Below are positions 1 through 59,956 of a DNA stretch of 59,956 bases, one piece after another (position 1 is the first letter of the stretch; the number at the start of each line of letters is the position of its first letter). The stretch comes from Leptospiraceae bacterium. Its GTDB lineage: Bacteria > Spirochaetota > Leptospiria > Leptospirales > Leptonemataceae. The stretch lies in NCBI GenBank assembly GCA_026418015.1, contig JAOACE010000010.1, positions 1-59,956 on the forward strand, read 5' to 3'. The translations under genes were made by a program, and so were the position numbers. The notes beneath the pieces are model-generated. The model was not told the DNA's origin, did not search any database, and saw nothing but the letters and a program-made list of their open reading frames with translations.

Positions 1-116
1 TTAGATTTTTATCCCACCCATCCCACCCTCGATTGTCGCTGTGCATAGCCCAGCGACGGTTAATTTATCCCGCCCAACCCACCCCGAGTTGTCGCTGTGC
101 ATAGCCCAGCGACAGC
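1..116 (-). repeat. Tandem pair of stem-loop plus G-tract repeat units
   Basis: Two head-to-tail units of about 57 bp. Read on the minus strand, each starts with the hairpin GTCGCTG-9 nt-CAGCGAC (plus positions 35-57 and 91-113, identical in both units). Each continues into four G-runs, GGGTGGGATGGGTGGG in one (complement of 13-28) and a variant at 68-85, then an ATAAA tail. The G-run/tail part is the same family as repeats at 13,725-13,786, 17,079-17,154 and 51,443-51,463. They lie just downstream of etfB, before whatever leftward gene follows off the edge. Confidence 0.8.
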
Positions 117-160
117 AAGTCTTAATTAATTTTAAAATTAAAATTTAGCAAAATCAATGA

Positions 161-928
161 TTATATCACTTTTGCTTCTTCTCTTAATAATCTTACAAGT
201 TCTCTTGCTTTATCTTCTGGTGTTTCTCCTTCGATGATTCTTCCTGGTGGTCTTGGTGGTGGTGGTTCAAGAGATACGATTTCTATTTTTGGTGGATTTA
301 CACCTAAGGATTTAACATCCACAACATCAATGTTTTTCTTCTTCGCTGCTAATATACCTTTTAGAGAAGGATATTTGGGATCGTTCAATTTTTTTGTGGC
401 TGTAATAACAACAGGTAAATCTGATTCTACATCTGCTGTACCACCTTCAATTTCTCTCGTGACTTTTATTTTATTACCTTGAATTTCTACTTTAATTGCA
501 TTGTTGATATTTGGTATACCTAAGATTTGAGCTACCATTGCTGGAACCATCGAGGATTGAGAATCGATTGCAATGTGACCAGTCAAAATAATGTCTGGTT
601 TTTCATTTTTTAGGCATGCTGCCAAAACTTGTGCTGCGTAGTGGACATCTAAAACATTGTAAGAATCATCTTTTATATGGATTACTCTATCTACACCTAA
701 TGCAAATGCTGTTCTTAATGCTTCTTGAACGCGATCTGGACCAAGAGATATTGCAACAACTTCTGCTTTATGCTTTTCTTTGATTCTTAAAGCTTCTTCT
801 AATGCATGTTCATCGAAAGGAGATACAATCCATTTAATTCCACTTTCGTTTATCTGATTGCCAGCAATTTTACTGCTTATTTGCGTTTCTGTGTCTGGAA
901 CTTGTTTAACCAGAACGGCTACCTTCAT
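161..928 (-). CDS. etfB: Electron transfer flavoprotein, beta subunit
   Basis: 255 aa, the usual EtfB length. EtfB pairs with EtfA to carry electrons from acyl-CoA and other flavin dehydrogenases to the quinone pool. The protein starts MKVAVLVKQVPDTE and has VSPFDEHALEEALR near residue 35, the nucleotide-binding GPDRVQEALRTAFALGVDR segment, and the family signature around residues 175-205 (LPVVITATKKLNDPKYPSL). The ATG is preceded by AAAGGAGTAATAAA, a good ribosome-binding site. etfA would be expected downstream, off the left edge. A 16-bp perfect inverted repeat lies 28 nt upstream of the start. Confidence 0.95.
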   Translation of the reverse strand: MKVAVLVKQVPDTETQISSKIAGNQINESGIKWIVSPFDEHALEEALRIKEKHKAEVVAISLGPDRVQEALRTAFALGVDRVIHIKDDSYNVLDVHYAAQVLAACLKNEKPDIILTGHIAIDSQSSMVPAMVAQILGIPNINNAIKVEIQGNKIKVTREIEGGTADVESDLPVVITATKKLNDPKYPSLKGILAAKKKNIDVVDVKSLGVNPPKIEIVSLEPPPPRPPGRIIEGETPEDKARELVRLLREEAKVI

Positions 929-955
929 TTTATTACTCCTTTACTTGGACTTATT

Positions 956-1002
956 GTATATTCATATTTAAATGAATATTGTTCACTTAAATATGAATAT
1001 AC
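956..1002. promoter_or_regulatory. 16-bp perfect inverted repeat upstream of etfB
   Basis: GTATATTCATATTTAA at 956-971 is exactly repeated in inverse at 987-1002, with a 15-nt loop. It sits between the etfB start and the next gene upstream on the minus strand. The arms are AT-only apart from one G/C per arm end and one internal C/G, so an operator for a dimeric regulator is as likely as an RNA hairpin. No regulator gene is adjacent. Confidence 0.5.
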
Positions 1003-1095
1003 TAAGATTATAATACAAAAATTTGTATATGCCTACTATGTCAACTAATTGAAAATTTTAGAAAATAAAATAGATGTTTTTTTAATAAAAATATT

Positions 1096-1488
1096 CTAAT
1101 TTTCTTCTATATCTTGATCTTGGTCTTGCGAATAGAGCCTGGCTGGATAAATTTTCTGAAAAATATTCATGCTAATAATAATAGAAATAATGGCAATTAA
1201 CACGTTCCAATCATTTTTTAGAAGAAATGATGCTAAAATTAACGGCGAAAAGAGATGTAAAGCAATAAAATGTATCCAGCATAATAGAATCATTCGCAAA
1301 TTTTTATAATCATCATGATTTCGAAAAAGGGAATCAATCTGTATTTGGTAAAAATATAATAAGCCTTTTTCTTTAATTTCTAAGTTTAGAAATGAATTAT
1401 TAAAAAAATTTCGAATGTAAATTGTAATAATGATGATCACAATAAGAATTAGTATGGATAAAATAAATAAAACGGGATAAAAATTCAT
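1096..1488 (-). CDS. Small membrane protein, unknown function
   Basis: 130 aa, not recognised. An N-terminal hydrophobic helix (about residues 5-27) is followed by a polar stretch and two more hydrophobic segments (about 68-90 and 93-112), then an acidic QDQDQD tail. There is no Shine-Dalgarno sequence. TTGACG (1517-1522) and TATATG (1493-1498), 18 bp apart, put the expected transcription start at or next to the ATG, so a leaderless mRNA is likely. The promoter lies partly inside the 3' end of pth. Confidence 0.6.
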   Translation of the reverse strand: MNFYPVLFILSILILIVIIIITIYIRNFFNNSFLNLEIKEKGLLYFYQIQIDSLFRNHDDYKNLRMILLCWIHFIALHLFSPLILASFLLKNDWNVLIAIISIIISMNIFQKIYPARLYSQDQDQDIEEN

Positions 1489-1522
1489 AACGCATATAAA
1501 AATAACAGAATTTTTACGTCAA
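1489..1522 (-). promoter_or_regulatory. Candidate promoter for a leaderless mRNA (gene 1096-1488)
   Basis: TTGACG at 1517-1522, an 18-bp spacer, then TATATG at 1493-1498. The first T of the -35 box is 34 nt before the ATG. Five other genes in the window show the same arrangement. Confidence 0.5.
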
Positions 1523-2086
1523 TTCCTTTGTGGAAAGAAAAGAGGAAATTCTTTCTATTAAAATATTTTTTAATTTTTGATAGATATATGGTAATTGTTC
1601 TAACTCTTCTTTACGAAAGTTCGAAAGTAAATAATCTGCAACAGAGGAATTATCTTGTGGTCGACCAACGCCGATTCTTATGCGAGGGAATTCGCTACCA
1701 CATTTTTGAATGATGTCGCGTAATCCATTATGTCCTCTATGTCCACCACCATCCTTCCAGCGAATCTCTCCAAAAGGTAATTCTATTTCGTCGTGTATTA
1801 CAATCACATTATCTAAAGAAATATGTTCGCTTTTTATACATGCACAAACTGAATTTCCTGATAAATTCATAAACGTTTGTGGTTTTAGAAGAATTGTTGT
1901 GATCTTTCCTTGTTCGATAGATAAACTAGAAGAAAGATAATGTCCTTGATATTTTTCTTTCCAAGTCTCTGTTGAAAAAAATTCCTCTTTAAAAGAATCT
2001 AACATGATAAAACCAGCATTATGTCTTGTATATTGATATTTTTTTCCCGGATTACCTAACCCAACGATAAGAATTTTTTTTTCCAT
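1514..2086 (-). CDS. pth: Peptidyl-tRNA hydrolase
   Basis: 190 aa, normal length. Pth releases peptides from peptidyl-tRNAs that drop off ribosomes. Conserved features are LIVGLGNPGKKY with Asn12, TRHNAGF with the catalytic His22, FMNLSG, VIHDEIELPFG with the conserved Asp, and GGGHRGHNGLRDI. The C-terminal helical segment is slightly divergent. The downstream small membrane-protein gene begins 25 nt after the stop, with its own promoter inside the 3' end of pth. Confidence 0.96.
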   Translation of the reverse strand: MEKKILIVGLGNPGKKYQYTRHNAGFIMLDSFKEEFFSTETWKEKYQGHYLSSSLSIEQGKITTILLKPQTFMNLSGNSVCACIKSEHISLDNVIVIHDEIELPFGEIRWKDGGGHRGHNGLRDIIQKCGSEFPRIRIGVGRPQDNSSVADYLLSNFRKEELEQLPYIYQKLKNILIERISSFLSTKELT

Positions 2087-2171
2087 TTGTTGTAATATAA
2101 AACAAAAAAAATCTCTTTACTGGTATTGTAAACAAAAACTTATTATTATGCGATATTATATTAAGTGAATT

Positions 2172-2861
2172 ATGAAAGATTCGGATTTATTGGTTTTAAT
2201 GGATTTGGATTCTTTGATTTATCATCCTAAAAATTATTGGAGAATTATAAACCCTTTGATTGGAAGAGTAGGAAGTAATGTTGATTTACTCTATGTGCTG
2301 AATTTTTATTTAAAAAATTTCCATCGAGAAGGATTTTATTTATTTGAATACTTTATACCTAATGTAATGGATTTTCCTTGTATTACTTCGAATCAAATAG
2401 AACAAGAATCTTTTAATGTAATGCCTGTGGATAAACTTAAAGAAGCAATTTTACAACATAGGATTCGAGGTAGAAAGATTTATTTTATCACCCTGGTAGT
2501 GGATAATATTATTAAAGAAATCTTCAAGAATCGTATTTTTCAAAAGAATAATTGGGAAGAGTTATTCTATAGCCTCTCTTGGAAAGACTATTGGATTACT
2601 CCTTCGATCAATAGCATCAAAAATTTTGAGTTTCCTCAGTTTGCAAAATTATTGTTTATCAAAAAACTTCTTAAAACCATCAACAAAAATCAAGAAAAAA
2701 TTGAACTCCCCTTTATGGAAAAATTTAAAAGAATTTTTTATTATACAACAGATCTATCGATGATAGAATTGATTCATCAACATTTCTTAGAACATATCAC
2801 TGATTACGAATATCGCCAAAACACTATCATCTCATATTTGGTTGCACAAGTGATTGAATAA
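2172..2861 (+). CDS. Hypothetical protein, possible HAD-like fold
   Basis: 229 aa, not recognised. It begins LLVLMDLDSLIYHP, in which the D-L-D placed after a hydrophobic strand resembles HAD motif I. Later strands (KIYFITLVVDN about residue 100, IFYYTTDLS about 180) could be Rossmann-like, but motifs II-IV are not clear. It has no signal peptide or membrane helix, and is rich in aromatic residues. A strong terminator follows at once. The HAD idea is only a suggestion. Confidence 0.6.
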   Translation: MKDSDLLVLMDLDSLIYHPKNYWRIINPLIGRVGSNVDLLYVLNFYLKNFHREGFYLFEYFIPNVMDFPCITSNQIEQESFNVMPVDKLKEAILQHRIRGRKIYFITLVVDNIIKEIFKNRIFQKNNWEELFYSLSWKDYWITPSINSIKNFEFPQFAKLLFIKKLLKTINKNQEKIELPFMEKFKRIFYYTTDLSMIELIHQHFLEHITDYEYRQNTIISYLVAQVIE

Positions 2862-2866
2862 AACAA

Positions 2867-2926
2867 AGCACACGGAAATGTATTTTTTTTAAACGGTATC
2901 TTGAAAATCCGTGTGCTGTTTTTTTT
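2867..2926 (+). terminator. Rho-independent terminator
   Basis: AGCACACGGA (2867-2876) pairs perfectly with TCCGTGTGCT (2908-2917), followed by GTTTTTTTT. The loop is 31 nt and includes an internal T-run. It lies between the converging genes at 2172-2861 and 2929-3558. Confidence 0.8.
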
Positions 2927-2928
2927 AT

Positions 2929-3558
2929 TTACATCAATTCTGGGTTTAACGTATAGGTTCCCATGATTTCTGCATAGTCGAGAACATGCCCTTGCATTGC
3001 TTTTACTACATCGCCACCAAAAAATTTTCCACTTAAATTAAGAGAAGGAATATCAAGCGCATAAATTTTAAAGTAATAGTGATGGATTAGTTGATCGTTC
3101 CATGGTGGACAGGGACCATCATATCCATAATAATCACCCTTTAAATCAGAATTGCCTGCAAAAAAATTTGTATAATCGTTGATTCCGCGAATTCCATAGG
3201 GCATTTTTTGTTCGGATTTACCTTTTGTTACAACAGCATTTGAATCTAATCCTTCTTTTAGTTCGGTGATGTCTACGGGAATATCGATTAAAATCCAATG
3301 GTAGAAGTCTACGCGCGGTAATGTTATAGGAATTTTTTTCCCTTCTATGTTGACATCATCTCCTTTTGATGGCACATCTTTATCAACGCATAATAATACG
3401 AAGGACTTTGTATTTTTCGGAATATCCATCCATTTTAAGTGGGGGCTTATGTTTTTTCCGAATGTCACCTTATCGGTTTGGGATGGAATACAAAAAGCAT
3501 ATTGGCTGGGAATTCTCTCTCCATGTGTGATGGAATTGCTTATTAACTTCATATTCAA
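2929..3558 (-). CDS. PEBP / YbhB-YbcL family protein
   Basis: 209 aa. This is the phosphatidylethanolamine-binding-protein-like (Raf kinase inhibitor-like) family; the bacterial members' substrate is mostly unknown. Characteristic segments are SPHLKW, a VLLCVDKDVPS strand, DFYHWILIDIP, and the ligand-pocket motif YDGPCPPWND-HHYYFKIYALD near residue 145-165. There is an insertion (about residues 65-80, DDVNIEGKKIPITLPR) before FYHW. The start is well supported by AAAGGAGTTGAAT before the ATG. No signal peptide, so probably cytoplasmic. Confidence 0.88.
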   Translation of the reverse strand: MNMKLISNSITHGERIPSQYAFCIPSQTDKVTFGKNISPHLKWMDIPKNTKSFVLLCVDKDVPSKGDDVNIEGKKIPITLPRVDFYHWILIDIPVDITELKEGLDSNAVVTKGKSEQKMPYGIRGINDYTNFFAGNSDLKGDYYGYDGPCPPWNDQLIHHYYFKIYALDIPSLNLSGKFFGGDVVKAMQGHVLDYAEIMGTYTLNPELM

Positions 3559-3601
3559 CTCCTTTTTTTTCTTTTTAGTTTTTTAGAGTATAAATATAAA
3601 G

Positions 3602-4930
3602 TCAAGATAAAATTAATTGAGCTTTTTTATTTAATTTATATCTGTATAGATGATACAAAGGTCGTTCGATTTTTTTTATCCAAGAAGATTTTTTGTTTTT
3701 TGTGATTTCTTTCAACCATTTTTGATAGAATTGTTTTTCTTTTTGTAGGCAAAGGTTGCTTACTTCTTCGAGTTCTTTTTTTGAAGGATGTTTTTGAGAA
3801 ATTAATCTTTGTTCGAGTTCTATAAATTCTTCTTGGAGGTTTTTTTGCTCTAGTTGATAATCTTTTAATAAATCTTGGTTATTTTCTAATAAATTTCTGT
3901 GGGTGATTTCTGCTTGCCACCATAAAGAATGATCATACGTAGAGGTTGGTTCAGGAAAATCTTTTAATGAATCTGTACCAAAGAAAAATGGTTTATACAA
4001 CGATAAACAAGGATGACTTGTTCCCGTAAGCCAAACTGTCATGATCGAATCTCTTAATATAGCAATCATTGAACCAGTGGTTTCGCTGGGAGTTTGTAAT
4101 CCACCAGAATGTAAGCAAATGGATTCCATCGAATCAAGCTTTTTCGTGTTGTTACCATGGGATTGTAAGGTTTGAATACAATCTCTAACATGAATTTTTT
4201 CTTTTTGGGCAACTTTTTCTGAAATTTGTCTTCTAACATCGCATTTTCCCATATAGGTATAGAATTTATCCGAAAAGGCTTTTCTAAAATTGAAAGGACC
4301 TTCTTCATTATACCATTTTTTTTGCTTTGCATATTCGATTGCTTGTGGATGGATTTCGTCATAATCATCCAGAATCGTTAGTCCATTAGAAATCGCATAA
4401 AAGTGATTGAGTTTTTTGTATGCCCAGAATTTATCAGCTGTTTCTAAACAATATGCTTCTTTTTTGTCAACTATAAGAAAGCTGTTGTGATAAAAAAAGT
4501 TTTTATTTTCGTAGCCACCACAAGCATCTTGTCCATAAGTTTCTATGAGTTCGATGATATATTCTAAGGCAGATTTGGCAGAATTCTTTCGTTCTAATGC
4601 TAATCGAATCATATCCATGCCAGTAAGACCATTATTTTTTTTCGCAAAAGAAAACTTGGTGAATACAGCTTCGTTTCCAATTGCAACACCACATTCATTT
4701 ACCCCCATCTCTGCACCCCACATTTGGAAAGGCTTACTTAAATACACCTCGTATGTATTTTTTACTTGGGGTATTTCTATATAAGTTAATTTAACCTTAT
4801 CGCTAGTATGTTGAGTATGGTGTATATGTATAATGGATTGAGCTTCGTTCGGTTCTCTATCAGAATTTTTACATAAAATATTGGCATGATAAAGATTCAA
4901 ATTTTTAGGAATATAAAATGTATCGCACAT
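3602..4930 (-). CDS. Secernin-like peptidase (C69 / Ntn hydrolase family)
   Basis: 442 aa. The protein begins MCDTFYIP, so removing the first Met would expose Cys2, the N-terminal nucleophile of the C69/secernin group. The family-like segments NSDREPNEAQ (residues 23-32), WGAEMGVNECGVAIGNEAVFTK, GLTGMDMIRLALER, CLETADKFWAYKK and ICLHSGGLQTPSETTGSM follow in the expected order. The C-terminal 90 residues are a charged, coiled-coil-like extension. It is probably a cytoplasmic aminodipeptidase; the substrate cannot be deduced. No Shine-Dalgarno sequence is seen. Confidence 0.85.
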   Translation of the reverse strand: MCDTFYIPKNLNLYHANILCKNSDREPNEAQSIIHIHHTQHTSDKVKLTYIEIPQVKNTYEVYLSKPFQMWGAEMGVNECGVAIGNEAVFTKFSFAKKNNGLTGMDMIRLALERKNSAKSALEYIIELIETYGQDACGGYENKNFFYHNSFLIVDKKEAYCLETADKFWAYKKLNHFYAISNGLTILDDYDEIHPQAIEYAKQKKWYNEEGPFNFRKAFSDKFYTYMGKCDVRRQISEKVAQKEKIHVRDCIQTLQSHGNNTKKLDSMESICLHSGGLQTPSETTGSMIAILRDSIMTVWLTGTSHPCLSLYKPFFFGTDSLKDFPEPTSTYDHSLWWQAEITHRNLLENNQDLLKDYQLEQKNLQEEFIELEQRLISQKHPSKKELEEVSNLCLQKEKQFYQKWLKEITKNKKSSWIKKIERPLYHLYRYKLNKKAQLILS

Positions 4931-5093
4931 AAAACAAAGTAAATTTATTTTAAAAAAAATTCAATCATTTTTATTATATTGATGATACTGTGAAATAAAA
5001 AATTTTAAAAGAATAATTCTTTCTCGGTTTGCACAACCCAAGTAAAGAAAACAAAAATAAAAAATAAAATTAATTTATAAATAATTTATAATT

Positions 5094-5609
5094 TCAAGTG
5101 AATTGATCTAAAAAATTGGCAATAATCTCTCTTGTTTGATAAAAACCCTGCTTTTCGTAATAATAATTATTAATGCTATATTCATATTGCATGATTTCAA
5201 TATTATAATTATTGTTGGAGTTGATGTTAGGAAAAGCAATCCAGGGAATTATGTCGTATCCGAGAGATTGCATTTCCCATTCGAGCATAATTCTTATCAG
5301 GGCACTGATGGAATATCCTACAAAATGTCGCATTTCGAATAGTTTGCTCCACATGATAGGGTTGATGTTTACTGTCTTTCGTTTATATTGTTTGGTTCGT
5401 GGTTGGTAGTTTGCAGTTTCTGTTTTTTTGTATGGAGTAATTCTTATTTCGTAGAGATGATTCAGATATTTATTCAAAAGTGAATATATTGCAAAATCAT
5501 AACTGCCACCAAATTGTATTTTTGTTATTTGTGTTAAAAATTCATAATGTCGTAGTTCTAAATTCAAACAAACAGGATAAATCCATCTAGTTGTGTATCT
5601 ATCTTCCAT
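5094..5609 (-). CDS. DUF1564-like small protein, paralogue of 51521-52030
   Basis: 171 aa. It shares with the protein at 51,521-52,030 the order YLxxLYxI, then TAxYQPRTKxY, then a basic strand, INPxxWxKLxxxRxFxGYSxSxxxRIMLxWEMQ. The YQ...W.xL.xxxGxSxxxLxxxLL.xE pattern resembles the Leptospira DUF1564 family, whose function is unknown. The segment around residues 95-125 (VGYSISALIRIMLEWEM) has the look of a ribbon-helix-helix or helix-turn-helix unit, which is my inference. Flanked by AT-rich intergenic DNA on both sides. Confidence 0.65.
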   Translation of the reverse strand: MEDRYTTRWIYPVCLNLELRHYEFLTQITKIQFGGSYDFAIYSLLNKYLNHLYEIRITPYKKTETANYQPRTKQYKRKTVNINPIMWSKLFEMRHFVGYSISALIRIMLEWEMQSLGYDIIPWIAFPNINSNNNYNIEIMQYEYSINNYYYEKQGFYQTREIIANFLDQFT

Positions 5610-5743
5610 ATTCTATTAAATATTAGATTGAAAAGATTTCTTATAAAAAAATTATGATAAAATTTGAAAAAATAAAAAATTCTGTTCATTTTTTGATTTC
5701 CAGTTTTCTTTATTTGAAAAATTTTATCTTATTGGATAAGATT

Positions 5744-7525
5744 ATGATCATGAAAAATCAAACATTTATAAAAAAAATTTTATTAATATTATTTATAGTT
5801 TTTTATTTATTTTTATTTTTGATTACGTTTTTGTATAATTACAAATATTTTTTTTCTACATCAAAAGAAATTCTAGAACGTGATATTATGTTGCATTTAC
5901 GCTATATTGCAGATGATTCCAAAGAAGGACGTTATCCTAATACAGCTGGCTCAAAAAATGTACAGAATTGGATTGTGGGCTTCTATCGACGCTTGGGTCT
6001 TCATCCTTTATTCGATGGCTCTTATCTACAACAATTTTCTTTTAAGGGAAAATACATTAAAGTTCAAGAAAATTATGTTCAAAGAATTGATTGTAATGAA
6101 TGTAGAATTCCGTTAGAACCGATGCCTTTGGGAGAAACGGGAGCTTTTAGAAAAAAAATGATTCAAGGAAATTATTGTATCGAAGAAAAAAAAGAATTGT
6201 CGCAGCTAATACAAAAATATCGAATTCAAAACCCAACCGATTATGTGGTAATTTGTAAAAGATATGGCAATCCCGAATACGAAAAAGAAAACCCAAAAGA
6301 ATATCAGAAATGGATTACCTTCGAAAATAAATACAAAAATATTGATCTATTGGGCTTTGCGGGGGTGATTTTTTTAAAAGACCAAGGGGAATTCATCTCC
6401 ACAGAACATTTTTCTTTAACAAAAAAAGGGAAGGCATTTGGTTCATTATTAGACAACACCACATACGAAGAATCGTTTAAAAAACTTATAGAAAATATCG
6501 ATAACCAAGAATATCAGTTCGAAATCCATTACCAACAAGAAAATTTGAATGGCTACAATATTGGAGCTTCGTTAAAAAGATTTGATCCTCAACAAAAAGT
6601 AATCTATCTTGGGGCTCATTATGATCATTTAGGGTATGGTATACCGCAGTTTTCCTTAGGTCCAATGGGAGCAATTTATAATGGAGCAGATGATAATGCT
6701 TCTGGTACTGTTGGTGTGATGGAATTAGCAGAATTTTTTTCGAAGGAATTTTATCGCGGAAAATTGAATCTTCCAGATGATTGGAATATTGTATTTTTGC
6801 ATTTTGATGCAGAAGAATGGGGGCTTTACGGTTCGAATTATTTTGTCGATTCGAATTATTTATCCAAACAACCCATTGCTATGCTGAATTTTGATATGAT
6901 AGGACGTTATCGTAATTCTCTACAATTACAGGGATTAGAAACCGGAGATGAGGTATGGCAGTCCATCATAAAAAAACATGTGGATGATTCGATGAATCGC
7001 AACATAATAAAAATCCAATTTATAAAAGGTGCATCAGGTCCCAGTGATCATACAAGCTTTTATAAGAAAAAGATTCCAGTGTTGTTCTTTTTTACTGGCT
7101 CTCACGAAGATTATCATAAACCTTCAGATGATTATGATAAAATCAACTATCAACAAATGAAATATATCCTCAACCTTGCAAAAAATATTCTTTTAGACTT
7201 AATTCTATCAAAACACATTCCTGAATACCAAAAAGTCCAAGAAGAAGCTTCAACCAGAGAATACAAAATTCGGCTAGGCATAATACCGCAAAACTATTTT
7301 TCTGACGAAGGTATAGAAGTAGGTGGATTTGTAGAGAATGCTCCAATTCAAAAATCAGGTATAAGAGAAGGGGATGTTATCATAAAAATCGAAGATTACC
7401 AAATCAAAAATATCTACGATTTGATGGATTTTTTATCGAATGCACAATTAGGAAAAAAATATAAAATTATTTATAAAAGAAATAATCAAATTTTCGAAGC
7501 ATATACCGAACTTATGGGCAAATAA
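5744..7525 (+). CDS. M28-family zinc metallopeptidase with C-terminal PDZ domain
   Basis: 593 aa from this ATG; in-frame ATGs at 5654 and 5750 are alternatives, and none has a clear Shine-Dalgarno sequence. A hydrophobic signal anchor follows the start, so the catalytic part should lie outside the cytoplasmic membrane. The two-zinc M28 ligands are all present: GAHYDHLG (about residue 292), YNGADDNASG, HFDAEEWGLYGS, NFDMIGR and a final HEDYHKPSDD. After the peptidase, GFVENAPIQKSGIREGDV (about 540-590) is a PDZ core, as in peptidases that recognise protein C-termini or bind partners. Likely an aminopeptidase. Confidence 0.9.
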   Translation: MIMKNQTFIKKILLILFIVFYLFLFLITFLYNYKYFFSTSKEILERDIMLHLRYIADDSKEGRYPNTAGSKNVQNWIVGFYRRLGLHPLFDGSYLQQFSFKGKYIKVQENYVQRIDCNECRIPLEPMPLGETGAFRKKMIQGNYCIEEKKELSQLIQKYRIQNPTDYVVICKRYGNPEYEKENPKEYQKWITFENKYKNIDLLGFAGVIFLKDQGEFISTEHFSLTKKGKAFGSLLDNTTYEESFKKLIENIDNQEYQFEIHYQQENLNGYNIGASLKRFDPQQKVIYLGAHYDHLGYGIPQFSLGPMGAIYNGADDNASGTVGVMELAEFFSKEFYRGKLNLPDDWNIVFLHFDAEEWGLYGSNYFVDSNYLSKQPIAMLNFDMIGRYRNSLQLQGLETGDEVWQSIIKKHVDDSMNRNIIKIQFIKGASGPSDHTSFYKKKIPVLFFFTGSHEDYHKPSDDYDKINYQQMKYILNLAKNILLDLILSKHIPEYQKVQEEASTREYKIRLGIIPQNYFSDEGIEVGGFVENAPIQKSGIREGDVIIKIEDYQIKNIYDLMDFLSNAQLGKKYKIIYKRNNQIFEAYTELMGK

Positions 7526-7537
7526 ATCGCAAATAAA

Positions 7538-8476
7538 TTAATGAAAAAAATACCAAAAAATAGGAAGAGTAAAAAAAGAAAAAGAAATTCCTATGGCTAA
7601 CATCAGTGTTACTAAGCCTGGTTTTAGGTTATACGAAATTGCTACAATGCCTCCTGTAATCATAGGTCCCATAGCAGCCTCAAAAATAGAGATATGATAG
7701 ATGGATTTATCCATAGGAAAAAACGAATAGATAAAAGCAATCATGAGTGGTGCTAAAAATAATTTATAAAATAATCCAATAAATAAGTATTTTTTATTTT
7801 CTTTGATTTCGTTCAATTTTAGTTGAAAGCCAACAGAAAATAGTGCGATAGGAGTTAATGTATTACCCAGTGTTAAAAGGATTTGTTTTAGCCATAGAGG
7901 ATATTCATAGATTTTTAAGAGAAATGTAAGAATTAAAACAAAAAAAGGAGGAAATGTGATTACACGCTTTAACGAAGATAATAAGTTCAATTTAATGGTT
8001 GTTTCGTTGGGAGAAAAATTCGCTGCCAAAATAATACCTAACGTTGATAACATAAAAAATGTCCCTGCTTGATCTGCTAATAGTCCATAGCTAAGATATT
8101 CTTTTCCATAATAAGCTTCTATCATAGGTAAACCAACAAAAGAGGTATTCCCCAATCCACTTGTTAAAATCAATGCACCAATAGCGGTTTTTTCTTTTTG
8201 CCAGTCGAACAAGGTTTTCCCAATCAATACAAAAAATCCTATTGCAACGATAAAAACAATCCATGGCATAAGAATCAATGCAATCAAAGATTTCTGAAAC
8301 TGAAGTTCATGAATATGATACAAAATCAATGCTGGTAGAGAAATATATACTATAAAACTATTGAGTACTTGGGGCGTTTCTTTGGGAAATTTGATGTTTG
8401 ATGTTGTGGTTTCTGAATATCGGTGAAATATAATGCCAAGAATAAAACAAATCACAATTAATAAAATGTTTCCCAT
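7538..8476 (-). CDS. AEC (auxin efflux carrier) family transporter
   Basis: 312 aa with about ten hydrophobic segments in two halves, the AEC/BART arrangement. Diagnostic features are the early FPKETPQVLNSFIVYISLPALIL segment, the GLGNTSFVGLPMIEAYYG motif in the middle of the N-terminal half, and EAAMGPMITGGIVA near residue 265. AEC proteins move organic acids such as malate or malonate across the cytoplasmic membrane; the substrate here is unknown. It converges on the M28 peptidase gene, with 12 bp between the stops. Confidence 0.9.
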   Translation of the reverse strand: MGNILLIVICFILGIIFHRYSETTTSNIKFPKETPQVLNSFIVYISLPALILYHIHELQFQKSLIALILMPWIVFIVAIGFFVLIGKTLFDWQKEKTAIGALILTSGLGNTSFVGLPMIEAYYGKEYLSYGLLADQAGTFFMLSTLGIILAANFSPNETTIKLNLLSSLKRVITFPPFFVLILTFLLKIYEYPLWLKQILLTLGNTLTPIALFSVGFQLKLNEIKENKKYLFIGLFYKLFLAPLMIAFIYSFFPMDKSIYHISIFEAAMGPMITGGIVAISYNLKPGLVTLMLAIGISFSFFTLPIFWYFFH

Positions 8477-8650
8477 AAGAACAAATTTATTAAAGAGATT
8501 TAATAAAAAAACAAAATTTTTATATTTTACGAAATAAATTGTTCAATAGGAATGATTTTTGGATTCTCTCAATCAGAATTATTTCTGAATGTCTTTCTTA
8601 CCCATAAAATAAATTATTTGCAATAAAATTATTCGAAAAAAGTTGGATTT

Positions 8651-9622
8651 GTGGAGATTCTTTATTGTGGTAGTCCCATTTATTCGCGAAAATTACTAGA
8701 AGCAATTGCAGAAAAACATACCATTGTTTGCGTTGTTTCTAATCCAGATAAAGTTTCGGATCGCACAAGAAAGCCCAAGCCCACACCTGTTGCAGAATTT
8801 GCATTAGAAAAAAATATTCCTCTTTTTCGGCCAGAAAACTTAAAAGATACAGCTTTTTTAGATGTTCTTGCTAATAATAAAATTGATGTAGGAATAGTTT
8901 TCGCTTTTGGAAAGATTTTACCTGCGGAATTTTTTACAAAACCTAAATATGGTTGTTTAAACTTACATGGTTCTTTATTACCAGATTTAAGAGGAGCTTC
9001 TCCCTTTCAGACTGCTATTCTAAAAGGTTATAAGAAAAGTGGATGGACTTTACAAAAAGTCGCGAAAGGATTAGACGAAGGAGACATATTAGCCCAAGTA
9101 GAATTTGATATTTACGAAAACGAAACAACCGAAGAATTAATCGAACGCGTTTTGCCATTAGGAATCGAATTAGTATTAAAAGTATTAGACAACCTTGAAT
9201 TCTACTGGAACAATGCTAAAAAACAACAAGACGAACAAGCTACTTATTGTTATAAAATCAACCCCGAAATGGCCTGGATCAACTGGAAAGAAAGTTCATT
9301 AAAAATTCATAATTTTATACGTGCACTTAACCCTAACCCGATAGCAAAAACCAACCTAAAAAAAGATAACAAAATAATTTCCAACATAAAAATTTATCGT
9401 TCGAACTATCATTTACCAGAATTCTTTCGTAAAATTCAAGACAACAATAAAGAACCCGGCTATATCGAAGTTATCAAGCAAAATAAAAAAAATCATCTAT
9501 TTGTTAAGACATTCGATGATTGGTTAGAAATCCTAGAAATCCAATATCCCAACAAGAAAAAATTGAATTCACACGATTTTATCAATGGAAATTTTGTTCA
9601 AACAGGAGATATGTTTTTATGA
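8651..9622 (+). CDS. fmt: Methionyl-tRNA formyltransferase
   Basis: 323 aa. Formylates initiator Met-tRNA using 10-formyl-tetrahydrofolate. The N-terminal Rossmann half has MEILYCGSPIYSRKLLEAI, GIVFAFGKILP and the catalytic region NLHGSLLPDLRGASPFQTAI, with the Asn-His-Asp set (final Asp in KGLDEGDIL). The C-terminal OB-like domain starts near residue 205 (EMAWINWKESSLKIHNFIRALNP). The start appears to be GTG; there is only a weak purine stretch upstream. The stop overlaps the next start as ATGA. Confidence 0.95.
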   Translation: MEILYCGSPIYSRKLLEAIAEKHTIVCVVSNPDKVSDRTRKPKPTPVAEFALEKNIPLFRPENLKDTAFLDVLANNKIDVGIVFAFGKILPAEFFTKPKYGCLNLHGSLLPDLRGASPFQTAILKGYKKSGWTLQKVAKGLDEGDILAQVEFDIYENETTEELIERVLPLGIELVLKVLDNLEFYWNNAKKQQDEQATYCYKINPEMAWINWKESSLKIHNFIRALNPNPIAKTNLKKDNKIISNIKIYRSNYHLPEFFRKIQDNNKEPGYIEVIKQNKKNHLFVKTFDDWLEILEIQYPNKKKLNSHDFINGNFVQTGDMFL

Positions 9623-10629
9623 ACCAACAAAGAATCGAAAAACTAAAAGAAATATTCAAAAAACATTTTATACCTTATTTTATTTTTTTTACTATTTTTG
9701 TGGTGTTTGCTTATATAATATTGGTTTTACGGTTATTTAGTGTAGAAACCAATATAATGCCCGACATAACAGGCAAATATTTTATCAATGTATACAACGA
9801 TTTAAAAAAATATAACCTGAATATAGAAATTCGAAAAATTTATATAGAAGAAAAACCAGAAGGTGTAATCCTACAACAAAGTATTTTGCCGGGCGAAACG
9901 ATTCGGCCCAAAAATAGACTTGTATTGATTGTAAATAGTTATGAGCCTTTCTTAACAATGCCCAAGGTAATCAATCTATCTTTGGAAAATGCAAAGCAAA
10001 CATTATCATCTGTACCTTACGAAGATAAAGTATATGAACTTCCCATAAGTAAAATATTGTATGTTTATAATCCCAACATACCAGAAAATACGGTTTTATT
10101 CCAATTTCCTGCACCTAATACAAAAATCAAATTAAACGAAAAGGTTATCTTAATTCTCTCTACTTCTCAATCAACGAAATTCGAAATAAACGAAATAAAA
10201 GAGATGGATATTGGGACGGTTTCTCAGTATTTTATTCAAAGTGGTATTCCTTATATTATTACCCAAATTGTCCCTACAAAAGATAACCGTCTTCATGGTA
10301 AAGTAAAAGAGATTAAATATAACAATAAAACTTACGAATTAAGCGTATATTATAACAAAAATAAGAAATACCATTTTTATTCTGATTTCGAATTAGAAAA
10401 TATTCGTTATTCGCGAAAAGATTATTGCTCTCTTCATCTCTCGAAAGAAGAACTCGATAGTATAGAAGAAATCAAGTTATCTACAAAAATTTGGTTTTCG
10501 GAACCCGAAATTTTTACAGATAAAAGTTTTAGTTTAGTTTTTTATCGTTCTGGAAATATGTATTTATATTTGTTATGTAATGATAAAATTGTGATGAAAA
10601 AATTTTACGAAGCAGATTTTTCCGTATAG
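9619..10629 (+). CDS. PASTA-domain membrane protein
   Basis: 336 aa. A short cytoplasmic N-terminus, one transmembrane helix (about residues 18-42), then two PASTA repeats (about 47-108, MPDITGKYFINVYNDLK; and 115-185, MPKVINLSLENAKQTL) and a C-terminal region of unknown fold. PASTA domains bind muropeptides or cell-wall precursors and usually belong to Ser/Thr kinases or penicillin-binding proteins; no kinase or transpeptidase domain is present here. The ATGA overlap with fmt shows translational coupling, and rpe follows 9 bp later. Confidence 0.88.
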   Translation: MNQQRIEKLKEIFKKHFIPYFIFFTIFVVFAYIILVLRLFSVETNIMPDITGKYFINVYNDLKKYNLNIEIRKIYIEEKPEGVILQQSILPGETIRPKNRLVLIVNSYEPFLTMPKVINLSLENAKQTLSSVPYEDKVYELPISKILYVYNPNIPENTVLFQFPAPNTKIKLNEKVILILSTSQSTKFEINEIKEMDIGTVSQYFIQSGIPYIITQIVPTKDNRLHGKVKEIKYNNKTYELSVYYNKNKKYHFYSDFELENIRYSRKDYCSLHLSKEELDSIEEIKLSTKIWFSEPEIFTDKSFSLVFYRSGNMYLYLLCNDKIVMKKFYEADFSV

Positions 10630-10638
10630 AGGTATAGT

Positions 10639-11277
10639 ATGAAGATTTCTCCATCCATTTTAGCAGCAGATTTAACCGATTTAAAAAATACATTACAAAC
10701 CTTAGAAAGTAGGGTAGATTTTCTCCATATGGATATTATGGATGGGCATTTTGTTCCTACATTATCTTTTGGAGAAGTATATGTAAAACTATTAAAAGAT
10801 CATACAAATATACCCTTAGATGTTCATCTTATGGTAGACCAACCCGAAAAAGAAGTTCCGAAATATTATGATTTTTCTCCGTTTAATATAACATTTCATT
10901 ACGAAGCAACGAATTTTCCTGTAAGACTTGCACGCGAAATTCGGAAAAAAAATATCAAAGCTGGTATATCTTTAAACCCAAAAACACCCGTAGAATTTAT
11001 CGAACCATTTTTAGAAGAATTGGATCTTGTTTTAATTATGAGTGTTGAACCTGGTTTTTACGGACAAGCATTTATTCCTTTTAGTATAGAAAAAATAAAA
11101 AAATTAAAAGATATGATCCTTCAAAAAGATTTGGATGTCCTAATCGAGGTTGATGGAGGAATCAATCAAGAGAATATTTCCCTCGTAAAAGAAGCTGGTG
11201 CAGATATCGTTGTTGCGGGATCCTTTATTTTTAAAGGCAACATAGAAGAAAATATCCAAAAATTAAAACAATTTTAA
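10639..11277 (+). CDS. rpe: Ribulose-phosphate 3-epimerase
   Basis: 212 aa TIM barrel. Interconverts ribulose-5-phosphate and xylulose-5-phosphate in the pentose phosphate pathway. Expected motifs in order: SPSILAADLTDL, DFLHMDIMDGHFVPTLSFG (metal-binding His and Asp), LDVHLMV, HYEA, GISLNPKTPVE, LIMSVEPGFYGQAF, IEVDGGINQENI with the catalytic Asp, and VAGSFIFKG. Third gene of the fmt / PASTA / rpe run. Confidence 0.96.
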   Translation: MKISPSILAADLTDLKNTLQTLESRVDFLHMDIMDGHFVPTLSFGEVYVKLLKDHTNIPLDVHLMVDQPEKEVPKYYDFSPFNITFHYEATNFPVRLAREIRKKNIKAGISLNPKTPVEFIEPFLEELDLVLIMSVEPGFYGQAFIPFSIEKIKKLKDMILQKDLDVLIEVDGGINQENISLVKEAGADIVVAGSFIFKGNIEENIQKLKQF

Positions 11278-11348
11278 AAAATTATAAATAAAATCCTTAT
11301 TTTTGTTTATAAATTTAAACTGCGAAAAATTCAATTCGCCGCAACAAT

Positions 11349-11921
11349 TTATTTAACTTCTTTTTTTTGTTTTTGTTGTTCTTGGTATTCCTTAATGATT
11401 ACTTTTCTAAAATAGGGAGCATCCAATTCATAAACAATCTTTCCACCTAAGTGAGCTGTGTATATAACAATAGGAATTGCAATAAAAAAATAAACAATGA
11501 GTGTTAAAATCCTCATAATTTTATAAAAAGAAAACTTTGTGTGTCCTAAAAAAGAAATTGCTAAAATAAATATAGATAATACAAAAAAACTTTCGGCGAA
11601 TTTTTCGTGTTGTTCAATAGTCTGCTTTAAATAAGGACTATGTTCTAGTAATTCATGCTCAATATCTCCTGTAAATAATGCAAAATAAGTAGATACAACA
11701 AGAAATATATTTAGTATTAAAATAAAATTCCAGTAGTTAAATTCTTGATTGTTCCTAAATTTTAACATTAATAGTAATGCAATGATAGGAATTAAAAATG
11801 TTAATACAATGGGAGCATGAACAAACAAAGGATGGAATGGCAAATCTGATGGAATATTTTTTAACATTAATGTATCTGCGCTTTCTTCTATGTGTAGTAA
11901 GATAAATGTTAGTATTTTCAT
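11349..11921 (-). CDS. DUF2231-like membrane protein
   Basis: 190 aa with four hydrophobic helices (about residues 37-53, 64-83, 110-127, 135-158). LPFHPLFVHAPIVL before the first helix and TAHLGGKIVYE after the last are the conserved His-containing ends of the DUF2231 family, proposed in some proteins to ligate haem. Function is unknown. A C-terminal lysine/glutamine-rich tail faces the cytoplasm. It diverges from the gene at 12025. Confidence 0.7.
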   Translation of the reverse strand: MKILTFILLHIEESADTLMLKNIPSDLPFHPLFVHAPIVLTFLIPIIALLLMLKFRNNQEFNYWNFILILNIFLVVSTYFALFTGDIEHELLEHSPYLKQTIEQHEKFAESFFVLSIFILAISFLGHTKFSFYKIMRILTLIVYFFIAIPIVIYTAHLGGKIVYELDAPYFRKVIIKEYQEQQKQKKEVK

Positions 11922-11988
11922 AAGTATAAAATTTGTTTATTCATCGATAAATCAATAAAAATTTATCGATTTGCGATAATTTTTAGGA

Positions 11989-12024
11989 TTGACAAAATAT
12001 CTAGAAAATTATTAATAAAAAATT
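11989..12024 (+). promoter_or_regulatory. Candidate promoter for a leaderless mRNA (gene 12025-12645)
   Basis: TTGACA at 11989-11994 with a TAATAA-like -10 box about 18 bp later. The first T is 36 nt before the ATG, and there is no Shine-Dalgarno sequence between them. Confidence 0.45.
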
Positions 12025-12645
12025 ATGAAAGATATTAAGAATTTTTTAAAACAAATCATCCAAATAAGCTTAATTTTGGTTTTAACAAATGTATTGTGGG
12101 GTAAGGAATTTACAAAGATTTCATTAGCAGATTTGCAAGCAAATAATATGATTGAATCTCAAGCTCAGCAAGAAACAAAAGAAACACAAGAAATGCAACA
12201 AAAATCTGAAGAAAGCAAAAAAGAAGTAAAACAAGAAAAAAATGTTAAAAAAACCATCGATGAATGTGTTCAAACCTTAGAATCTCAGGATATTACCTTG
12301 CAACTATTAGCTCTTAATACTTGTGCGAAAGATTATCAAAAAGAAGAAAAAATGCAAGATGCTTTACTAAAATTATTGAACAATTCTAATAACGATGCAG
12401 TTCAAGTAAGTTCTCTAATGCTTTTATCAAACCAAAAAAAAGACAAAATCGCAGAAGAACTCATTACATTAATACAAAACGGAAAATTCAGGACAAATGT
12501 TTTAAAATATGCTTCTACGGTAGTTTTATACAGTAACATAACAGATAAAACGAAAGCAAATGCAAAAGAAGTTTTCCAAAGCTTAGCGAATTCAGAAGAT
12601 GAATTATTAAAAAATTTAGTAGAAAATTTATTAAAAAAAATTTAA
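12025..12645 (+). CDS. Exported HEAT-like helical-repeat protein
   Basis: 206 aa. A hydrophobic N-terminal segment (residues 11-24) ending VLWGKE looks like a signal peptide. A Gln/Glu/Lys-rich linker (about 40-75) follows, then four helical pairs (TLQLLALNTCAKDY, DAVQVSSLMLLSNQ, KFRTNVLKYASTVVLY, DELLKNLVENLLKK) with HEAT-repeat character. No catalytic motif is present; probably a periplasmic scaffold. The ThiF-like gene follows 7 bp later. Confidence 0.65.
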   Translation: MKDIKNFLKQIIQISLILVLTNVLWGKEFTKISLADLQANNMIESQAQQETKETQEMQQKSEESKKEVKQEKNVKKTIDECVQTLESQDITLQLLALNTCAKDYQKEEKMQDALLKLLNNSNNDAVQVSSLMLLSNQKKDKIAEELITLIQNGKFRTNVLKYASTVVLYSNITDKTKANAKEVFQSLANSEDELLKNLVENLLKKI

Positions 12646-12652
12646 AAAATTG

Positions 12653-13483
12653 ATGTTGGAATTAACCAAAGAAGAATTAACAAGATATTCGAGAAATATT
12701 TTTTTAAAAGAGATTGGAAAAGACGGACAGTTAAAACTAAAAAATAGTTCTGTTATGGTTATTGGGGCTGGTGGATTAGGTAGCCCCATATTGCTCTATT
12801 TAACTGCTATTGGTGTGGGGCATATAACCATCATCGAATCCGATAGACTCGATCTTACCAACTTGCAAAGGCAAATTTTATACAGAACTTCTGATGTTGG
12901 TAAACATAAGGCAGCTTTAACAAAAGAATACTTAGAGCAGCTGAATCCACATATACACGTAGATGTGATCAATGATCGACTCACCCCGGAGAATGCATTT
13001 CATTTAATCGAAAATGTTGATGTGGTAATAGATGGTTCGGATAATTTTCCCACAAGGTTTCTTGTGAATGATGTGTGCTATTTTAAAAAAATTCCTCTTA
13101 TATCTGGCGGTGTTTTACAATTTTATGGTATGATTATGGGAATCATGCCAGAGCAAACACCTTGTTATCGATGTGTTTTTGAACATCCTCCGGAAGAGCA
13201 AGAAAATTGTTCCACGGTCGGTGTATTAGGTCCCTTGGTAGGCAGCATTGGTTCTCTAATGGCAGTAGAAACCATCAAGTTTTTGTTAAACTTAAAACCC
13301 AATTTGATGGGTAAATTGCTCCGCATCGATGCTCTAACAATGGATTTTCGTTTAACAGAACTACCAGTTAATGAATCCTGTTTAATTTGTGGTAAAAATC
13401 CTAAAATAAAAGTTTTTGATCCTAAATTACAAGATTATTACGAAATGTGTAATCCAACTCCTTATTTCCTAAAAAATTTATAA
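12653..13483 (+). CDS. ThiF/MoeB/HesA-family adenylyltransferase
   Basis: 276 aa. E1-like enzyme that adenylates the C-terminal GlyGly of a ubiquitin-like sulfur carrier (MoaD or ThiS type). Motifs: RYSRNIFLKEIG, ATP-binding VIGAGGLGSPILLYL, DLTNLQRQILY, VIDGSDNFPTRFLVND. Two zinc-binding Cys pairs, CYRC (about residue 175) and CLIC (about 243), and the Cys of ENCSTVGVLGP are in place. A rhodanese domain is absent, so it is nearer to MoeB/ThiF than to MOCS3-type fusions. No partner carrier gene is visible. A TTG at 12650 directly precedes the ATG. Confidence 0.9.
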   Translation: MLELTKEELTRYSRNIFLKEIGKDGQLKLKNSSVMVIGAGGLGSPILLYLTAIGVGHITIIESDRLDLTNLQRQILYRTSDVGKHKAALTKEYLEQLNPHIHVDVINDRLTPENAFHLIENVDVVIDGSDNFPTRFLVNDVCYFKKIPLISGGVLQFYGMIMGIMPEQTPCYRCVFEHPPEEQENCSTVGVLGPLVGSIGSLMAVETIKFLLNLKPNLMGKLLRIDALTMDFRLTELPVNESCLICGKNPKIKVFDPKLQDYYEMCNPTPYFLKNL

Positions 13484-13797
13484 AAATTCCTATTATTGAA
13501 AAAATATGAGTTGTAAATCTTTAAGTATAAAAAAATCAAGCCAAAAGAACGATAAAAGTTTATATTAATATATAAACAATAGAATTGAACAATACGAACA
13601 ATATAATACATGGTTTCGTAAACAAATAAAAAATTGATAGAATTTAAAAATGTATATGAAAGAATAAAATGAATAGCAATAGAATTTTAAATTATAGATA
13701 GTAACAAAACTATAAATTAAAAAAGGTGGGAGGGAGGGATAAAATTCTAAATTGAATAAGGGTGGGAGGGAGGGATAAAATTCTAATAGGAGGCAAT
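13484..13797 (+). other. Gene-free stretch with two tandem G-tract repeats
   Basis: AT-rich, with no coding potential seen. Its end carries two copies of GGTGGGAGGGAGGGATAAAA plus TTCTAA, at 13,725-13,750 and 13,760-13,786, separated by nine bases. The second copy has four runs of three G with single-base loops. AGGAGG at 13,788-13,793 follows immediately, so the repeats form the 5' untranslated region or promoter-proximal DNA of the next gene. Confidence 0.8.
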
Positions 13798-14115
13798 ATG
13801 TTAAAAAAATACGATGATTGGGAAGAAGAATACGAAGAAGAAGATGAAGAATGGGAAGACGAAGAATACGAAGATGAAGAATATGAAGATGACGAAGAAT
13901 ATGATGAATGGGATGATGATGATTACGAAGAGTTTGAAGAAGACGAAGAATGGGAAGACGAAGAATACGAAGATGATGAAGAAGCAGAAGAAGATTGGGT
14001 AGAGAGTGCATCTTTCGTATGTGAAGATTGTAATTATCGATGGACAGAAGAGGATGACGAAGCAGAAGTCATTGTATGTCCAATGTGTGGGAGCGATAAC
14101 ATAACCCAGATCTAG
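13798..14115 (+). CDS. Very acidic protein with C-terminal zinc ribbon
   Basis: 105 aa. Residues 5-68 are almost entirely Glu, Asp, Tyr and Trp in irregular EEYEDDEEW-type repeats. The last 35 residues hold CEDC (about 76-79) and CPMC (about 96-99), a zinc ribbon with spacing typical of rubredoxin-like folds. I do not recognise the family. The start at ATG 13798 is fixed by AGGAGG five bases upstream. The acidic tract could mimic nucleic acid or bind a basic partner, which is inference. The next gene starts directly after the stop. Confidence 0.75.
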   Translation: MLKKYDDWEEEYEEEDEEWEDEEYEDEEYEDDEEYDEWDDDDYEEFEEDEEWEDEEYEDDEEAEEDWVESASFVCEDCNYRWTEEDDEAEVIVCPMCGSDNITQI

Positions 14116-14334
14116 ATGATACCATTACGTTTGTTGTTGTTCTTGATGGGGATATTTATATTGATTTTGTTTTTAGTCAGTAATCCCCAAGAAGTTTCTT
14201 TTAATTTTTTAATCTGGAAAAGTACTTACCGACTCTACGAAGTTATATTGTTTGGTATCGTTTATGGGAGTATTTTATATATTATTCTAAGCAGCCACAT
14301 TAAAGACGTATTAAAAAAAAATAGACATCGATGA
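14116..14334 (+). CDS. LapA-domain (DUF1049) small membrane protein
   Basis: 72 aa with two transmembrane helices. The sequence NPQEVSFNFLIWKSTYRLYEV between them is the recognisable LapA-like core, the family linked in Gram-negative bacteria to lipopolysaccharide assembly. It starts at the base following the previous stop codon and its TGA overlaps the next ATG, so it is translationally coupled to both neighbours. Confidence 0.75.
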   Translation: MIPLRLLLFLMGIFILILFLVSNPQEVSFNFLIWKSTYRLYEVILFGIVYGSILYIILSSHIKDVLKKNRHR

Positions 14335-15008
14335 ATATCTCTGAACGAAAAAAGATTCACATACCCATACAAAAAGGTATCCTAAAGGGTAAAAAGGTGC
14401 CCTTACCCCCTTCGTTAAATGGATACAGGAATTTTACTTCATCTTTAATAAAAGAAGCACTCTTTCAACACATTGAAAATTTCTTTGGTATAACTTTTAA
14501 TGGAAGAAAAATCTACCATATTGTTTTTTTTGATTTATGTGCTGGTTCTGGTCAAATTGGTTTAGAAGCATATAGTAGGGGGTTTAATCCTGTTCATATT
14601 GTAGAAAAAGATAAAAAACGTTTTGAATTTATTCTAGAACATCTTAAAGAATTTAGAATCAGAGGTTCAAAGATTGTTTTTCATCAAAAGGATTTTAGAA
14701 GAATGGCAGACGATATAACCCAGTTTTATTACGGTGCCATTTTTATCGATCTACCGTATACCTTCTGGAAAGAGGATGGAAGATGTGGACATCTAGATCA
14801 TTTTTTTTATAAATTCATTAGCCATCTAAGCGAAAAAATCCAAAACGATAAGGAAAACGATTATAAATATATATTTATCATTCAATCCCCAAAACCCTAT
14901 CAATTTCCTTTATCTTTAAAGAATAATTCTCGTTTTAACATTATACAAGATATTAAACATTATAGAAAGCATTATTTAAATCTACTTAAAATTAATTTGA
15001 CTCAGTAA
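14331..15008 (+). CDS. RsmD-like 16S rRNA methyltransferase
   Basis: 225 aa, class I SAM-dependent methyltransferase. The N-terminal ILKGKKVPLPPSLNGYRNFTSSLIKEALFQHI matches the RsmD lead-in. SAM motif I is FFDLCAGSGQIGLEAYSRG (about residues 67-85), followed by HIVEKDKKR. The catalytic DPPY is altered to DLPY (IFIDLPYTFW, about residue 142), an unusual change because the first Pro normally shapes the base pocket. The C-terminus is long and divergent. RsmD methylates G966 of 16S rRNA; activity should be checked given the altered motif. Confidence 0.78.
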   Translation: MNISERKKIHIPIQKGILKGKKVPLPPSLNGYRNFTSSLIKEALFQHIENFFGITFNGRKIYHIVFFDLCAGSGQIGLEAYSRGFNPVHIVEKDKKRFEFILEHLKEFRIRGSKIVFHQKDFRRMADDITQFYYGAIFIDLPYTFWKEDGRCGHLDHFFYKFISHLSEKIQNDKENDYKYIFIIQSPKPYQFPLSLKNNSRFNIIQDIKHYRKHYLNLLKINLTQ

Positions 15009-15031
15009 TCATAAAAAAAAAATTGTCTTTT

Positions 15032-16585
15032 ATGATTCTGTCAGATATATTGGCAATTTTGGTATTTGTTTTGTATACCGTTGATGTTGTTCTTTTATTT
15101 TTTTATGGTATACATATGTATGTAATGCTCTATCTATTCTTAAAGCATAAAAATAAATGTATTAGTAATATAGAAAAAGAACCCATAGATTTAGAGAAAG
15201 TAGATCCCAAATCACTTCCAGAGGTTGCAATTCAACTTCCTATTTATAACGAATATTATGTTGTAGATAGACTATTAGATGCGGTAAGCAAAATTAAATG
15301 GCCAAAAGAAAAACTCTATATACAAGTATTAGACGATTCAACAGACGAAACAGTAGAAAAAGTGGATCAGATTGTTCAAGAAATGCAAAAACAAGGTTTT
15401 CGAATTGAGCACTTACATAGGACAGATAGAAAAGGTCATAAAGCAGGTGCTTTAAAAGAGGGATTAAAAAAGATTCAAGCAGAATACATTGCGATCTTCG
15501 ACGCAGATTTTATTCCCAACCAAGATATACTTGTTAAAGTTATGCCCTATTTTGATGATAAAGAAATCGGAATGATTCAAACCCGATGGGGGCATATCAA
15601 CAAAGATTATTCTTTATTGACATTTGCTCAATCTTTTGGAATTGATGGGCACTTTATTATTGAACAAGTAGCAAGAAATGGTGCAGGTCTTTGGATGAAT
15701 TTTAATGGAACTGCCGGAATATGGAGAAAACAATGTATATTAGAAGCGGGAAATTGGCAATCCGATACTTTAACCGAAGATTTTGATCTTTCTTATAGAG
15801 CAGAATTAGCTGGATGGAAGTTCCGATACTTTATGGATATAGAAAATCCTGCGGAATTGCCTGCAACAATACAGTCTTTTAAATCTCAGCAATTTAGATG
15901 GTGTAAAGGTTCTATTCAGACAGCAGTAAAATTAATACCAAGAATTCTAAGAGCAGACTTACCTTTAAAAATCAAAGCGGAAGCATTGGTCCATTTAACC
16001 AATTATTCTGTTCATCCATTAATGCTGATAAATATTTTGTTAACATTGCCATTAGTTTTAATAGAAGAATGGTCTTCGTTTCGTTATACAGACTTAACCA
16101 CTAAAATGATCTTTTTTGTTGCATTTGTTTTGAGTTTATCAACCTTTGCTCCAACGATTTTTTATTTATATTCACAAAAAGAGTTGTATAAAAAGTGGTG
16201 GGATAAGATGATCTATATGCCTGTATTAATGATGGTGGGAACAGGAATAGCAATATCAAATACAAAAGCGTTTATTGAAGCATTAATAGGTAAGGTAAGT
16301 GCCTTCCAGAGGACTCCAAAATACAGAATTGAATCCAAAAAAGATCTGATTTCCTTACGAAATAAATACATTCAGTCCATTGATCCTTTAATTGTTTGGG
16401 AAACAGTTTTTTTTATCTATTGCGTCATTACTGCATATTATGCATATATTTATAAAAAATATTTAATCATTCCCTTTATGATCATATATGCACTAGGATT
16501 TTTCTACGTTATATATTTATCTGTAATTCAAAATTTAGTTATGAGGATTGGATTAACTTATAAAATGTTTTACAAGAAAATATAA
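15032..16585 (+). CDS. Cellulose-synthase-like family 2 glycosyltransferase
   Basis: 517 aa from ATG 15032 (a TTG at 15023 is also possible). Two N-terminal transmembrane helices, a GT2 catalytic domain and three to five C-terminal helices, as in processive or mannan-type synthases. Catalytic signature: QLPIYNEYYVVDRLLDA, LDDSTDETVE, the FDADF motif, FNGTAGIWRK, TLTEDFDLSYRAELAGW and QQFRWCKGS (QxxRW). It should polymerise or transfer a sugar on the cytoplasmic face. No PilZ domain is fused, but a separate PilZ gene follows directly, which suggests c-di-GMP control. Confidence 0.9.
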   Translation: MILSDILAILVFVLYTVDVVLLFFYGIHMYVMLYLFLKHKNKCISNIEKEPIDLEKVDPKSLPEVAIQLPIYNEYYVVDRLLDAVSKIKWPKEKLYIQVLDDSTDETVEKVDQIVQEMQKQGFRIEHLHRTDRKGHKAGALKEGLKKIQAEYIAIFDADFIPNQDILVKVMPYFDDKEIGMIQTRWGHINKDYSLLTFAQSFGIDGHFIIEQVARNGAGLWMNFNGTAGIWRKQCILEAGNWQSDTLTEDFDLSYRAELAGWKFRYFMDIENPAELPATIQSFKSQQFRWCKGSIQTAVKLIPRILRADLPLKIKAEALVHLTNYSVHPLMLINILLTLPLVLIEEWSSFRYTDLTTKMIFFVAFVLSLSTFAPTIFYLYSQKELYKKWWDKMIYMPVLMMVGTGIAISNTKAFIEALIGKVSAFQRTPKYRIESKKDLISLRNKYIQSIDPLIVWETVFFIYCVITAYYAYIYKKYLIIPFMIIYALGFFYVIYLSVIQNLVMRIGLTYKMFYKKI

Positions 16586-16603
16586 TGAATTATTTGTTCT
16601 TTT

Positions 16604-16969
16604 ATGGATTCAAAAAAAGCGCATAGTCCCATGGGAGAATATCGAGATCCATCTAAACAAAAAAGAAAGAATGCAAGGATACGAGTAAATAATATAACAG
16701 CAACCTTTAAAATAGAAGGAACAAATCAAGATTACGAATGTCAGATTTTGGATTTAGGCACTGGGGGAGTGGGCATTGCTACAAAAACTTTATTATATCC
16801 TGGGGATAAAATAAAAATTCATTTCTGGTTAGAAGGAAATGAATTTAGTTTACCTGCAACTGTGTCTCGTACCTCGGGGAAGAATGTGGGACTTATATTT
16901 GAAGATCCTCCATTGGATGCAATTTCGAAGATTCAAAACTACATTCATTCAAAATTATTTAAAAGTTAG
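16604..16969 (+). CDS. PilZ-domain protein
   Basis: 121 aa. The c-di-GMP-binding signature is present as RKNARIRV (about residues 25-32, RxxxR) and DLGTGGVGI (about 49-57, the D/NxSxxG-type turn with Thr for Ser). It lies 18 bp after the cellulose-synthase-like gene, so it is a candidate activator of that enzyme; in alginate- and cellulose-type systems a PilZ domain does this job. The link here is by position only. Confidence 0.88.
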   Translation: MDSKKAHSPMGEYRDPSKQKRKNARIRVNNITATFKIEGTNQDYECQILDLGTGGVGIATKTLLYPGDKIKIHFWLEGNEFSLPATVSRTSGKNVGLIFEDPPLDAISKIQNYIHSKLFKS

Positions 16970-17078
16970 AACTGGAATGAACACAATTGACGTAATAAAA
17001 AAATGAATTTTTATGGTATTTTATTTGTAATGAATAACAAAACATAAATTAATCAAATTAAACAAAAAATAAGGTACA

Positions 17079-17154
17079 GGGGGATGGGATAATACTCTAT
17101 AAAGAAGGATGAGTTAAAATTTAAAAAGGCGGGCGGGTGGGTTAAAACTCTAAA
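17079..17154 (+). repeat. Three degenerate G-tract repeat copies upstream of gene 17168
   Basis: Copies at 17,079-17,099 (GGGGGATGGGATAATACTCTA), about 17,104-17,124 (eroded GAAGGATGAGTTAAAATTTA) and 17,128-17,154 (GGCGGGCGGGTGGGTTAAAA plus CTCTAAA). The last copy runs into AAGGAG at 17,154-17,159, the ribosome-binding site of the next gene. Same family as the repeats at 1-116 and 13,725-13,786. Confidence 0.75.
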
Positions 17155-17167
17155 AGGAGCAGATAAT

Positions 17168-17470
17168 ATGGCTGGTGGACAAAAAATTTTTTGTGCAAAT
17201 TGTAGACACTGTATCGTTGTAAGACATTACGAATCCGATCAAGATAAATACATATTAAGGGTAAGATGTATAAAAAAAATGTGGTCAAAACGTTCTGGAG
17301 AAGAGAAATTGTATAAATATTTTACAGTTGCTCGCAGAATGATGTCTCGATGTGAACATTATAAAAAAATGGGAGATGAGCTACCATTTGTAAAAAACCT
17401 AAAAAAAGAATTACCCATCAAAGACGAAATTTATAATGTAAAAAAACCAGTATTAAAGCTACCACAATAA
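17168..17470 (+). CDS. Small Cys-rich putative zinc protein
   Basis: 100 aa, not recognised. CANCRHC at residues 9-15, then single cysteines near residues 36 (VRCIKK) and 62 (SRCEHY), which could complete a zinc site. The rest is basic (many Lys and Arg), suggesting nucleic-acid or protein binding. The start is set by AAGGAG eight bases upstream of the ATG. The RnfC-like gene follows 6 bp after the stop. Confidence 0.7.
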   Translation: MAGGQKIFCANCRHCIVVRHYESDQDKYILRVRCIKKMWSKRSGEEKLYKYFTVARRMMSRCEHYKKMGDELPFVKNLKKELPIKDEIYNVKKPVLKLPQ

Positions 17471-17476
17471 TCAATA

Positions 17477-18556
17477 ATGGATTTAACACTAAAAGAAAAA
17501 GAGAAAATTAGTAACGTTTTTATACCACCACATTTAGAGTTTTTTTTTCCAAAAGAATTCGAGGGGAAAAAAATTCAATTGGTTGGTGAATTCCCGCGAA
17601 GAGTGGAGCAATACGAAAAAATTGCAGAATGCATGGGTTTTTCTTTAAGAGCACCTCTTGCGGGAATTATTTCTATTTTAAATAAAGATAAAACAAATAC
17701 TTTTAGCTTAAAGGTTTCTGGGAAAAATCAAATTATTAATTATTTTCGAAATTCAAACGAAAAAAAAAATCCTGATAATTTAAGCAAAGAATCTTGGATC
17801 GATTTTCTAAACGATAACGGACTTTATTCATTCGAATATAAAAAACCATTAGGAGAAATCTTTAAAGAAAAAATAGAAAAAATCGTTTTTTTATTAAGGG
17901 ATTCTTATGCACCTAATTTTTGGCAGAACCTATTTCAACATTACGAAAAAGAGCTATATTTACTAAAATCTTTTTTTCAACAGAATTTTCCTAAGATAGA
18001 AATTCTTTTTTATCCAGACATATCTAAAAAAAACACGTTTTATGGGTTGAATAACTATCAGTATCACTATCGATATGTTGCTTATAAAAATAAAAATCAT
18101 GTAAAGGTATTTAGTCCAACTACTTTATTTGCTCTTCTTAGGTCAATTTACTTCGAAGAACCATTTACGAAAAGTATTATGATTTTTAGAAATTACAATA
18201 TGGAATCTACTTCTATTGGATTTTATTATCATGGGACAAATTTAAGAGAGATAGATTTAAAGATTCCTTATTTAGTAAATTTTACCTATAAAGATGTTAT
18301 TTCTTTGGATAAAGAATATTATTTTAACATATACGAAGATTATTATTTTTATTTTAAAAACATTCAGAAAACTAATTTTTGTACTGGGTGTATGATTTGT
18401 AACAATTTTTGTCCAACGAATGCAAATCCTATGTCTCTCTACGAAACTAAATTATATTTTAAAAAAGATCAATGTATCTTATGCGGAGTTTGCGAAGAGG
18501 TTTGCGAAAGTAATTTATTAATAATGGATAAAATTAGGTATGAGGCCTCTAATTAA
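17477..18556 (+). CDS. RnfC-like 4Fe-4S protein
   Basis: 359 aa. The N-terminus (IPPHLEFFF, then VGEFPRRVEQYEKIAE and LRAPLAGIISIL, residues 17-68) resembles the barrel-sandwich start of RnfC. The C-terminus carries two ferredoxin clusters, CTGCMICNNFCP and CILCGVCEEVC (about residues 303-342). The middle is poorly conserved and the flavin/NADH-binding part of true RnfC is not evident. It could be an electron carrier in a reduced Rnf-like membrane complex with the next gene, which overlaps it by 17 bp. Confidence 0.6.
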   Translation: MDLTLKEKEKISNVFIPPHLEFFFPKEFEGKKIQLVGEFPRRVEQYEKIAECMGFSLRAPLAGIISILNKDKTNTFSLKVSGKNQIINYFRNSNEKKNPDNLSKESWIDFLNDNGLYSFEYKKPLGEIFKEKIEKIVFLLRDSYAPNFWQNLFQHYEKELYLLKSFFQQNFPKIEILFYPDISKKNTFYGLNNYQYHYRYVAYKNKNHVKVFSPTTLFALLRSIYFEEPFTKSIMIFRNYNMESTSIGFYYHGTNLREIDLKIPYLVNFTYKDVISLDKEYYFNIYEDYYFYFKNIQKTNFCTGCMICNNFCPTNANPMSLYETKLYFKKDQCILCGVCEEVCESNLLIMDKIRYEASN

Positions 18557-19289
18557 AACGATTTATTTTCCTCTAATCAATCTTCTGATTTTTGTTTGGG
18601 CTTTTATCATCCAAAAAGAATTTTATTATTTTTTAATAATTCCAATTTTAAATTTAATTTTGATTTTTTTAAAACACTTTTTACGATACAAAAAACTCAA
18701 TGTCAACATATTTTTGTTTGATTTTGCTTTTTTGTTTAGTTTTTTGCCTCTGTTTATTCCAGATCAAAATAACCTTTCTTTTTTAGTTTATTTTTTTGTT
18801 GTAGCGATGTTCTTTTTTATAAAAGAATATTCTTTTTTTTCGAATATTCCTATTCATGAATTTATAATAGTTTTTATAATGATTATTATAGATTTTTTTA
18901 ATAAAAATAATTTATTAATACAATATAACGAAATTTATTTATTATCATTAATACCACAACTAATTTTTTATAATCAACTATTGTTTATTTATTTAATTCG
19001 AATTTTTACATTAGCCTTAATTTTTTATCAAATTCTGGATTTTAACATTTTTCTTAGCGAAATAAAAATATTTATGGCTATTTTTAGCATTATATATTTA
19101 CTTCCTTTAAAACTCAAAAAATTTACAAATAACGACTTAATCATCAAATTCTTCCTTTTTTTACTCGAAATTGGCTTATTGTATTTATTCGTAAAAAATT
19201 ATGGTTATTTTAGATATGTAGTACTCTTAATTTATTTTTTTGCAAATCTGACATTTTATTTTATTAAAAATAGATTGTTTAATAAATAA
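18540..19289 (+). CDS. Polytopic membrane protein, partner of the RnfC-like protein
   Basis: 249 aa with about eight hydrophobic helices and very little soluble sequence. It overlaps the upstream ferredoxin-type gene by 17 bp, which implies coupled synthesis. RnfD/NqrB-type flavin-carrying subunits are membrane proteins of this sort, but the Thr-containing flavinylation motif is not apparent, so I name no family. The composition is extremely Phe/Ile/Leu-rich, in line with the low GC. Confidence 0.55.
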   Translation: MRPLIKTIYFPLINLLIFVWAFIIQKEFYYFLIIPILNLILIFLKHFLRYKKLNVNIFLFDFAFLFSFLPLFIPDQNNLSFLVYFFVVAMFFFIKEYSFFSNIPIHEFIIVFIMIIIDFFNKNNLLIQYNEIYLLSLIPQLIFYNQLLFIYLIRIFTLALIFYQILDFNIFLSEIKIFMAIFSIIYLLPLKLKKFTNNDLIIKFFLFLLEIGLLYLFVKNYGYFRYVVLLIYFFANLTFYFIKNRLFNK

Positions 19290-19307
19290 CAAAAAAATTT
19301 GTGATTT

Positions 19308-19769
19308 ATGATGAAGTTTTCTGAGCTAATCAAAAAAGATAAAATATTCTATTACGAGAAGCTTCCAACAAAAGATAAATACGAATTATTACAAATGATT
19401 CTAGAAAATACCCTTAAAGATACTAAATATACAAATAAATTTGATTTAATCTGGAATTCCTTAAAAGAACGTGAGCAAGCAATGTCAACCGGTATAGGTG
19501 GAAGTCTAGCAATTCCTCATTGCACAACAGATCATGTGGACGAAATAATTGCTTCGTTAACTTTATCGAAAGAGAATATAGATTTTCAATCACTTGATGG
19601 TTCTCCTGTAAGAATCATCGTATTGTTAATAATATCAAGAAATAATTTTGATGCTCATATTAAAGCACTTGCAAGCGTAGCTAGAACCTTCCAAAATACC
19701 GAAACAAAAAAAAGTGTTTTAAAAGCTCATAGCGTCGAAGAAATATATAAAATTATAGAAAAATTATAA
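19308..19769 (+). CDS. PTS EIIA / PtsN-like regulatory phosphocarrier
   Basis: 153 aa, the size of a single EIIA(Ntr/Fru) domain. The phosphorylated His is in GGSLAIPHCTTDHVDE (about residue 67-82), preceded by REQAMSTGIG. DGSPVRIIVLLII and HIKALASVARTF are the other conserved strands and helix. Without a full sugar PTS nearby it probably acts as a regulator (PtsN type) taking phosphate from HPr or NPr, neither of which is in the window. Confidence 0.9.
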   Translation: MMKFSELIKKDKIFYYEKLPTKDKYELLQMILENTLKDTKYTNKFDLIWNSLKEREQAMSTGIGGSLAIPHCTTDHVDEIIASLTLSKENIDFQSLDGSPVRIIVLLIISRNNFDAHIKALASVARTFQNTETKKSVLKAHSVEEIYKIIEKL

Positions 19770-19848
19770 ATTTATATAATAAACAATACTTCTTAATTCT
19801 AAAAATTTCTTATCTCGAACTTTTTGGGGCTAAGTTTTGTTTTTTTAA

Positions 19849-19883
19849 TTGACAGTGTTGTTATTTTTTGATAAAACAAAAAC
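19849..19883 (+). promoter_or_regulatory. Candidate promoter for a leaderless mRNA (gene 19884-21512)
   Basis: TTGACA at 19,849-19,854, a 17-bp spacer and TAAAAC at 19,872-19,877. The ATG is six bases further on and there is no Shine-Dalgarno sequence. Distance from the first T to the ATG is 35 nt. Confidence 0.55.
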
Positions 19884-21512
19884 ATGAAAAACTATAAAGC
19901 AGATGTTGTAATCATTGGAGGGGGACTATCTGGTATTGCTACTGCACTCGAAATTGTAGAAAATCAACCGAATAAAAAGATTCTTATTATAGAAAGAGGC
20001 TTAAAAGAAAATTTTGGGGGACTTGCAAAAAAATCTTTTGGTGGCGTATTTTTTACTGGGAGCAAAGAACAAAAGCGTTTGGGAATAAAAGATAGCCCAG
20101 AACTTGCATGGATGGATTGGTTATCTTTTGCCGAATTTGAACCTGATGATGAATATGGAAAAATGTGGGCAAAGCAATTTGTTTATGGGAATATTGATTA
20201 TGTTTATCATTGGTTAAAATCTAAAGGAATTCGTTTTTTTCCCGTTGTGCATTGGGTAGAAAGAGGACTTTTTACACCTGGGAATTCTGTTCCAAGGTTT
20301 CATATGATATGGGGAACAGGTTATGAATTGATTCGCGTTTTGTTGCAGCATTTAGAAAAATACGAACAATTCATCGAGGTTTTGTTTCGAAGCAAAGTAG
20401 ACGATATTTGGATAGATTCTAACCTAAAAAAAGTGACAGGTTGTAGTGGTATTCATTTGGATACGAACGAGCCATTCGAAGTGCATTCGAACATCGTTGT
20501 CGTGAGTGCTGGGGGCATTACAGGAAACCCAGAATTGGTAAAAAAGTATTGGGGATATCAACATCATTCTAAGGAAAGTAAAATACCTAAAATATTGCTG
20601 AATGGTTCTATCTTAGAAGCAGATGGAAGTTTACATTTTGTCTTAGAAAAAAAAGGAATCCCTTTACATAAACTTCATCGTCAATGGAATTATGCAGCGG
20701 GAGTACATCATCCGAACCCAAAATTTAATGGAGAGGGGTTAAGTTTAGTGCCAGCAAAATCTGCCTTATGGGTAAATGCTTATGGAGAAAGAATCGGAAA
20801 TCCTCCTCTCGTAAGTGCATACGATACGTTGTATTTAGTCCGAGAAATCGTAAAACAACCAGGAGCATATTCTTGGCATATTATGAATTACAAGATTGCT
20901 CTAAGGGAATTAGCAGTAAGTGGTGCAGAATTCAACGAAGGGATAAGAGATAAAAAAATTATTGAGTTCCTTTTAACAATTTTATTCGGAAACAAAAAAT
21001 TAATCCATACGCTGATGAATTCTTGTATCGATTTTATTACCGCAAATAGTTTAGAGGAATTAGTAAAAAAAATGAACGAATTACAGGATGAATACAAAAC
21101 AGATTATCAGACTCTAAAAGATACCATACTTCGGTACGATTCCATGATCCAACGAGGCAAAAAATTTTTTAATGATGATCAATTAAGACGTATAATGCAT
21201 CTAAGACAATATAGAGGAGATCGCATTCGAACTTTAAAATTCCAAAGAATTCTCGATAAAAGTGCCTTCCCACTAATTGCTATAAGACTCCATATTCTAA
21301 CAAGAAAAACGCTTGGAGGTGTTATAACCAATTTAAAATCGCAAGTAATGAACAATCAAAATCAACCCATCGAAGGATTGTATGCTGTGGGAGAAACCGC
21401 TGGATTTGGGGGAGGTGGGATACATGGATACCGCGCATTAGAAGGTACATTTTTAGCGTCTTGTATTTTTACAGGAAGAATCGCTGCAAAAGACATATTA
21501 CAAAAAATATAA
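19884..21512 (+). CDS. FAD-binding dehydrogenase (KstD / fumarate-reductase flavoprotein type)
   Basis: 542 aa. N-terminal Rossmann FAD motif VVIIGGGLSGIATALEI with the acidic end-of-strand residue in IIERG. C-terminal FAD motif GLYAVGETAGFGGGGIHGYRALEGTFLASCIFTGR (written here as two conserved glycine-rich pieces around residues 498-530). The middle resembles the FAD-dehydrogenase group that includes ketosteroid dehydrogenases; the substrate is unknown. It is paired with the ThDP-dependent enzyme gene 13 bp downstream, suggesting one catabolic step set. Confidence 0.85.
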   Translation: MKNYKADVVIIGGGLSGIATALEIVENQPNKKILIIERGLKENFGGLAKKSFGGVFFTGSKEQKRLGIKDSPELAWMDWLSFAEFEPDDEYGKMWAKQFVYGNIDYVYHWLKSKGIRFFPVVHWVERGLFTPGNSVPRFHMIWGTGYELIRVLLQHLEKYEQFIEVLFRSKVDDIWIDSNLKKVTGCSGIHLDTNEPFEVHSNIVVVSAGGITGNPELVKKYWGYQHHSKESKIPKILLNGSILEADGSLHFVLEKKGIPLHKLHRQWNYAAGVHHPNPKFNGEGLSLVPAKSALWVNAYGERIGNPPLVSAYDTLYLVREIVKQPGAYSWHIMNYKIALRELAVSGAEFNEGIRDKKIIEFLLTILFGNKKLIHTLMNSCIDFITANSLEELVKKMNELQDEYKTDYQTLKDTILRYDSMIQRGKKFFNDDQLRRIMHLRQYRGDRIRTLKFQRILDKSAFPLIAIRLHILTRKTLGGVITNLKSQVMNNQNQPIEGLYAVGETAGFGGGGIHGYRALEGTFLASCIFTGRIAAKDILQKI

Positions 21513-21525
21513 AAGAGGTGGAATT

Positions 21526-23259
21526 ATGAAAAAAACAGGTGCTTATTTAGTAACTTATGCATTAGAACAAATTGGAGTTCAATATACTTTTGGAATACCG
21601 GGGGTTCATGTAACAGAATTATACGATGAATTGAATAAATCAAAGCAAATTCAACCAATTCTTGTGACCCACGAAGGTTGGGGTGCATTTATGGCAGATG
21701 CTATTAGTAGAACCACAGATACGATTGGTACATTAGTCATTGTTCCTGCCGCGGGAATGACTCATGCTTTAAGTGGAATTGGCGAAGCATACTTAGATGG
21801 AATTCCCTTGTTAATTATTTCGGGAGGAATACGAAGAGATTTAGATAAATCCTTTCAATTACATTTTTTAGATCAAGAAAAAGTATTAGATGGTATAGTA
21901 AAAAAATATTATTTAATACAAAAACACGAAGAAATTATACCTACAATTTTCGAAGCTTATAAAATTGCAAAATCGGGGAAACCAGGCCCTGTCTTTGTAG
22001 AAGTTCCAGTTAATATTCAACTTTTCGAAGGTCCTGTATCCGAATTGCCCAAATGGAATAATGATTATTTAAAATATAATCTTCCTCAAGAATCGTATAA
22101 AAAAATCGACAATGCTGTTAGTTTAATTGAATCGACTCAAAACATTGGTATATTTGCTGGATGGGGTGCAATCGGTGCAACAAAAGAATTAATCGAATTC
22201 GCTGAACGTTTACAAGCCCCTGTTTGTACGACTCTACAAGGATTGAGTGTTTTTCCTTATGATCATCCTCTACATACAGGTATGGGGTTTGGTCCATATT
22301 CTGTTCCAGCAGCAGAAGAAGCATTCAAAAACATTGAATTACTTGTAGCCATTGGAACTACCTTCGCGGAAATCCCAACAGGTAGCTTTGGTATGAAGGT
22401 TCCCCAAAAGTTAATTCATATCGATATTGATCCAAATGTATTTAATAAAAATTATCCAGCCACAGTTGCAATAGAAGGGGACTCAAAAGAAGTATTAAAG
22501 CTTCTAAACCAAAAGTTAAAAATAAAACGTGAACCTAATATATCTTTACACAATAAGATCAAACAAAAAAAAGAGTTCTACATAAGAGAATGGATAGAAC
22601 ACGATTCCAAAGATAAAGTGAATCCAGGAATGTTTTTTACTACTTTGCGAAGTCTACTAGATAGAAATGCTTTTGTTGTTGTGGATGATGGGAATCATAC
22701 CTTCTTAACAGAAGAATTAATGCCCATATATGAACCAAAAACCTTTCTATCTCCCACGGACTTTAATTGTATGGGATATTGTATTCCAGCAACTATTGGC
22801 GTTAAATTAACTCATCCCGATAGACAAGTTGTAGGCATTGTAGGAGATGGTGCATTCTTAATGTCGGGTTTAGAACTACTTACAGCATCGACCCTTAACT
22901 TAGGGGTGATTGTATTTGTTTTTCATGATGGAGAATTATCTCAGATTTCGCAAGGACAAGAAATTCCTTATAACAGAAAAACCTGCACAATATTAGGAGA
23001 AATTCATCCAGAAGGTATAGCAAAAGCAACAGGTGCATATTATATAGCAATGAATCATAACAAGGAAATCGAAGATAAAATTAAAGATGCAATCGAAGTT
23101 TCTAGAAAAGGGCAACCAGTAATTGTAGACGTAAAAATAGATTATTCCAAAAGAACTCGATTTACTCAAGGAGTGGTTAAAATCAACTTAGCACGATTTC
23201 CATTAGGAGAAAAATTCCGTTTTATAGGAAGAGCTCTAGTAAGACGAATTACTGGTTAA
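21526..23259 (+). CDS. Acetolactate-synthase-like ThDP-dependent enzyme
   Basis: 577 aa, three-domain ThDP enzyme. The cofactor-activating Glu is in THEGWGAFMADAISR (about residue 49-63), the central domain begins near 190, and the ThDP/Mg motif starts at GDGAFLMSGLELL (about 443), ending in VFHDGELSQI rather than the usual NN. This form is common in acetolactate-synthase-like enzymes of unassigned substrate. AGAGGTGGAATT precedes the ATG. Coupled to the FAD dehydrogenase upstream; the 3' end overlaps the converging prepilin peptidase gene by 24 bp. Confidence 0.88.
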   Translation: MKKTGAYLVTYALEQIGVQYTFGIPGVHVTELYDELNKSKQIQPILVTHEGWGAFMADAISRTTDTIGTLVIVPAAGMTHALSGIGEAYLDGIPLLIISGGIRRDLDKSFQLHFLDQEKVLDGIVKKYYLIQKHEEIIPTIFEAYKIAKSGKPGPVFVEVPVNIQLFEGPVSELPKWNNDYLKYNLPQESYKKIDNAVSLIESTQNIGIFAGWGAIGATKELIEFAERLQAPVCTTLQGLSVFPYDHPLHTGMGFGPYSVPAAEEAFKNIELLVAIGTTFAEIPTGSFGMKVPQKLIHIDIDPNVFNKNYPATVAIEGDSKEVLKLLNQKLKIKREPNISLHNKIKQKKEFYIREWIEHDSKDKVNPGMFFTTLRSLLDRNAFVVVDDGNHTFLTEELMPIYEPKTFLSPTDFNCMGYCIPATIGVKLTHPDRQVVGIVGDGAFLMSGLELLTASTLNLGVIVFVFHDGELSQISQGQEIPYNRKTCTILGEIHPEGIAKATGAYYIAMNHNKEIEDKIKDAIEVSRKGQPVIVDVKIDYSKRTRFTQGVVKINLARFPLGEKFRFIGRALVRRITG

Positions 23260-24051
23260 AATACCAAAAAAGAAAGGGCGAAAAATTATCACAACAATAC
23301 AAGCGAAAGATAGAAAAAAACCAAGGGGTGCATAGGAATGTTTATTTTTTTTGTATAATAATATATAAATAATACTTCCTATGGCTCCGAGGTTAATAAT
23401 AATCAAAATCTCTGTTATTTCGAAAATAATGCTTATAGCACCTATAAGGATAATATCGCCAAAACCGAATTTCTTACCTCTACCTAGTAAATATAAAACT
23501 AAAAAGATAAATAGAAATATAAAAAATTTTAACAAAAAATAATAAATATTACTGAGTTCCCATTCTATAAAAAAAAGGATTAATCCAAAGATGTATAAGA
23601 ATAAAATATTTTCGTAATCTAAAAAGAATTTTTTTAAATCAATCAAACCAGCGATTATAAAATGAAAAATCATCAAAACATACAAAAAAGCGAGTAATCC
23701 ATAAAAATAAAATAAATAACACAGAAGAAAACCACCAAATAATTCCCATAGTAAAAAATCTATCGATAAGGGAATCCCGCAATGTTTACATCGTTTTTTA
23801 GTAAAAAAATATCCAACGATTGGTATAAGATATAGATAAGAAATCTTGGTTTTACAATTATAACAAAAAGATGGTGTAAAAAAAAGATTGTAATACTTTT
23901 GTTTTATAGATAATTCTTTTCTTATTGGACTATAAAAAAAATATAAAATTCTATCATAAATTGTTTTATAAAAACTTCCTAAGGATGAACCTAAAAAAAA
24001 TAAATAAATATATTTAAATATTTCTGTTTTATAGTCTAGTAATGAATACAT
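23236..24051 (-). CDS. Type IV prepilin peptidase (A24 family)
   Basis: 271 aa, polytopic. Domain order is that of PilD: a short N-terminal membrane segment (SSLGSFYKTIYDRI), a cytoplasmic zinc loop with CYNC (about 63-66) and CKHC (about 89-92), then the aspartyl-protease core with Asp in GLIDLKKFFL (about 137) and FGFGDI (about 198). It cleaves and may N-methylate type IV pilin-like precursors. No pilin genes are in the window. The start overlaps the end of the RluD-type gene by 16 bp. Confidence 0.88.
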   Translation of the reverse strand: MYSLLDYKTEIFKYIYLFFLGSSLGSFYKTIYDRILYFFYSPIRKELSIKQKYYNLFFTPSFCYNCKTKISYLYLIPIVGYFFTKKRCKHCGIPLSIDFLLWELFGGFLLCYLFYFYGLLAFLYVLMIFHFIIAGLIDLKKFFLDYENILFLYIFGLILFFIEWELSNIYYFLLKFFIFLFIFLVLYLLGRGKKFGFGDIILIGAISIIFEITEILIIINLGAIGSIIYILLYKKNKHSYAPLGFFLSFACIVVIIFRPFFFGILTSNSSY

Positions 24052-25016
24052 TTTCTTTCGAATTCTTTAAATCGTTCTGGTTCTTGTATGGATATGTTTA
24101 TAGGTTGATTGGTTTCTGGATGAATAAAAAAGATTTCTTTCGAAAGAAGTAATAAACCGTATTTTTTTATTTTTTCGTCTACATCATAATAAAGATCATC
24201 GCCTACAACAGGACATTTTAGGTGGTGAAAGTGTGCACGAATTTGGTGTGTTCTTCCAGTTATTAGGTTGACTTGAACCTTTGTATAACGACGATGATGG
24301 TTCGACGTAAGAGATTTTAAAATTTCGTATTGGGTAATTGCTTTTCTTCCTGTTGGATCAACATGCATTTTTAGTCGGTTTTTGGGATGTCGTTTTAAAG
24401 GTAAATCAATCATACCTTTTTCTTCTGGTGGTGCGCCCAATAACCAAGCGATATAGGTTTTTTTTACGTTGCGGGTTAGAAAAAGTTTAGATAATTTCCA
24501 TTGCGTAGAGATGTTTTTTGCAACAACAAGTACTCCTTCGGTCATTTTATCTAATCGATGAACTAATCCTGGACGAAAAGAAACTAATTCGTCTTTTACA
24601 TGCACCATTTGATCTTGTAAATGTTTCCAATGATGTAAAATACCATGCAGTAGAGTAATTTTATCTTTTTCGTTAGGACCAGGATGCACACTAATTCCAG
24701 CAGGTTTGTGTAGAACCGCTAAATAATCATCTTCGTATAGAATGTTTAAATCCATGGGAACAGGTTCAATAAAATAGGATTCTTTTACTTGTGAGGGAGA
24801 TTCCAACAAAACAATCTTCATTCCGGAATACACTTTTAAAGAAGGTTTGATTTTTGATTCCGAAACTAACTGATCGTTTAAATAGACTTGAACCTTTTTT
24901 TCTTTGATAAGTTTTTGAATGGTATTTCTGCTATAAACCGAACCTAAATGCGAAGACAAAAAAATATCTAACCGTTCTTCTGATCCTTCTACTAAGATGA
25001 TTTTTTGTGCGCTCAT
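24036..25016 (-). CDS. RluA/RluD-family 23S rRNA pseudouridine synthase
   Basis: 326 aa. An N-terminal S4 RNA-binding domain (about residues 12-75, DIFLSSHLGSVYSRNTIQKLI) followed by the catalytic domain with GLVHRLDKMTEGVLVVAKN (catalytic Asp about residue 153), KTYIAWLLG, and VNLITGRTHQIRAHFHHLKCPVVGD. The RluA clan includes RluA, RluC and RluD; the S4 domain favours RluC/RluD. Exact target uridines cannot be told from sequence alone. Confidence 0.92.
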   Translation of the reverse strand: MSAQKIILVEGSEERLDIFLSSHLGSVYSRNTIQKLIKEKKVQVYLNDQLVSESKIKPSLKVYSGMKIVLLESPSQVKESYFIEPVPMDLNILYEDDYLAVLHKPAGISVHPGPNEKDKITLLHGILHHWKHLQDQMVHVKDELVSFRPGLVHRLDKMTEGVLVVAKNISTQWKLSKLFLTRNVKKTYIAWLLGAPPEEKGMIDLPLKRHPKNRLKMHVDPTGRKAITQYEILKSLTSNHHRRYTKVQVNLITGRTHQIRAHFHHLKCPVVGDDLYYDVDEKIKKYGLLLLSKEIFFIHPETNQPINISIQEPERFKEFERKCIHY

Positions 25017-25139
25017 ATCCTATTTTTTTAAAAGTCATTAAATCATCTGAGCTTATAATGTAAATGAAATATATCTTTCGATAGTTTAAAGTTCCATCAA
25101 TACTTATAAATTTATGGAATAAAGAAAAATTCTTTATGT

Positions 25140-25173
25140 TTGACAAAAAAATTGTTTTATTAGATTAAGACAT
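25140..25173 (+). promoter_or_regulatory. Candidate promoter for a leaderless hslU mRNA
   Basis: TTGACA at 25,140-25,145, a weak -10 box around 25,161-25,168 (TAGATTAA) and the ATG at 25,174, 34 nt from the first T. No Shine-Dalgarno sequence precedes the start. Confidence 0.45.
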
Positions 25174-26706
25174 ATGGAATACAATCAAAAAAATGTAGAA
25201 TTTGTAGGCGCAGGTTCAATCCCAAAGAGTAATCATAGTTTGGATTATATCGAGCAACTAACCCCAAAACAAATTGTAGAAGAATTAGACAAATATATTA
25301 TTGGACAAAACAATGCCAAGAAGGTAGTAGCAATTGCAATTAGGAATCGATTAAGAAGACAAAAAATTCAAGATCCTGTTTTAAGAGAAGAAATCCATCC
25401 TAAAAATATTATCATGATTGGACCAACTGGATGTGGAAAGACAGAAATTGCCCGAAGGTTAGCTAAGTTAACCAAAGCTCCTTTTGTAAAAGTAGAAGCA
25501 ACCAAATTTACAGAAATTGGCTATGTGGGTAGAGATGTAGATTCTATGATTCGTGATTTAGTAGCGAATGCTATCAACCTTGTAAGAAAAGAATTCGAAA
25601 AAGAAGTAGAAGAAAAAGCACAAAAAAACGCAGAAGATAGAATTATCGATATATTGTTAGCATTAAGAAAAGGAAAATCAACAAAGCAAACATCCAAACC
25701 ATCCGAAGAAGAAATAATCAAAAATCCCATGCTACTTCTTAAAACGTTCGTAGATATGAGTCAAATGGGTAAAGATATTCAAGCGGGAATGGAAAACGAA
25801 GATAAATCAACATACGAAGATAAACAAATTCGCGATGCTCTTAGAGAACAAATAAGAAGAGGAGATTTAGATAAATTCGAAATCGAAATCGATGTACCTA
25901 CTCCTTCGATTCCTATGATTCAAGTAATGGGAGGTCCAAATTTAGAAGAAATCGATATGCAGCTACAAAGCATGTTTGGTGATTTATTCCCCAAGAAAAA
26001 TAAAAAGCGAAAAGTAACCATAGAAGAAGCAAAAAAGATTCTATACCAACAAGAAGTAGATAAGTTGATTGATCAAGAAAAAGTTAAATCCGAAGCAATC
26101 CGAAGAACAGAGCAGTTAGGAATTGTTTTTATCGACGAAATTGATAAAATCTGTGGAAGAGGTAGTCATCATGGACCGGATGTATCGAGAGAAGGAGTGC
26201 AAAGAGATCTTTTGCCTATTGTAGAAGGTTCCACTGTAAATACCCGTTATGGACCTGTAAAAACAGATCATATTTTATTTATTGCTGCAGGAGCCTTCCA
26301 TACTAGTAAACCGTCGGATTTAATTCCGGAATTACAAGGTCGATTCCCTTTACGCGTAGAATTGGACGAATTAACCAAAGAAGATTTTAAAAAGATATTA
26401 ACGATTCCCAAAAACTCTTTAACGAAGCAAGCCATTAAACTTCTAGAAACAGAAGGAGTACATTTAGAATTTACCGAAGATGCAATCGACGAAATTTCAA
26501 CTATCGCTTACGAATTAAACAGTAAAACAGAAAATATCGGTGCAAGACGATTACATACAATCATCGAAACCTTGTTAGAAGATATTTCTTTCGAAGCACC
26601 TGATTTACCAGAAGAAAAAAAACATATTGTCATAGATGCTCAATATGTAAGAGAAAAGATCAATCATATTATTAAAGATCGAGATCTAAGCCAATACATT
26701 TTATAA
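25174..26706 (+). CDS. hslU: HslU, ATPase subunit of the HslUV protease
   Basis: 510 aa, longer than the usual 440-460. HslU unfolds substrates and feeds them to Hsl[18 protein letters not shown] opens the AAA+ domain; Walker A is [14 protein letters not shown] (about residue 90), the pore loop lies in [14 protein letters not shown], the intermediate (I) domain runs roughly 125-305, Walker B is [12 protein letters not shown], and sensor 2 is [11 protein letters not shown] 30-residue N-terminal extension explains part of the extra length. hslV is not adjacent, unlike in many bacteria. Confidence 0.95.
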
Positions 26707-26719
26707 ATGGAGGAGGATA

Positions 26720-27826
26720 TTGTCTTCCGAAAACTTTAACTTTAAGCCATTAGAAGAATTTGTAAACCGATGGGTTCATAAATTTATCCCAGAAACACTA
26801 CATGAAGATAATATTGAATTTCCACAGCAAAAGAACAAAAACTATTTTTTAATTTTTTTAAAGATACTACCTTGGGTTACCTTGCTTATTTTTATTTTTA
26901 CTGTTTTCTATGATCCTTTTTCTAGTTGGTCAATCAAATTTCCCTGGCGCGAAGAAACTCTATCCTTACAAGGGGTTTTAAGAATGTTGGCAGTAACAGG
27001 ACTTGTAGGGTATGGAACAAACTATATTGCAATTAAGATGCTCTTTCATCCACGCGAAAAAAGACCTTTATTAGGCCAAGGATTAATACCAGCCAGTAAA
27101 ATAAAAATTGCCTATCGTTTAGGCGAAGCCATCAGTAGAGAAATCATCAACCCCCAGTTGATCGTAAAACAGATCAAAGATACAGGCTTAGTACTCAAAT
27201 ACATGGATCGGTTTAATCATTCTTTAAAAGAAACACTCGAATTACCGGAATTTCAGAAAGATTTGATGGAAGTGATTGAACATTATATCAATGCCATTCT
27301 TCGATCTAATGAGTTTAGACAAAGCATAAAAAATTTTCTTCAGGGGATTGATTTCGAAAACCTAAAGGGCATCGAAGCTGGTTTGTTAAAAATATATCGT
27401 TTGTTGGGAGGCGATAAAGAGATTGCACAAAGAATCGAAGAAATCATCTTATCGATAGAGTACAAAATTGATCCCCACGAAGAGATAATTCAAGACTATT
27501 TGCATAAATTACCCCATCTTATCGATGAAAATAAATCCACTATTGAAGATATATTGTTAAAAATTATTATATTTTTAGTAGAAAGAATTAATGTTAAGAA
27601 GGTTATCATCAACAATTTGTTAGAATTTGATGAATTACGATTAGAGAATTTGATTCTTTATTCCACTTCGGATCAATTGGATTATATCCAGTATTTAGGA
27701 TGTTTACTAGGAATATTGGGTGGACTTTTTATTTGGATTCCGTATGAATCTTTTGTATTATCTATCCTTTTAGGTGGGATCATTTTTGGACTAGATGAAG
27801 TTCTCTATCGTATGCGAAAGAAATGA
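26720..27826 (+). CDS. DUF445-family membrane protein
   Basis: 368 aa. The start is TTG, fixed by a strong GGAGGAGG four to five bases upstream. Membrane helices at about 50-68, 85-105 (GVLRMLAVTGLVGYGTNYIAIKMLFHP, the family's most conserved region) and two at the C-terminus flank a long helical region rich in Glu and Lys. Function of DUF445 is unknown; it is a membrane-anchored coiled-helical protein. The ATGA overlap couples it to the next gene. Confidence 0.85.
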   Translation: MSSENFNFKPLEEFVNRWVHKFIPETLHEDNIEFPQQKNKNYFLIFLKILPWVTLLIFIFTVFYDPFSSWSIKFPWREETLSLQGVLRMLAVTGLVGYGTNYIAIKMLFHPREKRPLLGQGLIPASKIKIAYRLGEAISREIINPQLIVKQIKDTGLVLKYMDRFNHSLKETLELPEFQKDLMEVIEHYINAILRSNEFRQSIKNFLQGIDFENLKGIEAGLLKIYRLLGGDKEIAQRIEEIILSIEYKIDPHEEIIQDYLHKLPHLIDENKSTIEDILLKIIIFLVERINVKKVIINNLLEFDELRLENLILYSTSDQLDYIQYLGCLLGILGGLFIWIPYESFVLSILLGGIIFGLDEVLYRMRKK

Positions 27827-28761
27827 GGCATTTAAACATTCCCTTACCAGAGTTGGAAAATCAATCTTTTGATCCCGAGATATTAGATAGATTACAAAAT
27901 CATCCATTGGAATTAAAATTGATCCAAATTATAAAAGAAAATAATCGTCTTACTTATTTTTCCGATACGGATCGCTTCCCTAATGTGGAATCTTTAGAAA
28001 AAACACTACAAACATGGAATATTTCTTACGAAAGGGATTTTTTGAACCTAATTTTATGGGTAATGTCATCTTCTTTTGTAATATTACCCATTACATTTAC
28101 AGAAAAGCCAACGAAGTTTTCGGATTATCACTTTGTAGAAACAAGCTATATGAATTTAAAAAAAACTTATGAATATTTTTATCATAAAATAGAAGTATTT
28201 TATCGAGAAATCTATGGTAAAATCTTCGAAGAAAAAAACCTTAAAAATATTTTGTTTATCGATCCTATTTTATATAATTTTAAAAATCAAAAAGAGTATT
28301 TGATCTATATATACGCAAAAAACTACGAAATACTTAAAGAATTTTTAGAAAAACTTGATAGAGATCCCAATTTTATGTCCTTTGCAGAAATCTCTAAAAG
28401 AAAGCTTTATGTCATCAGCAAATTAAAAGAAAAATATAAATTTCTTTATAAAAAAGAAGAAAAAATCATTCCCAAAAGGGCCATAGATGATCCCAAATGG
28501 AAAGAAATAGAAAAATCTCCTAGAATCGAATGGGATATGGTATTAAATACCTTTGGTACGAATATGGTAATTAGAATTTTACTAAGAAGACAAGATTACG
28601 AATTGTTAAAAAAAATGATTGAAGAAAAAAAAATATTTAGTAAAGATGATTTAAATTATATTTTAGAATCTATGCAAAAAATTGTTGAACATGGAGATTT
28701 AAAACCAGAAAAAATGGATGACTATGAAAGTTTAAAAAAATATATAAAAAATTTATTATAA
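27823..28761 (+). CDS. Hypothetical protein coupled to the DUF445 gene
   Basis: 312 aa, not recognised. Soluble and rich in Lys, Glu, Tyr and Phe, with predicted helices throughout and no membrane segment or signal peptide. No catalytic motif stands out. The four-base overlap with the DUF445 gene and the 20-bp gap to the following PilZ gene put it in the hslU / DUF445 / PilZ run. Confidence 0.65.
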   Translation: MRHLNIPLPELENQSFDPEILDRLQNHPLELKLIQIIKENNRLTYFSDTDRFPNVESLEKTLQTWNISYERDFLNLILWVMSSSFVILPITFTEKPTKFSDYHFVETSYMNLKKTYEYFYHKIEVFYREIYGKIFEEKNLKNILFIDPILYNFKNQKEYLIYIYAKNYEILKEFLEKLDRDPNFMSFAEISKRKLYVISKLKEKYKFLYKKEEKIIPKRAIDDPKWKEIEKSPRIEWDMVLNTFGTNMVIRILLRRQDYELLKKMIEEKKIFSKDDLNYILESMQKIVEHGDLKPEKMDDYESLKKYIKNLL

Positions 28762-28781
28762 AAAATTTAAAGAGCAAAATT

Positions 28782-29129
28782 ATGCAAGAAAAAAGACGTT
28801 ATGTTAGAGTAAAACCAAAACCAGAAGAGCCAGTCGAAGTTCAACTTATGGGGAGTAACTTTATCGATGTACTTTATGCCAAAGATATTAGCGAAGGAGG
28901 AATTGGGATTATTGTAGAACATGATTTTAAAGATTATGATATCGGTGGATTGATTGACATTATTATAACCTTGCCTAAGAAAAAAACTTTTAAGGTAAAA
29001 GGAAGAATCATTCACAAAAATATCGTAAATAACCATCTTTTTGGGGTTGAATTTGTCGATATCTCAGAACAAAACAGAGAAATGATTCGCGAATATGTTA
29101 AAAAAAGATTAGAAGAAGAGTCTATATAG
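28782..29129 (+). CDS. PilZ-domain protein
   Basis: 115 aa. RRYVRV (residues 5-10, RxxxR) and DISEGGIGI (about 37-45, DxSxxGxG) form a complete c-di-GMP-binding site, with the usual beta-barrel continuation (FKVKGRIIH, FGVEFVDIS). A stand-alone PilZ domain must act on another protein. Its 3' end overlaps the converging nucleotidyltransferase gene by 8 bp. Confidence 0.9.
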   Translation: MQEKRRYVRVKPKPEEPVEVQLMGSNFIDVLYAKDISEGGIGIIVEHDFKDYDIGGLIDIIITLPKKKTFKVKGRIIHKNIVNNHLFGVEFVDISEQNREMIREYVKKRLEEESI

Positions 29130-29817
29130 TGTAATTGTTCGAAACATATAGATAATTTTTGATTTTGTTGATCACGGAATAGGGTATCTTAATACCTTGT
29201 TCATTTAGGCGTATTCGATATTTTTCGAAAGACAGTTGGTTTGTCATTGTTTGGTTGAATTTAGCAATAACATCATCAATAAATGGCATAGTTTTTTCTA
29301 ATAGATCTGTTCTTTTAAGCAATTTTTCGTGATATGGTTTTAAAATTTTTAAGTTTACACCACGACAGATAGATCGATAAAAAGCAAAGCGAAAGATCAA
29401 ATCGTAATCGATTCCTTCTTTTTTTTGTAGTTCTTTATCTAATTTTTGTAGGTTTATGCAATCTACTACTTGTGTTTTGTAAGGTTCTTTTACATATTCT
29501 TTCATTAATGTTTCTAAGATTAAAAACCTTACTTCTTTATAGTTATTGCAAGTTTTTTCATCGCAATCATTGTTTAAATGTTCTTCGCATCCTAAATATA
29601 GAATAAAATCTACATCTGAATATGGTTCAGTTATTCCAAAGTTTAGTGAACCAACGAAATCAAAGGCCACTTCGTATCCAAGTTGGTTGATGATTTTAGA
29701 AAAACGATAAAAATCTCCAATGCGCTTTTTAGAAATGGGCGTTTCGTGTTTTCTAAAATATCGTTTAATTTCGTTAAATTCCTTAATTAAAGGATGATTC
29801 TCGAAGGGCAACTTCAT
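29122..29817 (-). CDS. Nucleotidyltransferase-fold protein
   Basis: 231 aa. GSLNFGITEPYSDVDFILY (about residues 56-74) is the Pol-beta nucleotidyltransferase signature GS-x(n)-G-x(n)-SDvDf with both metal-binding Asp. A third Asp could be in TQVVDCINL. The remainder is helical. Minimal nucleotidyltransferases of this kind can be AMP-transferring toxins or tRNA/small-molecule modifiers; no HEPN or antitoxin partner is adjacent, so I assign no target. Confidence 0.75.
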   Translation of the reverse strand: MKLPFENHPLIKEFNEIKRYFRKHETPISKKRIGDFYRFSKIINQLGYEVAFDFVGSLNFGITEPYSDVDFILYLGCEEHLNNDCDEKTCNNYKEVRFLILETLMKEYVKEPYKTQVVDCINLQKLDKELQKKEGIDYDLIFRFAFYRSICRGVNLKILKPYHEKLLKRTDLLEKTMPFIDDVIAKFNQTMTNQLSFEKYRIRLNEQGIKIPYSVINKIKNYLYVSNNYTI

Positions 29818-29914
29818 AAACTTATTGTATAGATTAATCTTTCCTAAAAAAATTTCAATAAAAAAATTCTACAAAAGAAAAACTTTTTATCTTGTTTGGT
29901 AGCTACATATAACT

Positions 29915-31414
29915 TTATTGGATTAATTCTATGTACTTCTCGACGGGAATCGGAGGACTATAATAATAACCTTGAATTTTATCGCAACCTAATTCGAGAA
30001 GGATTTCTTTTTGTTTTTCTGTTTCTACACCCTCTGCAATAACATCGTAATTCAATTTTTGGCACAAATCAATCATAGATTTTACTAGTACTCGATAATT
30101 TTTTTCTTCTAGGTTATCTATAAATATTTTGTCTATTTTTATTATATCGATGGGAAGTTTTGGTAAAAGTGATAGGCTTGAGTAATTCACACCAAAATCG
30201 TCAATAGAAATTTTGATATGTTTTTGTCTTAAAAATTTTGGTCGCTCATTGATTTCCTTAAAATTATAAAAAAATGTCCTTTCTGTTATTTCTATCTCTA
30301 ATAACGATTTTAGAGAAAAATCAAAATAATTCAATTTTTCTAAAATATTTAGTATTTGTTTATAAAAAGTTATATTTTCTATCTCTTCGGGGGATAAATT
30401 GATGGAAAGAGATAAAAATATATTTTTATCTAAGTGAGTTTTTTGTAAGTTGATAATATTTTTTAACATCCATTGATCAATTAAATAAACACTTTTGGTT
30501 TCTTCTAAAATTGGTATAAATAAATTTGGTGGAATGAATTCTCCTTTATGTTTCCATCGTATTAACGCTTCCCCTCCGATGATTTTATTCTCTAATAGAT
30601 TATATTTTGGTTGTATGTAGATGAATAACTCATTATTTTCTATTGCTGAGTTAATCTTATGGTAGTATTCGAATTGCTTTAATAGATGAATTTTATAATG
30701 ATTGTCAAATTGATTTATGTCAATTGCATCATTTTTGATAATTTGTTTGATGGCAAATTCTACCTCATGGAGCATATCTTCGCTTACTTTGTTAATTGTA
30801 TAACCAATTTTATATAAAAATTTTATTTCCTTTTCTTGATAATGTATTTCGATAAATTTATTGATAAAAGATTGGATAATCGTAATATCGATCGAAGGAT
30901 AAATGAAAATATAAATATTTTCTAGGTTATTAGAGTGAAAAACCTCTATAGATTTATTTTGAACCTTCAAAGAACTAATTATATTATATAATTTATCTAA
31001 AAATTTTAAATAAATTTCTTTTAGTTTTTCTACTGATACACAAAGAATGTAATCGAAATGGTTTACTATATGTATTTTTATCAATACAGCAGATTGATTT
31101 TTAAGAGAATTTTCTAAATATTTTAAATATTCTATAAGAGATTGAGTGTTAGGTAATTTTGTGATAGGATTTATATAAGTAGAATTTATAATTTTTTTAT
31201 ATAAAAAAAATGTTATAATATAGATTAAAATAGAACTAGAAATAATAAAAAAAATACCCTTTACATTTTGGAAGTAAGTTAACTGTTCTTTATTAAGAGC
31301 AATATGATGGATCAAAGAATCAGAAAGCAAAATCCAAAAAGTTCCTAAAATCATGTAAATAAAACTTACTATAAACGGGGAAAAATATTTTTTCTTGTTA
31401 AGGAATGTTTGCAT
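29915..31414 (-). CDS. Membrane EAL-domain c-di-GMP phosphodiesterase with degenerate GGDEF
   Basis: 499 aa from ATG 31414. Two N-terminal transmembrane helices, a GGDEF-like domain that has lost its GGDEF motif, and a C-terminal EAL domain (about residues 240-499). All catalytic EAL elements are present: GGEALIRW, SINLSPEEI (Asn), LEIEITE, SIDDFGVNYSSL, IIKIDKIF, VIAEGVETEKQ and QGYYYSPPI. It should hydrolyse c-di-GMP and so oppose the PilZ effectors elsewhere in the window. The start choice is supported by TTGACA placed 36 nt before this ATG; an in-frame TTG at 31450 is the alternative. Confidence 0.88.
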   Translation of the reverse strand: MQTFLNKKKYFSPFIVSFIYMILGTFWILLSDSLIHHIALNKEQLTYFQNVKGIFFIISSSILIYIITFFLYKKIINSTYINPITKLPNTQSLIEYLKYLENSLKNQSAVLIKIHIVNHFDYILCVSVEKLKEIYLKFLDKLYNIISSLKVQNKSIEVFHSNNLENIYIFIYPSIDITIIQSFINKFIEIHYQEKEIKFLYKIGYTINKVSEDMLHEVEFAIKQIIKNDAIDINQFDNHYKIHLLKQFEYYHKINSAIENNELFIYIQPKYNLLENKIIGGEALIRWKHKGEFIPPNLFIPILEETKSVYLIDQWMLKNIINLQKTHLDKNIFLSLSINLSPEEIENITFYKQILNILEKLNYFDFSLKSLLEIEITERTFFYNFKEINERPKFLRQKHIKISIDDFGVNYSSLSLLPKLPIDIIKIDKIFIDNLEEKNYRVLVKSMIDLCQKLNYDVIAEGVETEKQKEILLELGCDKIQGYYYSPPIPVEKYIELIQ

Positions 31415-31450
31415 ACAATATAAAACTATATGAATAGAATATAATGTCAA
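31415..31450 (-). promoter_or_regulatory. Candidate promoter for a leaderless EAL-gene mRNA
   Basis: TTGACA at 31,445-31,450, overlapping the upstream gene's stop. The ATG at 31,414 is 36 nt from its first T, with no Shine-Dalgarno sequence and no sharp -10 box. Confidence 0.35.
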
Positions 31451-32220
31451 CTTTTTATTTCTATTAATTCTACGCTGATGGTTCCAATGTAGGGAATTTT
31501 TGCAGTCATTTTTAGAATATCGCGATTTGTGTCATCACTTATCCAAAGGGTAAGATCTCCTGCTAAACGAAAAAGTCCTGTTGTATCGTAAAAGGGTTTA
31601 ACAACCCATGCATCTTTATAGATAATATCGTTATTTAGGTTTACTCTAATTTTTTGTTTCTCTATGATTTGAATGTGTAATTCGGTTGATTTAGTGTCGT
31701 CGAATAAAGGTACAGAAAATTTGGCTCCAATATAAGGTTGTTTTTTAGAAAATTTGTTGTAAAAAATGGCAGATAAAATATCTTGCGTATTTTCGATTAT
31801 GTTTGTGGTTCCATTTTTAAGTTTCCATTTGTTTTCGCGGTTTTTAACATTTCCCGAAAATTCTTTTTGTATCCAATAAATTTCTTTTTTATCGTAATAA
31901 AAAAAGCTTTGTTGATATCGATGATAATTGCCTTCGTTTAGGTTTTTTTCGCTATAATAGGGGATTTGTTTTTTAACACTCCAATAGGAAATGATTCTAT
32001 CTTTTACAGGATAAAAGGTTTGTAAAAATGGAGTATTGTAAGCAGTTGTTTGTAGAATATAACAAGGCTCGTTTTGATATTCGATGATTCCATAAATTCC
32101 CATGTATGCATAACCTATTAAGATTCCTTTCCACTTAATTTCGTATTTGTATATTCGATACTCTGACGAAAAAAGTGATGGAATCAAAATAAAATAAAAA
32201 ATGATCCAGTTTTTCTTCAT
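31447..32220 (-). CDS. DUF3108-like exported protein
   Basis: 257 aa. A signal peptide (WIIFYFILIPSLFSS) is followed by a beta-rich domain. YEIKWKGILIGYAYMGI near the start and LTLWISDDTNRDILKMTAKIPYIGTISVELIEI at the end (the latter spans about residues 222-254) match the DUF3108 pattern of an outer-membrane or periplasmic beta-barrel-like fold. Function unknown. Minus strand, directly upstream of the EAL gene. Confidence 0.72.
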   Translation of the reverse strand: MKKNWIIFYFILIPSLFSSEYRIYKYEIKWKGILIGYAYMGIYGIIEYQNEPCYILQTTAYNTPFLQTFYPVKDRIISYWSVKKQIPYYSEKNLNEGNYHRYQQSFFYYDKKEIYWIQKEFSGNVKNRENKWKLKNGTTNIIENTQDILSAIFYNKFSKKQPYIGAKFSVPLFDDTKSTELHIQIIEKQKIRVNLNNDIIYKDAWVVKPFYDTTGLFRLAGDLTLWISDDTNRDILKMTAKIPYIGTISVELIEIKS

Positions 32221-32267
32221 TATATTGTTAGACGAAAAAAACGTTCAACAGTTCTACTTTCTTATTC

Positions 32268-32302
32268 TTGACAAAGATAGTTAATAAAATAAATAAAAAA
32301 AT
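32268..32302 (+). promoter_or_regulatory. Candidate promoter for a leaderless gpsA mRNA
   Basis: TTGACA at 32,268-32,273, with TAAATA at 32,290-32,295 as a weak -10 box (16-bp spacer). The ATG lies 35 nt from the first T, and no Shine-Dalgarno sequence is present. Confidence 0.45.
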
Positions 32303-33301
32303 ATGAAGGTTTCTGTCCTTGGTTCTGGTTCTTTTGGAACAGCTATTGCAAATGTATTAGGCGATAAAGGGTATAATGTTTTTTTGTATGCAAGAAGAAA
32401 AGAATTGGTAGATCCCATAAACGAAATTCACGAAAATGTAGAATATCTAAAAGGTTTTAAGCTATCGGAAAATATTTTTGGCACTACTGATTTGGAATAT
32501 TCTTTAAAGGATACTGAATTGATTGTATTAGCAATTCCCACTCAACAATTGTCGAAGTTTGTTAGAGACAATTTAAACCTATTTCCTGATAATGTACCAA
32601 TTGTTTGTGTTGCAAAAGGTATCGAAGAAAATACATTGCGATTGGTTTCGGAAATATTAGAAGAAGAATTGCCTGGAAGATACCACAAAAATCTTTGCTA
32701 TCTCTCTGGTCCAAGTTTTGCTAAAGAAATTGTTCAAAGATTTCCAACGCTTGTAAGTATTGCATCAAGAAACGAAGAAGTAGCAAAAAAGGTTCAGAAC
32801 TATTTTTATACTTCGTATTTTCGCACTTATTGGCATGATGATGTTATTGGTGTAGAAATTGGTGGTGCTTTAAAAAATGTAATTGCTATTGCATGTGGTG
32901 TCTCTGATGGTTTAAATTTAGGTCATAACACAAGAGCTGCTTTAATTACGCGAGGACTTGTAGAAATTCAACGATTGGGAGTAAAAAAAGGTGCAAATCC
33001 TATCACATTTTTAGGGTTGACTGGTTTAGGAGATCTCGTTTTAACTTGTACAGGCGAATTAAGTCGAAATAGAACAGTTGGGTATCAGTTAGGTCAAGGT
33101 AAAGTATTAAGTGATATTATAAAAGATTTACACCAAGTTGCAGAGGGAGTATATACGGCAAAATCTGCTTTTGAGTTGAGTAAAAAATTTCAGATCGAAA
33201 TGCCAATTACAGAATCTGTTTATAAAATGCTCTATGAAAATATTCCACCAAAAGAAATCGTAAAATATCTAATGCAAAGAGAACTTAAAAAAGAATTTTA
33301 A
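32303..33301 (+). CDS. gpsA: Glycerol-3-phosphate dehydrogenase [NAD(P)+]
   Basis: 332 aa, normal length. Makes sn-glycerol-3-phosphate from dihydroxyacetone phosphate for phospholipid synthesis. VLGSGSFGTAIANVLGDKG binds NAD(P). LAIPTQQL, CVAKGIE, LSGPSFAKEI, GGALKNVIAIACGVSDGL with the catalytic Lys, NTRAALITRG and GLTGLGDLVLTC follow in order. Cytoplasmic. Confidence 0.97.
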   Translation: MKVSVLGSGSFGTAIANVLGDKGYNVFLYARRKELVDPINEIHENVEYLKGFKLSENIFGTTDLEYSLKDTELIVLAIPTQQLSKFVRDNLNLFPDNVPIVCVAKGIEENTLRLVSEILEEELPGRYHKNLCYLSGPSFAKEIVQRFPTLVSIASRNEEVAKKVQNYFYTSYFRTYWHDDVIGVEIGGALKNVIAIACGVSDGLNLGHNTRAALITRGLVEIQRLGVKKGANPITFLGLTGLGDLVLTCTGELSRNRTVGYQLGQGKVLSDIIKDLHQVAEGVYTAKSAFELSKKFQIEMPITESVYKMLYENIPPKEIVKYLMQRELKKEF

Positions 33302-33343
33302 AAAAAAGTATAAGAAATTTTTAAAAATACCGATGATTTTGGT

Positions 33344-33874
33344 ATGATACAAATCGAAGGGATTCATCAACAATTGCAACCTTTAATAGATAAAGGTCAG
33401 CTTAGTGCAAGAAAGATTGTGGCGCTTATTGAGTTAAAAGAAATGGTAGAAAGGTTCGCGAAGGTTCCTTTTATTCCAGAAGAAGAAATAGAACTAATCG
33501 AACAAAAGTTTGGTGCAAAACCAGATATAATAACTTGGGGCGATTATTTCCAAACCGAAGTTGCTTCGCGATATTTCCATTATTCTGACGAAGATTTCGA
33601 AAAAATTGTTTCTACAATCCATTTTGATATCATTTCTTCTATATTGATTTTTAAGAATAAATCCGAAGAATTTAAAGATAAAATTAAAGAAGAAGCGTTG
33701 ATTTTAAATGGAATGGAAAAAGAAAAATTTACAGAAGAGGATGAACAAATTTTACATTTATCGATCTTATTACAATACTACGAAGAAATGGGATTAGAAA
33801 AGGCAGAACTTTCTAAGGAAGATATGGAATGGTTCGAATCCTTCGTAAAAACTTATGAAAAACAAGCATCTTAA
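33344..33874 (+). CDS. Hypothetical acidic helical protein
   Basis: 176 aa, not recognised. Highly charged (Glu/Lys/Ile-rich), all-helical by eye, with no Cys, signal peptide or membrane helix. A short helix-turn-helix-like segment GQLSARKIVALIELKEMVERF is near residue 18. It lies 42 bp after gpsA and its stop codon overlaps the next gene by 20 bp. Confidence 0.6.
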   Translation: MIQIEGIHQQLQPLIDKGQLSARKIVALIELKEMVERFAKVPFIPEEEIELIEQKFGAKPDIITWGDYFQTEVASRYFHYSDEDFEKIVSTIHFDIISSILIFKNKSEEFKDKIKEEALILNGMEKEKFTEEDEQILHLSILLQYYEEMGLEKAELSKEDMEWFESFVKTYEKQAS

Positions 33875-34286
33875 TTTTTTTATTTTATTTGTTTTTTTTA
33901 CTTTGTCTCTCTATTCGCAGGAGGAAAAGCAAAATCCTAACGAAAAAGAAAAAAATGATTATCAGGCTAGTGTAGAAAAACAAAAAAAACTATACAATCA
34001 ATACTTCGAAAAAGATTTTCAACAAAAGTTAAGAATAGCGCGGGAGTTAGAAGACATAAATCCAGAAATGTCTTACCAGCGCTATCTTGAAGTTATTTTC
34101 CTTTATCCAGAATATTTTAAAAATCCACAATATTCAGAAAAAATTTTAAGTTCATTGTTTAATTATTTTTTTCTTTATAAAAGTATAGATGATTTTTATT
34201 ACTTTTTAGAAGAATTAAAAAAACGTGGATTTATAGACGAAAAATTACAAGAAAAAATTAAACAGGATTATTCATCGAAATTTTGA
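33855..34286 (+). CDS. Small exported protein, unknown function
   Basis: 143 aa. A signal peptide (FFILFVFFTLSLYS, residues 8-21) precedes a Glu/Lys/Gln-rich linker and a helical, aromatic-rich domain. No Cys follows the hydrophobic stretch, so it is not a lipoprotein. It overlaps the upstream gene by 20 bp. Confidence 0.6.
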   Translation: MKNKHLNFFILFVFFTLSLYSQEEKQNPNEKEKNDYQASVEKQKKLYNQYFEKDFQQKLRIARELEDINPEMSYQRYLEVIFLYPEYFKNPQYSEKILSSLFNYFFLYKSIDDFYYFLEELKKRGFIDEKLQEKIKQDYSSKF

Positions 34287-34421
34287 TTTTTTTATAAATA
34301 TATAATAATATATAAAAAGAAGGATTGAATTCTATCGAATTGCTTGACAAAAATTAGATATTTAAAAATTATATTTTATAACGTTTTTTATCGATAATTA
34401 TGTTAAATAATTAGGAAATTT

Positions 34422-35630
34422 ATGACATTTTCAATCAAGAACTACTCACGAGGGGCATATATATACCTGGAAAATAGCGAGCCAGTACCTAGAGTATTTT
34501 ATATTATACATCAAGGACAGGTGGAATTAGTTCGGGAAATGTTTACCGTAGGGGTAGAGCAAAGAAAAGTTCTTGGCAAGGGGGATTTTTTTGGTGTAGA
34601 AACTGCCATGACTGGCCACAAAAGAATGGAAAGCGCAATATCAACTGTTGCTTCTACGTTAATCGAAGTGCCCTTTGATCAGTTCAGAATCTTGATTACA
34701 AGATCGACCCCCCTTGCTATGAAAATCATTCGATCCTTTTCTATAAAACTAAGAGAATTTGATACTGCGATTACGAATATATCCGTAGAACATGTAAATT
34801 TAGAAGAAGATCCTAGTCATCTGTTTGATTTAGGAAAAGAATGGTATAATAATCGCCGTTTTGACCATGCTGCTTATGCCTTTCAAAAATATTTACAATA
34901 TTGCCCAAAAGGAAACAATGTTAGTCAAGCTAAGTTGTATCTACAAAAAATGAATAAACCCTTAGTTGCACCTAAGGTAAACAAAGCAGAAATCAATCGT
35001 TTTTATGCAAAGGATCAGATCATTTTCTGCGAAAATGAACCAGGAGATGAATTATACATTATTAAAAAGGGAAGTGTTAAAATTTCTAAGCTGATTTCTG
35101 GTAAAGAGACTATCTTAGCAGTACTCAAATCAGGAGATATTTTTGGCGAGATGGCATTGTTGGATAATCGACCAAGAAGTGCAACAGCAATCGCAGCAGA
35201 AGATTGTGAGCTTGCAGCAATTAACCGTCAAAATTTTGATAAATTAGTGATCGAACAACCTGTTATGGCAGAACGATTGATTACTCTTCTTTCGGAAAGA
35301 ATATGGACGGCATACAGACAATTAGCAAATTTAGCAATTGCAGATCCTATTGGAAGATTGTTAGATATGCTGCTGATACAAGTAGAAAAAGAAAAGGTTC
35401 CCATACGTCCTAAATCAACTTATAATTTTGGTATTTCTGGTGAAGATTTATTAAAAATGGTGGGAATGGATCCAGCAAAAAATCAACAATATTTGATTGA
35501 ATTAACAAAAAAGAAATACATTGAATTGGATCAAGGTGTTATAAAGTGTAAAAATTTAGAAGAGTTAGATAAAGAAGTCTCTGTTTTCCGTAAACGTTCT
35601 ATGAAAAAGGTAAAAAAACAATTCGCATGA
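34422..35630 (+). CDS. Two-CNB-domain regulator with TPR-like linker (Crp/Fnr superfamily)
   Basis: 402 aa. Two cyclic-nucleotide-binding domains (about residues 8-110 and 185-295) are separated by a TPR-like helical pair (LFDLGKEWYNNRRFDHAAYAFQ, about 133-160). The second CNB keeps the phosphate-binding cassette, GDIFGEMALLDNRPRSATAIA; the first (KGDFFGVETAMTGHKRMESA) has lost the Arg. A C-terminal region (about 315-385) has the size and position of a winged helix but a weak match. The stop overlaps the SDR start by four bases. Confidence 0.82.
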   Translation: MTFSIKNYSRGAYIYLENSEPVPRVFYIIHQGQVELVREMFTVGVEQRKVLGKGDFFGVETAMTGHKRMESAISTVASTLIEVPFDQFRILITRSTPLAMKIIRSFSIKLREFDTAITNISVEHVNLEEDPSHLFDLGKEWYNNRRFDHAAYAFQKYLQYCPKGNNVSQAKLYLQKMNKPLVAPKVNKAEINRFYAKDQIIFCENEPGDELYIIKKGSVKISKLISGKETILAVLKSGDIFGEMALLDNRPRSATAIAAEDCELAAINRQNFDKLVIEQPVMAERLITLLSERIWTAYRQLANLAIADPIGRLLDMLLIQVEKEKVPIRPKSTYNFGISGEDLLKMVGMDPAKNQQYLIELTKKKYIELDQGVIKCKNLEELDKEVSVFRKRSMKKVKKQFA

Positions 35631-36421
35631 ATCATATTTTTATCACAGGTGCTTGTGGTGGCTTAGGAAAAGTTCTAATCGAAAAGTTATCATCGAATCA
35701 AGATTATTTTATTATTGCAACAGATGTTATAAAAAATTATGATTTTCGCAAAGATAATGTTGCTTATTACAAATTGGATGTTTCGAATTTCGAGGAATGG
35801 CAAAGATTAATCAATAAGATCGAAAAACAATACCCTATCGATATTTTGATCAACTTAGCTGGTATAATCATTCCTTCTTATATTTATGATTACGAAAAAT
35901 CCCATATCGATCGTCAAATTGATATAAACTGTAAAGGTATTATCTATGGCACAACGTTAATCGCTAAAAGAATGAAAGATAGAGAAAGAGGGCAGATTAT
36001 CAATGTTTCTTCTCTTGCAGGAGTAGCTCCAATTCCAGGAATTTCTTTGTACAGTACATCGAAATTTGCTCTTCGCGGATTTTCCCTTGCTATTGCGCAA
36101 GAGTTAAAACCATACAATGTTTATGTTTCTGTCGTTTGTCCTGATGCGATTAAAACCCCAATGTTGGATTTACAAAAAGATTATAAAGAAGCTGCATTGA
36201 CTTTTTCCAACTTTCGATATCTGACACCAGAAGAAGTAAGCGATATCATAATAAAAAAAGCAATCAAAAAAAAGAAATTAGAAATACTTATTCCATGGTA
36301 CAGAGGAATATTAGCAAAGTTCAGTAGCTTTTCTCCTCGTATAATAAGTATTTTATTACCAATATTACAAAAAATTGGAGAAAGAAATCGATCCAGCTAT
36401 ATATATGATAGTAAAAGCTAA
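35627..36421 (+). CDS. Short-chain dehydrogenase/reductase (SDR)
   Basis: 264 aa classical SDR. Cofactor motif TGACGGLGK (residues 7-15), LDVSN, NLAGI (about 85), and the catalytic Ser-Tyr-Lys set in NVSSLAG and YSTSKFAL. The substrate is not predictable. Starts in an ATGA overlap with the CNB regulator gene, so the two are co-translated. Confidence 0.9.
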   Translation: MNHIFITGACGGLGKVLIEKLSSNQDYFIIATDVIKNYDFRKDNVAYYKLDVSNFEEWQRLINKIEKQYPIDILINLAGIIIPSYIYDYEKSHIDRQIDINCKGIIYGTTLIAKRMKDRERGQIINVSSLAGVAPIPGISLYSTSKFALRGFSLAIAQELKPYNVYVSVVCPDAIKTPMLDLQKDYKEAALTFSNFRYLTPEEVSDIIIKKAIKKKKLEILIPWYRGILAKFSSFSPRIISILLPILQKIGERNRSSYIYDSKS

Positions 36422-37019
36422 ACGATTAGCTTTTATACTTGAACAATTGGATCATAACAACTACTGCATTATCGATGATGTGTTTCCCTGCGAATTATCT
36501 TTGAGTTTATACCAAAGATTGAATGACTTATATAATAAAGGCACTTTTAAAGAGGCAACAATTGGAAAAGACCGAATATTGGATAAGTCTGTAAGAAGCG
36601 ATAAAATTTATTGGTGGAATTTGTTCGATTTACAATATTGTGAAGAAAAATATATAAAATATTTAAAATTTTTCCAAAAAATTTTTAATAGAAGGTTTTA
36701 TATAGGTACAAATCGCATAGAAGTCTTTTATTCTATCTACGAACAGGGAACATTTTATACCAAACATTATGATAACTTTAAAAATTCCAACAAAAGAAAA
36801 ATCACTTTTATAACGTATTTAAACAAAGAATGGAAGAAATACAGTACTACGAATGGTGAACTAGTAATTTACGAAGGCGATAAAGAGATTTTTGTAGAAC
36901 CATTGTTCAATCGAACTGTGATATTTTTTTCTGAGTTTGTTCTCCACGAAGTATTACCAGCAACACAAACGCGCTTCGCTATAACAAGTTGGTTTTATAC
37001 TGGATTTCCCTATTTATAG
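36405..37019 (+). CDS. 2-oxoglutarate/Fe(II)-dependent oxygenase (prolyl-4-hydroxylase-like)
   Basis: 204 aa from ATG 36405; an in-frame TTG at 36375 is possible, and either way the gene overlaps the SDR gene. The double-stranded beta-helix iron site is complete: HYD (about residue 124-126), the distal His in FVLHEVLP (about 182) and the 2-oxoglutarate-binding Arg in TRFAITSWF. FITYLNKEW and NGELVIYEG match the P4H-type fold. It may hydroxylate a protein or small molecule; the target is unknown. Confidence 0.82.
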   Translation: MIVKAKRLAFILEQLDHNNYCIIDDVFPCELSLSLYQRLNDLYNKGTFKEATIGKDRILDKSVRSDKIYWWNLFDLQYCEEKYIKYLKFFQKIFNRRFYIGTNRIEVFYSIYEQGTFYTKHYDNFKNSNKRKITFITYLNKEWKKYSTTNGELVIYEGDKEIFVEPLFNRTVIFFSEFVLHEVLPATQTRFAITSWFYTGFPYL

Positions 37020-37052
37020 AGATGCAACTAAGAGGTAGTGATTCTAAAATCT

Positions 37053-37395
<343 letters not shown>

Positions 37396-37409
37396 GTGCT
37401 TATATTTTT

Positions 37410-37438
37410 ATTATAATTATCATAACGACAAAAGTCAA
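37410..37438 (-). promoter_or_regulatory. tmRNA promoter
   Basis: TTGACT (37,433-37,438) and a perfect TATAAT (37,410-37,415) with the optimal 17-bp spacer. The expected transcription start is a few bases before the mature tmRNA 5' end, leaving a short leader for RNase P. Confidence 0.85.
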
Positions 37439-37523
37439 TCAAAAATTGAGTTTTTTAAGCAAAAAGAAAAAAATTGTTCGTGGTTGAAAATAAAATTTAA
37501 TTCAATCAAATATTTTTAAATTT

Positions 37524-38870
37524 TTACCGATAAACATCATCCAAAATCCAATCTTCCAAACGAAGATAGCCTTTTATTGTTTTACTAACTGCGAATCTAA
37601 GCGGTTCTGGCGGAAAAGGAATGATCTTTCTGTTAACAAAAAACACTTCTGTACGCTCAGTTGTCTTTTCTAAAAGAAGGTCAGCAATCGTCCAGCCGTT
37701 CATATGTGTTAAAGCAACGCCATGACCAACACATCCAACACTATAAATTGCTCTTTTATCGCCTAAAAATCCAATGGCTGGTGCAAAATCCAATGTAGCA
37801 GAAACAGGACCACCCCATTTATGCGTTATCTTAATTCCTTTAAGCGATGGGAAGGTGTTAACTATATCTTCTTCTAATTGTTCGAATGTTTTTTGATTTA
37901 GGTCGTGATTCATGTTTGAACCATAAGTTAAAGTCACATCTCTTCCGCCCATCAATAATCGATTATCTTTTGTTAAACGATAATAATGAACCAAATTTCT
38001 GGCATCTTCGATCCCTTGTCTATTCTTCCAACCTATTTCGCGAAAGTGTTTTTCGCTCAATGGTTCTGTTAAGACGATATGAGTAAAAACGGGAACTTGT
38101 TTTCTTTTAAGTTGTGGGATAAGATGAGTATAAGCATTGGTTGCAATCACAATTTTTTCTGCTTCTACTGAACCGTTAGGTGTTTTTAGCAAAAAGGTTT
38201 GATTTTTTTGAATTTCTACAACAGGTGTTCGTTCATAAATCTGAACACCTTTTGCTTCGTTGATTTTTTTTAATGCTCTAGCTTGTTTTGCTGGATTTAA
38301 TAGACCACAACGAGATTCCCACCATGCTCCTCCATATATAGGAGAGTTGATTTGTTCTTTGAGTTTATTTTTATCTATCCATTCGATGCCTGTAATCCCT
38401 AATTTATGAACTAATTCAATTTCGCGTAAGATTCTTTTTTCGAATATTTTAGTTGTAGCAACGCGTAAAAAACCATTGTGTTCATAATCACAATCAATCT
38501 GATGTTCTTGAATTAACTTTTGAACTAAATCCACTGCTTTTTCCATGTAATGGTGTGCTTCTAATGCTTTTTGTTTTCCAAATCGAAGAGCAGTAATACC
38601 AAGGGTAAAACCAAATAAGGTCATGGAAAATCCAGCATTTCGCCCACTAGCACCAAAACCAATCACTTCGCTTTCTAATATTGCTACTCGAATCGATGGT
38701 TCTTGTTTTTTTAAAAAATATGCAGTGCTTAAACCAGTAAATCCACCTCCAATGATTGCGACATCGGTTTTGATATGATCTTTTAAAGGTTCATTTTCTT
38801 GATAATCTGTCGAAGAAAGCCAAAAACTCTTTTTTTTATAGTTTTGCATAATAACCTTGTATCTTTCCAT
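37524..38870 (-). CDS. DAO-family FAD-dependent oxidoreductase
   Basis: 448 aa. FAD motif DVAIIGGGFTGLSTAYFLKK (about residues 36-55) with Glu in ILESEVIGFGASGRNAG, the arrangement of D-amino-acid oxidase and gamma-glutamylputrescine oxidase-like enzymes. C-terminal YSVGCVGHGVALTHMNG completes the FAD site. It probably oxidises a secondary or primary amine; the substrate is unknown. An internal ATG at 38849 is an alternative start. The closest neighbours are tmRNA and the CRISPR array, with no operon partner. Confidence 0.85.
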   Translation of the reverse strand: MERYKVIMQNYKKKSFWLSSTDYQENEPLKDHIKTDVAIIGGGFTGLSTAYFLKKQEPSIRVAILESEVIGFGASGRNAGFSMTLFGFTLGITALRFGKQKALEAHHYMEKAVDLVQKLIQEHQIDCDYEHNGFLRVATTKIFEKRILREIELVHKLGITGIEWIDKNKLKEQINSPIYGGAWWESRCGLLNPAKQARALKKINEAKGVQIYERTPVVEIQKNQTFLLKTPNGSVEAEKIVIATNAYTHLIPQLKRKQVPVFTHIVLTEPLSEKHFREIGWKNRQGIEDARNLVHYYRLTKDNRLLMGGRDVTLTYGSNMNHDLNQKTFEQLEEDIVNTFPSLKGIKITHKWGGPVSATLDFAPAIGFLGDKRAIYSVGCVGHGVALTHMNGWTIADLLLEKTTERTEVFFVNRKIIPFPPEPLRFAVSKTIKGYLRLEDWILDDVYR

Positions 38871-39304
38871 AATTTTTTGTAAAGTAGAATGTAACTAACA
38901 AAAAAAATTTTTATATTTTATGTGCGTCTATTTGTATGATATATGTTTGATAAATAAATAACCATATTAATTATTATAAAAAGCAATAGAATGATAAAGT
39001 ATAAATGTTCATACACGAAAAAAGATCGTATAAAGAGAAAAAATTTTGATATTGAGTTATTTTATAAGGGATGAGATTAATGTACAAGGTGCGGTAAAAA
39101 AATTTTTACAAATGAAGATTTCTTTATATGGACGCGATAAACAGCTTTAGTGAACAAATAATAATGAATAATGAAAAATAATTATAATTTTTCTTGGGCA
39201 TCCGATAAAAAAATTGAATTTCTTCTATTCATAATCTTTTATCACGGTTTCAATTCTACTTTATTACAGGATAAACAATTATTCATTTCATTATTAATTA
39301 TTTC
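38871..39304. other. CRISPR trailer region with decayed repeats
   Basis: About 430 AT-rich bases between the oxidoreductase gene and the array, with no credible gene. Near the array it holds two decayed repeats. One at 39,247-39,276 has intact ends (GTTTCAATTC ... GATAAAC) and a degraded middle, 22 of 30 identities. A fragment at 39,119-39,143 keeps ATTTCTTTATA and GG-ACGCGATAAAC. This is the old, leader-distal end of the array. Confidence 0.7.
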
Positions 39305-42300
39305 TTTATAATTCCTCATAGGTACGCGATAAACTTCTCTTGTGGTTGAAAATAGAACTGCAAGAGAGGGGTTTCAATTCCTCATAGGTACGCGATAAAC
39401 ACTTTCTTTACTGTCAATCAAAAAAATAAAAAAACTGTTTCAATTCCTCATAGGTACGCGATAAACAACATCAAAAGGGAATTATGTTATAAAAAAAGGG
39501 GAGTTTCAATTCCTCATAGGTACGCGATAAACTTTTTTGATCTAAAAATGGATAACTGAGAATGAAGAAGTTTCAATTCCTCATAGGTACGCGATAAACA
39601 GATATGACTTATCATAGTGGTATTTTATTACAGATTTGTTTCAATTCCTCATAGGTACGCGATAAACATGACGAAAATTTAAACGTATGCTAAATTTTTT
39701 AAAAAAGTTTCAATTCCTCATAGGTACGCGATAAACTTGCGAATGTTTTTTTCGAAACATTTTCTTTTATAGTGTTTCAATTCCTCATAGGTACGCGATA
39801 AACCAGTCCGTTGCAAAATTGTTTAACGCGAACGCGAGAAGTTTCAATTCCTCATAGGTACGCGATAAACTTTTAAAAAAATTTGAAAATTGTTTTTTTA
39901 TGGTTTAGTTTCAATTCCTCATAGGTACGCGATAAACTTTGACGAATTGTTGAAAAAGTCGGAATTTTTCGTGTTTCAATTCCTCATAGGTACGCGATAA
40001 ACTTAAAAAATTCTAATAATGTTTGTTTTAGTGGATTGTTTCAATTCCTCATAGGTACGCGATAAACATATTTTTATCGAAAACGAAAATGAGCAAGAAA
40101 AACGTTTCAATTCCTCATAGGTACGCGATAAACCGAAAGATACTTTCAAAAATATCAAGAATCAATCTATGTTTCAATTCCTCATAGGTACGCGATAAAC
40201 TTATTATCAGACCCAAGAATTTTCGCATACTTATCATGTTTCAATTCCTCATAGGTACGCGATAAACCGAGCACGAGATTTTTATGGAGTGGATAAGTTT
40301 TAGTTTCAATTCCTCATAGGTACGCGATAAACTTTATTCACTTTGTCCGCGTTAATTTCGAAATCAACAGTTTCAATTCCTCATAGGTACGCGATAAACC
40401 GATCGCTAAATTAGCGATTTGTTTATTCGTATCGGAGTTTCAATTCCTCATAGGTACGCGATAAACACACCTGCCGAGATATCGCCTAATACTTGTAAAT
40501 ATGTTTCAATTCCTCATAGGTACGCGATAAACCTTTCGCTTAAAAGAATTTGATTTTTGTTAAATCGAATGTTTCAATTCCTCATAGGTACGCGATAAAC
40601 TCGTTTATCGCGGGCAACGAAAATTTAGATTCAAATCGGTTTCAATTCCTCATAGGTACGCGATAAACGCTTAGCAAATGTAAACACAACCAGAAATTTT
40701 TTTAGTTTCAATTCCTCATAGGTACGCGATAAACGGAAGATGGTGGATTTGATGGTTGTCGTAATATATATCAGTTTCAATTCCTCATAGGTACGCGATA
40801 AACCGTTTAGCAAAACTGATGGCTTTCTGGATAGACCACGTTTCAATTCCTCATAGGTACGCGATAAACCTAATTCTTTTGCTTTTTCAGAAACATCTTT
40901 CAAGGTTTCAATTCCTCATAGGTACGCGATAAACTCTATTATGTTGGTTCAAGTAAATATATGAAAAAAGGGTTTCAATTCCTCATAGGTACGCGATAAA
41001 CCACGGATGGTACCTGGACGGATTTTCAAAAAAAGCTGTTTCAATTCCTCATAGGTACGCGATAAACTTCTGCTTATATATATATTTTTTTTTAATCCGT
41101 ACAGTTTCAATTCCTCATAGGTACGCGATAAACAAATCTCTTACAATAACATAATTATCTTCTAAATTCGTTTCAATTCCTCATAGGTACGCGATAAACT
41201 TCGGGTTCGGGTTCGGGTTCAAACAGATATTCTTTTGTTTCAATTCCTCATAGGTACGCGATAAACTCGGATAAACCGTCGTTTGATAAGTAAAATCAAA
41301 AAAGTTTCAATTCCTCATAGGTACGCGATAAACATGAATAAAGAAAGAAAGAAGTAAGAAGAAAGAATGAAGTTTCAATTCCTCATAGGTACGCGATAAA
41401 CCAAGAAACTTTCGATTTTGCAATTGCACTTCGGGATTTGTTTCAATTCCTCATAGGTACGCGATAAACAATTTTTTTAAAAAAATGATGGTTTTTCAAA
41501 AAACTAGTTTCAATTCCTCATAGGTACGCGATAAACTCAAGATCTTTATATACTACTTTTACTACTTTTTCTTTGTTTCAATTCCTCATAGGTACGCGAT
41601 AAACGAAAAAATACGGAATAGTTTATAAACTTACAGATAAAAAGTTTCAATTCCTCATAGGTACGCGATAAACCATTCTTTCGGTACCGAATCCCCAATC
41701 TCTCACAAGGTTTCAATTCCTCATAGGTACGCGATAAACTCTTCGTTTAGTATGAAATAAGAAACTCCTGTTTTTCCGTTTCAATTCCTCATAGGTACGC
41801 GATAAACGACAAATATTCTAAATCTAGTTCTGTTGAGATTGGAAGTTTCAATTCCTCATAGGTACGCGATAAACTTTTTATTATTCGGGTACCAAAAAAC
41901 TTATTGACAAGTTTCAATTCCTCATAGGTACGCGATAAACGAAGGTCATCAGGATAGAGTCCGTTCTCTATATCCTGTTTCAATTCCTCATAGGTACGCG
42001 ATAAACGTAAGAAGAATGAAGAAAGAAAGAAAGAAAGAAAGAAGTTTCAATTCCTCATAGGTACGCGATAAACCGTGTGTAAAATTTATAAATCTTTTTT
42101 ATAAATCTTTTTGTTTCAATTCCTCATAGGTACGCGATAAACGGTTCCCCGCCAACCCGAACTCTGTTATCGGGAATCTTGTTTCAATTCCTCATAGGTA
42201 CGCGATAAACGATTTTGCTATTATAATTTAATGAATATCCTTTTATTGGTTTCAATTCCTCATAGGTACGCGATAAACACGCTTTAAAAATTTATAAACT

Positions 42301-42815
42301 TGACCCACCAAAAGAAGTTTCAATTCCTCATAGGTACGCGATAAACCCATAGAAACTCTATCACTTACATCTAGAAATTTGTCGTTTCAATTCCTCATAG
42401 GTACGCGATAAACGAAAAATTTTTTTATCGATTTCGAAAATTTTTTACTATGTTTCAATTCCTCATAGGTACGCGATAAACATGAAAGAAGTAAGAATGA
42501 AGAAAGAAAGAATGAAGTTTCAATTCCTCATAGGTACGCGATAAACTTTCAAAAAAAGCTTGACAATTAGGAAATGTGAGTATGTTTCAATTCCTCATAG
42601 GTACGCGATAAACCCTTACAAAAACGAGGGCGGTTATTGCCGTTATTTTACGTTTCAATTCCTCATAGGTACGCGATAAACGCATTGATAAAACGACTCA
42701 TACGGTCGAATTTTTCGAGTTTCAATTCCTCATAGGTACGCGATAAACTTACAAAAAAATCTTTTTAAAACGTGTGTAAAATTTAGTTTCAATTCCTCAT
42801 AGGTACGCGATAAAC
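39305..42815 (-). CRISPR. Type I-B CRISPR array, 53 repeats and 52 spacers
   Basis: I counted 53 copies of a 30-bp repeat. On the plus strand it begins GTTTCAATTCCTCATAGG and ends CGCGATAAAC. In crRNA sense (minus) it ends ATTGAAAC, the typical I-B 5' handle. Spacers measure about 34-39 bp. All repeats look identical except the leftmost (39,305-39,334), whose first ten bases are altered, marking the distal end. Transcription therefore runs right to left from the leader beside cas2. Apparent protein-coding frames within the array are artefacts of the repeat (it reads LSRTYEELK). Confidence 0.98.
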
Positions 42816-42844
42816 CCTTTTAAATAAATAATTAAAGATCCTAT

Positions 42845-42872
42845 AAAAAAGCCTATTTTTTAGGACTTTTTT
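42845..42872 (-). other. Terminator-like hairpin in the leader
   Basis: On the minus strand AAAAAAG, a bulged T, CCTA, a five-A loop, TAGG and CTTTTTT. Stem arms of 7 and 4 bp end in a T-run, 30 bp before the first repeat. It is symmetric, so it could end transcripts from either side or simply be the integration-proximal leader structure. Confidence 0.4.
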
Positions 42873-43036
42873 AAAGAAATCTTTAATTAAAATTAATTAT
42901 ATTTCTATTATTTCTTTTGTCAATCTTTAAACCTGAATAAAAGCTGGAAGTTCGACTAAAAATCATAAATAAATTTTAATAAAAAACTATACATAAATTA
43001 AGTAAAATATTTATATCATAATAATTAGTTTTAAAC

Positions 43037-43066
43037 ATCATAAATTCATTTCTTTATCAATGTCAA
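43037..43066 (-). promoter_or_regulatory. Candidate pre-crRNA promoter
   Basis: Minus-strand TTGACA (43,061-43,066), an 18-bp spacer and TATGAT (43,037-43,042) lie in the first copy of the leader direct repeat. Transcription would begin about 215 nt before the first repeat and read into the array. The second copy has TTGATA and no good -10 box. Confidence 0.55.
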
Positions 43067-43201
43067 TTTATAGAACAAAATACCTAAACCCGCTGTCGCT
43101 AGATATATTTTTTCTCCAATTCTATCTTTATCAATATCAATTTAAAGAACAAAATACCCAAACTCCTTGTATTAAAGAATTCAATTTCTTGTATGCTCGC
43201 T

Positions 43202-43285
43202 GATCAACAGAAGCCTTTCAAAAACGTTTCAATTCCTCATAGGTACGCGATAAACAAACGAGATCAACAGAAACCTTTCAAAAAC
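43202..43285 (-). repeat. Isolated CRISPR repeat flanked by a 24-bp direct repeat
   Basis: A perfect 30-bp CRISPR repeat at 43,226-43,255 stands alone, about 410 bp from the array. It is followed by six bases (AAACGA). The block is flanked on both sides by GATCAACAGAA(G/A)CCTTTCA plus AAAAC (43,202-43,225 and 43,262-43,285; one mismatch). The second copy ends at the stop codon of cas2. The repeat plus six bases is 36 bp, the length of a spacer. Confidence 0.9.
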
Positions 43286-43551
43286 TAAAAAAATATATCT
43301 TCGTGCGATGGTTTGGGAATACCGATGGATTCTCTTTCGAAATATTTTTTTGTCCTAAATTTATAAACAAGAACACTGTCTTGTTGTTCATCCATTAGGG
43401 ATTTAAGTTCATCCATCAAAATACGATAATTTGCTTCGGATATTTCTCCCTCGAATACACTATTTTGTACCCATGTTAAATATTTTTTACAAGCTTTATG
43501 GTACTTGTTGACTTTTTTTTCGTTCACATCATAAACTAATATAATAAACAT
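43285..43551 (-). CDS. cas2: CRISPR-associated endonuclease Cas2
   Basis: 88 aa ferredoxin-like fold. VYDVNEKKVNKYHKACKKYL places the metal-binding Asp at residue 8. WVQNSVFEGEISEANYR and the C-terminal strand are typical. It forms the integration complex with Cas1. Last gene of the operon, 6 bp after cas1. Confidence 0.95.
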   Translation of the reverse strand: MFIILVYDVNEKKVNKYHKACKKYLTWVQNSVFEGEISEANYRILMDELKSLMDEQQDSVLVYKFRTKKYFERESIGIPKPSHEDIFF

Positions 43552-43557
43552 AGGACA

Positions 43558-44553
43558 TCACCAGTTAGAAATATAAGGTTCATAACTTCTTTCTTTTAAA
43601 AAATGTTTATAAAGTTTATAACATTCAATTCTTAAGAGCTTTCTGTAAGAAATTTTCCCTAAATGTTTATAATTAATCGTTGTTGATAATTTACTTTCGA
43701 AGGCATCGATAAAAATTTGTTTGCCTTTTTCGTTCAAATAGGTATATTCAATACTTTCTTCGAAATGCTTTTTTTGAATCTGATTTTTATTGATTAAGCT
43801 AAAAATGATTCTATCAACAATAATAGGTTTAAAGACTTCTGCAATATCTAAGTTTAAACTAAAACTTCGTTGATTTGTTTCGTGTAAATAACCAATTCTT
43901 GGATCTAAATGTGTGCGATAGATTTGCGAAAGGATGGTTGTATAAAGTAATGTATTACCAAAACTGATCAACGCATTGATGGGATTATCGGGTGGTCGTT
44001 TTGTTCTTTTGTCAAAAAAGAAATCGTTATTGTCTAAGATAACATTAAAAGCTTCGTAATAGATTTTTCGAATATCGCCTTCTAATGCCATCAGTGTTGG
44101 TATATCTTGAATCGATTCTATATTTAAATATTTTGTTTCGATGGTGTTAATGTATGGTTCTACGAGTTCTTCTTTTGTTTTTTTGTAATATTTGAGGTTT
44201 TTTAAAATATTTTGTATTGCTCCATCTACAAAACTTTTAGCTAATTTAAGTCTTTCTTTTTCGTCCAAAAAACATTCTGCTTGTTTTAGTATGATGATTC
44301 CAGAGTTATAATATTCGCGTGGATAAAAACAACCAATATAATATCCATAGTGATTGTAAAAATAAATAGGAATTTTTTGTGATGTTAAAAACTCTAATGT
44401 TCTTTTGTTAATGTCTAATTCCCCGAAGATATGAATTTCTGATACTGCATTCACTGGGATGTTTTTCTTTTCTTCTTCGCTTTTAATAAAATATAATGAA
44501 TTATCTTTTCGTTTTAATTCACCATTGTTGAATATATATATGGGTTTTTTCAT
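43558..44553 (-). CDS. cas1: CRISPR-associated endonuclease Cas1 (type I-B)
   Basis: 331 aa from ATG 44553, chosen because TTGGAG lies at ribosome-binding distance and the protein then starts MKKPIYIFNNGELKRKDNS, the normal Cas1 start. Metal ligands are visible as Glu in ALEGDIRKIYYEAF, His in GYLHETNQRSFSLNLD and Asp in LDIAEVFKPIIVDRI. With Cas2 it inserts new spacers at the leader end. Starts immediately after the cas4 stop. Confidence 0.96.
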   Translation of the reverse strand: MKKPIYIFNNGELKRKDNSLYFIKSEEEKKNIPVNAVSEIHIFGELDINKRTLEFLTSQKIPIYFYNHYGYYIGCFYPREYYNSGIIILKQAECFLDEKERLKLAKSFVDGAIQNILKNLKYYKKTKEELVEPYINTIETKYLNIESIQDIPTLMALEGDIRKIYYEAFNVILDNNDFFFDKRTKRPPDNPINALISFGNTLLYTTILSQIYRTHLDPRIGYLHETNQRSFSLNLDIAEVFKPIIVDRIIFSLINKNQIQKKHFEESIEYTYLNEKGKQIFIDAFESKLSTTINYKHLGKISYRKLLRIECYKLYKHFLKERSYEPYISNW

Positions 44554-44555
44554 AA

Positions 44556-45056
44556 TCAACTCCAACACATATCTTTGTATGCACAATTAGAACAAAAAGG
44601 TATTTTGATTGGCTCTGGTGGAATATCAAACTGTATGATCTTTTTTATATTAGTTATCGCATTTTCTAATTCTTTTTCCACTTCTGGTGTGAGTTTTACA
44701 ATTTCTTTTTTTCTTTCTTCGGGAAAGTGTAGTTCGCCTTCTAGTTCGACACCTTTTTGCTTCATATAGTAGAGATAAAAGGCTAATTGCATTTGAGCAC
44801 TTTTAAGATTGTATTTTGATGATTTTTTGATTTCTCCAAGAACTTTTTTAGGATAAATAATATCAATTTTGATTTGGTTATTGATGAAAAATTCTTTTTT
44901 GTTTCGCTTGTAAAAGATTTCGTGGATATGTCTTCCTAATTTAAGAAAATTGTTTTCTTGATCGGGTTCGATGGAATGAGCAATTAACCAAACCTGTCTG
45001 GTACAAATATAATAATACCAAACCATGGTTCCGTTAATTTTTTCTAGAAGGTCCAA
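44556..45056 (-). CDS. cas4: CRISPR-associated Cas4 exonuclease
   Basis: 166 aa. An Fe-S cluster is implied by Cys18 (YICTRQVWL) and the C-terminal CSNCAYKDMC; the nuclease core has GRHIHE, IDIIYPKKVLGEIKKSSK and MQLAFYLYYM, the RecB-like active site. Cas4 trims prespacers and selects PAM-containing ends. It overlaps the end of cas3 by 13 bp. Confidence 0.94.
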   Translation of the reverse strand: MDLLEKINGTMVWYYYICTRQVWLIAHSIEPDQENNFLKLGRHIHEIFYKRNKKEFFINNQIKIDIIYPKKVLGEIKKSSKYNLKSAQMQLAFYLYYMKQKGVELEGELHFPEERKKEIVKLTPEVEKELENAITNIKKIIQFDIPPEPIKIPFCSNCAYKDMCWS

Positions 45057-47431
45057 TGCGAATCTCCTTGCATTTTGTATCCTGTCATTTCGTCGTAGAA
45101 AAATTCTAATTGTGAATTTTCTATGTAAAAAGTATGATCTTCTACGGGTGGTGGATTTTTTGTAAAAATGGGAACAGAGATCACATAGTTATAAAAATCA
45201 TTTCGAATTTGTAAGAATTCTTTTCTTCTTTCGAAGAGGTTTTTGTTTTGTTTGATTCTTTTAAATTCCTGCCAGATTTTTTTTGCATCTTCGTCGTATT
45301 CAACAAAAACATCGTATTCGGGATATTTTGTTTCTATAAGTTGAAAGTCTGATATAAATGATTCATCTTCGTTTTTTTCTCCATCGTATTTTAGTTTATA
45401 AACAGATTCGAGAATTTTTTCGGAATCTATTTGGTTCATTTTATCTTTTGCTTTTTTATAAAATTCATCTAGTAATTGATAGATTTCGTTTTCGTTGTAT
45501 TGATTTTTCGTAGATAATAATTTTGCTGTGATGTCGATTAATACGGGATCATAAATTCTATTGGCAAATAACTTTTCTTCTTCGTTTACTAGTCGAAAGA
45601 TTTTTACCATACCTTTTTTATCTTGTGCATTTCGATTACAACGACCTGCGGATTGAATAATCGAATCAAAAGGTGCTATATCTCGAATTACTACATCAAA
45701 ATCGATATCAACCCCAGCTTCTACGAGTTGGGTAGATACAACAATTTTATATTTGTTTTGTTTGATTTCTTCGATTCGCTTTAATCTTTGCTTAGGAATA
45801 AGATGAGTACTAAGATAAGTCTTTGGAACGGGTAAATCACTAAGTAAATCGAAAAATTCTTTTGCGGATTTGATGGTATTAAAGATAAATAATATGTTTT
45901 CGTTTGTAGAAGATATCGTCTTTTCTTTTAATTGGGGTAGAGTTAAAGATTCTAAGTTGGATATAATTTCTATTCGATCAACTTTTTGTTGGTATTTCTC
46001 TTCGTTTGTAAGAGAGATGATAGGATCGCTTTTTTTATCGAAAATCAATGGATTTGTAGCAGTCATAATGATGATGTAGCTATTAAGCATCTGTGATAGG
46101 GTTAGTAAGATTTCTTTGGTTATCTTCCAATATTTTACGGGAATTGCTTGTATTTCGTCTAAAATGATGATAGAATTTGTTAATCAATGAAATTTTCGAA
46201 TGTTACTATTTTTGTATGCAAGTAATGTATGAAAAAGTTGGACGAATGTTGTAATGATGATTTCTGAATTCCAGCCTTCGATTAGAATTTTCGCTTGTTC
46301 TGGTTCGTATTCGATGATTTCGTCATCATTCTTATCTTGCCAATTCGAAGAGTATTTTGATGCATCTGTTTTTGATTCGTTCTTTTGTTTATAGCTCATT
46401 TCGGAAAGATGATGATGAATTAAAAATAAATCTGATGTTGGGATTAAAGAATTATATTTGATAACATCTTCGATTACTTTGGCGTTTTGATCAATAATAC
46501 TTAAGAAGGGAAGAGAATAAATGATTCTTGGGTTTATTCCCATTGCTTTTAGTCGATTTTTTAGTTTTAGAGCAAAGGATAATCCGTTTAGAGTTTTTCC
46601 TAGTCCCGTCGGTATGTTGATTAGATATAGTTTTTGGTTCAGATCAATATTATAAGAATCTACTTCTTCGAAGGCTTGTTTTCGCAGTTGGTTGATAAAG
46701 CTATCAGAATAATTCATTTTTGATAGATAATTTTTTACCCAGTTCTCTTCGTTGTAATTTCTTCTTTCGAAGGCTTTTAAATCACCAATTACTACTTCGC
46801 TTTTATCTGCATCCAACAAAAGAGAGTAGAGAAGGTTTAGAGTTATATAATTTTCTATGTTGGAGGTTTTTCTTAATTGTCTTTTTATGGGTTTAAGTTC
46901 ATTGGGAAAATCGTTGATCCATTGTTCAATCAATTTTTTGTTGAGTAATACTGGAAGTCCCTTCTTATAGAGATTTTCTGCAAGAATATTAAAAGAACGA
47001 TCGTCTATTTCTTCGAGCTGTTTAAGCAAAAATTCTTTTTCTTCTTCGTCAAAAATTTGAGTTTCTTCTAAGATACTTTTTAAGTTGCTATGATGTCGTC
47101 TAACAGAAACATAACAAAAGAAAGATAAGAGATCATCTTCTGTTTGTGTTTTACAAATATAATAAGAACAAACAGCAGAAAACTTTGTATGTTGAGTTTT
47201 TTTAGCATTTTCATTTGATTTGGATGTAATGTAATCTTGAAAGGATCGCGTAGCTTTTCCTAAATCATGCGTAAATCCTGCAATTTTCGCCACTGGTAGA
47301 AGCTTTTTTTGTATGGATTCTGGTTTATCGCGTAAGAAAAATTCTATCAGGTTTGCTACGTTAATCAAATGTTCATCAAGAATTTTGTTGGGATGAGAAA
47401 ACAAATTAGAAGAAAACAATGGTTCCTCCAT
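45044..47431 (-). pseudogene. cas3: cas3 (HD nuclease-helicase) interrupted by an in-frame TGA
   Basis: Reads as one frame of 795 codons except for a TGA at 46,184-46,186. The upstream part (415 aa) has the HD nuclease (DEHLINVANL, GFTHDLGKA, RRHHSNLK), Walker A IPTGLGKTLNG and QLFHTLLAYKNSNIRKFH. After the TGA the same frame continues LTNSIIILDEIQAIPVKYWK (the DExx box), then MTATNPLIF and QLVEAGVDIDFD through QSAGRCNRNA. Related Cas3 proteins have Arg at the stop position, so CGA to TGA is the simplest event. Unless read through or a sequence error, interference would be lost. The 5' end overlaps cas5 by 26 bp. Confidence 0.92.
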
Positions 47432-48128
47432 TTTCTAGTTTATAAGCTGTTTTGATTTGACCAGAGATATATTTCGCATCTGGTTCATAGATGATGTCGT
47501 CGTAAATTTCTACTACGCGATCTTTATTCATCTTGATAGGCATTTTATCTTTAAAATATTTTTTGTTTGCTTCGAGTTCAATTCCCGATTGTCCTAAACT
47601 TTTTTTAGGTACCACAGTGCAAATTTCTCCTTCGTAGTTTTTGATTTCTTCTGCCTCGAAAACCCCGACGAACCGAAAGTCTGCTAATAATTCGCTTAAA
47701 CCTAAGGATACCGTATAAAAACTACGATGGGATTGAATATATTTTGTGATTGTCTGAAAGATATTTGAATCTTCGTGTGCTACAAAAATTCTATAAATAG
47801 GAGATTTTACAAATTCTGCACGTATTTGTGTTCGCGGTTGGTACGACTCATCTTTTATTAGACGAAAGTATTTTTTGTCGTTTTTTGTGTTAATAAAATT
47901 TAACCCCATACGGATTTTTTTTACAGGTTTTCGAATTTGTAGGGCAATTTTACAATTTTCGTATCCAAATACTTCTTGGTTTTCGTTTTTTGGTGTTCCA
48001 TAGATTGCCCCTAAGATTCCCGAAATCGTAGGGGGTGGGGGAAAAGAAAAAGTCAAGGGAGATGTAGTGGTAAAATATTTTCTAAAATGAGCAAAGTCTC
48101 CGTATAAATCAAATGTTAGGACTTTCAT
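47406..48128 (-). CDS. cas5: Cascade subunit Cas5 (type I-B)
   Basis: 240 aa. MKVLTFDLYGDFAHFRKYFTT at the N-terminus and the glycine-rich SGILGAIYG (about residue 37-45) are the Cas5 RAMP hallmarks, with SLGLSELLADFRFVG later. It caps the 5' handle of the crRNA. Lies 9 bp after cas7. Confidence 0.94.
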   Translation of the reverse strand: MKVLTFDLYGDFAHFRKYFTTTSPLTFSFPPPPTISGILGAIYGTPKNENQEVFGYENCKIALQIRKPVKKIRMGLNFINTKNDKKYFRLIKDESYQPRTQIRAEFVKSPIYRIFVAHEDSNIFQTITKYIQSHRSFYTVSLGLSELLADFRFVGVFEAEEIKNYEGEICTVVPKKSLGQSGIELEANKKYFKDKMPIKMNKDRVVEIYDDIIYEPDAKYISGQIKTAYKLENGGTIVFF

Positions 48129-48137
48129 AAATTGATC

Positions 48138-49049
48138 CTAAAAAACAAATTCTTTTAATGGAAGACCTTTTAATGCCTCAGATAGAGTAATGTCTTTTCC
48201 ATCGAGGACAAAATTCACTCTTTCGTCTACTTTGTATTTGATGGATTCGATTTTATCTTGATGGTTTTTTAGAACATTTACAAGTTTTGTAATATCGATT
48301 TTTAAATCGGATATATCGCGTAAAGCTTCGTCTTGTAAATCAGATTGAATCGAAATATATTTATCGAGTTCTCCGATGAAAAAGTTTTGGTTTTCTTTGT
48401 AGATTACTTGCATAAGAAGACGAGGCATTTGACCAAATTTTGTCCCAGAAATTAAATTTTTTGTTCCATTCCAAATTCCTTCCATCATAAGATCGATGTC
48501 ATTATTGGTTAAGGGAATGTTTTGCATTTTTGCTGCGTTTTCGTTTACTATTCCATAAAATGCAATCAAGGAATAGGGAAGAATATAACGTTCTGTAAAT
48601 GTTCCTTGTTTTTTTTCTTGTCCCGATGGCATAACTGTGGTTCCTTTGATATAGGTTAAGTCTACTTTATGAAGGGATCTACCAAATTTGAATTGTACAG
48701 GTCCAGTTAGTGCTAAGGTTTGATTTTCCACTGCTGTTGTAGAACCAAAAAGTCTTATATCAATGCATTTGTTTATGATGGAATCTTTGCCTAATTGCTT
48801 CATTCTTTCTTCTTTGGTTATTAGGTTAGAATCTTCTTTTCTGATTTCGCGAATAAAGATTTCTTGATTTTTATATTCGTAGAGATAATCTCTGATGGTT
48901 CTTTTTAACCTAACATCTGTTACGATGTTCTCGTTTGTTTCTTCGTCAATTCTTGGTTTATTTTCGTCTACGGGATCGCCATTAGGGTTTCCATCCTTTA
49001 CATCGTAAAGGAATAAAATCTCTGACCGGTTTTGAATCACGTTTTCCAT
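48138..49049 (-). CDS. cas7: Cascade backbone Cas7 (Csh2 type, I-B)
   Basis: 303 aa. RSEILFLYDVKDGNPNGDPV and RVDEE-like PRIDEETNENIVTDVRLKRTIRDYL are diagnostic of Csh2. RLFGSTTAV and LTGPVQFKFGRSLHKV follow. Several copies wrap along the crRNA. AGGAGGATTAG precedes the ATG. Confidence 0.95.
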   Translation of the reverse strand: MENVIQNRSEILFLYDVKDGNPNGDPVDENKPRIDEETNENIVTDVRLKRTIRDYLYEYKNQEIFIREIRKEDSNLITKEERMKQLGKDSIINKCIDIRLFGSTTAVENQTLALTGPVQFKFGRSLHKVDLTYIKGTTVMPSGQEKKQGTFTERYILPYSLIAFYGIVNENAAKMQNIPLTNNDIDLMMEGIWNGTKNLISGTKFGQMPRLLMQVIYKENQNFFIGELDKYISIQSDLQDEALRDISDLKIDITKLVNVLKNHQDKIESIKYKVDERVNFVLDGKDITLSEALKGLPLKEFVF

Positions 49050-49381
49050 TCTAATCCTCCTTAATTTTTAAAATAATTTTATAAAATATTATAAATTATT
49101 TTGTTTAGTTTATTAATTTGTAAAATTTAATTTGTAATCATGAAACCTATCCAATTTTATAAAAAAACATTTATTAGAAAAGTTCATCTTTGATCATTTT
49201 TTGCAAATCTTATTGGTTCATAATTTTTGTTATAAATACAAAATGCAAGATGAGGCTGAATTGTTTTCCACTAATAAGCCATCATACTTTTATTAGAAAG
49301 TGATCTTAGTTCAAATTGATTTTTATTTCCAATCATAAACAAAAAGATTCTTACTTCGCATCTTGCATGATCTTTATATAG
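49050..49381. other. 332-bp gap inside the cas operon with a 10-bp inverted repeat
   Basis: Between cas8b and cas7, in an operon whose other genes overlap or nearly touch. No credible reading frame. ATGCAAGATG (49,243-49,252) and CATCTTGCAT (49,359-49,368) form a perfect inverted repeat 126 bp across, with TATTAGAAA repeated inside and near it. It could be a short non-coding insert or an RNA stem downstream of cas8b. Confidence 0.6.
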
Positions 49382-51094
49382 TTATTTTTGTTTTGCATAG
49401 ACGATTTCGGCAATTTTGTCTGCAAGATTCAATCCGCATGCAAAGTAATAGTTGATTTCGTCAACAGACATTTTCCAGTTGTCTCCTGCTTCTAATAAGT
49501 ATTTCGAAGCTTCTTCTGCAATTTGTCTTTTCCCCTTATCGAAGGAATCGTATTCTTCGAGTTTGTTTTGAACTTCTGCTAAAAGTCCTTTGATGTCTAT
49601 TTCGTTCATTTTTAGGTTTTTTAGTTTCTTCATAAAAGGTTTAGAACTTCTTTCTGTATATTGTTTATTTAGAAGCATTTGGGTAAGAATCCCCAGCAAA
49701 AATATGCCTCGTCTTTCTGGTTTGCTAAAGGATTTTCCGTATTTTGTAAAAAACTCCTCGAATGAACTTTTTTCCATGTGAACCTCCTCAAAATCGATTA
49801 ATTGAAGTTTTTCGAAAAAACTAGTGCACATCATCGCATCGTTAATTCTAAAAAGATAATAACCATCATTTGTGAATTCTCTTCGAATTACTTGCATGTA
49901 AAATTTTGCAAGAAAAGAAAAATCAATCTTTTTGCCAAGGAATACCGCATCGACAATTTCTAAAAAGTATTTATCCAAGTCGTGATTTCTTTTCCCTTCG
50001 TCAGACTTAGAAAAGAAAGTACGAATTTTACCAAAAGTGAATACAAAATGAATTTTTTGATCTTCTTGTTGTGTTTCGTAGAGTTTATCGACATACGATT
50101 TTGCCTCAAAGATTTTTCTTAATCGAGAGGGCAAAACATCTTCGATTAAGAGTAAGATTCTTTCTGCACTCTGCTGTGTTTGTAGAAAAAGAAGATTCAA
50201 AGCAATGCTGTCAGCTTTTTCTGTAAAAAATTCTAATATTTCGTTTTCGTCGTTAGTGATTTTTTTAATGACATTATTTTTAAGAGAGATAATTTTTTGG
50301 GAATCTTTTAGAATATCGATAATTTCTCTTAGTACTTCGTCATTTTCTGATAAGGATTTTATGATTAACTGATACTTTAATCCGTAAAATTTAAACGTTA
50401 GTTTATTATCGATAAAATCTCGTCCTTTTTTCATTAGGGCTCTACATTCATCGCATACAGGAATGTTTTTCCAATAATTTTCTTGATTAAAGCCTGTGAT
50501 AAAACCGGGTTTGTCATCAGTATCAAAGTTGTAGACATTCGTTCTTGCAGAGATATTTTCTTTTGTTTGACCACAAATAGAACAAACTTGATCTTTTGTT
50601 GCAGATTTTTTCGGTTTATTTTTTTCTATGATTTGATATACTTTTCGAATCACCTCATCATCGCCTAAGTATTTATCTTGGAGCTTGATTGTTAGAAATT
50701 TGCTTTCTTTTTTGGGAATTTCTTTTGATTTTTGTTCAATCGATGTAATGAGATTTTCTTTGTTTTTTCCTAGTGTTTCAAGGATATTTTGTAGAACACT
50801 TTTTTCGTTTAGAGAGAGTTCTTCTTGTTCGATAGCAGTATTAAACCACCTACTAATTTTTTCGAAAGTTTTTTCTGGCTGTGTTAATGGTGCAATCGGA
50901 GCAGTTTTATTACCCTTGGTTGCATCTTCCCGATAAAGGTATCGACCGATGAGTTTTTCTTGAAATTGTTCTATATCAATAGAATTAAATGAATAATCTT
51001 CGTTTAAGTTTATAGCAATCAAATAACCACCAATGGATTTTGTGATGTTTTCGGATTCTGTTAAAATACCGATTTTTACTACATCGTACAACAT
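49382..51094 (-). CDS. cas8b: Cascade large subunit Cas8b (Csh1/TM1802 type)
   Basis: 570 aa. First gene of the leftward operon. A four-Cys zinc site, CSICGQ (about residue 172) and CDEC (about 216), lies in the first half. FKFYGLKYQLIIKSL, ERRGIFLLGILTQMLL and INYYFACGLNLADKI near the C-terminus match the Csh1 pattern. Cas8b reads the PAM and recruits Cas3. AAGGGTAATTGT precedes the ATG. Confidence 0.88.
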   Translation of the reverse strand: MLYDVVKIGILTESENITKSIGGYLIAINLNEDYSFNSIDIEQFQEKLIGRYLYREDATKGNKTAPIAPLTQPEKTFEKISRWFNTAIEQEELSLNEKSVLQNILETLGKNKENLITSIEQKSKEIPKKESKFLTIKLQDKYLGDDEVIRKVYQIIEKNKPKKSATKDQVCSICGQTKENISARTNVYNFDTDDKPGFITGFNQENYWKNIPVCDECRALMKKGRDFIDNKLTFKFYGLKYQLIIKSLSENDEVLREIIDILKDSQKIISLKNNVIKKITNDENEILEFFTEKADSIALNLLFLQTQQSAERILLLIEDVLPSRLRKIFEAKSYVDKLYETQQEDQKIHFVFTFGKIRTFFSKSDEGKRNHDLDKYFLEIVDAVFLGKKIDFSFLAKFYMQVIRREFTNDGYYLFRINDAMMCTSFFEKLQLIDFEEVHMEKSSFEEFFTKYGKSFSKPERRGIFLLGILTQMLLNKQYTERSSKPFMKKLKNLKMNEIDIKGLLAEVQNKLEEYDSFDKGKRQIAEEASKYLLEAGDNWKMSVDEINYYFACGLNLADKIAEIVYAKQK

Positions 51095-51267
51095 ACAATT
51101 ACCCTTATTTAAGCATTTTTGTGTTCACTTTTAATGCTATTGAAGGGAAAAAAATTTATTGGTTTACTAAAAAAAAGATTTCTTCTATATCCCTTGATTA
51201 CATTTTAAAAAAATAATTTTTTTGTCAATACATAATTGGTGTTATATGAGAAATTTTTTAAATTTTT

Positions 51268-51298
51268 ATGATATTATTAAATAATTAAATTATATCAT
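51268..51298. promoter_or_regulatory. 31-bp near-palindrome, possible operator
   Basis: ATGATAT at 51,268-51,274 and ATATCAT at 51,292-51,298 are perfect arms around an AT-only, mostly symmetric centre. It lies about 40 bp upstream of the candidate cas -35 box. Confidence 0.45.
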
Positions 51299-51442
51299 AA
51301 AATATCTATTTTTTTATATTTATTAAATTAGCAAAGTTTTCTAAGAGCAATTAGCTTAATTTATAGCATTGAATATAGCTGATGTTTGCTAATTAAACTT
51401 AGCAAAAGTTTTAGCAAAATTTATGCAGATAATATTCTATCA

Positions 51443-51463
51443 GGGTGAAGGGGAGGGAGGGGA
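51443..51463 (+). repeat. G-tract repeat, outlying copy
   Basis: GGGTGAAGGGGAGGGAGGGG followed by ATGAAGGTAAATAGAATTTA. The G-runs match the family at 1-116, 13,725 and 17,079; the tail is more diverged. It lies between cas8b and the DUF1564-like gene, with its G-rich strand opposite to both. Confidence 0.55.
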
Positions 51464-51520
51464 TGAAGGTAAATAGAATTTATAAAAAAATTTAAGTAAA
51501 AAGATAAAATTACACAAGAT

Positions 51521-52030
51521 TTAGGCAGCTGGACACAAAAACTCACTATAAACTTCTAAATTTACATGACTCAACCTGTTGTGGCAAGAATAATTATTCT
51601 CAAACTGGATATAGGCATGTATCACCTCTTCCTCAGGTGTTAATGTGGGTCTAATTATGATGGGTTCTATGGGGAATTGTTGTTCTTGCATTTCCCAGTC
51701 GAGCATGATGCGAAGGATAAAACTCATGGAATAACCGAGGAAAAACCTCAGATCATACAACTTGCCCCAATGTGTTGGATTTATTCTTATCTTTCTTATG
51801 ACATAGTTTTTTGTTCGAGGTTGATAGGTTGCTGTCAACGTTCTCTTTGTGGGGGATTGGCTAATCTTATAAAGATATGCTAAATATCGTTTAAACAAAT
51901 AATCAACCGTTAAAGAAAGATCTCCATTAAATCGCGTTTCTGTTAAATAAATCAAAAACTGATAGTGAAACAGAGTTATATTGATTGACGTAATACATTC
52001 CTCTTGGGTAAAAAAGTGTTGTGTTCTCAT
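51521..52030 (-). CDS. DUF1564-like small protein, paralogue of 5094-5609
   Basis: 169 aa. Same architecture as the protein at 5,094-5,609: a helical N-terminus ending YLAYLYKI, then TATYQPRTKNY, a basic strand and INPTHWGKLYDLRFFLGY before SFILRIMLDWEMQ. It sits upstream of cas8b on the same strand, where many I-B operons carry cas6. It lacks the length (about 220-250 aa) and the C-terminal glycine-rich loop of Cas6, so it is not a Cas6. Function unknown. Confidence 0.68.
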   Translation of the reverse strand: MRTQHFFTQEECITSINITLFHYQFLIYLTETRFNGDLSLTVDYLFKRYLAYLYKISQSPTKRTLTATYQPRTKNYVIRKIRINPTHWGKLYDLRFFLGYSMSFILRIMLDWEMQEQQFPIEPIIIRPTLTPEEEVIHAYIQFENNYSCHNRLSHVNLEVYSEFLCPAA

Positions 52031-52072
52031 ACTTATTATATATACTTTTTAGAAAAAATTCTATCAAAATTT

Positions 52073-52576
52073 TTATCTAATTTCTATTTTTATGCTAAAT
52101 GAATTCGAAAGAGAAATGATATCCCCAGATTTTATCTTGGTTTTATCGTTAATTCTTTTTTGGTTTACGTAGGTTCCATTTGTGCTTCCTAAATCTTCTA
52201 TGTACCATCCGCTAAGTTCTTTTGTGAATTTGGCATGTTTTCTCGAAACAGTTGGAAAATTTTTTAAATATTCTTTACCTTTTTCTTCTCTTCCTACTAT
52301 ATCTCCAGAAAAGATTTCTAGGCTGAATTCATTGTGCTTTAAGATGATGCTTTCTTTTTTTTCGATAATGGTTTTGTCAGATAAGATTTCTTGTTTTAGG
52401 GACTCTTGTGGGGGTTCTTGTTTGGGAGGAGTTGGAGTTTCGTTTTTGGATTGTTCCACCACATTTTCTTCTGTAATAATAAGAGCATTCGATATATCGG
52501 ATAAGCATTTAAGGCATATTAATTCATCAATAGGATTTTTCGTTCTACAAGTTGGACAAACTCTGTAAGAGCTCAT
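52073..52576 (-). CDS. Zinc-ribbon and FHA-domain protein
   Basis: 167 aa. N-terminal zinc ribbon with CPTC (residues 7-10) and CLKC (about 21-24), a Pro/Gln/Glu-rich linker (about 40-68), and a C-terminal FHA domain (about 78-167). FHA phosphothreonine-binding residues are all there: GDIVGREEKGK, SRKHAKF, DLGSTNGTYVN. It should dock a Thr-phosphorylated partner. The 32-bp overlap with the upstream radical SAM gene and the PP2C gene in the same operon suggest a phospho-signalling complex. Confidence 0.88.
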   Translation of the reverse strand: MSSYRVCPTCRTKNPIDELICLKCLSDISNALIITEENVVEQSKNETPTPPKQEPPQESLKQEILSDKTIIEKKESIILKHNEFSLEIFSGDIVGREEKGKEYLKNFPTVSRKHAKFTKELSGWYIEDLGSTNGTYVNQKRINDKTKIKSGDIISLSNSFSIKIEIR

Positions 52577-53159
52577 TTTTGATTACCTCGCTATCTTTTT
52601 GGTATGGTATGCCAATGATGTAAATTCCCTCATGCTTTTGAATGACTTGTAAGGTTTTGTTCTTTTTCGATTGTATCCATCTATCATAATCATCTTTTAA
52701 GTTTTCGCTAAATACAAAAATTCGTTGGTTTTCGGATCCTTTATAACTCCATTCGCTTTCTAATCCATCCATAAAAGGTCCGTCAATCAACGCATCTATC
52801 AAAGATAAATGTTCTGGATACTTTTTTTGTAGTTTTTCTATGGTATATCCAGAGTAAATCAAAATATCATCAAAATCCTTGCGAATGGCTTTTAAAAATT
52901 CTAAAAGTGGGGCGGGTTGATCAAATGGTTCGCCTCCACTGATGGTCAATCGTTTGCAGGGAAATTGCTTTATGATTAGAGCTAAATCTTCTATTTGCAT
53001 CGCTTTATTCTGATCAAACTCCCAGGTATGAAAAGAAATACATCCATTGCATCGAATGCTACAACCTTGTGTCCATACCACTATCCTTTCGTGTGGTCCA
53101 AGTACATAAACAGGATAGTGGATCAAACTAATCAAAATTGAGTTTTTCTTAGGTTGCAT
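52545..53159 (-). CDS. NrdG-like radical SAM activating protein
   Basis: 204 aa. TQGCSIRCNGCISFHTW (about residues 30-46) holds the CxxxCxxC 4Fe-4S motif, and TISGGEPFDQPAPLLEFL the SAM-binding GGEPF. This is the anaerobic-ribonucleotide-reductase-activase/PFL-activase group, which generates a glycyl radical on a partner. No glycyl-radical enzyme is in the window, and the gene is embedded in the FHA/AAA+/PP2C operon, so its partner is unclear. Overlaps the AAA+ gene by 11 bp. Confidence 0.87.
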   Translation of the reverse strand: MQPKKNSILISLIHYPVYVLGPHERIVVWTQGCSIRCNGCISFHTWEFDQNKAMQIEDLALIIKQFPCKRLTISGGEPFDQPAPLLEFLKAIRKDFDDILIYSGYTIEKLQKKYPEHLSLIDALIDGPFMDGLESEWSYKGSENQRIFVFSENLKDDYDRWIQSKKNKTLQVIQKHEGIYIIGIPYQKDSEVIKNELLQSLSNL

Positions 53160-54963
53160 GGCCTTCTAATGTCCAACCCTGTTCGGGATCATAATTCAAT
53201 TGAGTAATGGTTACTGTTGATCCCTCTTCGGGGAAGATTTTAAACAAAAGTTGTGTTAGAGGGTTGATCAAAATCAATTCAAGTCTATTACCAATCCCCC
53301 TACCGCCCATGCTTAAATCTTTGATAATTTCCATATAAATTTCTTGCTCAACTTGTGGCGTAAGTTCGAGTTTGATTTTTCTTTCGTCTTCGAGTTTGTA
53401 TTTTAAATTGTTGATCATTTTGTTCATGATTAAGCGGGCATCTTTGGGACGAATAAAATCAAACACTACGATATTTTCTCCGATTCGGTTTAATATTTCT
53501 GGACGAGAGATTTTGAATTTAAAATAATCTTGTATTGCATAGAGTAATTTTTCTTTGATTTTCGGATATTCCATGTTGGGAGAGACGTTTTGAATTCTTT
53601 CTCCCGTGGGGGTTATTTCATAAACCCCTAAGTTTGATGTAAAAATGATCAGACATTCAGAAAAATAAACGGTTTCGCCTTTTCCAGAGGTCAACCTTCC
53701 ATCGTCTAAGATTTGTAGAAATATATCGAGGATTCTTGGATGAGCCTTTTCGATTTCGTCAAAGAGAACCACAGAAAAAGGTTTTTGCTTGATAGCATTT
53801 GTTAGTTCGCCTCCGGTTTCGTATCCCACATATCCTGGTGGTGAGCCTATCAACCTTTGGTTTGTATGCTCCTGAGAAAATTCCGACATATCAAAACGAA
53901 TATAGTTATGTTCACTTCCAAAGATGAGTTCTGCAATACTTTTTGCAAGTTCTGTCTTACCTACACCTGTTGGTCCGGCAAAAAATAAGGTACCTTTGGG
54001 CCTTGTTGAATATTTGGAAAACTGTGAACCAGAAAGGTTAAAATACGATCGTCTAAGAATTGCTGCGGCAACTCTTACCGCTTGTTCTTGTCCAATCACC
54101 CTTTTTCGCAGATGTTCTTCTGCATTGATCAATTTTTCGCGATCGATTTTAGCCCATGGATTATCGGGAACACCTACTTTATATCGTCGAATTGATTCTC
54201 CAATATCTAATATATCGATGTTTTCTCTTATAGAAAGTTGCACAATAGAAACCATTTCGCGAGAATACATTCCTGATGTTAAATCCACGAAACTTTTGAC
54301 TACCTCTTCTTTTTTTTCTTCTGTTATGCCATCCCAGCCCGGAATTCGAGGAAGTACTGCTTGCGCCATCCATCGGCGAATTTCAAAATCTGGTTTCGGA
54401 ATAGAAATATTTCTAACACGAGGATTTTCTAATGTATACCAAGGAGGCATATCATTATCTTTTTCTACTAAAAACATCACCAAATTAAACAAAGGGGGAT
54501 TTCCTAAGGGAGTCTGATTAATCGAAAGTTTAAAGCAATTATACATAAATTCACTATAATCTTTTCCCGCGGAGATTTCCAGTAAGCGAGAAGAGAAGTT
54601 GATAATTACAGCAACCTTATTTTCTTTGTTTTCCATTAGGCGTTCAATTATGCGAAACACTTCGTTTAAAACGACAATTCTGTCGTCAATATATCGTTCT
54701 GTGATTCTTCGAAATAAATCCTGATCTCCACTACAAAGACTAAAACCTTCTAATGGTTTATATTCAACGATCAAATCATAACCTGTATAGTTCAACAACA
54801 TTTCTCCTATAAATTTAGTTAAGGGGTAGGGTATATATTTTTCATTCATTGGAAGAGGAAATACGTCAAAGATATTTCCAAACAAAATGAACTGTGGTGT
54901 TGTCGCTACAAATCGGTGAATTTCTTTGGCAAACTTGGGTAATTTTTCTATATCGTTTTGCAT
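53149..54963 (-). CDS. ClpB/ClpA-like AAA+ ATPase with an atypical N-terminal half
   Basis: 604 aa. The C-terminal half is a full ClpA/B D2-type module: KRVIGQEQAV (about 287), Walker A GPTGVGKTELAKSIAEL (about 325), pore loop GSPPGYVGYETGG, Walker B VVLFDEIEKAHPRILDIF, sensor 1 IIFTSNLG, an Arg in SRPEILNRIGENIVVFDF, then the small ClpB domain with GGRGIGNRLE. The N-terminal 270 residues look like a degenerate AAA domain with no Walker A (FILFGNIFDVF, VAVIINFSSRLLE, FNLVMFLVEKD). It lacks the ClpB N-domain and middle coiled coil. Probably a protein-remodelling hexamer of a specialised system. GGAG precedes the start. Confidence 0.87.
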   Translation of the reverse strand: MQNDIEKLPKFAKEIHRFVATTPQFILFGNIFDVFPLPMNEKYIPYPLTKFIGEMLLNYTGYDLIVEYKPLEGFSLCSGDQDLFRRITERYIDDRIVVLNEVFRIIERLMENKENKVAVIINFSSRLLEISAGKDYSEFMYNCFKLSINQTPLGNPPLFNLVMFLVEKDNDMPPWYTLENPRVRNISIPKPDFEIRRWMAQAVLPRIPGWDGITEEKKEEVVKSFVDLTSGMYSREMVSIVQLSIRENIDILDIGESIRRYKVGVPDNPWAKIDREKLINAEEHLRKRVIGQEQAVRVAAAILRRSYFNLSGSQFSKYSTRPKGTLFFAGPTGVGKTELAKSIAELIFGSEHNYIRFDMSEFSQEHTNQRLIGSPPGYVGYETGGELTNAIKQKPFSVVLFDEIEKAHPRILDIFLQILDDGRLTSGKGETVYFSECLIIFTSNLGVYEITPTGERIQNVSPNMEYPKIKEKLLYAIQDYFKFKISRPEILNRIGENIVVFDFIRPKDARLIMNKMINNLKYKLEDERKIKLELTPQVEQEIYMEIIKDLSMGGRGIGNRLELILINPLTQLLFKIFPEEGSTVTITQLNYDPEQGWTLEGHAT

Positions 54964-54974
54964 AGTGATTCTCC

Positions 54975-55733
54975 TTAGAATAAAATTTTTAAATAGATAA
55001 AACTTACGTTATCTTTTAATGGTTTTTGGTTTAGGGTTTGAATGAGTGCTTCGGATGGTTTTTCTGAACGTAAGCTTGCTTTGATTTCTTCGTCTTCGAG
55101 TTCGTCCCATAATCCATCGCTACAAATTAAAAATACATCGTCAGTAAAAACTTCTTCGATTTCTTTAACGGTGATTTTGGGGATTTCTTCGGAATCATCT
55201 CCCATAATGGCAGAGGTTAAGACACTTCTTTTAGGATGGTTTCTTACTTCGCTTTCTTGAATTAATCCATCCGATAAAAGTTCTTCTACAACAGAATGAT
55301 CTTTACTCATTCGTATCAGTTTACTACCGACATATTTATAAACCCTGCAATCGCCTACGTTAAAAATTTTCGCGTTTTCGTTTTGGATTGTTAGACCAGC
55401 AATCGCACATCCTAAGCCATAAGAATCAGAATGATTTTTTATATAATCGTTCAACCTCTTTTTGGATTCTTGTAGAACATCTTCGATATTTTCGTAGAGT
55501 TTAGCTTTTTTTTCGCGAATTGTCTCTAATACAATTTTGGTGGCAACTTCTCCTTTGCTATGACCTCCCATACCATCAGATACAACAAAAAGAAATTGAT
55601 TCGTTTCTATAATGGCTTCTTTGTAAGAATCAAAATTTTCTTCGAGATACAATTCATCCATTGCCAATATACCATCTTCGTTATTTTGTCTTACCTTCCC
55701 TTTGTTGGTATAAAGATTGTAAAGGATTTTCAT
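54975..55733 (-). CDS. PP2C-type Ser/Thr protein phosphatase
   Basis: 252 aa, a single PP2C domain. Metal-binding and catalytic motifs: VRQNNEDGI, VSDGMGGHSKGEVA (about residue 51), FNVGDCRVYK, LICSDGLWDEL (about 200) and KDNVSFIYLK. It removes phosphate from Ser/Thr, presumably on a protein recognised by the FHA protein of this operon. No kinase is in the window. Its ATG overlaps the stop of the upstream coiled-coil gene (ATGA). Confidence 0.93.
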   Translation of the reverse strand: MKILYNLYTNKGKVRQNNEDGILAMDELYLEENFDSYKEAIIETNQFLFVVSDGMGGHSKGEVATKIVLETIREKKAKLYENIEDVLQESKKRLNDYIKNHSDSYGLGCAIAGLTIQNENAKIFNVGDCRVYKYVGSKLIRMSKDHSVVEELLSDGLIQESEVRNHPKRSVLTSAIMGDDSEEIPKITVKEIEEVFTDDVFLICSDGLWDELEDEEIKASLRSEKPSEALIQTLNQKPLKDNVSFIYLKILF

Positions 55734-57400
55734 AATTCTCTCCTAAATAAGTCTTCGCTTTTTGCTTGTTGGAATCGTTGTTTTGATATTTCTTTTTTTT
55801 CATAGTAAAATTTTTGTTCGGGTTCAATTCGATGTTTTTCTTCTAGGACAATGCCATTTTGTTTTAAGAATTCCAGTAGTTGATCGTATGTTTTACACCA
55901 TTCTTTTCCGATGGTAATGTCTTTTTCTTTTTCGTAAGTAGAAAGCTGATTTTCGTCTTCTACATAACGAACAAACCTTACTGCAAGCATATTTCCTTCG
56001 TATTTCAGTCTTATAACATAATCTTCGCCAAAAGGAGTTCGAATTTCTACCACTTCCCCTTTTTGTAGTTTTTCCATAGCAGATTCATCAATGGTGGAAT
56101 ATCCTAATCGTTTTAGATGATCTTCTATTAGGGATACAAACTTTTTTCTGCCTTCTTCTTTGAGTTTATTCATTTCTATTTCCATTTCTAATTGTGTGAT
56201 TCTCTCTAAGAGTGTATAGTATTCTTCTTTGGTTACAATGTCTTTGTTTAGGAATGTGTTGATTTCTTGTTGAATTTCTGGTACAGAAATTTCTTTGTAT
56301 CGCGTTTTTATGTCTTCTTTTAAGACCTCGGATTCGATGTAAATGTGTTTTGTTCTTGTATAGGTGATTTTGATTTCTTTGTTGATGTAGAATATACGCG
56401 AACTTTCGGATGATTCTTTTAATTCATCGAAAAGTTCTCTGAGTTTTACTGCTTGTTCTTGGTGAATGTTTTTTAGTTTTTCGTAGTATTTTTCTGCTTC
56501 TTCTTTTAGGTGTTGGATTTTTTCTTTTTCTTCTTTTTCTTGTTCTTGCTTTTTTATTTCTTCTTCTTGGATTTTTTTTATTTGGAGTTGATTTTTTAAT
56601 AATTCATTTCCCACTTTGCTTATAGCATTGAAGTATTTTCGCGGAATTTCGTAATAGAATTTTTCTAAGGATTGTAGATCGTTGGTCTTTTTATATTCGT
56701 CGATTTTTTTTTCTACGATTTTTTTTACTGCCTGATGGATTTCTTCTTTTAGGGATTCGAATCCTTTGGGAAGAGCATCGTCTAGTTCGTAAAGTCCTTG
56801 GAGTTGATCTTGATTCAAAAAAGATCTGATTTTATCCTGAACGTATTTGGTGATAAAGTTTTTTGCTGTATCTTTGTATTTCGAAAAAGATTTGGGAATT
56901 TCTTCGTTTAGTTGGATCATCTTTTTTATATCTTCTTTTTCGCGTGCTTCTTGGAGCCTTTTGTTTAGTGTTTCGTGGAATTTCGATTCAATATCTTGTT
57001 TTAGTTTGTGTAATCCTTCTGGTATGCTTTTGATTAATTGATCGAAACCAGACAAAGACCAATCCTCTTGGGATACCATCTCCATGGTTTTAAGAAATTT
57101 TTTGATTTTAAGAGCTATCTCGTTGAAATTTTCAAAATTTTTATTCACCCAAGAGATGTGATAAGCATCGTTTAAAAGAATTTGTATTGTATATCGACTC
57201 AGAAAATCGCGTTTATAGTCTTCTAATGGTTTAATCAATTCTTGTATGTGGCGAAATTCAAAAGAATAACGACGACATATTCTTTCGATTTCTTTGATTA
57301 CGTTATCCATTCTTTCTTGAGCAAGTCTTTTGTTGTTTGCTAATATTACTTCTGGTGGAAGAGGTATTGCTGGACCCCAATTTGCTCTTGCACTACTCAT
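55730..57400 (-). CDS. Long coiled-coil protein, paralogue of 57410-58918
   Basis: 556 aa. No signal peptide. Residues 25-400 are almost entirely charged helix rich in Lys and Glu, with repeated LEKFYYEIPRKYFNAI-like turns. The last 120 residues are a compact domain (LKRLGYSTIDESAMEKLQKG, VVEIRTPFGEDYVIRLKYEG, VRFVRYVEDENQLSTYEKEKD split across two blocks, EWCKTYDQLLEFLKQNG) shared closely with the neighbour gene. Family not recognised; the arrangement resembles a scaffold with a globular C-terminal head. TGAGGTGATTTT precedes the ATG. Confidence 0.75.
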   Translation of the reverse strand: MSSARANWGPAIPLPPEVILANNKRLAQERMDNVIKEIERICRRYSFEFRHIQELIKPLEDYKRDFLSRYTIQILLNDAYHISWVNKNFENFNEIALKIKKFLKTMEMVSQEDWSLSGFDQLIKSIPEGLHKLKQDIESKFHETLNKRLQEAREKEDIKKMIQLNEEIPKSFSKYKDTAKNFITKYVQDKIRSFLNQDQLQGLYELDDALPKGFESLKEEIHQAVKKIVEKKIDEYKKTNDLQSLEKFYYEIPRKYFNAISKVGNELLKNQLQIKKIQEEEIKKQEQEKEEKEKIQHLKEEAEKYYEKLKNIHQEQAVKLRELFDELKESSESSRIFYINKEIKITYTRTKHIYIESEVLKEDIKTRYKEISVPEIQQEINTFLNKDIVTKEEYYTLLERITQLEMEIEMNKLKEEGRKKFVSLIEDHLKRLGYSTIDESAMEKLQKGEVVEIRTPFGEDYVIRLKYEGNMLAVRFVRYVEDENQLSTYEKEKDITIGKEWCKTYDQLLEFLKQNGIVLEEKHRIEPEQKFYYEKKEISKQRFQQAKSEDLFRREL

Positions 57401-57409
57401 AAAATCACC

Positions 57410-58918
57410 TCATAATTGTTTTTTGTGAATTTCTGGTTTTTGTGTTTGCTTTTGACGTTCGTAGAATTTTTCTTTTTTTTCGTAATAGAATTTTTCTTCT
57501 GGCTCTACGCGAAATTTTTGTTCGATTAGAATACCATTATCTTTTAAGTGCTTTAGGATTTGATCAAAAGAGCTACACCATTTTTTAGCGGTAGCAATAT
57601 CTTTTTCTTTTACGTAAGTAGAAAGTTGATTTTCGTCTTCTACATATCGAACAAATCGCATCATAAGTTGATTGTTTTCGATTTTAAGTCGCACAACATA
57701 ATCTTCGCCATAAGGTGTTTTTATTTCTACCATTTCACCGTTATAGAGTTTTTCCATGAGTTGATCATCGATAACAGAATAGCCCAGGTCTCTGAGTTTT
57801 TCGTGGATAAGAGAGATGATATTAACGCGTAGCTCTTGTATAATTCTTTCTTCTTCTTTTTTTAGGATGATGTTTTCGATGGATTGAATCAAATCATCGT
57901 ATTCTTGTTTCGAAACGAATTCTTTTTTTAAAAATTCTTCGACAGCCATTTGTACTTCGGGAATAGGAAAGTCTAAATAATTCGCTTTTATATCTTCTTT
58001 TATGGCTTCGGATTTTATGTATTGTCGTTTTATTCTTGCATATCGTATTTTTATATCCCTTGTGATGTACGAAATACGAGTAAAATCATCGGATTCTTTT
58101 AGTTCGTCGTAATTTTCTTTGATTTGATTTGCTTCGCTTTGGTGGATTTGCAAGAGCTTTTGGTAGTATTTTTCTGCTTCGCTTTTAAGTTGTTGGATTT
58201 TTTCTAAGAAATCATCTTCTTCGCTTTTCTTTTTTTGTGTTGCGAGTTGATGTTTTAGAAGCACATTAGCAATTTTATTTCTTTCTTCTACAAAAGAATC
58301 GGGAATTTCTTTATAGAAATTTTCTAAGCCTTGAAGGTTGTTGGATGCTTCAAATTCTTGAATTTTTTTATCAATTAATTTTAATACTTTTTCCTGGATT
58401 TCTTTTTTTAGCTTAGTACATTCTTTGGGTAATTCTTTTAAAAGATTTTCGAAAGAAGAAATCGATAATTCTTCTTTTTGTTCTAATTGAAGGAGTTGGA
58501 TAAACGTTCTTATGCTTATAGCAGTTTCGTCGAATTCTTGGATTTTTTTGTTCAACCATTCTGGCGAAGATTGATAAACATCGAAAGTAAAACCTCGAAG
58601 AATTTCTTTTTGTTTTTCTTGTAAGATTTCTGTTAGTTCGTGGATGTTTTTCCATTCTTGGGAATAATGACTACATTGATTTTGAATTTTGCTTATGGTT
58701 TTACTAAGACTTTTATTTAACGCGTTTTTCTTTTCGTTGTAGAGTTCTATTTGATTGATTTTTTTTTCGTTTTGATAAGATCGATTTTGATATTGTTGAG
58801 AGTAAACCTTACGCTCTAATGAACGTCTTTTTCGAGTGGCTTCTACTGCGGATGCAACCAATGCAGTTGTTACTATCATTGGTAAAAAGGGAAATAAAAT
58901 TACAGCAGATGCACTCAT
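57410..58918 (-). CDS. Membrane-anchored coiled-coil protein, paralogue of 55730-57400
   Basis: 502 aa. An N-terminal hydrophobic segment (residues 4-25, ILFPFLPMIVTTALVASAVE) is followed by a Lys/Glu-rich coiled coil and the same C-terminal domain as the neighbour: LRDLGYSVIDDQLMEKL, VEIKTPYGEDYVVRLKIENN, MRFVRYVEDENQLSTY, AKKWCSSFDQILKHLKDNG. So one paralogue is membrane-anchored and the other appears soluble. They probably arose by duplication and may form a mixed filament or scaffold. TGAGGTAGAAT precedes the ATG. Confidence 0.77.
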   Translation of the reverse strand: MSASAVILFPFLPMIVTTALVASAVEATRKRRSLERKVYSQQYQNRSYQNEKKINQIELYNEKKNALNKSLSKTISKIQNQCSHYSQEWKNIHELTEILQEKQKEILRGFTFDVYQSSPEWLNKKIQEFDETAISIRTFIQLLQLEQKEELSISSFENLLKELPKECTKLKKEIQEKVLKLIDKKIQEFEASNNLQGLENFYKEIPDSFVEERNKIANVLLKHQLATQKKKSEEDDFLEKIQQLKSEAEKYYQKLLQIHQSEANQIKENYDELKESDDFTRISYITRDIKIRYARIKRQYIKSEAIKEDIKANYLDFPIPEVQMAVEEFLKKEFVSKQEYDDLIQSIENIILKKEEERIIQELRVNIISLIHEKLRDLGYSVIDDQLMEKLYNGEMVEIKTPYGEDYVVRLKIENNQLMMRFVRYVEDENQLSTYVKEKDIATAKKWCSSFDQILKHLKDNGILIEQKFRVEPEEKFYYEKKEKFYERQKQTQKPEIHKKQL

Positions 58919-58929
58919 ATTCTACCTCA

Positions 58930-59956
58930 TTAGGGTTGGGCGTTATTTATTATATACATCATTAAATACAATGCTAAAAAAAGGATGAAAGATAATAAAA
59001 CAATAGAGATGATAGAAAATAATTTTGCACTTACTGGTCTTCGATTTCTATAAAACATAGTTATTAAACTATTTATAATTGATTGTAAGAAGCTAAAAAA
59101 AATAATTATTGTTATGAGACCAACCATACCAGCCATAAAAGAAATAAGTCCCTTTCTCAAGTAAGGACTTATTAGAGAAATAAACTTAATTCCTATTACA
59201 AAAAGAAATGTGAAAAGAGATGTGAAAATTATCTTTCTTAATTTTTTAAAAAATTTTGCATCTTTAAGAGGTACGTTAGATTCAACAAATTTTTTTGCAG
59301 AGTTTGGGGATAATCCAGATTTTTTCCAATCTTTTGCATCGTAAAGAGGGAACCCAGCATTTTTCCAATCTATTGCTTTATTAAGAGAGAAACCAGCATT
59401 TTTCCAATCTTTTGCATCGTTAAGAGAGAAACCAGCATTTTTCCAATATTTTGCATCGTAAGGAAAGAAACCAGCATTTTTCCAATCTTTTGCATCGTTA
59501 AGAGAGAAACCAGCATTTTTCCAATCTTTTGCTTCGTTAGGAGAGAAAACAGCATTTCTCCATTTTATTGCTTCGTTAAGAGAGAAATCACCGTTTTTCC
59601 ATAAAATTGCTTCTACTTTTGTAAATCCTGCGTTACGCCAATCACCAAAACCATATCCCAAAACACTCATTAGATAATAAGCCCTTTCTGGGATTAAACC
59701 AAAGTTTCTAAGTTCTTTTGCATCGTTAAGAGAGAAACCAGCATTTTTCCAATCTTTTGCTTCGTTAGGAGAAAAACCAGCGTTTTTCCATGCTATTGCT
59801 TCGTTAAGAGAAAATCCTTTGGCTACCCAATCATTTGCTTCTCGATAACTCATTCCAGCATTTATAAATTGATCGTATTGTTTTATTACTTTTATAGGAT
59901 TATATCCTTCTTGTATTAAAGAAATGGTTTGGCTAATAAATTCATCTAAGTCGTTT
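58930..59956 (-). CDS. WKNAGFS-repeat membrane protein (5' end beyond the window)
   Basis: The frame stays open to the right edge, so the true start lies outside; an internal Met at 59,853 is not the start, because the repeat pattern (QYDQFINAGMSYREANDW) continues upstream of it. About fifteen 13-residue repeats with consensus DAKDWKNAGFSLN cover roughly 200 residues, then three transmembrane helices at the C-terminus. Each repeat unit is 39 bp and nearly identical at the DNA level (about 59,290-59,860), which implies recent expansion. Likely a helical-repeat scaffold facing one side of the membrane. Confidence 0.82.
   Translation of the reverse strand, partial: NDLDEFISQTISLIQEGYNPIKVIKQYDQFINAGMSYREANDWVAKGFSLNEAIAWKNAGFSPNEAKDWKNAGFSLNDAKELRNFGLIPERAYYLMSVLGYGFGDWRNAGFTKVEAILWKNGDFSLNEAIKWRNAVFSPNEAKDWKNAGFSLNDAKDWKNAGFFPYDAKYWKNAGFSLNDAKDWKNAGFSLNKAIDWKNAGFPLYDAKDWKKSGLSPNSAKKFVESNVPLKDAKFFKKLRKIIFTSLFTFLFVIGIKFISLISPYLRKGLISFMAGMVGLITIIIFFSFLQSIINSLITMFYRNRRPVSAKLFSIISIVLLSFILFLALYLMMYIINNAQP
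59290..59860 (-). repeat. 39-bp tandem coding repeats
   Basis: The 13-codon repeats of the WKNAGFS protein. Plus-strand units of the type CCAGCATTTTTCCAATCTTT recur every 39 bp with few substitutions, and most changes fall in the variable positions between NAGF and the next AK/W. Confidence 0.85.

What the first reader, a model, noticed from the sequence alone, without database searches (positions are those of the whole stretch)
52073..59956. Uncharacterised operon: repeat membrane protein, twin coiled coils, PP2C, ClpB-like AAA+, radical SAM and FHA
Seven leftward genes with overlaps or gaps of about 12 bp or less combine phospho-signalling (PP2C, FHA), a protein remodeller (AAA+ with an odd N-terminal half), an NrdG-like radical SAM protein and structural proteins with membrane anchors. 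PP2C plus FHA occurs in known systems such as type VI secretion control, but no secretion genes are seen here. The set could be a stress, defence or surface-assembly machine regulated by Thr phosphorylation. The role is inference; the gene content and coupling are seen directly.
Basis: partly seen in the sequence, partly recalled or inferred. Interest (0 to 1): 0.85.

Follow-up and report, generated by a model that had tools for sequence, protein, structure and literature searches.

The report
Kinase–AAA+–radical SAM defence-like operon
The seven genes at the end of this contig are one variant of a previously unnamed gene system, found patchily in many bacterial groups, in which a protein-remodelling motor and a radical-SAM enzyme travel with a protein kinase and, in most relatives, a helicase–nuclease, so it is probably a new kind of switchable anti-virus defence.

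Summary
The seven-gene operon is real and is one form of a widespread, apparently undescribed system. Its invariant core is an AAA+ protein (inactive first AAA ring, active ClpB-like second ring) plus a short NrdG/PFL-activase-like radical SAM protein, nearly always with a coiled-coil protein. The core occurs in Spirochaetota, Calescibacterium, Verrucomicrobia-like, Bacillota, Pseudomonadota and Bacteroidota genomes, in two main forms. Split form (this window): membrane Ser/Thr kinase, coiled coil(s), PP2C, AAA+, radical SAM and zinc-ribbon–FHA, all separate. Fused form (73 loci): AAA+, radical SAM, a ~2,100-aa zinc-ribbon–kinase–DUF4011–helicase–nuclease, coiled coil. In the fused form the kinase is mostly dead (DFG Asp lost in 65 of 71), and none has FHA or PP2C. 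The 'repeat membrane protein' is the C-terminal piece of a Ser/Thr kinase cut by the contig end, so the predicted missing kinase is essentially found. The operon lies 1 kb from a type I-B CRISPR-Cas locus. The Hhe-like nuclease fusion, patchy distribution and variable flanks favour an anti-phage/anti-plasmid role (about 0.55), but no activity has been shown, and this window's variant has no visible nuclease.

The parts
58930..59956 (-). C-terminal part (341 aa seen) of a membrane Ser/Thr kinase: linker, decapeptide repeats, three TM helices; kinase domain lies beyond the contig end
   Evidence: Frame open to contig end. Two complete paralogues in the same genome have kinase + decapeptide repeats (L156:9958-12990, 1010 aa, also TM; L157:7446-8864, 472 aa). 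First 27 residues match residues 404-430 of the 472-aa kinase, 48%.
57410..58918 (-). Coiled-coil protein 1 (CC1), N-terminal TM segment, conserved C-terminal domain (aa ~348-502)
   Evidence: C-terminal domain predicted with pLDDT 87, invariant LGY, Asp and Cys
55730..57400 (-). Coiled-coil protein 2 (CC2), same C-terminal domain, no TM
54975..55733 (-). PP2C Ser/Thr phosphatase (Stp1-like), metal-binding Asp motifs kept (SDGMGGH, GDCR, SDG, DN)
   Evidence: NF033484, 8e-47; homologues in L059, L039, L063, L064
53149..54963 (-). AAA+ remodeller: N-half (1-~250) is a degenerate AAA domain without Walker motifs; C-half is an active-looking ClpB D2 type (Walker A GPTGVGKT, Walker B LFDE, pore loop GYVG)
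52545..53159 (-). Short radical SAM protein, NrdG/PFL-activase-like (CX3CX2C, GGEP)
   Evidence: (CX3CX2C in 73 of 73 homologues)
52073..52576 (-). Zinc ribbon + FHA protein, pThr-binding residues kept (GR, SRKH, STNG)
   Evidence: last gene of the operon also in L059
43558..51094 (-). Neighbouring type I-B CRISPR-Cas genes (context, not part of the system): Cas1, Cas4, Cas3 in two ORFs, Cas5, Cas7, Cas8b

Best explanation
The operon is the split, kinase-active form of a conserved accessory system built around a two-ring AAA+ remodeller and a radical SAM enzyme, most likely for defence against phages or plasmids. Proposed working: (1) a membrane Ser/Thr kinase with a decapeptide-repeat stalk senses infection or envelope disturbance and phosphorylates partners, probably the coiled-coil proteins; (2) the zinc-ribbon-FHA protein binds the phospho-Thr mark and brings the marked client to the AAA+ hexamer; (3) the AAA+ protein, with an inactive scaffold ring and an active ClpB-type ring, pulls on or remodels the client; (4) the radical SAM protein installs a modification that licenses the client, possibly on the invariant Cys/Asp of the coiled-coil C-terminal domain; (5) PP2C resets the switch. 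In most relatives the output is a helicase-nuclease. Here the effector is not visible and may be the kinase itself, an unlinked protein or a gene beyond the contig end. Shown: gene set, linkage, domain integrity, kinase origin of the truncated gene, fusion to a nuclease in relatives, correlated absence of FHA/PP2C and of kinase motifs. Inferred: every arrow in steps 1-5 and the defence role.
For: Conserved linkage: 72 of 80 loci have AAA+, radical SAM, kinase-bearing protein and coiled coil; L059 has STK tail-CC-PP2C-AAA-rSAM-FHA in the window's order; L063 and L064 have AAA-rSAM-FHA-PP2C-CC-STK; L039 has nuclease-STK-CC-FHA-rSAM-AAA-PP2C on a small rumen plasmid. Defence link: in 73 loci the third gene is zinc ribbon-kinase-DUF4011-SF1 helicase-MTES_1575 REase, PADLOC Hhe 8e-65 and PDC-S37 9e-139; the separate Aristaeella protein gives Hhe 1e-163 and PDC-S37 E=0. 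A third form pairs AAA-rSAM with an SF1 helicase and a PIN nuclease. Phospho-switch: intact kinases (HRD/HKD...N...DFG) where FHA and PP2C are present (L039, L063, L064; window and L059 judged from paralogues); 65 of 71 fused kinases lack the DFG Asp and 0 of 73 fused loci have FHA or PP2C. Accessory behaviour: strong hits in 10 of 393 phylum genomes, none in three same-genus genomes; no shared flanking genes across genera; plasmid copies. Window context: CRISPR-Cas I-B 1 kb away and a TIR-domain gene upstream.
Against: No experiment. The window's visible operon has no nuclease, helicase or other known effector, and no such nuclease was found elsewhere in the genome (only a sub-cutoff MTES_1575 hit in a methylase-DUF559 protein). 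Known defence genes beside the 70 fused loci are few (about half a dozen of 130 flanking proteins: Wadjet, Kiwa, Septu, PD-Lambda-4, Zorya-like), with no matched control. The kinase/FHA/PP2C correlation may reflect one ancestral change, because the fused form is one clade (support 0.75). Two Burkholderiaceae loci (L075, L136) have a nearly intact kinase (DFS) but no FHA or PP2C. Three Calescibacterium-like genomes carry the AAA+ alone (L060-L062).
Confidence: 0.55

Rival explanations
1. A non-defence envelope or cell-structure signalling system: the membrane kinase, PP2C and FHA control assembly or disassembly of coiled-coil filaments by the AAA+ protein, with radical SAM maturation, in response to envelope or redox stress.
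For: Membrane kinase with repeat stalk, TM-anchored coiled coil and no nuclease in the window. Kinase, PP2C and FHA sets control secretion and envelope processes elsewhere (general knowledge). A coiled-coil protein is present in almost every form.
Against: The same AAA-rSAM-CC core is joined to helicase-nuclease proteins in most relatives, absent from most close relatives, and occurs on plasmids.
Confidence: 0.25
2. Anaerobic metabolism or redox control: the NrdG-like protein activates a glycyl-radical enzyme and the kinase set regulates it.
For: Best family scores are NrdG (4.8e-27) and PFL activase (2e-12); closest solved structure PFL activase.
Against: Far below the NrdG curated cut-off (94.8 of 126.1 bits); no glycyl-radical enzyme among the linked genes in any form; homologues occur in aerobes such as Pseudomonas and Rhizobium.
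Confidence: 0.05
3. Type VI secretion-type phospho-regulation (PpkA-PppA-Fha with ClpV).
For: Kinase, PP2C, FHA and a Clp-family ATPase together.
Against: ClpV model 215.8 bits against a cut-off of 885 and matching the D2 half only; TagH FHA 21.6 against 120 bits; no secretion genes seen beside the operon.
Confidence: 0.02
4. Chance neighbourhood of unrelated genes.
For: None beyond the mixed annotation.
Against: The same set recurs linked in several phyla.
Confidence: 0.01

Closest known systems
Hhe (DUF4011-helicase-Vsr-like nuclease) and PADLOC candidate PDC-S37
   Same: Fused relatives and the Aristaeella plasmid carry a DUF4011-SF1 helicase-MTES_1575 nuclease that scores as Hhe/PDC-S37
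   Different: Hhe is a single-gene system (own knowledge); here it is one output of an AAA-rSAM-CC core, with zinc ribbon and (pseudo)kinase, and it is absent from the window operon
Mokosh
   Same: COG1112-type helicase with Ser/Thr kinase and a nuclease (definition as given in PMC11672841; MkoA hit 2e-46)
   Different: No PLD nuclease; AAA+, radical SAM and coiled coil are extra; no helicase in the window
Dodola (DolA-DolB)
   Same: Defence system with a ClpB-like ATPase (PMC11514479); DolB profile hits the AAA motif region (4e-21)
   Different: Dodola has two genes; no radical SAM, kinase, PP2C or FHA; the N-half of our AAA+ is not covered by DolB
KKP (kinase-kinase-phosphatase)
   Same: Ser/Thr kinase plus phosphatase module with anti-phage activity (PMC11341870)
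   Different: KKP lacks AAA+, radical SAM, FHA and coiled coil, and is prophage-borne
BREX/Pgl (PglW kinase-nuclease, ATPase)
   Same: Kinase fused to a nuclease together with an ATPase in a defence operon (PMC12839542)
   Different: No PglZ, BrxC or methylase here; different ATPase family
Chaperone-centred NTP-dependent conflict systems (Kaur et al. 2020, PMC7159879)
   Same: AAA+ core with exchangeable effectors; one subtype has a radical SAM
   Different: Those use MoxR-vWA or GTPases; no ClpB-type AAA with inactive D1 found described there in the passages searched
ClpB/Hsp104 disaggregases
   Same: D2 ring about 41-47% identical with full motifs
   Different: No active D1, no N-domain or middle domain; N-half is a degenerate AAA domain closest in fold to Rpt/p97

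Membership tests
Hhe / PDC-S37 defence | DUF4011 + SF1 helicase + Vsr/MTES_1575 nuclease | tested here: not met
   None in the window operon; no over-cutoff MTES_1575 in the genome. Met in fused relatives and the Aristaeella plasmid.
Mokosh | COG1112 helicase plus PLD nuclease | tested here: not met
   No helicase or PLD domain in the window operon; relatives have the helicase but an MTES_1575 or PIN nuclease.
Dodola | DolA (DUF6414) with DolB | tested here: not met
   No DolA hit; DolB profile matches only residues 267-445 of the AAA+.
Type VI secretion PpkA/PppA/Fha/ClpV | ClpV and TagH/Fha equivalog scores | tested here: not met
   215.8 of 885 bits and 21.6 of 120 bits.
ClpB disaggregase | Two active AAA rings, N-domain, coiled-coil M-domain | tested here: not met
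   TIGR03346 281 of 1232 bits, matching D2 only; N-half without Walker motifs.
AAA+ superfamily (N-half) | AAA fold | tested here: met
   AF2 pLDDT 89; Foldseek best hits are AAA domains of Rpt/p97, probability 1.00, E about 2e-6, TM about 0.5.
NrdG / PFL activase | Radical SAM CX3CX2C and GGEP motifs | tested here: met
NrdG / PFL activase | Equivalog cut-off and linked glycyl-radical enzyme | tested here: not met
   94.8 of 126.1 bits; no such enzyme among the linked genes.
Viperin (pVip) | Viperin score and C-terminal region | tested here: not met
   21 of 180 bits; PADLOC pVip 8e-6 over the core only.
Membrane Ser/Thr kinase (PF00069) | Kinase domain in the truncated first gene | tested here: inconclusive
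   Domain lies beyond the contig end; tail homologous to two kinases of the same genome.
KKP and BREX/Pgl | Full gene sets (two kinases + PfpC; PglZ, BrxC and others) | not tested
   Compared from the papers only; PADLOC scan of the operon listed no BREX family.
Anti-phage defence system | Protection against phage or plasmid | not testable with these tools
   Needs plaque and transformation assays.

The most novel reading that the evidence does not exclude
A distinct class of bacterial immune system whose invariant engine is a radical SAM enzyme paired with a half-dead two-ring AAA+ remodeller acting on a coiled-coil sensor with a domain of no known fold match. The trigger (active kinase with FHA/PP2C, or pseudokinase) and the output (Hhe-like helicase-nuclease, helicase-PIN, or a kinase/membrane effector) are interchangeable. 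It would be an early case of a radical-SAM-installed protein modification acting as a licensing switch in immunity.
Probability: 0.3. Interest if true: 0.9.

Novelty: new variant of a known kind. Interest (0 to 1): 0.74.

Why it matters
No family, defence library or paper held here describes this gene set, yet the core occurs in at least six phylum-level groups and in genera easy to handle (Pseudomonas, Rhizobium). It joins phosphorylation, AAA+ remodelling and radical SAM chemistry in one module. It also gives a natural experiment: where the kinase is dead, the phospho-reader and phosphatase are gone while AAA+, radical SAM and coiled coil remain, which separates the engine from its trigger. 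The radical SAM substrate is an open, directly testable question.

Tried and rejected
First genome-contig scan with coiled coil 2 found nothing; the alignment of the AAA+ N-half worked. A whole-AAA+ query returns every ClpB, so only the N-half was used. Apparent AAA-rSAM fusion in L133: rejected, an overlapping long frame. Missing rSAM in several loci: mostly an artefact of ORF picking, resolved by a six-frame search; likewise PP2C in L063/L064. Ycf35/DUF1257-like idea for the coiled-coil C-terminal domain: no Pfam support and no PDB fold match better than E 0.17. Homology to the coiled coil of the helicase-PIN form: not supported, hhalign probability 1%. Phages: no match to the AAA+ N-half; one viral contig hit. 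E. coli: no close copy, only a 123-bp Clp match. G393:C9 kinase as the direct upstream part of L059: not claimed, since its post-kinase module duplicates the start of L059, so it may be a tandem paralogue.

Full report
OBSERVATION. Seven leftward ORFs fill 52073-59956 with overlaps or short gaps. Families: zinc ribbon + FHA; NrdG-like radical SAM; AAA+ with a ClpB-type second half; Stp1-like PP2C; two paralogous coiled-coil proteins; a decapeptide-repeat membrane protein. The contig ends at 59956 and the repeat protein's frame runs off it.

THE MISSING KINASE. The whole genome has two PF00069 kinases, and both carry the same decapeptide repeats: a 1010-aa kinase-repeat-TM protein and a 472-aa kinase-repeat protein. 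The first visible residues of the window protein (NDLDEFISQTISLIQEGYNPIKVIKQY) align with residues 404-430 of the 472-aa kinase, just after its kinase domain and first repeats. In Ca. Calescibacterium nevadense the homologous tail (L059) also starts at a contig edge. A kinase in the same genome, 57% identical to ours over residues 5-456, has a nearly identical post-kinase module, but it may be a tandem paralogue. So the first gene is very probably a membrane Ser/Thr kinase cut by the contig end; repeats probably broke both assemblies (inference).

CONSERVED SYSTEM. A relative in the same family (G010, L030) has CC-AAA-rSAM-FHA-STK. tblastn of the AAA+ N-half against plasmids found Caballeronia, Rhizobium and Aristaeella. 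A genome scan found 218 candidates, of which the best 80 were kept. Clustering and six-frame HMM searches show 72 of 80 with AAA+, radical SAM, kinase-bearing protein and coiled coil, with no shared flanking genes across genera. CX3CX2C is present in 73 of 73 radical SAM homologues.

ARCHITECTURES. Split: window; L059 (STK tail-CC-PP2C-AAA-rSAM-FHA); L063 and L064 (AAA-rSAM-FHA-PP2C-CC-STK); L039 (DUF4011-helicase-REase, STK, CC, FHA, rSAM, AAA, PP2C, DUF6273, STK on a 44-kb plasmid record with integrase and WYL regulator). Fused: AAA-rSAM-[zinc ribbon-kinase-DUF4011-SF1 helicase-MTES_1575 REase, about 2,100 aa]-CC in 73 loci. Helicase-PIN form: SF1 helicase, PIN protein, another coiled coil, AAA, rSAM in a group of Spirochaetota; only one PIN protein was scanned, the others judged by position and N-terminal similarity. 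An AAA+ tree puts window and L059 together (support 1.0) and the fused form in one clade (0.75), with split forms outside it.

PHOSPHO-SWITCH. The fused kinases lack the DFG Asp in 65 of 71 (48 G, 13 E, 2 S, 1 P, 1 N) and often the catalytic-loop Asn. None of 73 fused loci has FHA or PP2C. Loci with intact separate kinases (L039, L063, L064, and window/L059 by paralogue) have both; L030 has FHA. Exceptions: L075 and L136 (DFS kinase, no FHA/PP2C). Because the fused form is one clade, this may be a single event.

PROTEIN ANATOMY. AAA+ residues 1-290 fold with pLDDT 89 as a AAA domain (Foldseek: Rpt, p97, PAN; E about 2e-6, TM about 0.5) with no Walker A or B. The second half keeps Walker A/B, pore loop, sensor and Arg residues. 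The coiled-coil C-terminal domain is predicted with pLDDT 87, has invariant L, G, Y, D and C positions in 37 sequences, and has no PDB match (best E 0.17) and no Pfam family. Many coiled-coil proteins begin MSGPK.

DEFENCE CASE. For: the nuclease arm matches Hhe/PDC-S37; patchy distribution (10 strong hits of 393 phylum genomes, none of three congeners); plasmid copies; window context with CRISPR-Cas I-B and a TIR gene. Against: no effector in the window operon; no MTES_1575 nuclease above cut-off in the genome (the one hit is a methylase-DUF559 protein); only modest known-defence content in flanks (uncontrolled).

LITERATURE. Ten searches found no description of this set. The library lacks most subscription papers, so 'undescribed' is provisional. 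Nearest: Hhe, Mokosh (PMC11672841), Dodola (PMC11514479), KKP (PMC11341870), BREX/Pgl (PMC12839542), chaperone-centred conflict systems (PMC7159879). The window fails the defining test of the first three; KKP, BREX and the last were compared from the papers only.

VERDICT. System real and conserved: about 0.97. Truncated kinase: about 0.93. Defence role: about 0.55. Mechanistic order (kinase mark, FHA reader, AAA+ remodelling, rSAM licensing, PP2C reset): inference, about 0.25 for all steps together.

Noticed in passing
window 39371-43255 and 43558-51094: Type I-B CRISPR-Cas with 53 exact copies of the 30-bp repeat GTTTCAATTCCTCATAGGTACGCGATAAAC. Cas3 is broken by one in-frame stop into two ORFs (46184-47431 and 45044-46090).
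   Followed up: partly
window 34422-36421: TIR-domain protein (PADLOC TIR effector 7e-11) followed by a co-directional ORF; possibly another defence pair.
   Followed up: no
window 51521-52030 and L157:8975-9529: Weakly DUF1564-like small ORF next to the operon, and a similar-looking ORF next to the 472-aa decapeptide kinase elsewhere in the genome.
   Followed up: no
L156:9958-12990 and L157:7446-8864: The genome's two recognised Ser/Thr kinases both carry decapeptide repeats of the type noted in DotG/IcmE.
   Followed up: partly
L141-L146: A third form in several Spirochaetota genomes: SF1 helicase - PIN nuclease - coiled coil - AAA - rSAM.
   Followed up: partly
L035:8548-10021: In G035 a coiled-coil homologue is split over three frames (looks decayed) with no AAA+ or rSAM seen beside it.
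   Followed up: no
L060-L062: Calescibacterium-like genomes with the AAA+ alone, without rSAM, kinase or coiled coil nearby.
   Followed up: no
L147, L149-L152: A more distant AAA family shares only the degenerate N-half (E 1e-8 to 1e-11) in other Spirochaetota.
   Followed up: no
L167:3184-6228: A 1014-aa protein fusing a DUF559/MTES_1575-like nuclease and an N6/N4 DNA methylase in the same genome.
   Followed up: no
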